Origin: a virus
Reading direction: 5' to 3' (one strand)
IMG/VR virus record: IMGVR_UViG_3300037808_000204
Span: 1-37,695 of that record
Length of the DNA stretch: 37,695 nt
How positions within the stretch are numbered: position 1 is the stretch's first letter; each line of letters begins with the position of its first letter. Below, piece by piece: positions 1-37,695 of this stretch. The position numbers were made by a program, and so were the translations under genes. The notes below the pieces were generated by a model. That model had not been told where the DNA came from. It saw only the letters and a list, made by a program, of their open reading frames with translations, and searched no databases.

Positions 1-1533
<1,533 letters not shown>

Positions 1534-1725
1534 CTATTCTTCCGGTATTAATAAATAGTTTATTTGGTTCTGTAGAAGCCCTACTAAGTAGAACAGCGGT
1601 ATTCCATTATCCATCTGTGCTTCACACCAGAAGTCAAGCTCTTCCTCGGACGTTATAGCTATATATTCTACAGCGTCTATGGAGAGGACAGGGAAGTGTT
1701 CTATGTTGTCAGAATCGTCTTCCAT
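1534..1725 (-). CDS. Hypothetical acidic protein, 63 aa
   Basis: A small acidic protein starting MEDDSDNIEHF with many Glu/Asp and aromatic residues, ending LLIPEE. It overlaps the end of the 34-residue membrane peptide gene and is followed four bases later by the repeat protein gene, so it lies in the late operon. I recognise no family. A short structural or chaperone role is possible but not shown. Confidence 0.55.
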   Translation of the reverse strand: MEDDSDNIEHFPVLSIDAVEYIAITSEEELDFWCEAQMDNGIPLFYLVGLLQNQINYLLIPEE

Positions 1726-1805
1726 GCTTTATAGCCTTCGTAGATTAGATAGGAGGCACAGGTTGTGTATATAATAGCTGTGGTGATTAGGAATATTGTT
1801 AACAT
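1701..1805 (-). CDS. Small single-pass membrane peptide, 34 aa
   Basis: ATG at 1805 overlaps the TAA of the preceding gene (TAATG), and the stop is at 1701-1703. The peptide begins MLTIFLITTAIIYTTC and is hydrophobic over about residues 2-22, followed by a short positively charged tail (EGYKAWK). One membrane helix is predicted by eye. Late-operon position makes a holin-like or lysis-accessory role possible, but the only support is size and hydrophobicity. Confidence 0.5.
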   Translation of the reverse strand: MLTIFLITTAIIYTTCASYLIYEGYKAWKTILTT

Positions 1806-2380
1806 TATAGCTCATACCACATTAGATGAATTACCATGTCTATGGTACTCCCTGAGTTATTAGTGGCTCTTACTAGATATTTAGTTGAGGCGTCTAGGAC
1901 GGCTTCAAAGTCTGAGTCATCCACTGCTCCTGTATCACTATTCCCTGTGCCCGATGCTGTAGGAGGTAACCACCCATCACGAACCTTAGTACCTGCTCCG
2001 CTCACTGTAGGAGTGTGATAGACATCCATATCAGCTGTTGTAGCAGAGGCTCTATGCAAGTTAAAGGCAGTGAGAGCTGTACCGTCTGCGGAGACTGTTA
2101 AGTCCTCATACAGTCCTATATCTATATCGCCTTCGCCCGCTATAATCCTAACCTTATGTAGATGAGGATAAACAGCAGCGGGGACGTCAAGATGGAGGTC
2201 TGCATTAGCTCCGTTGGCTACAGAGGAAAACTTATGAAATACATTGAATACTAAACCTGCGTGAATGTTCCTATGCGGCTCAGTAATTACGTTAAGAGCT
2301 TTAGAATACTGGTCTACATCAACATCGTGACCATCTATGTCTTTAATGATAGCACTGGCAGGTGAGACTGTGATGGTCAT
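1805..2380 (-). CDS. Putative virion structural protein, 191 aa
   Basis: A complete frame whose ATG overlaps the stop of the preceding gene (TAATG at 2380). It is rich in small residues, Asp and Thr, with predicted beta-strand character, no membrane segment and no catalytic motif that I can see. It starts MTITVSPASA and ends VIHLMWYEL. Proteins of this type occur in the tail/decoration region of marine and other podoviruses. A capsid-decoration or tail-associated role is inferred from its position among late genes. Confidence 0.7.
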   Translation of the reverse strand: MTITVSPASAIIKDIDGHDVDVDQYSKALNVITEPHRNIHAGLVFNVFHKFSSVANGANADLHLDVPAAVYPHLHKVRIIAGEGDIDIGLYEDLTVSADGTALTAFNLHRASATTADMDVYHTPTVSGAGTKVRDGWLPPTASGTGNSDTGAVDDSDFEAVLDASTKYLVRATNNSGSTIDMVIHLMWYEL

Positions 2381-2721
2381 TAGAGTCTCTCTCCACTGAT
2401 GCTTCCATACACAGTGAACGTGGCTCCGTCGGCTACACTGACTTTACAGCCTATGTTGCCTGCAACTTGATAATCGCATATAGGAGCTTCGAAGTGTATT
2501 ACAGCTCCTGCTGCTAATGTCTGCTCAAATATCAAGGCTGTGGTCTCATCGTATGTAGAGCCATCGATGTCATGGAAGAGGCTAACAGCTAAGGAGGCTC
2601 CAGAGACATTAGCTATATTAACAAAGTCTACAACAAAGGGAGCTTGACTTGAGAGACTAAATAGGCTTGTACCTGTAGTCCCTGACGGTCTTACTTGAGC
2701 TAGTTGTCTTCGTGTCTGCAT
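2380..2721 (-). CDS. Putative small virion structural protein, 113 aa
   Basis: I start at ATG 2721 (MQTRRQLAQ), preceded by a purine-rich GGGAAGAAG; an upstream TTG at 2736 is possible but overlaps more of the preceding gene. The protein has a basic N-terminus, then beta-rich sequence (VVDFVNIANVSG, AVIHFEAP) resembling a small beta-sandwich. It pairs with the following 191-aa gene through a TAATG overlap, so the two are probably made in fixed ratio. No family assigned. Confidence 0.65.
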   Translation of the reverse strand: MQTRRQLAQVRPSGTTGTSLFSLSSQAPFVVDFVNIANVSGASLAVSLFHDIDGSTYDETTALIFEQTLAAGAVIHFEAPICDYQVAGNIGCKVSVADGATFTVYGSISGERL

Positions 2722-2818
2722 CAGTCTTCTTCCCAAATATCTTGTCGTAGTTATCTCTGAAGTCTTTGTTGTTCGCTTTACTAACTAGCCTATCACCTGT
2801 TATGTCGTTAGTCGCCAT
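2657..2818 (-). CDS. Small conserved phage protein, 53 aa
   Basis: ATG at 2818, stop TAG at 2657. It starts MATNDITGDRLVSK and continues to NYDKIFGKK, a pattern I recognise from small proteins of unknown function found among structural genes of many podoviruses. It overlaps the end of the lipoprotein gene by 11 bases and the start of the 113-aa gene by 65 bases. The hydrophilic, Lys-rich sequence gives no function. Confidence 0.65.
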   Translation of the reverse strand: MATNDITGDRLVSKANNKDFRDNYDKIFGKKTDADTKTTSSSKTVRDYRYKPI

Positions 2819-3017
2819 TGCTACAGAACTCCTGCACCTGCTCCGGTGTCCACTCGTCAGGGGCTTTAGCTATCACCACCTCACCTTGGGTGTCTGTGAA
2901 GTAACCCTCAATATGGACTATGCCACACGCATGAGAGGCTCCTTCTAGAATACTCAGCGACTGTTGACACCCAGTTAGGAACACAGCGACGCCTATAATG
3001 GCTAATATATGTCTCAT
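2808..3017 (-). CDS. Small lipoprotein, candidate outer spanin, 69 aa
   Basis: The N-terminus MRHILAIIGVAVFLTGC is a classic signal peptide with lipobox LTGC, placing the modified Cys at residue 17, so the mature chain (about 53 residues) would be anchored in a membrane of the Gram-negative envelope. ATG overlaps the DUF1353 stop (ATGA at 3017). It lies one gene from an N-terminally anchored 83-aa protein with a helical tail, which together could form a two-part spanin. The mature part is not Pro-rich like typical Rz1, so this is only a hypothesis. Confidence 0.65.
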   Translation of the reverse strand: MRHILAIIGVAVFLTGCQQSLSILEGASHACGIVHIEGYFTDTQGEVVIAKAPDEWTPEQVQEFCSNGD

Positions 3018-3400
3018 TTGTTACCCTTTAAGTAGTTGTTATAGACAACCCATCCACCTGCTCTGACGCCTCTATACATGGTCTGACGTCTAAACCAGCT
3101 TACTCCTGAGGACTTCATAGCCTCCAGGAACACCCTATCACATTGCTTTCTAGTATAACTATGTACACCTGCGCTCTGATAGAGCCAATCATGTATGACA
3201 GACGCCTTCCTGTTCTTAGCGTTAGCTACAGGGACTAAGCCTCTAAATAGCCTTGGTACACTCGCTAAGTCAGTCTTGAATCCTTGAGGTGCTACGACCG
3301 CTGCTCCTAAGTAGTCTGAGTAGTATATCAGAGGGGTCTCCAATAACCACCCACCTATGGCTGATCTAGCTATGAACTCTGATTTGAACTTAGCCGTCAT
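3014..3400 (-). CDS. DUF1353 family protein, 128 aa
   Basis: Shows the signature of DUF1353: a central GFKTDLASVPR segment (about residues 40-50), then SVIHDWLYQ (about 67-75), and a C-terminal FLEAMKSSGV region. The family is common in tailed phages and found near tail or lysis genes; its biochemical role is not established. It overlaps the 83-aa membrane gene by 11 bases and the lipoprotein gene by four, so all three are translationally coupled. The His-Asp pair in IHDWL is family-conserved and might be functional. Confidence 0.85.
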   Translation of the reverse strand: MTAKFKSEFIARSAIGGWLLETPLIYYSDYLGAAVVAPQGFKTDLASVPRLFRGLVPVANAKNRKASVIHDWLYQSAGVHSYTRKQCDRVFLEAMKSSGVSWFRRQTMYRGVRAGGWVVYNNYLKGNK

Positions 3401-3641
3401 GTCTACTCTCTAGTACAGCTGTACGTGATTCTAAGTATCCTATGCGACTAGCGTGATTAAGAAGCTCTGAACCCATCATAGCGTTAGCTGCTTTCTGCTC
3501 TCGCCACATCTCCTCAGAGACTGCTGTGTCCACCTCTACTGCTTGGCTTAGGTCTAACAATAACATGACTACACCTATCAATGCTGCTGCTGCAATCGTT
3601 GAAGTCATCCCAGTCACTATAGTCTCTGTTCTTATTCTCAT
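3390..3641 (-). CDS. Single-pass membrane protein with helical tail, candidate inner spanin or holin, 83 aa
   Basis: After a short basic N-terminus (MRIRTET) there is one hydrophobic helix at about residues 14-30 (TIAAAALIGVVMLLLDL), then a predicted helical region (residues 38-80) with heptad-like spacing ending ESRHDG. This is the topology of an i-spanin or of a small tail-attached membrane protein. It starts on the stop of the preceding gene (TAATG). Its neighbours are DUF1353 and a lipoprotein. Function is inferred only from topology and neighbours. Confidence 0.6.
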   Translation of the reverse strand: MRIRTETIVTGMTSTIAAAALIGVVMLLLDLSQAVEVDTAVSEEMWREQKAANAMMGSELLNHASRIGYLESRTAVLESRHDG

Positions 3642-4006
3642 TACTCATTACCTTTGACTCGCTTCCTTCCTAATGCCCTGCCTGTTGCTACCTTGAACAA
3701 GGCTGCTTTAGCACGTATGTTACCTACAAGACCGTCCTTGTCCTCTCCTGTCTCTGACACTACAGCATCAAGGAATGGAGTGTCTGCTGTGGGGTCTGCT
3801 GCGTAGGCTTCAGCCTCTGCTTCCTGTGTAGGCCATGAGTCTATCTCAGCCTGTGTGTAGCCGGACTTAATAGCGTCTGTCTCTGCTTTGAACTCTTCAG
3901 TAGCCATGTCTATAGCGGCCTGTGTAGCCTCTGCTGCTAGTTTGGCTATGTGGGCTGCTTCGTGTGCGGCCTTTTCGACCATTGCTTCCATCTCTGCTTC
4001 GGTCAT
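3641..4006 (-). CDS. Putative tail assembly protein, 121 aa
   Basis: Begins with an Ala/Glu-rich amphipathic helix (about residues 1-45), followed by GYTQAEIDSWPTQEAEA (about 49-65), a pattern I recognise from phage tail-fibre assembly and chaperone-type proteins, then a region ending RALGRKRVKGNE. It is three bases downstream of the tail chaperone-like gene and upstream of the membrane/lipoprotein group. Chaperone for the adjacent fibre proteins is the best inference. Confidence 0.6.
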   Translation of the reverse strand: MTEAEMEAMVEKAAHEAAHIAKLAAEATQAAIDMATEEFKAETDAIKSGYTQAEIDSWPTQEAEAEAYAADPTADTPFLDAVVSETGEDKDGLVGNIRAKAALFKVATGRALGRKRVKGNE

Positions 4007-4009
4007 CGC

Positions 4010-4492
4010 TTACGGACTATCGGGCCAAGTGACTTCGTGAGGAAACCCATCTTGTTCGGGAACATCTCTGAGTGCCTGTCGATACGTTGTCATCGCCTCA
4101 CTCATATCCGTGTCTGATAGCGCATGAAAGTCTGTCTCCTGTAACAATGCGTCTCTAGTTACCCTGACTGTCCCAGCAGTAGCACGGTCTAAGATATCTT
4201 GAGCCGCAGTTTCTTGTTCCTCTTTGGTGTGGACTACGCCATCCTCATCCGTGTAGGTAGAGAACTTGTCTACCACATCCCACTGTTGAGTCCAGACACC
4301 ATCTAACTCTACAGGGTGCGCCTCAACTACTTCTTGGGTCATCTCGTTAATGGATGGCTTAGCTAACGGCACAGGCTCTACATACTCAACCTCATTAGGT
4401 TTGAAGTTCCTGTTGGGAAACTTCATCAAGGGGTCTAGGTCGGCCTCAGTAAAAGGCCATTGATTGTCTGAAAGTCTTAGAAATTTTTTCAT
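4010..4492 (-). CDS. Putative phage tail assembly chaperone, 160 aa
   Basis: The C-terminal half matches the Phage_tail_APC type (Pfam PF16778): TRDALLQETDF around residue 115, a helix with TYRQALRDVP (about 137-146) and a terminal GFP..VTWP segment. Proteins of this type are encoded just downstream of tail fibres and assist fibre assembly. The start has a good AGAAGGA ribosome site, and the gene follows the 211-aa fibre-like gene. Confidence 0.75.
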   Translation of the reverse strand: MKKFLRLSDNQWPFTEADLDPLMKFPNRNFKPNEVEYVEPVPLAKPSINEMTQEVVEAHPVELDGVWTQQWDVVDKFSTYTDEDGVVHTKEEQETAAQDILDRATAGTVRVTRDALLQETDFHALSDTDMSEAMTTYRQALRDVPEQDGFPHEVTWPDSP

Positions 4493-4516
4493 TTGTAGTT
4501 CCTTCTTTAAATTTAA

Positions 4517-5152
4517 TTACGCAAGCTTAATAGCCAATAGCCCCCCTGTAGATGCAGCCCCTCCCGTGCCAGAAGACCTTGAGCCTGTAGCGCCAGAAGA
4601 AACCTCCTCAGAGAAAACACCCCAACAAGGCGCTAGACCACCTGTTCCAGACGCACGCAACGTCATACCCGCGGGGACACTAAAGGAGCCAGATACGCCC
4701 GTCTTCAGGTATGCTGCAAGCAAAATGCTACTATCTTCGGTCACACTAATAGATGGTGCGACTAATGTTGAAGTATTATGAACCGTTGCTCCCATTTTAT
4801 CAAAGCGCCCATCCCGATACGTAACTATTGACCCCCCCTTGACTGCGTTCTGTGTGATTACAAAGTCGTAACTAGCCCCCTCGCCTGACGCTACTTTATA
4901 TGCGATACCGAAGTCTGGGGATGCTCCTTGGTCATAAACCTCAGTCCAGCCAGCCGGCATCGTCCAAGTACCCGCGCCACCCCCATCCCCCATAAATGCA
5001 ATCATTAAGTCCCCATTAATTGTACCCGTTGGCTTGGCAATGGTAAGGGTTCCCCCCGAGGCACTGTTCCCCGTAGAATAAGCCACAAACTCAGGAGGGT
5101 CTGGGGGCGCTTGCAAGAGCGAAACCATAACTTGTTGAGAAGGATTAGCCAT
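4517..5152 (-). CDS. Putative distal tail fibre / receptor-binding protein, 211 aa
   Basis: I start at ATG 5152 (MANPSQQVMV), which overlaps the fibre stop as TAATG; an upstream start at 5182 is less likely. The sequence is Gly/Ser/Thr-rich with beta-strand pattern and the signature GTWTMPAGWTEV...IAYKVASGEGASY, which I recognise from phage fibre-tip proteins. Its position between the fibre gene and the tail chaperone supports an adhesin. Unlike the rest of the genome the DNA has several runs of 5-7 G/C bases and many CCC/GGG codons, suggesting acquisition by exchange. Confidence 0.7.
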   Translation of the reverse strand: MANPSQQVMVSLLQAPPDPPEFVAYSTGNSASGGTLTIAKPTGTINGDLMIAFMGDGGGAGTWTMPAGWTEVYDQGASPDFGIAYKVASGEGASYDFVITQNAVKGGSIVTYRDGRFDKMGATVHNTSTLVAPSISVTEDSSILLAAYLKTGVSGSFSVPAGMTLRASGTGGLAPCWGVFSEEVSSGATGSRSSGTGGAASTGGLLAIKLA

Positions 5153-6969
5153 TATGTAAGCCCCGTTCCAGAGATTATCCACTCGGTTGCTGTTATCTTC
5201 AATGCAGTTGCAATACCATTCGCTGCAAGTGTTCGGCTGCCTGTAGTTCCGGCCCCAGCTAAACGCATGGTGTCTGTTGTGATTGCAATAGTTACTACAC
5301 CGGCTGAAACTTGGTTGACGAAGGTTATTGCAGTACCTACGGGATAGGCGACATTTGCGTTACTGTCTATAGTGAATGTTCTAGCTGTAGTATCAGCGCT
5401 TGGGTGAAGAATTTGCTTACCCGCATCAGCTAATACTGTCGTATATGCCGCAGACTGAATGTTTTGTTGTAGTTGCTCCAGCGTCAGGTTGCCTGTTATC
5501 GCAGGCAGAGAGTGCGTTAAATTGTCTGCCCTAGTGTTAATAGTGGCAGCGGTTGTTGGCGCGGTTAATGTGAACTTGTTAAGAGTACTGCTAAATGTCT
5601 GAGCGCCTGTAAAAGTATTAGCCCCTAGAATGGCGGCTGTGCCTACTACGCCAGCAGGTGGTAAGCCTGTTGCGTTGGTCATTACACCCGATGCAGGAGT
5701 TCCAAGGGCGGGCGTTACTAATGATGGGCTAGTAGCAAACACGGCAGCCCCACTTCCCGTTTCGTTGGTCAGAGCTGCCGCTAGTTGGGCAGAGGTGAAA
5801 GACCCTAATACAGCGGCGTTTCCCGTAGAGGTTATATGGCCTGTTAGGTTTGCGTTGGTGGTTACACTGCCTGCTGTTAAAGAGGCTGCTGTGCCAGTTA
5901 GGTTTGTAGCAACACCAGACGCTGGAGTGCCTAGAGCGCCTCCAGAGACTAAGTTTCCACTGGCTGTGCCTGTTACAGCCCCTATGAACGTAGTAGCCGT
6001 TACAGTGTTGTCTTTAAGTAACACAGAGTCTATAGTAACACCTGAGGCCGCTGTAGTCTCTGCTATAGTGTCTGTAGTGATCTTATCAGCCGCTGTGACT
6101 ACAATGTCTGTACCACTGGTACTGTTACCAGACAACAAAGCACCTGATAAGCTGTTAGCGGAGATAGCCATAGCATCTACATAAGCCTTCGTAGACTGCT
6201 GTGTAGGCACTTTAGTGGCTGAGTCAGACCCCATAGCGTCTTCGTCTATAACGAAGCTCATAGAGGCTGTGGACGTGTCTGACTCCATTACAGCACCAGC
6301 AGCAGCTACGTTTGTAGCGTCTGTGACGTCTGCTGAAGCCTCAATAGCGTCCAGCTTAGTGCCGTCTGAGGCTACGTCTCTACCGTCTACAGTGCCTCCT
6401 ACGACTATGTTGGTAGTGATGTCTAGGTCGTCTATGTAGGCATTAGCCCAACGTACACCTGTAGTACCGAGGTCATCTGTGCTGTCTGTGTCACTCACCA
6501 CATTACCTGAGAAGGTTGCAACGCCTGTGGAGCCTACGTTGAACACTTCAGCCGCTGTAGCTCCTGCTGCCATTAGTTTGACAGACAAGGAGAAGTCTTC
6601 AGAGCCTGGAGTTACGTCAGTGGTGATGGCGTCAAGCACCATACCAGTCTCGTTATTACTGGCTGCTGTCTCTACAATGAAGTTTTGACCCACACCGATG
6701 CCTGCACCTGGAGTACCTGACGTGGTGTGTGTTAGTTGTTGGACTGCTGTTGAGGAATTGTTGGAGGCGTCGTCAATGGTAGAGTTTAGAAGCTCTGTGG
6801 TCATTGTGCCTGTGAAGGTCGGTGAGGCGCCTTCGGTCTTAGTTGCTATGGCTGTTGCTATAGCATCAAACTCTACGTCTATCTCTGTACCGCGTACAAC
6901 CTTATTAGCGTTGCCGGACAGTAAGGAGTCTTTGGCTGTGAAGTTGGTGGTCTTGGAATAATCTGAAAT
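5152..6969 (-). CDS. Tail fibre protein with apparent ATT start codon, 605 aa
   Basis: The frame begins at ATT 6969, eight bases after a perfect AGGAGG at 6978-6983; the next in-frame ATG is at 6804, which would delete the characteristic N-terminus. From the ATT, the sequence (M)SDYSKTTNFTAKDSLLSG is the typical start of many podovirus fibre/virion-attachment proteins. Later parts are Ala/Thr/Ser-rich, with repeats such as ALGTPASGV (twice) and SLVTPALGTP, typical of fibre shafts; the C-terminus (about 470-605) looks like a distinct knob-like domain. It lies after the capsid terminator and HNH relic and before the receptor-binding candidate. Confidence 0.85.
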   Translation of the reverse strand: MSDYSKTTNFTAKDSLLSGNANKVVRGTEIDVEFDAIATAIATKTEGASPTFTGTMTTELLNSTIDDASNNSSTAVQQLTHTTSGTPGAGIGVGQNFIVETAASNNETGMVLDAITTDVTPGSEDFSLSVKLMAAGATAAEVFNVGSTGVATFSGNVVSDTDSTDDLGTTGVRWANAYIDDLDITTNIVVGGTVDGRDVASDGTKLDAIEASADVTDATNVAAAGAVMESDTSTASMSFVIDEDAMGSDSATKVPTQQSTKAYVDAMAISANSLSGALLSGNSTSGTDIVVTAADKITTDTIAETTAASGVTIDSVLLKDNTVTATTFIGAVTGTASGNLVSGGALGTPASGVATNLTGTAASLTAGSVTTNANLTGHITSTGNAAVLGSFTSAQLAAALTNETGSGAAVFATSPSLVTPALGTPASGVMTNATGLPPAGVVGTAAILGANTFTGAQTFSSTLNKFTLTAPTTAATINTRADNLTHSLPAITGNLTLEQLQQNIQSAAYTTVLADAGKQILHPSADTTARTFTIDSNANVAYPVGTAITFVNQVSAGVVTIAITTDTMRLAGAGTTGSRTLAANGIATALKITATEWIISGTGLT

Positions 6970-6983
6970 AGTCGTATCCTCCT

Positions 6984-7343
6984 CTACCTGTGTGAGTCTA
7001 GGTAGTCTGCAGCGTCGCGCAGTAAATTAGGGTTATCTTGCAGCATTCCTATGCCTTTATTGCAGAGCGTGCAAAGAAGCGCTCTGACGGCATCTGTAGC
7101 GTGGTCGTGGTCGACCTATAAAGACATCTTTCTTATGCCGCTTTCTCTAACATGAATAACGGTCTCAGGCTTCTTACATATTGCACATACACCGCCTTGA
7201 GCCTCATGCATATCTTCGTAGGCTTGGAAGGTTAAGCCGTACAGATTAGATAGCCAATTATGCTTTTGTAGTTTCCATCTTCTTTCTTTGCTTCCCACTT
7301 CTCCCCACTCTTCTTCTGGGTACTTCTCTAGGTCTGCGCGCAT
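6984..7343 (-). pseudogene. Endonuclease VII-like HNH gene broken by an in-frame amber codon
   Basis: The 5' part starts MRADLEKYPEEEW and includes a family-typical LYGLTFQAYEDM segment and the first zinc-binding CAICKK. An in-frame TAG stands at 7116-7118, after which the same frame continues VDHDHATDAVRALLCTLCNK and LRDAADYLDSHR before TAG at 6984. Intact relatives in this genome have Cys-Val-Asp-His-Asp-His or similar here (LCVDHDHATG), so a single sense-to-stop change removes the catalytic HNH core. It lies between the capsid terminator and the fibre gene, with no phage gene broken by it. Read-through by amber suppression is the alternative. Confidence 0.8.
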
Positions 7344-7361
7344 TTAAACACCTGGCTAGTT

Positions 7362-7396
7362 AGAATAAAACTATAGGGCTCCGAAGAACCCCATAG
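7362..7396 (-). terminator. Strong leftward terminator with UUCG tetraloop after capsid gene
   Basis: On the minus strand an 11-bp stem (CTATGGGGTTC / GAGCCCTATAG, with two G-T pairs) closes a C-UUCG-G loop and is followed by TTTTATTC. The stem is at 7371-7396 and the T-run at 7362-7370. It lies 24 bases after the capsid stop, so it would limit transcription of tail genes relative to capsid. Confidence 0.85.
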
Positions 7397-7419
7397 CCTA
7401 TGTTGCTGTTCAGCTTACA

Positions 7420-8385
7420 TTATGCACCTGCTAGTGCTAATACAAACGCTGAATCTGGACGGTATGCTGCAACGCCATACAGACGATCAGAAGTAGTCAG
7501 ATTAGACAAGAACTCCTGCTTGTATTGTGCCTGTGTGCGAATACCCTGCTGCTCTACTAGAATCATAGAGTCTTTGTGAGCCAGGATACTACCACGTACA
7601 TCAATAGAGCCGCCAGCATTCTGGGCAGCTGTCTCGATGACAGGGACATTAGTAGATACGTAGAACTCAACACCATAGATGTTACCAATGTTGCCGTTGC
7701 CTACAGGACGTCCACCGACGAAGTCACTAGAACTGAATCGGGTGATACCCAACATATCGTTCTTAGCAATAGGCGGTACAACCCAAAAGCGATTAGACAT
7801 TGGAACGTCTGCATCGTCCTGCTTCTGAATCATTCCACGAATAACTAGGTCGGTCATATCATCACCAGCCGCTACAGTATCGTCAGCGTTTAGCGAGATA
7901 GACGTACCAGCGTTGGAATAGAACGCACCAGAGTGAACCCAGTCAGAGGCGTCACCGTCTCCAAAGGACTTACCAAGCTCAAACAGGTTTGTATCGACTT
8001 GCTTGCCTAGCGCATAACCAGCATCTTCAGTGAAGAACCGACGCATAGACTCTAGAGCCTGTGTGTCTGTAATGTCTTCAATCAGCTTTGAGTATTCCCA
8101 ATGCTGGTCGATGCTGATGTCTAGAGTGGTGTCTACGTTGCTCTGAACAGTTACTGCTGTGTTCTCAGCTTTAGCGTAAGCAGCGCCACGAACAGGCTTA
8201 GGTACGTGAATAGTGTCGCCTTTCTTACCCGTGAAGGACATACGACGCACGTTACCTGCCAGTACTAGGTTCTGCTCATATGCAGCAATTACTTCATCAC
8301 TCCAAACTTCTGGGATGAACGCTGCTGCGCTTGTGTTGTCTACGAACCCGCCTGTCGCGGGATATGTGGAAGTTACTACAGCCAT
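7420..8385 (-). CDS. Major capsid protein (HK97-like fold expected), 321 aa
   Basis: The protein starts MAVVTSTYPATGG and contains segments typical of podovirus major capsid proteins: EVWSDEVIAAYEQNLVL (about 26-42), GDTIHVPKP (about 56-64), a long alpha/beta stretch, RFWVVPP around 200, and RLYGVAAYRPDSAF near the C-terminus. It directly follows the scaffold gene with a good AGGAGCT ribosome site, and is followed by a strong terminator, as expected for the most abundant virion protein. An HK97 fold is inferred from the family. Confidence 0.9.
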   Translation of the reverse strand: MAVVTSTYPATGGFVDNTSAAAFIPEVWSDEVIAAYEQNLVLAGNVRRMSFTGKKGDTIHVPKPVRGAAYAKAENTAVTVQSNVDTTLDISIDQHWEYSKLIEDITDTQALESMRRFFTEDAGYALGKQVDTNLFELGKSFGDGDASDWVHSGAFYSNAGTSISLNADDTVAAGDDMTDLVIRGMIQKQDDADVPMSNRFWVVPPIAKNDMLGITRFSSSDFVGGRPVGNGNIGNIYGVEFYVSTNVPVIETAAQNAGGSIDVRGSILAHKDSMILVEQQGIRTQAQYKQEFLSNLTTSDRLYGVAAYRPDSAFVLALAGA

Positions 8386-8403
8386 GATACTTAGCTCCTA
8401 TAG

Positions 8404-9216
8404 CTAAATGACCCTCTTCTCTTTATAGGCCAGCATTATCTCAGGCTGGAGTTTTCTATATCGGTCTGGGTCAGTTTGATTAAGTTTAATTAAGTCTGCC
8501 CTTCTGTAGACCTTCCTAGACTCTCCCGCACCACCTGTTATAGCTCCTGTAGCTGCTGCTGCTTTTGCCTGTTGTTGTGTAGCTTCTGCATCCTTAGAAA
8601 CCGTAGTCTCTGTCGGTTTGCTTTGCTTCCACTCTGTTAACAACATGGACATACTATCAACATCATTAGACTGGTTAGCTTGTCGCAGTACATTAGTCCT
8701 TGTGGGACTAGCTGTAATCCAGTTGACGAAGTTCTCGTCACCTACAATATCCGCTGTGTCTGGATGAGCGGTTAGAAGCTTATCTTGTGCTTCCTTACCT
8801 GCTCTAGAGACTTTAGCGTCTGCTACAACCTCACTAGCCTGCTTGACTACTGGGTGGTTGTCGATGGCTCTCTGTATTGCTTTCTCAGGGTCATCGAGGA
8901 AATCTATCGGGTCTTCTTCGGGCTGTGTTGTGGTTGCAGATTGCGTCGTTATAAAGTCATCAACTATCTTTCTAAGTTCTCCCACTTCGGAGGACTGTCT
9001 ACCAGCTAGTTTCTCTGCATTCTGGTGCATCTCAATAACATCTGTGATGCTCTTTCCTGCGTACTTAGGGGGTAGGTCTGGTTCTGTTGGAGTTACCTCA
9101 GCCGCCGCTGTAGGTTCCGGTTGAACTACGTCAATAGTCGTGTCTAGTGTAGCAGGTGCTTCCGCGTTGTCTGCTGGTGTGGCGTCTGCGGGTGTGTCTA
9201 TCAGTGTTGCTGACAT
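8404..9216 (-). CDS. Scaffolding protein, 270 aa
   Basis: A hydrophilic, Ala/Pro/Thr/Asp-rich N-terminus (residues 1-55) precedes helical, charged segments (ITDVIEMHQNAEKLAGRQ and SEVGELRKIVDDF) and a C-terminus with RKVYRRADLIKLNQTDPDRY, all typical of podovirus scaffold proteins that guide capsid assembly and then leave. The C-terminal basic segment is expected to bind the capsid protein. It is 18 bases upstream of the capsid gene. No protease domain is seen. Confidence 0.85.
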   Translation of the reverse strand: MSATLIDTPADATPADNAEAPATLDTTIDVVQPEPTAAAEVTPTEPDLPPKYAGKSITDVIEMHQNAEKLAGRQSSEVGELRKIVDDFITTQSATTTQPEEDPIDFLDDPEKAIQRAIDNHPVVKQASEVVADAKVSRAGKEAQDKLLTAHPDTADIVGDENFVNWITASPTRTNVLRQANQSNDVDSMSMLLTEWKQSKPTETTVSKDAEATQQQAKAAAATGAITGGAGESRKVYRRADLIKLNQTDPDRYRKLQPEIMLAYKEKRVI

Positions 9217-9282
9217 AATTAAACTCCGTGGGGTTAGCCATTGTGGAGGAAGTTAATAGAGACTGACTAGCCTCTACAGGTG

Positions 9283-9552
9283 TTAGCGCTTAGCAATATC
9301 CCAAGCGGCATCAGAGCCGTGGTTGTCTACTGCCTTGCGCTCTAGCTTCATTCGTTGCTCTCGATTCTTAACCCACTTGTTAGTGGCTTTTGGGAAGTCA
9401 CCGCTAATAGGGTCTAGGTTGACGCGAACAGCTGAAATAAGCCGCGTTGCTGGTTTGTCACATTCTCGACAGGTGCTTGTATAGACGTCATCGTTAGCGA
9501 GTTGCTCGCTTATGTGTCCATCTTCGCACTTAAACTCGAAAAGCCGTCTCAA
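9283..9552 (-). CDS. Small zinc-ribbon protein (FmdB-like), 89 aa
   Basis: TTG start at 9552 with a GAAGAG ribosome site eight bases upstream, overlapping the previous stop by four bases. An N-terminal zinc ribbon: a first half-site with a single Cys (CEDGH, C9) and a CREC pair (C33 and C36) followed by DKPATRLISA, resembling FmdB-type ribbons; the rest is hydrophilic with a basic helix. Genes like this lie between portal and scaffold in many marine podoviruses; the function is unknown. A loose pairing of one Cys plus His in the first half-site makes metal binding likely but not certain. Confidence 0.7.
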   Translation of the reverse strand: MRRLFEFKCEDGHISEQLANDDVYTSTCRECDKPATRLISAVRVNLDPISGDFPKATNKWVKNREQRMKLERKAVDNHGSDAAWDIAKR

Positions 9553-9833
9553 TTGTACAGCTCTTCGTCTTCGTCGGTCTGTGGTTCCAGCGACTGTAAG
9601 TAATCAGTCTCCAGTATCTCAATATTGTCTCTGAGGTTCTGCATAGCTCTGATTACGTTAATTTGTCCCTTCCTAAACCATAGGTCGTTGGAAGAGGTCG
9701 CATTCTCTACTGAATTGATTGAGTCTACCTGGGTGGTAAGCTCTAATAGAAGGACTTGGAAGGCTTCATAGCCCCACAGTTCCTTCATGCTATCAAAATA
9801 GTTCTCAAGAGGGATGTCCCGCTTCTCTGTCAT
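9549..9833 (-). CDS. Hypothetical head-region protein, 94 aa
   Basis: Helical, acidic protein (MTEKRDIPLENYFDSMKEL...) with an internal NDLWFRKGQINVIRAM segment and an acidic tail (TDEDEELYN). It starts on the stop of the HNH gene (TAATG) and overlaps the zinc-ribbon gene by four bases. Position between portal and scaffold matches small helical proteins of other podoviruses that have no assigned function. No motif supports an enzyme. Confidence 0.7.
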   Translation of the reverse strand: MTEKRDIPLENYFDSMKELWGYEAFQVLLLELTTQVDSINSVENATSSNDLWFRKGQINVIRAMQNLRDNIEILETDYLQSLEPQTDEDEELYN

Positions 9834-10348
9834 TAGGCTTCCTCTAAGTACTTTATTGCTTGGATAAGGAGGGCTGTGTCGTCTTTAAAGCCCCCTAGTG
9901 ATGTGTTGCAGTTAGTACAAAGAAGACCGCGTACATCTCCTGTAGAGTGGCAGTGGTCTACGTGAAGGACACCAAAGCGCTGTGATTTGGCTTTAACTCT
10001 ACATATCTTACAACCACCCTCTTGGTGTTTTAATAGAGCGAGGTAGCCTTCGTGGGTAAGTCCGTATTGCTTTAAGTGGTTATCCCTTCGTCGGGAATTG
10101 TCACACGCTTTACAGACATGAGCTAAGCCGTCGCCTGATCTACAATGGCTGTAAAAATGAGAAGGCTCTTTAGTCTCCTCACAATCGGTACAGCGCTTAG
10201 GTCGGGTGCTTCTAGCGTTGTTTCTAGTCTGTACATAAGAGGCTTTACATGTTTTACACTGAGGGTCTAAGTTGTCCTTCCTTGTGGAATCCTTACTAAA
10301 GGCCTCTTTTTCTTTAGTTTCCCCGCATTTACTGCATTGTTTCATCAT
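9833..10348 (-). CDS. HNH endonuclease, recombination endonuclease VII family, 171 aa
   Basis: Two N-terminal Cys4 fingers (CSKC...CKTC and CTDC...CKAC, residues about 4-85) are followed by an endonuclease VII-like domain: YGLTHEGYLALL, CKICRVK, VDHCHSTGDVRGLLC and a second Cys pair (CTNC). The catalytic His-Asp-His core is intact. Family members are phage-borne DNA nucleases, often mobile. It is inserted between the 55-aa gene and the 94-aa gene and has its own promoter and leader hairpin. Start ATG has GAGGAG seven bases upstream. Confidence 0.9.
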   Translation of the reverse strand: MMKQCSKCGETKEKEAFSKDSTRKDNLDPQCKTCKASYVQTRNNARSTRPKRCTDCEETKEPSHFYSHCRSGDGLAHVCKACDNSRRRDNHLKQYGLTHEGYLALLKHQEGGCKICRVKAKSQRFGVLHVDHCHSTGDVRGLLCTNCNTSLGGFKDDTALLIQAIKYLEEA

Positions 10349-10367
10349 ACTTTATCTCCTCAATAGA

Positions 10368-10411
10368 TAAGTAGGCTACTAACAGATTGAGGCTGCTTTC
10401 GCCTAGAGCAG
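10368..10411 (-). promoter_or_regulatory. Conserved leader hairpin of endonuclease VII-type gene (copy 1)
   Basis: In the untranslated leader on the minus strand: a 5-bp stem CTGCT/AGCAG with loop CTAGGCGAA (10393-10411), then the block AGTAGCCTACTTA (10368-10380). The same arrangement precedes the HNH gene at 14407, with changed but still paired stem bases. A structural RNA element in the leader is inferred. Confidence 0.55.
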
Positions 10412-10425
10412 TTAAGCTCTTATAT

Positions 10426-10454
10426 AGCATAACACACTTTTACTCAAATGTCAA
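10426..10454 (-). promoter_or_regulatory. Leftward sigma70 promoter before HNH/scaffold/capsid genes
   Basis: TTGACA (10449-10454), a 17-base spacer, and TATGCT (10426-10431) on the minus strand. Its flank and spacer closely match the promoter at 15.42 kb (both share AAATAAAGCTTGAC). It would drive the HNH, zinc-ribbon, scaffold and capsid genes up to the capsid terminator. Confidence 0.8.
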
Positions 10455-10469
10455 GCTTTATTTACTCTT

Positions 10470-10637
10470 TTATGTTGTTTTCTTCTTAGATACAGCTGGT
10501 TTGGGCTTCTCAGGCCTGCTAATCTGTTCTTTAAGGCTCCTAATTTCCTCATCTAGTGCATTAAACTTAGCGTTAATCTGTTCTGCTAGGTCTTGGAGGT
10601 CGCGGCCTGTGACCACTACTGAATAACTGGTTCCCAT
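10470..10637 (-). CDS. Small coiled-coil protein after portal, 55 aa
   Basis: ATG at 10637 with AGGAGA upstream, TAA at 10470-10472. The sequence (MGTSYSVVVTGRDLQDL, then FNALDEEIRSLKEQI) shows a short beta start and an amphipathic helix suited to coiled-coil formation, ending with a Lys/Pro-rich tail. It follows the portal gene by 14 bases. Role unknown; a head-assembly accessory is plausible. Confidence 0.7.
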   Translation of the reverse strand: MGTSYSVVVTGRDLQDLAEQINAKFNALDEEIRSLKEQISRPEKPKPAVSKKKTT

Positions 10638-10651
10638 AGGGGTTCTCCTGT

Positions 10652-12580
10652 TTATTGTGCTGATTTACCTAGCTGAATTGCTAGTTTACCTTCTTCTAAC
10701 TGCTTACCAACTACAGCAAGCCTTCTATTGAAGTTCTTATCGTCCTCACTATCCATACTAGCGACAATCTTGAGTCTGTCGTTCTCTAGGTCGATTGGAA
10801 TAGCTCTAATGTCTGCCTCATACTTCTTAGCTCTACCGTCACTCTCAGCTGCTTGTCCGTTCAGGGCTGCTGTCTGTGATGCTTGGAAGGCCATTTGAGC
10901 CTGTCTAGCTTCTTCAGCTGCTTTCTGCTCTTCCTCTGAAGGCTGTGCAGCTTCGTCGATGATAGCCATGATCTCTTCTCTGTTAGAGACGTTCATGTGA
11001 TCTACAACGGCCTTCATTAAAGCTGGCTTGACTGGGCTATCGTCTCCCATAGTCTGTAGGAGCTGCACAAGCTGTGCTACTTCGTACTCTCTAGCTACAA
11101 TGCCTAAGTTACCATTGACAATGAACTTGTAGTCCTTTGAAGGGAACGTATCAGGCTCGTATTGCATGTAACGCCAAGCCACCTTAGTGATGAAGGGGAC
11201 TAGGAAGGATTCTTCAAAGTTAAGTTGTGTACGCTTGTGGCGCTTTAGGACGGAGCCTTTCGACATAGACATCGCTGCAGCTGCTTGGTCTGCGTTGATG
11301 TTACCTGGAGACATATCTACAGCGCCTGTGGCTTGTTGCACCATAGCCGCTAATGATTGAGCCTGTGGGAATGTAATCTGAGACACTTCACCGAACTTAA
11401 ACGGGTGTAACACCTCTCTAGGGTCTCCGTTGGTCAATACCACCTTACCAGGCGCTACAGTCGGTTTAGCTCCACGGGGCATACGAGAAGCGTCCATACC
11501 GAGCATAGGATGGACAGTAAGACCTAAGGCATCTACCCTAGCCCTTAGCTCAGCATCGAGCGCCTTCTGGCTGTTATAGCCCTTCTCCACTGTTCCACGG
11601 CCATGGAAGGAACTAGGCAGCTTATCCCACTGGAAAGCTATGACGTTTCTATCGTTCATCATGTTGGGGTTCTGCTCAGCCTTCAACAGCTCTCCGCCAT
11701 CTGCTAAGATGACTATAGCTTCTACGTAGAAGTCTTCTTCCTCTCTGCCTACAATCTCCACTATCTCGGAGTTAGGAGGCATCTTAGCTTCCTCTAGGAG
11801 ATGTCGAGGAACTAAACCGAAGTATTTAGTAAGCCTTGTTTGTCCCTTAGGAGGACTACTTAGTTCTAAGTCAGCTTGTCTATCAGTGTCTGTGACGTCT
11901 GTAGTGATCGGTGTATCTAGGTAGACGCCCTTCTCCTGTAGTATTTCTATGGAATGGGTGGGGACGTCTTTGTCGATTGCACAGCCTAGAGCGTCTTCTA
12001 TGCCCGATGCAGCGCTGTCGATACGGAAGTGTCTAGGCATGACAGGAATCAGCTTAGTCACTGTCCTATCCACCTCTGTGACGCCTACGATGCGTTGATC
12101 ACCTTCAATACGCTCATCAGGACGTGTCTCTGTGACAGTGTCTAGGACAACTTCGCCTATACCAGTGCCGAAGATGGCTGCGTTGAGTATACACTCTGCT
12201 ACCTTCTGTTTAGTGCCTAGACGGGAGAAGTCTTCGTGCATCATAGTTCTTAGATGCTGTATGTCTGTGTTGTCTTCGTCGGCTTTGTCGTCTACGATGT
12301 CAAAGAACTTACCACGTCCAAATGTAGCTTCTTCGATCTCAGCGACATTACTCTCAACCGCCTGTTGAATCGCTGGCGATATAATGCGGCTACGTTCGCT
12401 AGAGCGTGTCTTGTCCTCTTGAGCCCAGATGCCCCTGAAGAGGCGGTAATACTCATCATGCTTCGTCCTGTAGTTGGAGTTGTAGTGTTCTGCCCAGCTA
12501 TCTACTTTATCCATAACCCACGTTTCTAATGAGTCATCAGGACTGGTTCGTTTCTCTTCTAAATCAACAACTGTAGCCAT
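10652..12580 (-). CDS. Portal protein, 642 aa
   Basis: Long late-operon protein after terL, with features of podovirus portals: an N-terminal region with WAEHYNSNYRTKHDEYYRLFRG, SRIISPAIQQAVES, RHFRIDSAASGIEDA, and a Gln/Ala-rich helical C-terminal tail (about 555-640). It forms the dodecameric DNA entry/exit ring at one vertex, to which terminase and tail attach. I start at ATG 12580, with AGGATA just upstream and next to the terL stop; ATG 12601 is an alternative that overlaps terL. Length is close to other marine portals. Confidence 0.9.
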   Translation of the reverse strand: MATVVDLEEKRTSPDDSLETWVMDKVDSWAEHYNSNYRTKHDEYYRLFRGIWAQEDKTRSSERSRIISPAIQQAVESNVAEIEEATFGRGKFFDIVDDKADEDNTDIQHLRTMMHEDFSRLGTKQKVAECILNAAIFGTGIGEVVLDTVTETRPDERIEGDQRIVGVTEVDRTVTKLIPVMPRHFRIDSAASGIEDALGCAIDKDVPTHSIEILQEKGVYLDTPITTDVTDTDRQADLELSSPPKGQTRLTKYFGLVPRHLLEEAKMPPNSEIVEIVGREEEDFYVEAIVILADGGELLKAEQNPNMMNDRNVIAFQWDKLPSSFHGRGTVEKGYNSQKALDAELRARVDALGLTVHPMLGMDASRMPRGAKPTVAPGKVVLTNGDPREVLHPFKFGEVSQITFPQAQSLAAMVQQATGAVDMSPGNINADQAAAAMSMSKGSVLKRHKRTQLNFEESFLVPFITKVAWRYMQYEPDTFPSKDYKFIVNGNLGIVAREYEVAQLVQLLQTMGDDSPVKPALMKAVVDHMNVSNREEIMAIIDEAAQPSEEEQKAAEEARQAQMAFQASQTAALNGQAAESDGRAKKYEADIRAIPIDLENDRLKIVASMDSEDDKNFNRRLAVVGKQLEEGKLAIQLGKSAQ

Positions 12581-12581
12581 A

Positions 12582-13856
12582 TTAATATCCTGATAATTCA
12601 TCTAAGGGTTCGTAATCGTCGTATTCAAAGTCTGCAACGTAAGTTTGCTGCGCTAACTGTGATATATAAGCAAGGGCGTCTACCATATCATCGTGTGTTA
12701 ACACGTCAGGGAACTGAAACAGCTCATCTAAGAACTGTGTAGTCCACTCGCCTTTATTAAAGCGTATAGCGCCATTCTCCATCCTACCTTGAAGCGCCCA
12801 CACCACTCTGTCGGTCTTCTTCTGGTTGCCATGAGTTAGCTCTTCTACGCGGAAGAATCTATTGTGCTTCCGCATTAGGTTTGAGAGGGGGTCATTAACA
12901 GCCTGCTTAGCTATTCCTCTCTCAATACCAAAACCAGCAGGTTGATTAAACTCTACAGCGCTAAACAGCTTCCTGCATGTTTCATCTAATGTCCACCTAC
13001 CAGCTATAATGTCTTTCACCCACCAATTATACGGGCCTTTCTCGTCCTCAAACTCACCCACCTTAACTATAGCGATGGCTGTATTGTCTCTGTTCTTAGC
13101 CCTCTTCTTACCTGTCTGCTCGAAGCCAGCAAGGTCGGCTGCAATGTAATACTCACCACCTTTAGGCTCTTCAGTATTGAAGTGAACCCACTCTTCCTTG
13201 AACTGCTCAGACCCTTTAGCCTGGAAGCTTGCCTCAAACTCTTGTCTAAACGCCCAAGACGCCATTGTCTTCTTAGCTGTGTCTATCTCTTCCTTACTGA
13301 TGTAAGGGTTGTCGTAGCTTGTATAGTGGAAGGCTTCCCAGTCTGGGTCTCCGCTTAGCTCTGCATAGGTATACAACTCATAGAACGAATTTCTACCGGC
13401 AGGTGTGCCGATCATTACTACAGGAGCTAATAAGTCAGCACAGGCTGGTCTTAATATCAGATTCCATGTGTCCTCCTTCATAGTCGCATATTCATCGAGG
13501 ACTAAGAAGTTTAAGGAGACTCCGCGCAGTGTTTCTGGTCTATCAGCACCTTTTAAGTATATCACATTGCCATTAACAAGCGTAATAGTTAAGTTGTTGA
13601 CGTGAGCGCCTTTAATGAGGTCTCCACCTAGTTCATGGAGTTTGTCCCACATCACGTCTCTTGCCATTTGTTGGGTAGGAGCTACATAAAATGTCTTGCC
13701 TCTCTTAGCCTGTAGAGCCGCTACTAATAATCTGTAAGCAGCGTACTCACTCTTACCTGTTCGTCGCCCTGCGGCGATAACCTGGAATCTAGCAGGACTG
13801 TCCCAGCATTCTTTCTGCCAAGGCAGTAGATCGACAGAGAATTCAGTGTTGCTCAC
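12582..13856 (-). CDS. terL: Terminase large subunit, 424 aa
   Basis: The packaging motor. ATPase: Walker A AAGRRTGKS at residues 28-36 and Walker B LNFLVLDEYA with D121-E122. Nuclease domain: AADLAG with D241, D257 in RDNTAIAIVKV, and a late acidic site HDDMVDALAY near residue 395. Start is GTG at 13856, overlapping the HNH stop (GTGA), with AAGGAA eight bases upstream inside the HNH gene. It cuts concatemeric DNA and pumps it into proheads through the portal encoded next. Confidence 0.95.
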   Translation of the reverse strand: MSNTEFSVDLLPWQKECWDSPARFQVIAAGRRTGKSEYAAYRLLVAALQAKRGKTFYVAPTQQMARDVMWDKLHELGGDLIKGAHVNNLTITLVNGNVIYLKGADRPETLRGVSLNFLVLDEYATMKEDTWNLILRPACADLLAPVVMIGTPAGRNSFYELYTYAELSGDPDWEAFHYTSYDNPYISKEEIDTAKKTMASWAFRQEFEASFQAKGSEQFKEEWVHFNTEEPKGGEYYIAADLAGFEQTGKKRAKNRDNTAIAIVKVGEFEDEKGPYNWWVKDIIAGRWTLDETCRKLFSAVEFNQPAGFGIERGIAKQAVNDPLSNLMRKHNRFFRVEELTHGNQKKTDRVVWALQGRMENGAIRFNKGEWTTQFLDELFQFPDVLTHDDMVDALAYISQLAQQTYVADFEYDDYEPLDELSGY

Positions 13857-14407
13857 TTATTGTGTTTCCTTAGATAGTTAGCCGCGCTGTTACAGAAGAG
13901 CGGATTATCTTGAAAGAGGCCTAGAGCATGGTTACATTGTTTACACAAGAGACTGCGGACTTTCCCTGTAGCATGGTCGTGGTCTACACAAAGCGTGCCT
14001 TCAGGGGTCTCAATTTCTTTTATATTACATATGGCGCAGCGTCCATCCTGCTCTGAATACATATTGTCATAATCAGTTCGTGCAAGTCCGTAGGCGCGCT
14101 TTAAGTGTCTATCACGGCGCTGTTCTTTATTGTAAGTGTCTCTTCCTACGCCGGCCATGCAGTCTTTACAATAGCTCTGTAGGCCTGATTTAGACCTTGT
14201 AGAATTAGTGAAACACTCTGCTTTCTTTACTTCCTTACACGCAGCACACTGCTGTTCTTCAACAGAAGGCGTAAAAGTAGAGCGTAGTTTATCGACCGCC
14301 TTTACACAGGGCTTGCAATAACTAAATAGACCGTCTTTGGCCTTGTTGTTCTTACTGAACAGCGCAGTCTCTTTAGTCTCTCTACACTTACTACATTGCT
14401 TCATCAT
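13853..14407 (-). CDS. HNH endonuclease, recombination endonuclease VII family, 184 aa
   Basis: Two tandem Cys4 fingers (CSKC...CKPC at about 4-34 and CAAC...CKDC at about 54-83), then an endonuclease VII-like core: YGLARTDYDNMY, CAICNIK, LCVDHDHATGKVRSLLC and CKQC. All catalytic and metal residues seem present. It is lodged between the endolysin and terL genes with a four-base overlap into terL, so terL translation depends on it. The leader carries a hairpin shared with the HNH gene at 10348. Role: probably a free-standing homing or debranching nuclease; I cannot tell which. Confidence 0.9.
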   Translation of the reverse strand: MMKQCSKCRETKETALFSKNNKAKDGLFSYCKPCVKAVDKLRSTFTPSVEEQQCAACKEVKKAECFTNSTRSKSGLQSYCKDCMAGVGRDTYNKEQRRDRHLKRAYGLARTDYDNMYSEQDGRCAICNIKEIETPEGTLCVDHDHATGKVRSLLCKQCNHALGLFQDNPLFCNSAANYLRKHNK

Positions 14408-14431
14408 ATCACATCCTCCACGATGTTGATT

Positions 14432-14473
14432 TAATTAGGCTACTCACTGGTGGAGCAGCTTTCACCTAAACTG
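14432..14473 (-). promoter_or_regulatory. Conserved leader hairpin of endonuclease VII-type gene (copy 2)
   Basis: On the minus strand a stem CAGTT/AGCTG with loop TAGGTGAA (14456-14473), then AGTAGCCTAATTA (14432-14444) before the HNH gene. Compared with copy 1, stem position two changes from T-A to A-T and one pair becomes G-T, so pairing is kept. A competing pairing GCTGCTC/GAGTAGC is also possible. Confidence 0.55.
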
Positions 14474-14474
14474 T

Positions 14475-14846
14475 TTAGTAACACCAAAGCACAGGTGTTG
14501 TACTGCGTATATCTAAATGGACAAAGCCGTCTGCAACGCCAACGCCTGTGAAGCCCATACTGAGCGCTGCTTCTACAAGCTTACGCCTCTGTGCTCCACC
14601 GTTCACAGCTATATCGGCTGCAATGCCTCTGTTGTGCGTTCCCGGTGTAGCCTTCTTAGCCTCTGCAGGATGCGTAGCGTGTCTGTAGCCCGATGTAATA
14701 ACAAAGGGGAAATCACAGAGATAGCGTAGATTGTCTAGCTTATGGACAAAGCTGGCTTGTATCTCATTACGTCCTGTATGCTTACAGGCGAATTCGTCTC
14801 TTAAAAAGAAGCGGAAGCCTTCATCATTGGTATCAGGAAGCCTCAT
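14475..14846 (-). CDS. Endolysin, peptidase M15 type, 123 aa
   Basis: Contains the M15A-type metallopeptidase pattern: SGYRHATHP, then GTHNRGIAADI (first zinc His and Asp) and GFVHLDIR (second His). The family cleaves peptide crosslinks in peptidoglycan at the end of infection. There is no signal peptide, so it needs a holin. I start at ATG 14846 because AGAGG is six bases upstream; ATG 14870 is an alternative. It overlaps the end of the small terminase gene. Early position in the late operon, far from the membrane-protein genes near 2-4 kb, is notable. Confidence 0.88.
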   Translation of the reverse strand: MRLPDTNDEGFRFFLRDEFACKHTGRNEIQASFVHKLDNLRYLCDFPFVITSGYRHATHPAEAKKATPGTHNRGIAADIAVNGGAQRRKLVEAALSMGFTGVGVADGFVHLDIRSTTPVLWCY

Positions 14847-15219
14847 CATCAACCTCTTCGTAGTCTGCATCAGCTATGTCTTCAGAGACATCTACCTTGT
14901 CGTTCCCAGCTACACTGATGTTTATATTGATTCCTGAAGGCTTCTTAGAATCTGTGGTGTCAAATAGAGACAATGGAGCTAGTCTGTCAAACAAGAGCTT
15001 CCACGCCGCTGCCTGCCCTTTATGGTCATCATCCAGAGCAGCATCAAATATCTTAGTCAACACCTTCTTAGACTTAGGACTGTTTAGCATCCTAGCCTTG
15101 TATTCGTTCATTATAGCAGCATCACCCTTAGGACGACCTACGCTCTTTCGACCACCAGGCTTCTTTGCTGCTAAATCGGCCTTCTTAGGTCTACCGACCC
15201 TCTTCTTGATGTCAGACAA
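14833..15219 (-). CDS. terS: Terminase small subunit with AT-hook motifs, 128 aa
   Basis: Starts with TTG at 15219. The N-terminus has two Gly-Arg-Pro-Lys cores (VGRPKKAD at about 8-15 and VGRPKGD at about 27-33), AT-hook-like motifs suited to A+T-rich minor-groove binding. A helical segment (about 40-80, KARMLNSPKSKKVLTKIF) and an acidic C-terminal tail (DADYEEVDDEAS) follow. It is the first late gene, upstream of terL apart from endolysin and HNH, as expected for the DNA-recognition part of the packaging complex. Confidence 0.8.
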   Translation of the reverse strand: MSDIKKRVGRPKKADLAAKKPGGRKSVGRPKGDAAIMNEYKARMLNSPKSKKVLTKIFDAALDDDHKGQAAAWKLLFDRLAPLSLFDTTDSKKPSGININISVAGNDKVDVSEDIADADYEEVDDEAS

Positions 15220-15230
15220 AAGCTTCTCTC

Positions 15231-15321
15231 TATATAGGCTATTTAGTTCCTATATAGGTGATTTAGTTCTATAGAGCTGAATTGCTCTATAGAGACTAAA
15301 TAACTCTGTAGGACTAAATAG
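15231..15321. repeat. Degenerate ~19-bp tandem repeats in the late leader
   Basis: Five adjoining units at about 15231, 15251, 15270, 15288 and 15307 share TATAKAG followed by an A/T-rich end like ATTTAGTTC. They lie between the late promoter and terS, so they would be transcribed into the terS leader. They could be operator sites or RNA hairpins; the sequence alone does not decide. Confidence 0.6.
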
Positions 15322-15407
15322 TAAAGAATCAAATAAAAGGTTTCTCATATAGGCTAAATACTGCTTTGCTTAATAGTTCCTATATAGTGTGTTGAACTGT
15401 GTTATAC

Positions 15408-15436
15408 ACTATAGCATACTTTAACGCAAAAGTCAA
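15408..15436 (-). promoter_or_regulatory. Main leftward (late) sigma70 promoter
   Basis: TTGACT (15431-15436), exactly 17 bases, and TATAGT (15408-15413) on the minus strand. It lies about 190 bases before terS and is the only strong candidate for starting the late operon. Its -35 flank AAATAAAGCTTGAC is shared with the promoter at 10.45 kb. Confidence 0.85.
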
Positions 15437-16159
15437 GCTTTATTTCATCTAATTACTCTATGTCGTCTATATAGCCTTTTATCGACACGTTATAGTCTCA
15501 TGTACACTACATAGCTTTATAGGCATTATAGCCTAAGCCTTTCTAGGCGGATTTCCATAGTTTATACAGGTCTCCGCAGTGCTACATAGCTCCTTGTTAT
15601 CCAAGGCATTATAGCTCTTGTTAGCTTTATAGACAATGGCGTTAATTAACACCTATTTAGCCTATTATAGCATCATATTCTAGGGAGTCTTTATAGCCCT
15701 GTAGAGCTTCTATAGAGCTATGTAGTTCCTATTTCACTCTTTAGTAAACTGATGAGCCTACCGTCACAATCTACACAGCCTGTAAAGCCACCCCAGCCTC
15801 TATTTCGCCCCACCTTCGACTACATAGCTCTATAGCACGTTAAAGAACGTTAAAGACTCTGCAGCTTCTAGTAACTATATAGTCTATGCAGCCTGGCATG
15901 GCTGAGGAGGCTTCAGAGCGATGGAGTAGAAGAGGCTGTGTAGCTGCCACACTACACAGATCAAAGCAGCCTGATCAGCCTGTCACGCTCTCTCAATAGA
16001 CATTGTCTCACAGCTTCATAGAGCAACGATAGAGCTGAATAGATAGTAGAGGCAGGGATGAATAGGATAGGCAGCACAGAGCTTCTCAGTATTTAGGTCA
16101 ATGAATCCGTAGGCTGTAGCTGTGTTGTAATTAAATAGCAATATAATTGTAATTAGTTG
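15437..16159. other. Non-coding divergent control region
   Basis: No credible gene in either direction; the longest frames lack ribosome sites. The region is full of short TATAG/CTATA motifs (for example CATAGCTCTATAG, TATAGCCT), a tandem AACGTTAAAG pair near 15840-15860, and inverted repeats. It separates early and late operons, so promoters, operators and possibly a replication origin are expected here. I do not see a clear DnaA box array. Confidence 0.6.
15936..15959. repeat. Inverted repeat, 8-bp arms
   Basis: CTGTGTAG and CTACACAG flank an eight-base centre. The same arm sequence forms part of the perfect hairpin after the SSB gene at 24.6 kb. A protein site or a transcript hairpin is possible. 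Confidence 0.5.
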
Positions 16160-16188
16160 TTGACAAGGCTGGCGGTGTTTGAGATAGT
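16125..16188 (+). promoter_or_regulatory. Rightward early sigma70 promoter with A+T-rich upstream element
   Basis: TTGACA (16160-16165), 17 bases, GATAGT (16183-16188). Just upstream is an A+T-rich stretch carrying TTGTAATTA twice (16125-16133 and 16147-16155), which may act as an UP element. It stands 38 bases before the first early gene. Confidence 0.8.
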
Positions 16189-16203
16189 ACACACAACGAA
16201 CAA

Positions 16204-16230
16204 CAACACAGAGAAGGAATAGAACAATGA
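16204..16230 (+). repeat. Duplicated translation leader, copy 1
   Basis: A 27-base stretch including the AAGGAA ribosome site and the first ATG is repeated at 16457-16483 with one mismatch. The leaders, but not the proteins behind them, are alike, so the initiation region was copied alone or has been conserved while the genes diverged. Confidence 0.8.
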
Positions 16231-16439
16231 TAACTCAACACGGCGATAAAGATGACGAGAAGCTAACACCTAAGCAAATGGCACAATATGTAGTAGCTTG
16301 TAAAGTGCATGGAGTTTTCTACGGCGCGCATGAAAACAGCCTAATGACCGACAAAGAGAAGGAAGCTATTGCGGTACAGCTAGACAAACTAGGTAGTAGA
16401 ATAGCTAAACTATTAGGTGACCAAGCCTACTACATGTAA
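16227..16439 (+). CDS. First early protein, hypothetical, 70 aa
   Basis: Starts at ATG 16227 with AAGGAA upstream, directly behind the early promoter. The protein (MITQHGDKDDEKLTPK...) is mostly helical, with a run like DKEKEAIAVQLDKLGSRIAKLL. First genes of such operons often encode host take-over or anti-defence proteins; here nothing identifies the function. Confidence 0.7.
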   Translation: MITQHGDKDDEKLTPKQMAQYVVACKVHGVFYGAHENSLMTDKEKEAIAVQLDKLGSRIAKLLGDQAYYM

Positions 16440-16456
16440 TAGAGACACACTAACCA

Positions 16457-16483
16457 CAACACAGACAAGGAATAGAACAATGA
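16457..16483 (+). repeat. Duplicated translation leader, copy 2
   Basis: Same 27 bases as 16204-16230 except G to C at one position. It ends at the ATG of the 75-aa gene. Confidence 0.8.
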
Positions 16484-16707
16484 AAAACGCCACTAGACAC
16501 ACAGGAACACTTCAAATAGTAGAAAGATGCCCAAGCTCTGTTAATGGCAATCCTCGGTACTTGGTAATGCTTGACGGATACACGGCTAGAACCCCTGTAG
16601 ATAGTTCTCTAGGCTATTCAATAACTAAGTTCGACGGCAAGGCAGTTCAAGCAATGATCGGCACACACTACGGAACCCGAACCATTGAAAGCGTAAAACT
16701 GACATAG
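16480..16707 (+). CDS. Hypothetical early protein, 75 aa
   Basis: I start at ATG 16480 because it follows AAGGAA in the duplicated leader; a longer frame from 16417 overlaps the preceding gene. The protein has beta-strand character (TGTLQIVERCPSS, RYLVMLDGYTART) and ends TIESVKLT. No family recognised. Confidence 0.7.
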   Translation: MKNATRHTGTLQIVERCPSSVNGNPRYLVMLDGYTARTPVDSSLGYSITKFDGKAVQAMIGTHYGTRTIESVKLT

Positions 16708-16771
16708 AGTGTATAACCTGAGTCATTTATGAGGTGGCTCACTGATATACATTTAAACAGAGGATAAGAAC

Positions 16772-17023
16772 ATGTCATATTTCACAGGTAGCAACATCCC
16801 AGGATTCATGCCAGATAGTGAGCCTTCCGCTATAGATACACTTGAAGCGGCTCAATGTATTATTTCTGAGGATGTGGAGCGATATATAGATGAAATGATA
16901 GAAAATGAAGACCTAAACGCGGCAAGGCTGGCAGAAAGCACGCTAGAAGAGTTTAAAAGGGCTAAACCGCAAGAATGCAACGTATACATTGGAAACCGCG
17001 TTTTCTGGATAACAAAGCAATAG
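16772..17023 (+). CDS. Hypothetical acidic early protein, 83 aa
   Basis: ATG has GAGGATAAG upstream; the same ribosome site precedes the next gene. The acidic helical middle (EDVERYIDEMIENEDL) is followed by a short YIGNRVFWI ending. The 64 bases before it can form a hairpin (TGAGTCA / TGGCTCA). Function unknown. Confidence 0.7.
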   Translation: MSYFTGSNIPGFMPDSEPSAIDTLEAAQCIISEDVERYIDEMIENEDLNAARLAESTLEEFKRAKPQECNVYIGNRVFWITKQ

Positions 17024-17034
17024 AGGATAAGATA

Positions 17035-17406
17035 ATGAAAACACCATATTGGGTAGTAGATATAGCACTAGAAGCTAAGGAGATAGCGTTTATCAGTGCT
17101 TACTTAGAAGCTATAGATTTCACCGAAACAGGCGATACAGATCAACCGGACAACGGCACAGAGCTATGCACAGAGTTTATGAGAGAATCTATCATTGATT
17201 GTTTAGCTTTCTATAGCCGTATCAGATGCTATCTATCAGACGATAACATAGAACAGGCCGGGCATGATTTCTGGTTTACACGCAACGGACACGGCGTAGG
17301 GTATTGGGATAGGCCTGAGGTTTATGGAGAATACACCGATCTATTTACAAGACTAGCTAAACAGTCGGGAACAGCCGACGCATACTTTGAAGATGTGCTA
17401 CACTAA
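17035..17406 (+). CDS. Conserved phage protein with GHDFWFTRNGHG motif, 123 aa
   Basis: I start at ATG 17035 (MKTPYWVV) with GAGGATAAG upstream. The C-terminal half has DFWFTRNGHGVGYWDR (about 79-94), a pattern seen in many uncharacterised phage proteins, preceded by an acidic ETGDTDQPDNG loop and a helix with Cys residues. The repeated His, Trp and Asp residues could bind metal or nucleotide, but no activity is known to me. Confidence 0.8.
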   Translation: MKTPYWVVDIALEAKEIAFISAYLEAIDFTETGDTDQPDNGTELCTEFMRESIIDCLAFYSRIRCYLSDDNIEQAGHDFWFTRNGHGVGYWDRPEVYGEYTDLFTRLAKQSGTADAYFEDVLH

Positions 17407-17447
17407 ACAGTATTAACACAGGCTTATAAGCCAATGGAGAATAGACT

Positions 17448-17750
17448 ATGAAGACAACAGTAAACACGCACGATTTTGTAGACGCATTCGACGCATACAA
17501 TAGAGGGGACAACTTCAGTGATGATGGCTTGATAGCCTTGTTTGATTACCTCACTGAATTAGAAGAAGCTTGTGGTATAGACATAGAGCTGGACGTCATA
17601 GCCCTATGTTGCGAGTATACAGAATATGAAAGCTTGGAGGCCTTCCACGATTGTTATGACGCTGAAGACTACCCAGACTTGGACATTCTCAGAGACTATA
17701 CTACAGTTATAGAGATTGATACTGATTCATTCATCATTCAAGACTTTTAA
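17448..17750 (+). CDS. Conserved acidic phage protein, 100 aa
   Basis: Very acidic, with FSDDGLIALFDYLTEL (about 24-39), ELDVIALCCEYTEYESLEAF (about 46-65), a pattern common in small proteins of phages of Gram-negative bacteria. Acidic DNA-mimic (anti-restriction-like) behaviour is possible from composition alone. Ribosome site GGAGA is upstream of ATG 17448. Confidence 0.75.
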   Translation: MKTTVNTHDFVDAFDAYNRGDNFSDDGLIALFDYLTELEEACGIDIELDVIALCCEYTEYESLEAFHDCYDAEDYPDLDILRDYTTVIEIDTDSFIIQDF

Positions 17751-17759
17751 GGAGCTATT

Positions 17760-18062
17760 ATGAAAGTAACTAACATGATAAGCAGTAGAGGGAACGCAGT
17801 GCCTAATCAGTTCGTTATAGAAGGCCATAAGCACTACGGAGATGCTAACAATCCCCCAATGATAACGAAGAGGTATAGAGCCTTTCAAAGTTATGACAGC
17901 ACGATAGTCGCTATAGAGGGCGATGATGTCCTACTAGATGCTCACTATTGGGACTACTCGCGCACTACATCTAAGTATCGCAATCAGTTCCTGGGAGAGA
18001 CTAAGAAGGAAACACAGGCTAAGATTGATTCAGGTGAATACATATTGACTATTTTGAACTAA
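17760..18062 (+). CDS. Conserved protein with FQSYDS and SRTTSKYRNQFLGE segments, 100 aa
   Basis: Resembles a recurrent phage/plasmid small protein family of unknown role: starts with ISSRGNAVPNQFVIEG, FQSYDSTIVAI, then DYSRTTSKYRNQFLGE and TKKETQAKIDSGEY. The two central segments look like a small beta domain plus a basic helix. AAGGAG lies six bases before ATG. Confidence 0.8.
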   Translation: MKVTNMISSRGNAVPNQFVIEGHKHYGDANNPPMITKRYRAFQSYDSTIVAIEGDDVLLDAHYWDYSRTTSKYRNQFLGETKKETQAKIDSGEYILTILN

Positions 18063-18074
18063 GGAGCTATAACA

Positions 18075-18302
18075 ATGATTGACATAAGCAAAGCAAAGCA
18101 GGAACAACGAGCCCTCATAGCTGAACACACAGCCGCCTATCTAGCCTCAGGAGGTATTATAACACAATGCCCAGACACGATAGAGGAACAACGACGTAGA
18201 ATGGAAGAGCCTGTTAACATTATGGCATTGAGCGAGGCAGAGGCTAGGGAGGCAGGAGGCTTCATCCCTAATGATGCTTCAGACTATGGCGGGGGCTTCT
18301 AA
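18075..18302 (+). CDS. Hypothetical early protein, 75 aa
   Basis: Begins MIDISKAKQEQRAL, helical, with EEQRRRMEEPVNIMALSE and a Gly-rich end (DASDYGGGF). AAGGAG upstream. No family recognised; it overlaps the next gene by one base (TAATG). Confidence 0.65.
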   Translation: MIDISKAKQEQRALIAEHTAAYLASGGIITQCPDTIEEQRRRMEEPVNIMALSEAEAREAGGFIPNDASDYGGGF

Positions 18303-18490
18303 TGAATATTGAAACCGCTAGGGAGTTAGTTACTGCGCTAAATAGTGACGAGTCAGACGATTGCTTCTATAGAGTGCTACGCTCGGGATACGAAGGTAAC
18401 GCCGACATTGAGGTACTTGACAAAGATGACGGACGTTTTATAGGGTTCTTAGCATACCCCGAACAAGCGTTAAAGGAGCTACAACAATGA
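18302..18490 (+). CDS. Hypothetical early protein, 62 aa
   Basis: Short acidic protein (MNIETARELVTALNSDES...) with an RSGYEGNADIEVLDKDDG stretch. TAATG coupling to the gene before it and an ATGA overlap with the next. No function assigned. Confidence 0.65.
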   Translation: MNIETARELVTALNSDESDDCFYRVLRSGYEGNADIEVLDKDDGRFIGFLAYPEQALKELQQ

Positions 18491-18636
18491 CTACAGCACT
18501 ATGCATCATTGCAGGAACACTACTAACCACTATCACCATCCTAGCCTATATAGCTTCAAAGCTCGACAGCAGGGGCTACGACGGGTGCGTGATAGACTAT
18601 AGAGAACGGAGCAGCTTGTTGGAGATGTTGTTATGA
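18487..18636 (+). CDS. Small membrane protein, 49 aa
   Basis: ATG at 18487, TGA at 18634. The N-terminus MTTALCIIAGTLLTTITILAY forms one hydrophobic helix (about residues 4-23), followed by a hydrophilic tail (KLDSRGYDGCVIDYRERSS). Predicted N-out or N-in membrane anchor. Ribosome site AAGGAG within the preceding gene. Role unknown. Confidence 0.65.
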   Translation: MTTALCIIAGTLLTTITILAYIASKLDSRGYDGCVIDYRERSSLLEMLL

Positions 18637-19058
18637 ATAATACACAGCAACATAGCCCTATGAAGCGCATAGAAGTCAGTAGCATAAGAATACCAAAGCC
18701 TAAGAACACAGCACAGGCTATACGTGATGTTATCCTACGCTTCGAAGAACAGGAGTTCACTGTTAAGCATCTACAGCACGTATTAAGACAGCGCAAAGCC
18801 TATGCAGCCTATGACGGGCTCAATGAGATGGTGAGGGGATGCGTGTATAAGCTCGTTAGACAGGGCAGGTTGGACGTTGTCTCTAAAGGCAGGGGTTGTA
18901 TCCCAGGAGTCTATAAAAGGGCTGAGAAGTCCGCTAAAGGGGCTTCTAGTACCCACCAAAGAGGCTTGACAGACGAAGAAGGGCATGATAGTGTATCTAT
19001 AGACCCTTTTAAGACACTACCAACATTTATGAATAATACTAAGGAGCCTAAGACATGA
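18633..19058 (+). CDS. Putative winged-helix DNA-binding protein, 141 aa
   Basis: A winged-helix-like pattern spans about residues 25-95: NTAQAIRDVILRFEEQEFTVKHL, QHVLRQRKAYAAYDGL, VRGCVYKLVRQGRLDVVSKGRG, with a basic recognition helix and wing. It is Arg/Lys-rich early on and acidic at the C-terminus (TDEEGHDSVSIDPF). A transcription regulator of early-to-late switch would fit, but the assignment rests on pattern alone. Confidence 0.55.
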   Translation: MNNTQQHSPMKRIEVSSIRIPKPKNTAQAIRDVILRFEEQEFTVKHLQHVLRQRKAYAAYDGLNEMVRGCVYKLVRQGRLDVVSKGRGCIPGVYKRAEKSAKGASSTHQRGLTDEEGHDSVSIDPFKTLPTFMNNTKEPKT

Positions 19059-19312
19059 ACAACGCTAACAAGCCAGCACAGGCTATATTGAATGAAGCAG
19101 GACAACCTAGTGATGTGTGCCTTTATAAAGGTAACTTCTACTCCACAGACTACTTAGGCCTCACCAAGCTAGAATATGCAGCTATACATATCAGGGCAGG
19201 CCATGCAGCCAGTGGTGTAGACATGTCTAGCCAAGAGGCTATAGAGCTCTCTGTCTTGAACGCTAAAGAACTGTTCAATCAATTAGATAAGGAGCCGCGT
19301 AACAATGATTAA
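19055..19312 (+). CDS. Hypothetical early protein, 85 aa
   Basis: Contains GLTKLEYAAIHIRAGH, a pattern I recognise from small phage proteins of unknown function with a helix-rich fold. ATGA overlap with the preceding gene; AAGGAG before ATG. Confidence 0.65.
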   Translation: MNNANKPAQAILNEAGQPSDVCLYKGNFYSTDYLGLTKLEYAAIHIRAGHAASGVDMSSQEAIELSVLNAKELFNQLDKEPRNND

Positions 19313-19505
19313 GATAAACAGAACAACACCAGAGCCTGTAACGACTGTAGAGATCGATGTAAAGACAGCTAAGGCTCTTTGGAACGCTATTGATCTAGTG
19401 CGCTACGATATTATAAAGACTGCTGTAGGGCTAGACACTGCACAGACTATACTAACCTACTGGGACGATGAAGGCATTAGAGAGCTATGCAGCCCTGATA
19501 AATAA
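19305..19505 (+). CDS. Hypothetical early protein, 66 aa
   Basis: Starts MIKINRTTPEPVTTVEIDVKTAK, ends ELCSPDK; mixed helix and strand. AAGGAG is ten bases upstream. It overlaps the previous gene slightly. It is the last gene before the 190-base promoter region. Confidence 0.6.
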   Translation: MIKINRTTPEPVTTVEIDVKTAKALWNAIDLVRYDIIKTAVGLDTAQTILTYWDDEGIRELCSPDK

Positions 19506-19570
19506 CAACATAGAAAGCTATAGAACATTATAGCACTATACAGGGGCTGTGCACCGGCGGCGACATCATT

Positions 19571-19599
19571 AGAATAACATGTATTAAAGAGCCTGTCAA
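19571..19599 (-). promoter_or_regulatory. Candidate leftward promoter antisense to early genes
   Basis: On the minus strand TTGACA (19594-19599), 17 bases, TATTCT (19571-19576). It points towards the early gene ends and would make antisense RNA. Its -35 lies in the left arm of an inverted repeat whose right arm holds the -35 of the rightward promoter. Confidence 0.5.
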
Positions 19600-19652
19600 G
19601 AGGTTTCTATAGCTATATTGATCTATATCACTATATAGGAATAGCTTGACAG
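19593..19652. repeat. Inverted repeat joining two divergent -35 boxes
   Basis: CTGTCAAG (19593-19600) and CTTGACAG (19645-19652) are exact complements. The sequence between them is an A+T-rich imperfect palindrome (CTATAGCTATAT versus ATATCACTATATAG). Operator-like arrangement is inferred. Confidence 0.65.
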
Positions 19653-19674
19653 ACCAATTCAGACACTATAGACT
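19646..19674 (+). promoter_or_regulatory. Rightward sigma70 promoter of the replication operon
   Basis: TTGACA (19646-19651), 17 bases, TAGACT (19669-19674), preceded by AGC as in the other AGCTTGAC-type promoters. It starts 45 bases before the 25-aa gene and would supply the primase-helicase and polymerase genes. Confidence 0.7.
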
Positions 19675-19695
19675 AATTAGACATTGGAGAATATT

Positions 19696-19773
19696 ATGAA
19701 CATTACATACAACGGAAGAGCGATAGAGGAAGCATCATTGGTGGTGTTTGATAGCCTACAGGGGAACTACTAA
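19696..19773 (+). CDS. Short leader peptide or microprotein, 25 aa
   Basis: ATG has TTGGAG five bases upstream, right behind the promoter; stop TAA overlaps the next ATG (TAATG). Sequence starts MNITYNGRAIEEA. It may be a real small protein or a translation-coupling leader for the next gene. Confidence 0.45.
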   Translation: MNITYNGRAIEEASLVVFDSLQGNY

Positions 19774-19961
19774 TGACTAAGCCAACAGAGCTACCTAGTC
19801 CTCCTGAAACTAGGCAGGCTGAGGTGTCCAGGTATACGCCTTATCAGATATTCATGCCCTATGACGGGTTCTGCCGGTGCGGAGCAGACCTGTTAGGACG
19901 TTCCCCGCCAGAGCAGCTCATTACAGGATGCTGGCGTTGTCATACTAGCTATTGTGATTAG
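19773..19961 (+). CDS. Small Cys-rich zinc-binding protein, 62 aa
   Basis: Pro-rich N-terminus, then FCRCGADLLG (two Cys near residue 35) and CWRCHTSYC near the end, a pattern suited to a Cys4 zinc site. ATG overlaps the stop of the 25-aa frame. No family assigned; regulatory or nucleic-acid-binding role is inferred. Confidence 0.6.
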   Translation: MTKPTELPSPPETRQAEVSRYTPYQIFMPYDGFCRCGADLLGRSPPEQLITGCWRCHTSYCD

Positions 19962-20053
19962 ACACTATACAGGCTGTTATCAGCGTTTAGTAAGATAAAC
20001 CCAGAGGACAGCGGCACACACATGAAGTTTATTCTAATCCCATAGGAACTATT

Positions 20054-21778
20054 ATGTCCGATAGCTACACCAATGATCGCTACCGCTGCCCAGACTGTGA
20101 CAGCTCTGACGGCCTAGCCTTGAACACTAGCGGGACAGCTTATTGTCATGCCTGCCCTGAAGAGACAGCGTTTAAGCCTAAGACAGCTATTGATATAGAC
20201 GGGCTAGGAGACCCGTCCAAGAACACTAGCACAAGGCCGCATTACGACGCTAGAAACGTGATGAGCTGTAAAGACTACAGACCCTTCCATGACAGGGGAA
20301 TATCGCTAGAGACGTCTAAATTCTATGATGTCCCTACCACCGTGGATGACGTTGTTGTCTTCCACTACAGCGCCGATGCAGCTAAGCTGCGCTTTCCTTC
20401 TAAGGACTTCACCACTACGAAGGGCTTTAAAGAGGCAGGGTTGTTCGGTGAAGACAAGTTCAGCAAAGGAAGAAAGAGCACGTCTGATAAGTTTAAAAGC
20501 ACTGTCACCATCACTGAAGGCGAGTTCGATACTATGGCGGCTTATCAGATGCAAGGGAGCAGGTATCCCACTGTATCGGTTAAGAGCGGCGCTAGTGGAG
20601 CTATGAAGGACTGTAAAGCCTCATTCGATTGGCTTAACAGCTTCGATAAGATAGTTATATGCTTTGATGCTGATGAGCCTGGACAGAAGGCAGCAGCTAA
20701 AGTGGCTAAGCTCTTTGGAGACAAAGCAGCCATTATGAAGCATGTGAAGGGCTACAAGGACGCTTGTGACTACACAGCTAATAAGGACGGCAAAGCCTTT
20801 AACGATGCGTGGTGGGCGTCAGAGAGCTATACACCAGACGGTATTGTAGCGTCGTCTCAGTTGTACGAAGAGGTGATGAAGCCTTTAGAGATGCCCTTCT
20901 GTAGTTATCCTTGGGACTGTCTCAATCTAATGTTCTACGGCATGTATCCAGGCACTATCGTTACGTTGTTAGCGGGGTCGGGTGTTGGTAAGAGCACAGT
21001 GGTGAAGGCTATACTACGAGAGGTGTACGAGACTACACAGCACAAGATAGGTGTGTTGTCTTTAGAGGAAACAGTCGGTGTAGCAGGCTTAGGTATGATG
21101 TCTATGGAGGCTAACACGCAGCTCCACCTGCCCACTAGAGAGCAGATGAAGGCTATACTGAAAGACCCAACACGCGTTAGTGAGAAGCCTTACTTAGACG
21201 ATGTAACACCAGAGGCTAGGCAGGCTCAGAAGGAAGCTGCTTATGATAATGTCCTGAAGAGTGGTAGGTTTATGTTTCTACAGCATGAAGGGCACATCAC
21301 AGTGGACAGTATATTGGCACAGATGCGCTACCTAAGCAAAGCACAGGACTGCAAGATACTGCTACTAGATCACATCAACATTCTGGTAGGGCTAGTTAGT
21401 AATGGAAAGACTAATGAGAGGGAAGCTATAGACGGTGTTATGCACGAGCTACGCAAACTTGTAGAGGAGACAGGGATAATGTTGCTAAACATATGCCATC
21501 TCCGCAAGGCATCGGACGGCGTAGGCCATGAAGAAGGCAGACGTGTCCAGGCATCAGAGGCTAGAGGCAGTGCAGCTATCATACAATTAAGTGATGCTGC
21601 TATAGCGTTAGAAGGCAATCGTCAGAGCGATGTAGAGGCTGTAAGGAACTGCACTACGCTTAGAGGATTAAAGAACAGGAGAAGTGGTGAGACAGGCATT
21701 GCAGGCTACTTGCAATATTCACAACAAACTGGTAGGCTTACAGAGGCTGAAGACATTAACATTGAGGAAGCGTTATGA
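20054..21778 (+). CDS. Primase-helicase (T7 gp4-like), 574 aa
   Basis: Primase: zinc finger C12, C15, C31, C34 (CPDC...CHAC), TOPRIM core with ITEGEFD (about 153-159) and CFDADEPG (about 203-210). Helicase: Walker A GSGVGKST (about 309-316), Walker B ILLLDH (about 435-440), and later a DnaB-like RVQASEARGS motif. Length matches T7 gp4 (566 aa). It unwinds DNA at the fork and makes primers for the polymerase encoded next. AGGAA lies upstream of ATG. It is the first replication gene after the 19.65 kb promoter. Confidence 0.95.
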   Translation: MSDSYTNDRYRCPDCDSSDGLALNTSGTAYCHACPEETAFKPKTAIDIDGLGDPSKNTSTRPHYDARNVMSCKDYRPFHDRGISLETSKFYDVPTTVDDVVVFHYSADAAKLRFPSKDFTTTKGFKEAGLFGEDKFSKGRKSTSDKFKSTVTITEGEFDTMAAYQMQGSRYPTVSVKSGASGAMKDCKASFDWLNSFDKIVICFDADEPGQKAAAKVAKLFGDKAAIMKHVKGYKDACDYTANKDGKAFNDAWWASESYTPDGIVASSQLYEEVMKPLEMPFCSYPWDCLNLMFYGMYPGTIVTLLAGSGVGKSTVVKAILREVYETTQHKIGVLSLEETVGVAGLGMMSMEANTQLHLPTREQMKAILKDPTRVSEKPYLDDVTPEARQAQKEAAYDNVLKSGRFMFLQHEGHITVDSILAQMRYLSKAQDCKILLLDHINILVGLVSNGKTNEREAIDGVMHELRKLVEETGIMLLNICHLRKASDGVGHEEGRRVQASEARGSAAIIQLSDAAIALEGNRQSDVEAVRNCTTLRGLKNRRSGETGIAGYLQYSQQTGRLTEAEDINIEEAL

Positions 21779-22098
21779 GCAGAGAAGCTAAAGGCTATAA
21801 GTACGGGGACTTCATGGTTGTTGGTTGTAAAGAGCATCATAGCCAGAATATCTTTGGTGATGCCTTCGATACTGAGTGGTTAAGTAAGGAGCATGAACAT
21901 GACGCGGATTTCTGGGGCGTTTACAAAATGCAAGGCGCTATACGAACGTGGTTGAAGGACGCCATAAGTCACCGTGAGGCTGTGCAGTTTGTCCGTAGAT
22001 GTCAAGACGCGGCTGAGGTGTCTAAGTACCATAAAGAAGAGGCAGACAGAGAGTACGACCTATTACACGCCGACTACGACTTAGGAGCAGCATTATGA
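21775..22098 (+). CDS. Hypothetical replication-module protein, 107 aa
   Basis: Overlaps the primase-helicase stop by ATGA. Hydrophilic with several His/Asp pairs (GCKEHHSQN, KEHEHDADFW) and a helical C-terminus (AEVSKYHKEEADREYDL). It lies between helicase and polymerase, so an accessory replication role is conceivable. No family recognised. Confidence 0.7.
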   Translation: MSREAKGYKYGDFMVVGCKEHHSQNIFGDAFDTEWLSKEHEHDADFWGVYKMQGAIRTWLKDAISHREAVQFVRRCQDAAEVSKYHKEEADREYDLLHADYDLGAAL

Positions 22099-22262
22099 GA
22101 TGTAAAAGCTGCGATGCTCTACTATCCCCAACAGAGCTACGAACTAAGGACACATTCACAGGGGAACTGCTTGATCTGTGTGATGAATGTTTAGCTGCAC
22201 AGGGCAGTATAGATATAGACGATATTAATGGCGGCTTAGAAGGCTGGGAGGTAGAGGCATGA
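22095..22262 (+). CDS. Small zinc-ribbon protein, 55 aa
   Basis: CKSC at residues 3-6 and CDEC at about 28-31 (MRCKSCDALLSPTEL, LLDLCDECLAA) form a Cys4 ribbon; the remainder is acidic. Short proteins with this start are common just before the polymerase in podoviruses. It starts on the previous stop and overlaps the polymerase start by four bases. Role unknown. Confidence 0.75.
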   Translation: MRCKSCDALLSPTELRTKDTFTGELLDLCDECLAAQGSIDIDDINGGLEGWEVEA

Positions 22263-23980
22263 GCGGTAGAACAGCCAGTGTAGACATAGAAACCAACCTA
22301 GCTCACGACACAATCTGGATGGCTTGTGTGCACTTCTGGGATACTGATCAGACTGTGGAATGCAGAACAGCAGAAGAGCTTATATCAGAGCTATCGTCTG
22401 TGACGTGCATAGCCCATTGGAACGGCATAGGCTTCGACATACCAGTGCTTAAACGTGTCTGGGGCATCGACCTAGCCGATAGAGAGCAAGTAGACGGTAT
22501 GTTGCTGTCCAGGCTATACAACCCCTCTAGGGCTGAGGGACATGCCTTAGCCTCTTATGGTGTGCAGTTTGGCTATCCCAAAGGAGACTTCAAAGACTTC
22601 GATTGTCCTGCTGAAGACGAAACAGAGCAAGAATGGCTAACCCGCATGGCAGTTTATTGTGCTCAGGACACTAGACTGAACACCAAAGCCTGCCAACATC
22701 TACAGGTGAGGCTTCACGCCGAACACTTCGATGGTGAATGTGTAGAACTAGAGCATCAAGTGGCTGCTATTCTCACGCAACAGCGCTTCAACGGCTTCAA
22801 GCTAGACATTCCATATGTTAAGCAGCTGTATCGAACATTGATGTATCGAATGAGCGCTATAGACGCTGAGCTACAGACAGTGTTTCCTCCAATAGTTACA
22901 GAGCGCTATTCTGAGAAGACAGGGAAAAGGCTAAAGGACGGTGTAGAGGTGTTCAACATAGGCTCAAGGCAGCAGATAGCTAAGAGGCTAGGCACATTAG
23001 GCGCTAAGTTTCCTAAGAAGACTGAGAAGGGCTCTGTCATTGTTGATGAGACTACATTAAAGACTATAGACCTACATGAGGCTGCTCTGGTGTTAGAGTA
23101 TTTAACGCTACAGAAGCGCACAAGTCAGATAAACAGCTGGTTAGAGGTTGTAGCTGAGGACGGTAGAGTACATGGTAGGGTGAACTGTAACGGAGCTGTA
23201 ACGGGACGCATGACGCATAGCAAGCCCAACATGGCTCAAATACCTGGAGTTAAGCAGGATAAGAAGACAGGAGCGCCTCTAAAAGGCTGGGCAGGCTACT
23301 ACGGGTACGAGTGTAGACAATGCTGGATAGTCGATAAAGGAAACAAGCTAGTCGGTATAGACGCCTCAGGCTTAGAGCTAAGAATGTTAGCTCATTACAT
23401 GAAGGACGAGGAATACATTAGAGAACTGTTAGAGGGCGATATACACACAGCTAATCAGAACGCCGCAGGCTTAGAAACACGCAGTCAAGCTAAGACGTTC
23501 ATCTACGCCTTCCTCTACGGAGCAGGTAACGCCAAGATAGGCAGTGTAGTGGGCGGCAATGCTAGAGAGGGTGGCAAGCTAAAGGAGCGCTTTCTAAAGG
23601 CTACGCCTGCATTAGCTAAGCTTAAAGAGCTGATTAGCGATATAGCTGAGAAGAGCAACAGCGTTCCTGGATTGGATGGTAGAAGGCTACGTATCAGGCA
23701 TCAACATGCGGCGCTCAATACACTGCTGCAAGGAGCAGGCGCTGTTGTGATGAAGAAAGCGTTAGTGATCTTCCAAGACTTATTAGATGAAGCAGACATC
23801 AAAGCTCTCTTTGTAGTTAATTGCCACGATGAATGGCAGTTGGAAGTAGAGGCTGAATATGCAGATGAAGTTGGTAGACTCGGCTGTAGAGCTACAGAGC
23901 TTGCAGGAGAGCATTATAACATGCGCTGCCCTCTAGCTGGAGACTACCACGTCGGTGATAGCTGGGCAGAAACACATTGA
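22259..23980 (+). CDS. Family A DNA polymerase with 3'-5' exonuclease, 573 aa
   Basis: The replicative polymerase. Exonuclease domain: D9 and E11 in VDIETN, HWNGIGFD near residues 52-60, YCAQD near 136. Polymerase domain: motif A GIDASGLELR (about 366-375), motif B QAKTFIYAFLYGAG (about 410-423, Tyr at the T7 Y526-like place), motif C NCHDEWQ (about 520). It is shorter than T7 gp5 (704 aa) but all catalytic motifs are visible. ATGA couples it to the preceding zinc-ribbon gene. Confidence 0.95.
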   Translation: MSGRTASVDIETNLAHDTIWMACVHFWDTDQTVECRTAEELISELSSVTCIAHWNGIGFDIPVLKRVWGIDLADREQVDGMLLSRLYNPSRAEGHALASYGVQFGYPKGDFKDFDCPAEDETEQEWLTRMAVYCAQDTRLNTKACQHLQVRLHAEHFDGECVELEHQVAAILTQQRFNGFKLDIPYVKQLYRTLMYRMSAIDAELQTVFPPIVTERYSEKTGKRLKDGVEVFNIGSRQQIAKRLGTLGAKFPKKTEKGSVIVDETTLKTIDLHEAALVLEYLTLQKRTSQINSWLEVVAEDGRVHGRVNCNGAVTGRMTHSKPNMAQIPGVKQDKKTGAPLKGWAGYYGYECRQCWIVDKGNKLVGIDASGLELRMLAHYMKDEEYIRELLEGDIHTANQNAAGLETRSQAKTFIYAFLYGAGNAKIGSVVGGNAREGGKLKERFLKATPALAKLKELISDIAEKSNSVPGLDGRRLRIRHQHAALNTLLQGAGAVVMKKALVIFQDLLDEADIKALFVVNCHDEWQLEVEAEYADEVGRLGCRATELAGEHYNMRCPLAGDYHVGDSWAETH

Positions 23981-24147
23981 TTAAGAGTCCATGTATAGGC
24001 ATATGCTCCACAGCCTCCTTTGGCGATGCTGTCTGTATAGGCTGTAAGAGGACGTTCGAGGAATGGCTAGGATGGAACGCTATGAACGATGAAGAGAAAC
24101 AAGCTGTACTGGATAGGATAAAGCTTGACAAGTCCTTAAAAACATGA
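23977..24147 (+). CDS. DUF1289 family Cys-rich protein, 56 aa
   Basis: TTG start at 23977 overlaps the polymerase stop. The sequence SPCIGICSTASFGDAVCIGCKRTFEEW matches the DUF1289 pattern (Cys at about residues 5, 9, 18, 21, then a Trp-containing helix) and ends in a helix with MNDEEKQAVLDRI. The family occurs mainly in proteobacteria; its biochemical role is unknown to me. Its last bases carry the -35 box for the SSB gene. Confidence 0.8.
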   Translation: MIKSPCIGICSTASFGDAVCIGCKRTFEEWLGWNAMNDEEKQAVLDRIKLDKSLKT

Positions 24148-24153
24148 GAGAAT
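24125..24153 (+). promoter_or_regulatory. Rightward sigma70 promoter for the SSB gene
   Basis: AGCTTGACA carries TTGACA at 24125-24130, then 17 bases to GAGAAT (24148-24153). The AGCTTGACA context matches other promoters here. A boosting promoter for an abundant SSB fits. Confidence 0.55.
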
Positions 24154-24193
24154 GTATATAACATTAACGTTAAAACAATAGAAGGAAGCAACA

Positions 24194-24595
24194 ATGGAAA
24201 CACCAACAGTAATCAATGCAGACACGTTCTGGGCTAGTTTGTCACAGGTGAATGAGATGTCTGGGAAGTATCAGATAGACCTGGGAAGCTTATCAGACGC
24301 AGCTGTAGAGGCTCTAGAGTCTAAAGGACTCACTGTAGCTAACAAGCAAGATGAACGTGGTAACTACATCACTTGTAAGTCTAAGAACCCTATCAAGGCT
24401 TATAACCCAGCCGGGGACGAGATGCCTATTATGATTGGCAACGGCTCTAAAGCCAAGGCTGTTCTAGGTAGCTACGATTGGGAGTTCAAAGGCAAGAAAG
24501 GCCGTAGCCCTTCATTGGTTAAGCTGATTATCACAGACTTGGAAGAGTATGCGTCAATCGCTGTAACCGACGACGTGTTAGAAGAGGCGTTGTAA
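24194..24595 (+). CDS. Probable single-stranded DNA-binding protein, 133 aa
   Basis: The central IGNGSKAKAVLGSYDWEF and KGRSPSLVKLIITDLEEY segments resemble SSB proteins of marine podoviruses; the acidic C-terminus (TDDVLEEAL) is typical of SSBs that recruit partner proteins. Good AAGGAAG ribosome site. It has its own promoter and a following hairpin, as expected for a highly expressed protein. The family assignment is by pattern, not alignment. Confidence 0.7.
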   Translation: METPTVINADTFWASLSQVNEMSGKYQIDLGSLSDAAVEALESKGLTVANKQDERGNYITCKSKNPIKAYNPAGDEMPIMIGNGSKAKAVLGSYDWEFKGKKGRSPSLVKLIITDLEEYASIAVTDDVLEEAL

Positions 24596-24597
24596 TG

Positions 24598-24644
24598 CTA
24601 CGGAGCCTGTGTAGTTTCCTGTTATGTCTACACAGGCTCCGTAG
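24598..24644 (+). terminator. Perfect 17-bp hairpin after the SSB gene
   Basis: CTACGGAGCCTGTGTAG (24598-24614) and its exact complement (24628-24644) flank a 13-base loop. Only TCTTT follows, so it is a weak or partial terminator, or a stabilising/processing hairpin of the SSB mRNA. Confidence 0.75.
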
Positions 24645-24678
24645 TCTTTACCAAGCAACATAAGCAAAGGAAACAACA

Positions 24679-25383
24679 ATGCTACTAATCGACGGTGACA
24701 TGATAGCCTATCGCATAGCCTGTGCTATAGGTGATGAGGGCGAAGCGGAAGCTGTAGGATGGACTATGAATAGCTTTATAGCTAAGAACATCCTGATACA
24801 CTTCCCAGAACTAACGCCCTACCGCGTCTTTCTCTCAGGCAGTACTAATTTTAGAGACGACGTAGCTGTCACTGCCCCTTACAAGGGCAATCGAACTGGG
24901 CCGAAGCCTGTTCACTTACCAGCGGCTAGACAGCACTTGATAGACGTCTACGCCGCTGTTGTCTATGAAGGCATCGAGGCTGACGATGCAATAGCGACAG
25001 CAGCTACGGAGCAGCCTAGCGTCGTTGTTAGCCTGGATAAGGACTTCCAACAACTACCTAACACTCCGTTGTTCAACTTCGTCAGGTTCACCAGTGAAGA
25101 ATTTACGCCAATAGAGGCAACTAAGAACCTCTACAAGCAAATCCTCACAGGAGACAACGTAGACAACATCATAGGCTTGGAAGGCTGTGGAGCTGTTATG
25201 GCGTCTACGTTGATTGATGGCTGTACTAATGAGCTAGACATGGCGTTGATCGTCATAGACCAGATGGGTGTCGATAGAGCGACGGAGAATAGAGACCTAG
25301 TGTATCTCCGTCGCTTTGAAGGCGATGTAATGCAATGGCCTGTGGGCGTATCAGTAGAAGTGTTCTATGGAGAAGCAGCATGA
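24679..25383 (+). CDS. 5'-3' exonuclease (T7 gp6-like, FEN/PIN), 234 aa
   Basis: Begins MLLIDGDMIAYR (Asp residues at 5 and 7), with later acidic motifs EADDAIAT (about 100) and SLDKDFQQ (about 118) and GDNVDNIIGLEGCG (about 158). These form the metal-binding core of phage 5'-3' exonucleases that remove primers and process recombination ends. Shorter than T7 gp6 (300 aa). Good AAAGGAAA ribosome site. Confidence 0.92.
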   Translation: MLLIDGDMIAYRIACAIGDEGEAEAVGWTMNSFIAKNILIHFPELTPYRVFLSGSTNFRDDVAVTAPYKGNRTGPKPVHLPAARQHLIDVYAAVVYEGIEADDAIATAATEQPSVVVSLDKDFQQLPNTPLFNFVRFTSEEFTPIEATKNLYKQILTGDNVDNIIGLEGCGAVMASTLIDGCTNELDMALIVIDQMGVDRATENRDLVYLRRFEGDVMQWPVGVSVEVFYGEAA

Positions 25384-25553
25384 GAGGCAAGAAAGCTAAA
25401 CAGTTAAGAGGATTGGCTAAGCGCTTTGCAGCTATGCAAGACCTACCACACACCACATACGAAGTAGCAGGTACACAGATAGTGTTGGGGCAATGTCAGC
25501 GTAGGATGTATCAGACTATGAAGGCTAAATACTACTCAGTGGGGTGGCAGTGA
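25380..25553 (+). CDS. Small basic conserved phage protein, 57 aa
   Basis: I start at ATG 25380 (MRGKKAKQLRGLAKR), overlapping the exonuclease stop by four bases. The basic N-terminus and the end QRRMYQTMKAKYYS resemble a small protein found next to the exonuclease in several podoviruses. Nucleic-acid binding is inferred from charge. Confidence 0.75.
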   Translation: MRGKKAKQLRGLAKRFAAMQDLPHTTYEVAGTQIVLGQCQRRMYQTMKAKYYSVGWQ

Positions 25554-26056
25554 TGATTACTCAGGAGCGCCTTAAAGAGTTATTGGATTACGACGCTGAG
25601 ACTGGGTTGTTTACGTGGCTTAAGCCCACAACTAACGGCGTAAGGATAGGACAGACCGCAGGTGTTATAACGTGCTATGGGTATCGCGCTATCCGAGTGG
25701 ATAATAAAATATATAGGGCTGCACGTCTTGTGTGGCTGCATGCCCACGGCGTTTTTCCTGACAACAATATTGACCACATCAACGGGCTGCGTGATGATAA
25801 CCGTTTAGAAAACCTACGAGACGTCACCCAGGCGGAGAACATGAGAAATCAACGCATAGGCAGCAGGAACAGCTCTGGCGTCTTAGGGGTTGGGTGGGAT
25901 AAGACACGCAGTAAATGGAGGGCTTCTATTCGCTACAAAGGCCTTAATAAGACCTTAGGGCGTTTTACTTCCCTGTTAGATGCTGTGGCTTCTAGAAAGG
26001 GCGCTGAGCGTCTGTACGGGTTTCACCGCAATCATGGGAGCACCCCTGATGCCTAG
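25553..26056 (+). CDS. HNH endonuclease with AP2-like DNA-binding domain, 167 aa
   Basis: ATG 25553 overlaps the previous stop (TGATG). HNH core: ARLVWLHAHGVFPDNNIDHI and RLENLRDV (about residues 58-90). C-terminal AP2-type region: SGVLGVGWDKTRSKWRASI...GRFTSLLDA. This is a standard free-standing homing endonuclease design. It is inserted between the small basic gene and the next HNH gene, and its end overlaps the next start. Confidence 0.9.
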   Translation: MITQERLKELLDYDAETGLFTWLKPTTNGVRIGQTAGVITCYGYRAIRVDNKIYRAARLVWLHAHGVFPDNNIDHINGLRDDNRLENLRDVTQAENMRNQRIGSRNSSGVLGVGWDKTRSKWRASIRYKGLNKTLGRFTSLLDAVASRKGAERLYGFHRNHGSTPDA

Positions 26057-26426
26057 AATACTAAAGAAGCGTACAAGGGCTGGAAAGCTCTGGACTGAGG
26101 CGCGTTATTTCCAATTTATAAGAAGCGCTCTCAGGCAGGCGACGATGAAATACCCCGTCATAGCTCAATACAAGAAAGACAATAGACGTACTGTGACGGG
26201 CAAGAGGCATAAGTTTGAGTACAAATGCGTAGAATGTAAGAAGTGGAAGCAGGGGAAGCAATGTGCTGTAGATCATATAGAGCCTGCGGGAAGCCTGAAG
26301 TCCTATGAAGACCTCCCAGGCTTTGTAGCTAGGTTGTTCTGCGAAGCTGATAACCTACAGATACTATGCGATGTATGCCACAAGGTGAAGACTGAACAGG
26401 AACGTCAAGCGAGGAAGAAGCTATGA
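26049..26426 (+). CDS. HNH endonuclease in the T7 gp3 position, 125 aa
   Basis: I start at ATG 26049 (MPRILKKRTRAGK). Zinc sites CVECKKW and CDVCHKV flank the HNH core CAVDHIEPAG and FCEADNLQILC. The basic N-terminus suggests DNA binding. It is near the exonuclease, where T7 has its Holliday-junction endonuclease gp3, so it may be the phage's functional resolvase rather than a mobile gene. It overlaps the previous gene by eight bases. Confidence 0.85.
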   Translation: MPRILKKRTRAGKLWTEARYFQFIRSALRQATMKYPVIAQYKKDNRRTVTGKRHKFEYKCVECKKWKQGKQCAVDHIEPAGSLKSYEDLPGFVARLFCEADNLQILCDVCHKVKTEQERQARKKL

Positions 26427-26614
26427 AGGTTGAGATAGGAGCAGAGGACGAAGCAGCTATAGTGGCTCAGTCGTTAACAGAGGCTATTCACATCATGGAG
26501 CAATATCACCAAGCAGGCTATTCAGTCTTTCACACAAAGGCTAAGCAGGACGATAAAGCTATTAAGAAGATGACAAAGGCTATGAAGCTAGTGAGGAGTT
26601 GGTATGCGGGTTAG
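26423..26614 (+). CDS. Hypothetical protein, 63 aa
   Basis: Helical protein (MKVEIGAEDEAAIVAQ, EAIHIMEQYHQAGY, KKMTKAMKLVRSWYAG). ATG overlaps the HNH stop; AGGAAGAAG is upstream. No family assigned. Confidence 0.65.
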   Translation: MKVEIGAEDEAAIVAQSLTEAIHIMEQYHQAGYSVFHTKAKQDDKAIKKMTKAMKLVRSWYAG

Positions 26615-26786
26615 AGTGGATGAGGCATTATCAATGTACATAACACCAACAGGCGTTCTAATCAATGAAGACGATACAGACATTGCTATTACGGTGTCGC
26701 ACCAACAGATGCTGAACATGGCTGCGCTGTATCAATCACAGATGTTCGTTATGGGAGATGCTAGAGATGACACTGACGCTTCCTGA
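26604..26786 (+). CDS. Hypothetical protein, 60 aa
   Basis: Starts MRVRVDEALSMYITPTGV with GAGGAG five bases upstream; a beta start is followed by ITVSHQQMLNMAALYQ and an acidic end. No family assigned. Confidence 0.6.
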   Translation: MRVRVDEALSMYITPTGVLINEDDTDIAITVSHQQMLNMAALYQSQMFVMGDARDDTDAS

Positions 26787-26922
26787 TATATACGATAGGC
26801 TGAAGCAGCTAGACGAGATAACGCTGATGGAACTCCTGGAGATCAACAGCGAAGACTTGGTAGACCGCTTCGAAGACTTAATAGAAGCTAAGGCAGACGA
26901 ACTTGAGGAGCAACTGACATGA
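26767..26922 (+). CDS. Small conserved acidic protein, 51 aa
   Basis: Starts inside the previous gene at ATG 26767 and stops at 26920-26922. Sequence MTLTLPDIYDRLKQLDEITLMELLEI and DLVDRFEDLIEAK is a recurring pattern of small helical proteins in T7-like marine phages. Role unknown. It overlaps the DUF3310 gene by four bases. Confidence 0.75.
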   Translation: MTLTLPDIYDRLKQLDEITLMELLEINSEDLVDRFEDLIEAKADELEEQLT

Positions 26923-27437
26923 AGGTTGAAGAGGCTAAACAGCTCGATGAAGAGACAGAGGTTGTTGTTGTAGGCATTAGCAACGCAGGGATATATGCTA
27001 AAGTGGGAGATGTAGGCACGTTAAGAGACGTTAACGACACAGGCTCTTGCTGGGTACACTTCCCCTACCTAAACGATTCTTGGTACTTCGATGCTTCAGA
27101 GCTTGAAGTGGCTGATAACGACGCTGGAGAGACCTTGAGGCAAAGCATCAACGACGCTACGCCGGCTGATTGGGACGAAGCGACTAGAGTTATTAACCAG
27201 AACATGAGAGCTGTTACGCAGTCTGGGACGCCTTTAGACACACAGGTGGGAGGAGATCATTATAGCAGTATGTCTATACAGCCTGTTCAATACATCGTAG
27301 CTAATGAGCTAGGCTTCTGTGAAGGCAACGCTATTAAGTATCTATCTAGATGGAAGAGCAAGGGAGGTGTTGAAGACCTACAGAAGGCTAAGCACTTCAT
27401 AGACATGTTAATCGAACAGGTGGAGCACAGAGCATGA
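26919..27437 (+). CDS. DUF3310 domain protein, 172 aa
   Basis: C-terminal half matches DUF3310: GGDHYSSMSIQPVQYIVANE, FCEGNAIKYLSRW, KGGVEDLQKAKHFIDMLIE (about residues 109-166). Phage DUF3310 proteins often sit with nucleotide-metabolism genes; the N-terminal half (VVVVGISNAGIYAKVGDVGTL) is SH3-like in pattern. Enzymatic function is not settled. Confidence 0.88.
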   Translation: MKVEEAKQLDEETEVVVVGISNAGIYAKVGDVGTLRDVNDTGSCWVHFPYLNDSWYFDASELEVADNDAGETLRQSINDATPADWDEATRVINQNMRAVTQSGTPLDTQVGGDHYSSMSIQPVQYIVANELGFCEGNAIKYLSRWKSKGGVEDLQKAKHFIDMLIEQVEHRA

Positions 27438-27628
27438 GTGATTCAAGCAGCAGCAGCATTGGTATAGGTTTCTTTGGTCTATTGGCCGTGTTGTTCGTAG
27501 GCTTAAAGCTAACGGGCTACATAGGGTGGTCGTGGTGGTGGGTGACAGCGCCTCTGTGGGGCTTTTTAGCGTTCTTCGCTGTAATCGCCTCTGTAGCTTG
27601 GGCTATCTTCTTCGCGGCTTCTAAATGA
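27434..27628 (+). CDS. Two-helix transmembrane protein, 64 aa
   Basis: A Ser-rich start, then two hydrophobic stretches (IGIGFFGLLAVLFVGLKL at about 9-26; PLWGFLAFFAVIASVAWAIFF at about 40-60) separated by TGYIGWSWWW. Related small phage membrane proteins with this Trp-rich middle are widespread and of unknown role. ATG overlaps the previous stop by four bases. Confidence 0.75.
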   Translation: MSDSSSSSIGIGFFGLLAVLFVGLKLTGYIGWSWWWVTAPLWGFLAFFAVIASVAWAIFFAASK

Positions 27629-27795
27629 AGGCTAAAGTGGCGACATGGGAAGTTGATTGGGACTTGGTAGACAACATAGAACATCTCAAAGACATCCTAA
27701 GAGACCTTGATACATACTTCTTAGACTATCCTGTTAATGCAAGCTATTTATGTGTTGAAACAACTAGACAGTTTGAAGTTGATGAGGAACATTAA
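27625..27795 (+). CDS. Hypothetical acidic protein, 56 aa
   Basis: ATG at 27625 is coupled to the preceding stop, and its own TAA at 27793 overlaps the next ATG. Sequence starts MKAKVATWEVDWDLVDNIE, with a LKDILRDLDTYFL helix. No family recognised. Confidence 0.65.
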   Translation: MKAKVATWEVDWDLVDNIEHLKDILRDLDTYFLDYPVNASYLCVETTRQFEVDEEH

Positions 27796-28142
27796 TGAAA
27801 TATTGCCCTAGATGTCAAGACACTAAGAAGAACGAAGCCTTCAACAAGAGCGAGGCAAGCAATGACGGGCTACAGAGCTATTGTAGACTGTGTAGCAAGA
27901 ACAACAGTGCCCAGCAGCGCAGAGAGTTCAAAGAAACCTGTGTTGACTATCTAGGCGGTGCTTGCTGGAAATGTATGCAAGAGTTTCCTATAGCCGTCTT
28001 TGACTTTCATCACCTGGATGCTTCAGAGAAAGACTTAGAAGTGTCTGGGATGACTCACATGAGCTGGGAAGACGTCACAGCAGAGCTGGACAAATGTGCC
28101 CTGCTTTGTTCTAATTGTCACAGAGAGGTGCATCATGCGTAG
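27795..28142 (+). CDS. HNH endonuclease with single Cys4 finger, 115 aa
   Basis: N-terminal finger CPRCQDTKKNEAF...CRLC (about residues 4-33) is the same module as in the endonuclease VII-type genes. It is followed by a short HNH core: CWKCMQEF, FDFHHLDASEKD, CALLCSNCHREVHH (about 55-114). TAATG overlap with the previous gene and it overlaps the next ATG. Likely a mobile nuclease. Confidence 0.88.
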   Translation: MKYCPRCQDTKKNEAFNKSEASNDGLQSYCRLCSKNNSAQQRREFKETCVDYLGGACWKCMQEFPIAVFDFHHLDASEKDLEVSGMTHMSWEDVTAELDKCALLCSNCHREVHHA

Positions 28143-28275
28143 AATAATAGACTTTATAGACGACATAGTCATAGCAGTGGTGGTGAAGTATCCTTGCCTG
28201 TGGCGTCTGCTTTTGATGCCTGCAGAGCTTTACGTGGTGTTATTAATGATTACTATAGGAGCACTATTATGGTAG
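28135..28275 (+). CDS. Small two-helix membrane protein, 46 aa
   Basis: ATG at 28135 with GAGAGGTG upstream, TAG at 28273. The chain MRRIIDFIDDIVIAVVVKY, then CLWRLLLMPAELYVVLLMITIGALLW, is nearly all hydrophobic, with a central Arg and a Pro. Predicted one or two membrane helices. It overlaps the next gene's start by seven bases, suggesting joint function. Confidence 0.65.
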   Translation: MRRIIDFIDDIVIAVVVKYPCLWRLLLMPAELYVVLLMITIGALLW

Positions 28276-28805
28276 CTAAGAAGACTAACGAACACGCTAA
28301 GCGGGTGAGAGACTTTGTTATAGGATTCTGTGTCACCTTCTTAACCATAGCAGCTCTCTATGGAGCCTATAACGTCTCAGGAGTCTCTCAGGAGCCCGTC
28401 ACAGCCTCTAGAGTGCAAAGCCTTACCAATGTACCAGCAGCTCCTCAATTCATCTGTGGGCACTCAGAGAAGCTTAGACAGCTTATGTTCTTCTGTACAG
28501 CCTCTGAAGTGGGTAGATGGGAAGTGTTCTGGATAGTTCCTGGTCAGATACTACAGGACAATCCTAACGTACAAATACAGTTTATAGAGGCTGAAGTGTA
28601 CAATGATAGCTACGGCAAGATATTTACTACATCGCCTGATCTACTCTTTGTACGCTTCTGGTCAGCTGCTACGGGCGTTATGGCTACTAAGGTGGTGGAG
28701 GTGGACGGGTCTATGCAATCCTGCAATCATCCTATGTGCTTTAGAGTGGATAGAAGCGGGGATGAGCCTGATAACGGGATTGTGTTAGAAGGACTAAGAG
28801 CATGA
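28269..28805 (+). CDS. N-terminally membrane-anchored periplasmic protein, 178 aa
   Basis: I start at ATG 28269 (MVAKKTNEHAKRV). A basic N-terminus precedes one hydrophobic helix (about residues 17-35, VIGFCVTFLTIAALYGAY) and then a beta-rich domain with several Cys (CGHSEKL, FFCTASE, CNHPMC), which would sit outside the inner membrane, where disulfides could form. It is between a 46-aa membrane gene and a secreted helical-repeat gene. No family recognised. Confidence 0.7.
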   Translation: MVAKKTNEHAKRVRDFVIGFCVTFLTIAALYGAYNVSGVSQEPVTASRVQSLTNVPAAPQFICGHSEKLRQLMFFCTASEVGRWEVFWIVPGQILQDNPNVQIQFIEAEVYNDSYGKIFTTSPDLLFVRFWSAATGVMATKVVEVDGSMQSCNHPMCFRVDRSGDEPDNGIVLEGLRA

Positions 28806-29521
28806 AGACTATACTGTTCACTATAGCTATGTTGTTCATTAATAATGTACAAGCACAGAACGTGGACAGCTATAACGAATCCTTAATAGCTTCAGCGTCT
28901 CAGCAGGCTAATACGCTCATAGAGCAGGGAAATATAGACGCAGCTGCACAGCTCTATCGTGACATGATTCACTTGTATAAAGTTAATGAAGGACTCTATA
29001 CAACATCAACGATCGACCTAGCTATAAGCCTACGTCAATGGGCTGAAGACGCTGGAGACCTACAAGAGGCTTATGACTGGGGAGCCTATCTGAGCTTCAT
29101 AGCTATAAAGAACGATGAAGCCTATGTGTATTTAGCCGTTATAGAGGCGTTGTTGTTCGATGTAGAGAGTGAATGCTTTGAGAGACATCCTGATAGTCTT
29201 ATTAGATGGTGGAAGAACAACCCAGGCTGTGTAGAGCTTAGATATTATAGAGCTGATTCGTGGATACGAGCTACAGAGCTGCAGGAATTAGCTGTAGAAG
29301 TGGCAGAGAATAAGACAGAGGCTTTAGAGCTGCTTTATACATTAGCAGGGATAACAGCTACAGTGGTCTATAGAGTCGATGCAGGAGAGCCTACGTTTAG
29401 GCGTAATGGAGACTACATAGAACAAGTGGAGCAGCTGGAACAGCCTAAATACGTCAGTAAGAGGTATTATAGCCTACAACGTGAGACGCTGGGTAGACTA
29501 ATGACAGGAGAGGAAGAATGA
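28802..29521 (+). CDS. Secreted TPR/Sel1-like helical-repeat protein, 239 aa
   Basis: The N-terminus MKTILFTIAMLFINNVQAQ is a signal peptide with a probable cleavage after VQA (residues 16-18). The mature part is helical-repeat-like, with ANTLIEQGNIDAAAQLYRDMI, a helix pair around 70-105 (LRQWAEDAGDLQEAYDWGAYL) and a short Cys pair (CFERHP...NNPGC). Periplasmic location is inferred; helical repeats usually bind protein partners. Unusual cargo for a lytic phage, and its ATG overlaps the previous stop. Confidence 0.75.
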   Translation: MKTILFTIAMLFINNVQAQNVDSYNESLIASASQQANTLIEQGNIDAAAQLYRDMIHLYKVNEGLYTTSTIDLAISLRQWAEDAGDLQEAYDWGAYLSFIAIKNDEAYVYLAVIEALLFDVESECFERHPDSLIRWWKNNPGCVELRYYRADSWIRATELQELAVEVAENKTEALELLYTLAGITATVVYRVDAGEPTFRRNGDYIEQVEQLEQPKYVSKRYYSLQRETLGRLMTGEEE

Positions 29522-29679
29522 CAGCTAGTGAAGCCGGTAAAGGCAGCAGGCAGCGTAAGAGGTTAGTTAGCCAAGAAGAGGCTGATAAGAACTGGGATGA
29601 AATGCAGAGAAAGAATAGAGAAGCTAGAGAGAAGGCTGCTAAGGAAGAGAAGGCTACACAGGCTAAGGAGTCTGTGTAG
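29518..29679 (+). CDS. Small charged conserved protein, 53 aa
   Basis: ATG at 29518 overlaps the stop of the secreted gene; TAG at 29677. It starts MTASEAGKGSRQRKRLV and continues with a Glu/Lys/Arg-rich helix (MQRKNREAREKAAKEE), a pattern I know from short phage proteins that begin with a GSxQR motif. Role unknown. Confidence 0.7.
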   Translation: MTASEAGKGSRQRKRLVSQEEADKNWDEMQRKNREAREKAAKEEKATQAKESV

Positions 29680-30218
29680 TGGTTTTTAAGAGATGCTATA
29701 AGTGTACTGAGACCAAGCCTGCAGACGCTTTCTACGTAGATAATACGCGTAAAGGAGGCAGAAGTAGTCGGTGTAAAGACTGTGCACGTATACAGGAGAG
29801 AGGGCGTTATAGGTATTCTACAGAGGCTAAGGAGGCACGTAAAGCGGTTACACGGGCGCGTAGAAATGCGCCAGAGACATTAGCGCGTCAAGCAGCACAG
29901 AAGAAAGTCAGCAGAGCAGCTTACGAGGCTTCTCCACAAGGGAGAGAGCAAAGGGCTATAAAGGACGCCCGTAAGAGAGCAGGCCTTCAAAGCGCTTCAA
30001 GGAACTTCAGCGAGCTTGATTCTTTAGTCTATAGGGAAATGCGTAGACACGTTAAAGACTTGGAAGAGTTAACAGGACAGGCGTACAACATAGATCATAT
30101 AGTCCCGCTACGTCATAAAAAGGCATGCGGGCTTCACAGGCATTCCAACTGGCAAGTAGTCCCTGCTAGTTGGAATAACCGTAAGGGGGCTAGTAATATG
30201 GAGGTGTACAAAAGATGA
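29679..30218 (+). CDS. HNH endonuclease with Cys4 finger, 179 aa
   Basis: GTG start at 29679 with AAGGAG eight bases upstream. The N-terminal Cys4 finger CYKCTETKPADAF...CKDC (about residues 6-36) is followed by a long basic helical linker (RKAVTRARRNAPETL) and a C-terminal HNH: NIDHIVPLRHKKACGL, HSNWQVVPASWNNRK. Catalytic His and Asp are present. It is probably a mobile endonuclease. Confidence 0.88.
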   Translation: MVFKRCYKCTETKPADAFYVDNTRKGGRSSRCKDCARIQERGRYRYSTEAKEARKAVTRARRNAPETLARQAAQKKVSRAAYEASPQGREQRAIKDARKRAGLQSASRNFSELDSLVYREMRRHVKDLEELTGQAYNIDHIVPLRHKKACGLHRHSNWQVVPASWNNRKGASNMEVYKR

Positions 30219-30439
30219 ACAACGAAGACATATTAACACTCAATGAGATTAAGCGCTTTGAAGGTATTATGAAGGAGGAGGAAGTAGCCTATCCTTGGTA
30301 TTGGTATAGAGACAGTGGAGAGGTATTATGCCTAGAGGACAACGGTGATCTATGTATTGTGAGACAGGCTGGGACGCCTTTGAAGCAGACAGGGCTAGCG
30401 GATGTCGTCCACTTAAACGCCCAGAACAGCCGTCTATAA
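30215..30439 (+). CDS. Last early gene, hypothetical, 74 aa
   Basis: ATGA overlap with the HNH gene. Sequence MNNEDILTLNEIKRFEGIM, then YPWYWYRDSGEVLCLEDNG; Trp/Tyr-rich middle with beta pattern. It ends 84 bases before the convergent terminator. No family recognised. Confidence 0.65.
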   Translation: MNNEDILTLNEIKRFEGIMKEEEVAYPWYWYRDSGEVLCLEDNGDLCIVRQAGTPLKQTGLADVVHLNAQNSRL

Positions 30440-30523
30440 AGAACCAGCACCCCTGTAGGTTAGGACGTTATAGTGGATCGCATAGACCACATAGCCCTAT
30501 TTTACTGGGGTGTAGGGAAGACT

Positions 30524-30562
30524 AAGCCGCCTATGTAGCTGATGACATAGGCGGCTTCTTTT
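30524..30562 (+). terminator. Terminator between converging early and late operons
   Basis: A perfect 13-bp stem (AAGCCGCCTATGT / ACATAGGCGGCTT) with an eight-base loop is followed on the plus strand by CTTTT. The T-run makes it a good rightward terminator. In the leftward direction the hairpin is the same but with no long T-run, so it is weaker. Confidence 0.85.
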
Positions 30563-33086
30563 ATAGAGCAGGTTGTTCAGGACGCGGTCTCTGTGCTGGC
30601 TCTTGCCCCCCAGTGCCGAGGTTCATTAAAGAGTTAGCAAACCAAGCGTTGATATGACGCCTTGCCTTCATAGGCACCCTGCCGCTAGGCCCTATATCTA
30701 AAGAGAGGAGCGCTTTAAATAGGTCTTCATCAACTATAGAATCTTCTATCAAGCGTCTAGCGGGGTTTACAACACCGGCTGAGAGTAGCTGTTGAAACTT
30801 CTCAGATAATATTGCAGGGCCCTGGATAGTGTTAGTGACTCTTCTACCTACAGCAGCACCAGTCAGCCTAGCTACTAAGACGCCTATCGCTCCAAGGCTC
30901 TCTGCTGTGACGGGTATTCTCTCTCCAGAGACTCTCGCAGTGTCTAGTCTACGGGCAGTTCTAAGAATTCTGTCAAAGCGCCCTCTCTCTTCTTTAGTAT
31001 ACATCTGCATCATAGTAGAGCGTACCTTACGGTCACCAAGGAGCCTGCCTAGTTTACCCCCGTCGATGAAGAGATTACCAGCGGCGTCTGTCTGTGTCGA
31101 AGACGCCCCATTTAGTAAGTATGTTGAGAAGGCGGATTTTAAACCCTGAGTAGCCTCGCCTGTTTCGTCTCTAGCGGCCATACGTAGCAGTTGTTGTACG
31201 TCTCTAGAGGTTGAGCGCGAATTAAGTATTCGATTGAAAGCCTTATCAGGGCCTTCTTCGATGAATATCACTGCTTTGTTTACTCTAGGGTCGGCAAAGC
31301 CTCGCTTGCTCCCGCTCCTTAAACGAAGGTCGTCGCCTGTGCGTATGGCGTGTTGGATATCAGAGCGTAACGTAGGCATCCTGTTTAGTAGGTCAGCGTT
31401 AGAGTTTAAGAAGGTCTGAGCCGCTCTTGGGCTAAACTCATTACTCCTGAAGAAGGTGTGTTTAAGGAACTCCTCCATTGAGCCCTGCACCTCTGGGCTG
31501 CCGTCTACAGCCCTTAGTATACTATCATAGGCTTCTATGTTGCGCCCCCTGCCAGCTCCTAGTGTAGCCGTCAACGTGACAGAAGGGTCTATATAGTCTC
31601 CCCCTGCTCTTCCTCGCTTTAATATCTTACCTACAGTGCCTTGACTGAACCGTTCATTCATCTCTCTAGAGAAGGCCACAGCCGCTGCAACAGGGTTTTC
31701 TTGCCCGCTCTCTACAAAGATATTAGATATGTCTTCAGTAATACTGTCAGCAAGCTCATCAGCCAAACGCGCTCTGTTGTAATTAGGAGTGTCTCCAGCC
31801 CTCGCCACACGAGACTCAGCTCTCAACCTACTCTGCACACCTCTCAGCTCAAAGATGTTAGTGGTGTCTCCAATGAACTTATTATGTTCAGGGTTGAGGA
31901 ACTTAGCCGCTTTAGGCATATCACTTTGTTGTGCCACCGGCAAGCTAGCCACAAGCTCGTTACGGGCCGTCTTGGCTATGTTAACATTGACTAATAAGTC
32001 TTGATCTACTTGGGAGTATAGCTCACGCTCAAATGCCCTAGCGTCCTTTAGAGCGCCCTCTAACTCTTGTCTAACAAATAATTCAGTGCTTTCTCTAACG
32101 TTCTGAGGAGACACTGCAGATATAGAGACGTCAGCATTAGCAGCAGCAGCTTGTAGCCGCGCATCTAATAAGGCTCCATAGTATTGCACTTGCTTATCTA
32201 ACGTGCCCTGTATAGTATCTACATTGGCACCGCCGAAGTTGAAGTCATCAGTGATGGCTTGATTGATACGGGCTAGGTTGTCAGCAGCTTCGTCAGTAAG
32301 TCTACCATCAGCGGCTGCTCTTATCACGGAGTTTTCTAAGTCCATGTAGCCGCGCTCTCCTGTGCGCTGTGCTGTTGTGAAGGAGGCTCCTGGGGTAAAG
32401 TCATCAGAGGTGTTAAGGTTCTGTAGCGCTCTTTCTGGGTCTCCTACTTCCCTCAACCGCGTCCCTGCTCTTGATGTAGCTCCTTCAAGACTGAAAAAGT
32501 CTCTACTCTTCTTAAAGAAATAACGCGTAGGACTAAGCCTTAGCACATTAGGGGCCAACGAAGCGGCTGTTCCGCCTAGTACCTCGCCAATGAACTGTGC
32601 TGCTGGTAAGTCTGGGAAGGCTTTATCAAGAGTGAATCCACTTGCGGCTGCAGCCCCGCCGAACATGCCTTCTGCGGCTGTAGTGCGTAGCGGATTTGCT
32701 TTGAAGGTTTGCCCATATTGGTGCATTAAATTCTGAGCTGCAGTACGGATGCGCCCTGCGCCATTCACTGCAGGTATTCTAGACGAGATAAGACCAAGCC
32801 CTATAGCAATAGGAATAGAGTCTCTAATCCCTTCTCCAGTAGACGTGCCAACAGAATCTCTAAGGACGTTCTCTTCGGCTGGTGCAGGATTAGCAACAGC
32901 AAGAAGCTTTAAACGCTCTCCCGCAGTTAGATCAGGGTTCTGAAGCCCCATCTGTGCTCTTGCTTGAGGGGCTCCATCCATAGCCGACGTCAGTAAGTCC
33001 ATAACTGGGTCGATTACAACACGTCTTACGTCTCCTAAAAAACTACCGGAGGCGTTAGCAAGTTGATTCTTAAGGTCTTGAGCCAT
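30561..33086 (-). CDS. Large ejection/internal virion protein, 841 aa
   Basis: The last late gene and the largest. N-terminal hydrophobic segments (ESIPIAIGLGLISSRIP-like region about 90-105 and Gly/Ala-rich stretches about 135-190) alternate with long Arg/Glu/Ala helices. The C-terminal part has VSGERIPVTAESLGAIGVLVARLTG around 750. Three large genes in a row after the tail nozzle match the pattern of T7 gp14-16 or P22 ejection proteins that leave the virion to form a channel in the cell envelope. No lysozyme motif is apparent. Confidence 0.75.
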   Translation of the reverse strand: MAQDLKNQLANASGSFLGDVRRVVIDPVMDLLTSAMDGAPQARAQMGLQNPDLTAGERLKLLAVANPAPAEENVLRDSVGTSTGEGIRDSIPIAIGLGLISSRIPAVNGAGRIRTAAQNLMHQYGQTFKANPLRTTAAEGMFGGAAAASGFTLDKAFPDLPAAQFIGEVLGGTAASLAPNVLRLSPTRYFFKKSRDFFSLEGATSRAGTRLREVGDPERALQNLNTSDDFTPGASFTTAQRTGERGYMDLENSVIRAAADGRLTDEAADNLARINQAITDDFNFGGANVDTIQGTLDKQVQYYGALLDARLQAAAANADVSISAVSPQNVRESTELFVRQELEGALKDARAFERELYSQVDQDLLVNVNIAKTARNELVASLPVAQQSDMPKAAKFLNPEHNKFIGDTTNIFELRGVQSRLRAESRVARAGDTPNYNRARLADELADSITEDISNIFVESGQENPVAAAVAFSREMNERFSQGTVGKILKRGRAGGDYIDPSVTLTATLGAGRGRNIEAYDSILRAVDGSPEVQGSMEEFLKHTFFRSNEFSPRAAQTFLNSNADLLNRMPTLRSDIQHAIRTGDDLRLRSGSKRGFADPRVNKAVIFIEEGPDKAFNRILNSRSTSRDVQQLLRMAARDETGEATQGLKSAFSTYLLNGASSTQTDAAGNLFIDGGKLGRLLGDRKVRSTMMQMYTKEERGRFDRILRTARRLDTARVSGERIPVTAESLGAIGVLVARLTGAAVGRRVTNTIQGPAILSEKFQQLLSAGVVNPARRLIEDSIVDEDLFKALLSLDIGPSGRVPMKARRHINAWFANSLMNLGTGGQEPAQRPRPEQPAL

Positions 33087-33088
33087 TG

Positions 33089-34336
33089 TTATCTAATCCT
33101 TCTAGAAAGGGCTTCGATGATTGAAGGGTCTAAGCTGTCTAATACGTCGTCGGGCGTCTCTTCAATAAAGCGGCGCACAGCGCTGTTGGACATGCTTTCA
33201 ACAGACGCGGCGTCGGTTAAAGAGGAAGCAGGTAGGACGGTAGGAAAAATCAAGCCCCTAAACGCCTGAATATCCCTCAACGAGGCCCTGTCCTCAACAA
33301 CTTGGGCAGGCGCTGTCGTCACATCTGCTATACTTCTCTGTAGTTTAACTTCTTCGCTCTCTAAGAACTTATCTGCAGCGGCTAGATTGATCTGCATAGC
33401 CGCTGGTGACTCTATTGTGCTTGGTGTTATCTTTAGGTTTCTCTTAATACGAAGCTGCTCTCCTTCAGGGAAGCGTCTGTTCAGGGCGAGAGAGCGTATT
33501 AAAGCGTTCTCAGCTATCTGGAGCGTCTGCCTCGCCTCTGTCTTCTCTTCATTAAGAAACGCAGGAGATATATTACTCATAACCCTACCAAAGAACTCTG
33601 AAGTGACGTTCCACAGTCCTGTGCCCTGCTCCGCTGCTTCTGATAAGCTCATACCGTCGGGAAGCTCTAGAGTTGTCTCAGGCTCGTTAGGTACAGCAGG
33701 ACTCCCCTGTGCTGCTTGGCGGCGGGGTTGGAGGCGAATTACACCACCTTCGCTGCCTGTAAGAGCGGCTAGTTTATCAGTGAGCTGTGCGCTACCGTCT
33801 TCCAAGTTCTCTAGCTGAATAGTGCCGTCGGTCACTCCCGTTGCCCAGTCGTTAGCCTGCTGCGTGCTTATTTCATATTTGCGCTCTAAGATGGCACTAA
33901 GTCTCGCTATCTTTGCCTCAGGCGCTGACGGTGTTGCTGCTAAGCGAGAGGCGGTGCTTTTCTGTGCCTCCGCCATTGCCGTACGCGCGTCTGCGTCTTG
34001 TTGTGCTCTGTCCTGCTCAGCCAACATAGTCTTTATCTTCAAAGCAGCTGTCTGGTCTATTTGACCAATACGGGCTAAGGAGGCTGTCCTGGCTTCAGGG
34101 GTTGAGAAGTCGGAAGACTGTAGCGTCTGCTCTAATTGCTCTCCCTGTGTACGTGTGTCTATGCCTAATAGATTACCCGCGCTTCTTCGTATAGTTCTTG
34201 CGTTGGCGGGCTGTAGTAAAGCGGCTGTATGTCCCAACTGACCTATACCACCAGCTCTATCCAGACCTGCTTGTCTATCCTGCGCTCCTGTGTTAGGAAT
34301 AACGTCTTCAAACATTTTTAATATATCAATAGGCAT
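33089..34336 (-). CDS. Ejection/internal virion protein, 415 aa
   Basis: Helix-rich and highly charged, with ALKIKTMLAEQDRAQQDADAR near 95-115, a middle segment with helical IARLSAILERKYEISTQQAN, and a C-terminal helix (PSIIEALSRRIR). No membrane segment. It follows the 292-aa gene by three bases and precedes the 841-aa gene by two. Its position in the three-gene ejection block suggests an internal virion protein. Confidence 0.7.
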   Translation of the reverse strand: MPIDILKMFEDVIPNTGAQDRQAGLDRAGGIGQLGHTAALLQPANARTIRRSAGNLLGIDTRTQGEQLEQTLQSSDFSTPEARTASLARIGQIDQTAALKIKTMLAEQDRAQQDADARTAMAEAQKSTASRLAATPSAPEAKIARLSAILERKYEISTQQANDWATGVTDGTIQLENLEDGSAQLTDKLAALTGSEGGVIRLQPRRQAAQGSPAVPNEPETTLELPDGMSLSEAAEQGTGLWNVTSEFFGRVMSNISPAFLNEEKTEARQTLQIAENALIRSLALNRRFPEGEQLRIKRNLKITPSTIESPAAMQINLAAADKFLESEEVKLQRSIADVTTAPAQVVEDRASLRDIQAFRGLIFPTVLPASSLTDAASVESMSNSAVRRFIEETPDDVLDSLDPSIIEALSRRIR

Positions 34337-34339
34337 GGT

Positions 34340-35218
34340 TTAGAATCCTTGAGAGTAGTACTTGTCGATTAGGTTGCTAAAGAAGTTACCTTCTGAGCCT
34401 TGGCCTAAGACCGAAGAAGACTGCGTTGCTGCTCCTCCTAGAAGAGACTGCAGTGCAGCCGTTATAGTATTCATCTGGCCTGCTTGTAGATTTGCGGCGA
34501 CACCCTCAGCTCCTAGCTTAGCCTGTAAGCCTGCTTCTGACAACGCACTTCCTAGCTGCGCGCCTTGTCTATCACCAGCACCAATAATATCAGCAATAGG
34601 CATACCTGCTGTAATAGACTGTAAAAGCTCCTGTTGCGGTCTATAGCCAGCCTCTATTAAGCTCTGGCCTATCTGAGCCTCTCTAGCCTGTTCCTGTCCG
34701 GCTAAGCCTATAGACTGTACGCCTGAGCTTAATCTACTCTCTTCTATAGCCTTAGCCATAGCCAGCTGCTCTGGTGTTCCTCCAAAGGCTGAGGTACGTA
34801 CACCACTGCGTCCTTGGTTGAATAGCCTCTCCTCAAGACCAAGCATATCACGCTCTCTTCCAGGCTGCTGTAAAGCCTCTAACCTGTCAAAGATGTCGGT
34901 CTCTCTCTGCCCTATGTTGCCTAAGCCACTCACAAAGCCTCTACCGCTGTTCACCAGCTGTTTGCTTAGAGCATCAGCGTCAGGGCTTAGGTTCATGTTA
35001 AAGGCTGTACCGCCCGTCACAGGGTCTCTAGTAGTCCCTGATGTACCCATTACAGACGATGTAGCAAAGGGCTTAAACCTAGACCGCTCCGTAGATTTAT
35101 CACCCAGCGTCTGAGAGAGGGTCAAAGCATCTGAGCCTACGTCTCGGACGTTCTGGATGTTCTCATTATCAGCGTAGAGAGAAGTACCCAACGATACGAT
35201 GTCACTTAAAAGACCCAT
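34340..35218 (-). CDS. Ejection/internal virion protein, 292 aa
   Basis: Starts MGLLSDIVSLGTSLYADNE; the rest has Gln/Ala/Gly-rich helical sequence such as LAGQEQAREAQIGQSLIEAG and ending KYYSQGF. It is the first of the three ejection-type genes and lies directly after the tail nozzle gene (TAATG). Similar proteins in other podoviruses are small internal virion proteins. Function by position. Confidence 0.65.
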   Translation of the reverse strand: MGLLSDIVSLGTSLYADNENIQNVRDVGSDALTLSQTLGDKSTERSRFKPFATSSVMGTSGTTRDPVTGGTAFNMNLSPDADALSKQLVNSGRGFVSGLGNIGQRETDIFDRLEALQQPGRERDMLGLEERLFNQGRSGVRTSAFGGTPEQLAMAKAIEESRLSSGVQSIGLAGQEQAREAQIGQSLIEAGYRPQQELLQSITAGMPIADIIGAGDRQGAQLGSALSEAGLQAKLGAEGVAANLQAGQMNTITAALQSLLGGAATQSSSVLGQGSEGNFFSNLIDKYYSQGF

Positions 35219-36738
35219 TATAGAACCCTTCCTATAGTTGCTTGTATTTCAAATTGTTGTATTGAGAAGGACTCGTCGTTGATCGTCGTAGTCGCTCCTG
35301 TTGTTAAGACTTTACCGCTTCCGCCAGCTGTAGTAGAAGTGGATAGTAGAGCTATAGAGGCTGAGAACTCAGAAACCCCATACTCGCCTACTCCAAACTC
35401 TGCTATGCTGTTGTTTGGCACAGCTATTGTAGAGGTGGTGTAGTTAGAATTATAATCCCAAGACCACTTAACAACGACGTCATAGCCGCTGCCGTTATCT
35501 AGGGTTAAATCAAAGTTCTTTAGAAACTTCAGGTTTCCAGGTACTCCGAAGGACAGAGGATGCGTCAGCCATGATAGGTCATACGTGTATGTATCACTGT
35601 CTAAATAGCCTCCATACTGCTCTAAGCCTCTGCTCGTACCTATGTAGAACACACCAGCGTCTGTTCTTATCATTGATAGAGGAACTAAGCTAGACCACGT
35701 AGTTACACGTAGGCTGCCATCCTCTAAGGGATACCGAGTATCAAACACATAGCTTAGAGAGGACGTGGGGAAGGTGAGTACATAGAAGCCCTCATCCTCG
35801 TTGTAGTGTCCTCTAATGTTACTAATCTCACCCCTGTAGATACCTTTAACATCATCATTGACGTTCTTACTGGCATCGCCTATAGGTGCGCTCTTCTCTT
35901 GTATAGTTCTACCTAGAGTACGTAACCCTGAAGCAGATAGGTATAATATGTCTGTGCCTGTGGAGACTACGGAGTCTCTAGCGACACAACCAATGTTCTC
36001 TATGATGTCCACAATAGACATGGTAGAAGGGCTGTCAGCGCCTCCAAAGACCAATATAGACTTCTTACCGAAGACTATCAAGTTACTGTTGTGTTCAATA
36101 AGCGCTGTTATCTCGTCATAGCCTCTAGGCCAGAACTTACGCAGGTCGATGCTTCCAGAGCTTCCTCCTGTCCAAGCTAAGCCATTAAGTAGATCACTCC
36201 ACGATATGACAGACTTCTCAGACGACGTAGAAGCCACAAACAAGCGTCCAAAAGCCGATAAAACTACATCACCCTCTGGTACTGTGCCTGTATAGGCTCC
36301 TTCGTCTTCTACGCGCGCTATTGCCCCTCCTGGGGTGTATACTAGAGGGTTGTGACCAGACTGGAAGAAGTAGTGCTTGTTAGACAACGTAGCACTCTGC
36401 CAGTTATTAGCTGTGACAGTAGCTGCACCTGGAGTGGCATCTACGAGCGTCGTAGTTCCTGTGAAGAGTAGGTTGTTACCACCAGAGAACTGTACAGTAG
36501 TGCCGTCCTCCTGTAGAAACTCACTCATAAACTCCACACCATCAGAGCTGCCTAGTACGGCTGCACCGTTAGTGCTGACTGCTTCCGTACCCTTCCTAGC
36601 TGCTATACGGCCTTTCCTGTCTATTACACAGTTATCAGCCTCTGCAGCAAAGCGTACATCGAGGTCTAATGGGCTGTCTTGTGTATTAAGACCCCAGAAG
36701 CCCGGTGCAGCTAGTACAATGGTTTCTAAGTTAGGCAT
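35218..36738 (-). CDS. Tail nozzle / DNA stabilisation protein, 506 aa
   Basis: Beta-rich protein with repeated short motifs (e.g. KHYFFQSGHNPLVY, RLFVASTSSEKSVISWSDLL, HNSNLIVFGKKSILVFGG) spread over the length, as in P22 gp10-type packaged-DNA stabilisation proteins, which carry beta-propeller-like domains. Equivalent in role to T7 gp12. It would seal the tail tube end. It is coupled to the tube gene by TAATG. Confidence 0.8.
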   Translation of the reverse strand: MPNLETIVLAAPGFWGLNTQDSPLDLDVRFAAEADNCVIDRKGRIAARKGTEAVSTNGAAVLGSSDGVEFMSEFLQEDGTTVQFSGGNNLLFTGTTTLVDATPGAATVTANNWQSATLSNKHYFFQSGHNPLVYTPGGAIARVEDEGAYTGTVPEGDVVLSAFGRLFVASTSSEKSVISWSDLLNGLAWTGGSSGSIDLRKFWPRGYDEITALIEHNSNLIVFGKKSILVFGGADSPSTMSIVDIIENIGCVARDSVVSTGTDILYLSASGLRTLGRTIQEKSAPIGDASKNVNDDVKGIYRGEISNIRGHYNEDEGFYVLTFPTSSLSYVFDTRYPLEDGSLRVTTWSSLVPLSMIRTDAGVFYIGTSRGLEQYGGYLDSDTYTYDLSWLTHPLSFGVPGNLKFLKNFDLTLDNGSGYDVVVKWSWDYNSNYTTSTIAVPNNSIAEFGVGEYGVSEFSASIALLSTSTTAGGSGKVLTTGATTTINDESFSIQQFEIQATIGRVL

Positions 36739-37418
36739 TAAGTCTTCCAGTTAGTGTTGTCAGGTCTATCACCTTCTACAGTCCACTCAGTCTTATCGGG
36801 TCTCTTCTCAGCATCAACCATTATAGCATTTGCTATGTAGGTCTCTGCTAGTTCAAACTGCATCCTACCAGACGTGCCTCCTGTGCTTCCACGCTCGTCT
36901 AAGGCGAAGGCGTAGCAGAGTTGTATTACAGGCTGTGATGGTATCACTAACGTGTCTGTATCAGCTGATAAGGCTACGCCTGTCTTGTCTACGTAGACTT
37001 TGATGTTATACACGCCCGCTGGGGGCACTCTAAGCTGTATCTGTGGGTCTAAATCAGCAGCAGGCTCTACGAAGGCGTAGTGAGTAGGAATACCACTGCT
37101 AGGAGTTGATATATTCTCTTCCTGTCTTATCCTATCAATAGGCCATTCTTTAAGGACTGTGAGGTTTGTGGTGTCAATGATCTGTGTAATGCTACCACCG
37201 TCACCTGCACCGTCGATAGCATAGGTGTCTACGTCTGCTGTAGTGGTGAAGTCTATTTCGTCTTCTAAGCTCAGCCAATCCCACCGCTCTTCCACGTACT
37301 GGCGGGCGTCATTGATGAAGTCACCTATCAGAGTTGAGTAATCTGACTCAGCAACAGTCGCTACTTGATTCTCTCTGAGACGTCTTAATACTTGATTAAC
37401 TGCTTGTAAATATGTCAT
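36738..37418 (-). CDS. Tail tube / adaptor protein A (T7 gp11-like), 226 aa
   Basis: N-terminal helices MTYLQAVNQVLRRLRE and LIGDFINDARQYVEERWDWL, followed by beta strands, are typical of the podovirus tail tubular A / head-completion proteins. It connects portal with the nozzle. ATG overlaps the stop of the repeat protein (TAATG). Length is near T7 gp11 (196 aa). Confidence 0.85.
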   Translation of the reverse strand: MTYLQAVNQVLRRLRENQVATVAESDYSTLIGDFINDARQYVEERWDWLSLEDEIDFTTTADVDTYAIDGAGDGGSITQIIDTTNLTVLKEWPIDRIRQEENISTPSSGIPTHYAFVEPAADLDPQIQLRVPPAGVYNIKVYVDKTGVALSADTDTLVIPSQPVIQLCYAFALDERGSTGGTSGRMQFELAETYIANAIMVDAEKRPDKTEWTVEGDRPDNTNWKT

Positions 37419-37695
37419 TATCCAAAGAGCCTCTTCAGGAGTTGTCTAGTTTGTACCACCTCAGGTTTGAGCACGTCGTTGAACTCAGGCATGAATTCAG
37501 AGAACATGCCGCTCGTCATTGGAGTGCCTATTCCAGCTAGCAGGCCGTTGGTTCCATTAGTGCCGTCGGTTCCATTAGTGCCGTTGGTTCCATTAGTGCC
37601 GTCGGTTCCATTAGTGCCGTTGGTTCCATTAGTGCCGTCGGTTCCATTAGTGCCGTTGGTTCCATTAGTGCCATTGGTTCCATTAGTGCCATTTG
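37418..37695 (-). CDS. Collagen-like / Gly-Thr repeat structural protein, C-terminal part
   Basis: Continuation of the frame that starts at 1530. The unique part (37418-37567) is reached from base 1 when the duplicate 37568-37693 is dropped. It encodes the last Gly-Thr-Asp/Asn triplets and a 42-residue C-terminus (GLLAGIGTPMTSGMFSEF..., ending QLLKRLFG, stop TAA). A non-repetitive, somewhat amphipathic tail after the repeats suggests a trimerisation or attachment domain. Confidence 0.8.
   Translation of the reverse strand, partial: NGTNGTNGTNGTNGTNGTDGTNGTNGTNGTDGTNGTNGTNGTDGTNGTNGLLAGIGTPMTSGMFSEFMPEFNDVLKPEVVQTRQLLKRLFG
37550..37695. repeat. 18-bp tandem repeat, right copy incl. terminal duplicate
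   Basis: Eight 18-base units (37550-37693): one unique (GTC type) then seven identical to 1-126. The final two bases (TG) differ from the expected GG at one position, suggesting a low-quality contig end. Confidence 0.9.

Follow-up and report, generated by a model that had tools for sequence, protein, structure and literature searches.

Does the 3' end of the early strand of this phage carry a gene cassette devoted to the host envelope? The window analysed here is a single virus record at its full length, IMGVR_UViG_3300037808_000204 (37,695 nt). A sequence-only reading had proposed that four ORFs of 64, 46, 178 and 239 aa (p64, p46, p178 and p239 below) form one cassette of membrane and secreted proteins, expressed early, coupled by overlapping starts and serving superinfection exclusion or envelope remodelling. 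All four ORFs are present on the plus strand (Table 1). The observation was a fair one, but it was over-assembled into one cassette.

Table 1. Features of the window and of the accessory-gene array (positions in the window; aa, amino acids; TM, transmembrane segment).
Feature	Positions	Strand	Description
Gly-Thr-Asn repeat protein	1-1530; 37418-37695	-	GTGTGT..., NGTNGT...; crosses both contig ends
Spanin-like pair	2808-3641	-	83 aa with N-terminal TM and 69-aa lipoprotein (LTGC); no PHROG match
HNH/EndoVII-type gene	9833-10348		
HNH/EndoVII-type gene	13853-14407		
Endolysin	14475-14870	-	phrog_894, E 2.7e-26
49-aa ORF	18487-18636	+	N-terminal hydrophobic stretch, near start of early run; no PHROG match
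HNH/EndoVII-type gene	25544-26056		
HNH/EndoVII-type gene	26061-26426		
p54	26758-26922	+	small conserved protein ahead of the variable spot
DUF3310 protein	26919-27437	+	left border of the spot; Pfam PF11753, E 3.4e-11; phrog_236, E 4.2e-25 (PHROG label 'nucleotide kinase')
p64	27434-27628	+	64 aa, two-TM hairpin, phrog_1374
p56	27625-27795	+	soluble, 56 aa; good codon score; no family found in PHROG or Pfam libraries
HNH endonuclease	27795-28142	+	115 aa; phrog_2255, E 1.9e-31
p46	28135-28275	+	46 aa, hydrophobic peptide, orphan
p178	28269-28805	+	178 aa, ATG at 28269; predicted N-terminal anchor and outer domain with four Cys, orphan
p239	28802-29521	+	239 aa; predicted signal peptide, helical, one TPR-like motif, orphan
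p53	29518-29679	+	small charged ORF; no family found in PHROG or Pfam libraries
Terminator-like hairpin	29653-29680	+	12 pairs, T run; at the p53/EndoVII junction
Endonuclease VII-like protein (EndoVII)	29679-30218	+	179 aa; phrog_1035, E 1.3e-18
p74	30215-30439	+	final ORF of the plus-strand run, judged from sequence
Terminator-like hairpin	30524-30557	+	13 pairs; convergent end of operon
Late-gene protein	30561-33086		no relatives found on searching

The plus-strand run encodes a primase/helicase, a DNA polymerase, an exonuclease and a conserved gene in the SSB position (a label of our own; the gene has no PHROG match), and the minus strand encodes terminase, portal, capsid and endolysin. 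By DNA polymerase comparison the nearest cultured phage is Pelagibacter phage HTVC104P (48%). The window is best read as the genome of a small tailed phage whose replication operon ends, on its 3' side, in an accessory-gene array. The Gly-Thr-Asn repeat protein at both contig ends suggests a circular genome whose ends join within this repeat. Because the late-gene protein next to the convergent hairpin found no relatives, the late region yields no synteny information.

Strand and position point to early expression of the four genes. Start/stop overlaps are indeed present; they extend, however, from the DUF3310 gene to p74 and include genes on both sides that have nothing to do with the envelope. 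They therefore mark an operon rather than a cassette, and the coupling argument for one unit fails. A pure envelope cassette is also contradicted by the gene order, since the soluble p56 and the HNH endonuclease, omitted from the sequence-only reading, sit between p64 and p46.

The inclusion of p64 does not hold either. It is a member of phrog_1374 (E 6e-18, profile positions 9-68 of 89, most of its length covered), and an alignment shows the conserved core LKLTGYIxWSWWWV to be common to p64 and proteins of Stenotrophomonas, Aeromonas, Mycobacterium and Gordonia phages. In those four phage groups the phrog_1374 genes adjoin genes for SSB, RecT, DnaB helicase, a RecA-like protein and dUTPase; in its own genome p64 likewise sits in the replication/nucleotide region. 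Relatives of p64 occur in at least 548 IMG/VR stretches. The best 80 of these were fetched, giving 62 non-redundant loci. On either side of the p64 relative the closest ORF with 70 aa or more was picked mechanically (n=120 in all), and ORFs towards the ends of the loci, at distances of up to 4 kb, served as the comparison. The top 25 of 121 families in the near set were genes acting on nucleic acids or nucleotides, an ATPase and families of unknown function, and the top 25 of 111 families in the far set added a transcriptional regulator and a sigma-70 decoy. Named families in both sets were polymerases, helicases, ligases, RNR, dUTPase, nucleases and similar; no structural or lysis family was among the top 25 of either set, in which most families have one or two members each. 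The 14 control genomes contained no match to phrog_1374.

The family and p64 share the invariant WSWWWV core, the two hydrophobic stretches and the replication-region location, the last being an association found here and not a formal criterion of phrog_1374. We noted no notable difference between them. PHROGs lists the function of the family as unknown; a literature search found no functional study of phrog_1374, and nothing relevant on 'Fragile-X-F' or the WSWWWV motif. Judged by its sequence and neighbours, p64 is a resident of phage replication regions generally and is to be separated from p46, p178 and p239; its presence here is therefore no evidence for an envelope cassette. Could p64, perhaps with others, act as a tether between phage replication and host membrane, or target a membrane enzyme of the host while DNA is synthesised? 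The company it keeps in the four phage groups and in the 62 loci speaks for this explanation, the strongest of the rivals, which we nevertheless consider unlikely. The evidence is one of neighbourhood, and the near and far sets look alike, which indicates residence in the region rather than contact with replication proteins. A tether is also silent on p178 and p239.

What, then, can be said of the three remaining genes? In a codon-usage test each of the four ORFs scored best in its own frame compared with the five others; the signal was weak for p64 (0.03 versus 0.01 in one antisense frame), p46 and p178. Transmembrane segments and signal peptides were called with a home-made rule, not with SignalP or TMHMM. 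It returned two hydrophobic stretches each for p64 and p46, in agreement with their description as a two-helix and a hydrophobic protein, and for p178 a single N-terminal segment (the same was reached by 157 of 2000 shuffles) with Cys 63, 76, 152 and 157 beyond the predicted anchor, again as proposed. A Sec-type signal peptide was called in p239 by the same simple rule, which 47 of 2000 shuffles also passed. Such features were found in five of the 36 listed early plus-strand ORFs, four of them within a run of six; the chance of this is about 0.025, a nominal value, as rule and gene list were picked once the cluster had been noticed. The only other such ORF is the 49-aa one listed in Table 1. 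Because of these membrane and secretion signals an envelope location of p178 and p239 is likely.

The TPR-like repeats claimed for p239 come down to one candidate motif. Scored against a designed-TPR consensus, residues 29-62 gave a best window reached by 26 of 2000 shuffles, and the sum of the two best windows was reached by ten of 2000. Beyond 29-62 the protein is not TPR-like in sequence, and matches to Pfam TPR models stay below the cut-off (E about 0.03, best 14.9 bits versus 27.5). Structure prediction, which the sequence-only reading had recommended, gave helical hairpins for p239, a further feature shared with TPR proteins, in a low-confidence single-sequence AlphaFold2 model (pLDDT 42.7 overall; blocks of 56-71 for residues 21-60 and 48-58 for residues 61-100). 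With a pLDDT of 36.6 for p178, both models were too poor for a fold search. Solved structures yielded only weak TPR and unrelated matches for p239 and none for p178.

Relatives of p178 and p239 were found neither in 50,697 phage records nor in IMG/VR pattern scans, where a single-protein scan reaches close relatives only, nor among related phages (36 and 42 records), where an empty result is weak. A plasmid search for p239 was also empty. None of the three proteins had a weighty match in Pfam, PHROG, NCBIfam or PADLOC, p46 having been compared with family libraries and the fetched loci only, and PADLOC gave no match at E up to 1 for p64, p56, p46, p178, p239 and p53. Bacterial and archaeal genomes, scanned for p239, gave a single archaeal stretch of about 40 aa (L037; E 3e-5 among candidates), which lies antisense to a 348-aa ORF and was rejected as chance. 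As far as sequence comparison reaches, p46, p178 and p239 are orphans.

The same place was inspected in related phages, whose loci were collected by polymerase (35), helicase (8) and exonuclease (41) scans. In most relatives inspected, the gene after DUF3310 and p54 encodes a protein of some 585-660 aa. In locus L002 this protein is a ribonucleotide reductase (RNR; phrog_367, E 1.5e-180); in the others it was recognised as such by likeness or by eye. p54, with 23 matches in relatives (the closest ten 50-64% identical), adjoins DUF3310 there, upstream of RNR. An RNR in this place is common but not universal: Roseobacter phage CRP-125 has one, none is annotated in the stretch of cultured HTVC104P that was viewed, and the window has none. 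Loss of RNR together with gain of genes was seen in one genome only.

A few relatives have membrane genes at or near this spot that are unrelated to those of the window, and most have none, a count that is qualitative only, being contaminated by out-of-frame ORFs inside RNR. In three loci (L020, L033 and L035) DUF3310 and RNR are separated by an additional 78-aa protein with one TM, in the latter two also by a 45-aa hydrophobic peptide. In two others (L154 and L156) a p64 relative lies downstream of the exonuclease and a membrane protein of 89-93 aa follows RNR; in L156 a Band 7/SPFH lipoprotein (10292-11119, E 8.4e-18) is also found after RNR. The occurrence of different membrane and lipoprotein genes in some relatives speaks for a variable spot that is at times occupied by envelope genes. 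Elsewhere in these genomes, the late region of L016 encodes a 400-aa protein (10890-12092, minus strand) with a signal-peptide-like start and no Pfam match.

The Band 7 lipoprotein, from a family of membrane-domain proteins and near the equivalent place, would also suit a different role, in which p178 and p239 help the infected cell with uptake or with its stress physiology, or act against a host defence based in the envelope. Neither protein offers homology or a PADLOC match to this effect, and we regard such a role as rather improbable. Lysis control typically involves small TM and periplasmic proteins, and the membrane proteins might accordingly act as antiholin, in lysis inhibition or as an extra spanin-like function. 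As the sequence-only reading had pointed out, however, the genes lie outside the lysis genes: the endolysin is encoded on the other strand, 13 kb off, and spanin-like candidates, judged by eye, are also found elsewhere. Moreover, p239 has no lipobox and the genes sit in the replication operon. We rate lysis control lower because the lysis genes are located elsewhere, and think it distinctly improbable.

Nucleases surround the block. The 115-aa HNH endonuclease upstream and the 179-aa EndoVII downstream flank p46-p178-p239-p53. The genome has six HNH or endonuclease VII-type genes, four of which lie between 25.5 and 30.2 kb; in a relative, an HNH gene resembling the 170-aa one of the window interrupts the gene for DNA polymerase (L034, 9989-12141). 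Terminator-like sites number 11 in the window versus a mean of 3.4 in shuffles, and GC dips slightly, to 0.437, near the start of p239. Bracket, hairpins and GC dip would fit, without proving, a recent gain of the block. That the genes are merely neutral or selfish passengers travelling with homing-type nucleases, as the number of such nucleases might suggest, is very improbable given that their overlapping frames are intact and show some coding signal.

The explanation we tentatively put first, while holding it short of an even chance, is an accessory-gene array at the place where most relatives keep RNR, in which the p46-p178-p239 block alters the host envelope, most likely excluding a second phage. 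Of the proposed cassette, the targeting of p46, p178 and p239 is backed by sequence features, and p64 falls away as a separate, widespread replication-region membrane protein that need not share an envelope function. The genes of the p46-p178-p239-p53 region may have come in as a block. p178 would be anchored in the inner membrane and p239 would serve as a periplasmic helical adaptor, the two joining p46 to act as a membrane helper; they would alter the host envelope during infection, and the most likely outcome would be that DNA injection by a second phage is prevented. The near confinement of membrane and secretion features to this part of the early strand and the consecutive, overlapping frames of p46, p178 and p239 support this explanation. 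Against it stand the failure to find a homologue or a reliable fold for p178 or p239 and the lack of a membrane gene at this spot in most relatives.

Known exclusion proteins offer a partial parallel. P22 SieA, a small inner-membrane protein with three predicted TMs, and HK97 gp15 exclude phages (PMC10883804), as do Imm and Sp of T4 (PMC11436027). p178, predicted to lie in the inner membrane, is similar in size to SieA, Imm and gp15. In contrast to the three predicted TMs of SieA (PMC10883804), p178 has one TM and a large outer domain; it has no sequence match in the phage collection, and a predicted secreted partner gene, p239, sets it apart from the inner-membrane exclusion proteins. By location and analogy, envelope remodelling or superinfection exclusion is the likeliest role of the block, and superinfection exclusion by p46, p178 and p239 is possible by analogy rather than by homology. 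A bolder version would make p178 and p239 a new two-component membrane/periplasm system, perhaps stabilised by disulphides, with which a virulent phage rebuilds the host envelope, and the block a nuclease-flanked mobile element that displaced RNR; this would be a long shot.

In phages, the replication operon often ends in variable genes of obscure use. Here such a region presents p178 and p239, two orphans bearing membrane and secretion signals, as a concrete pair open to testing. The case also highlights phrog_1374, whose conserved membrane proteins occur in the replication regions of hundreds of phages.
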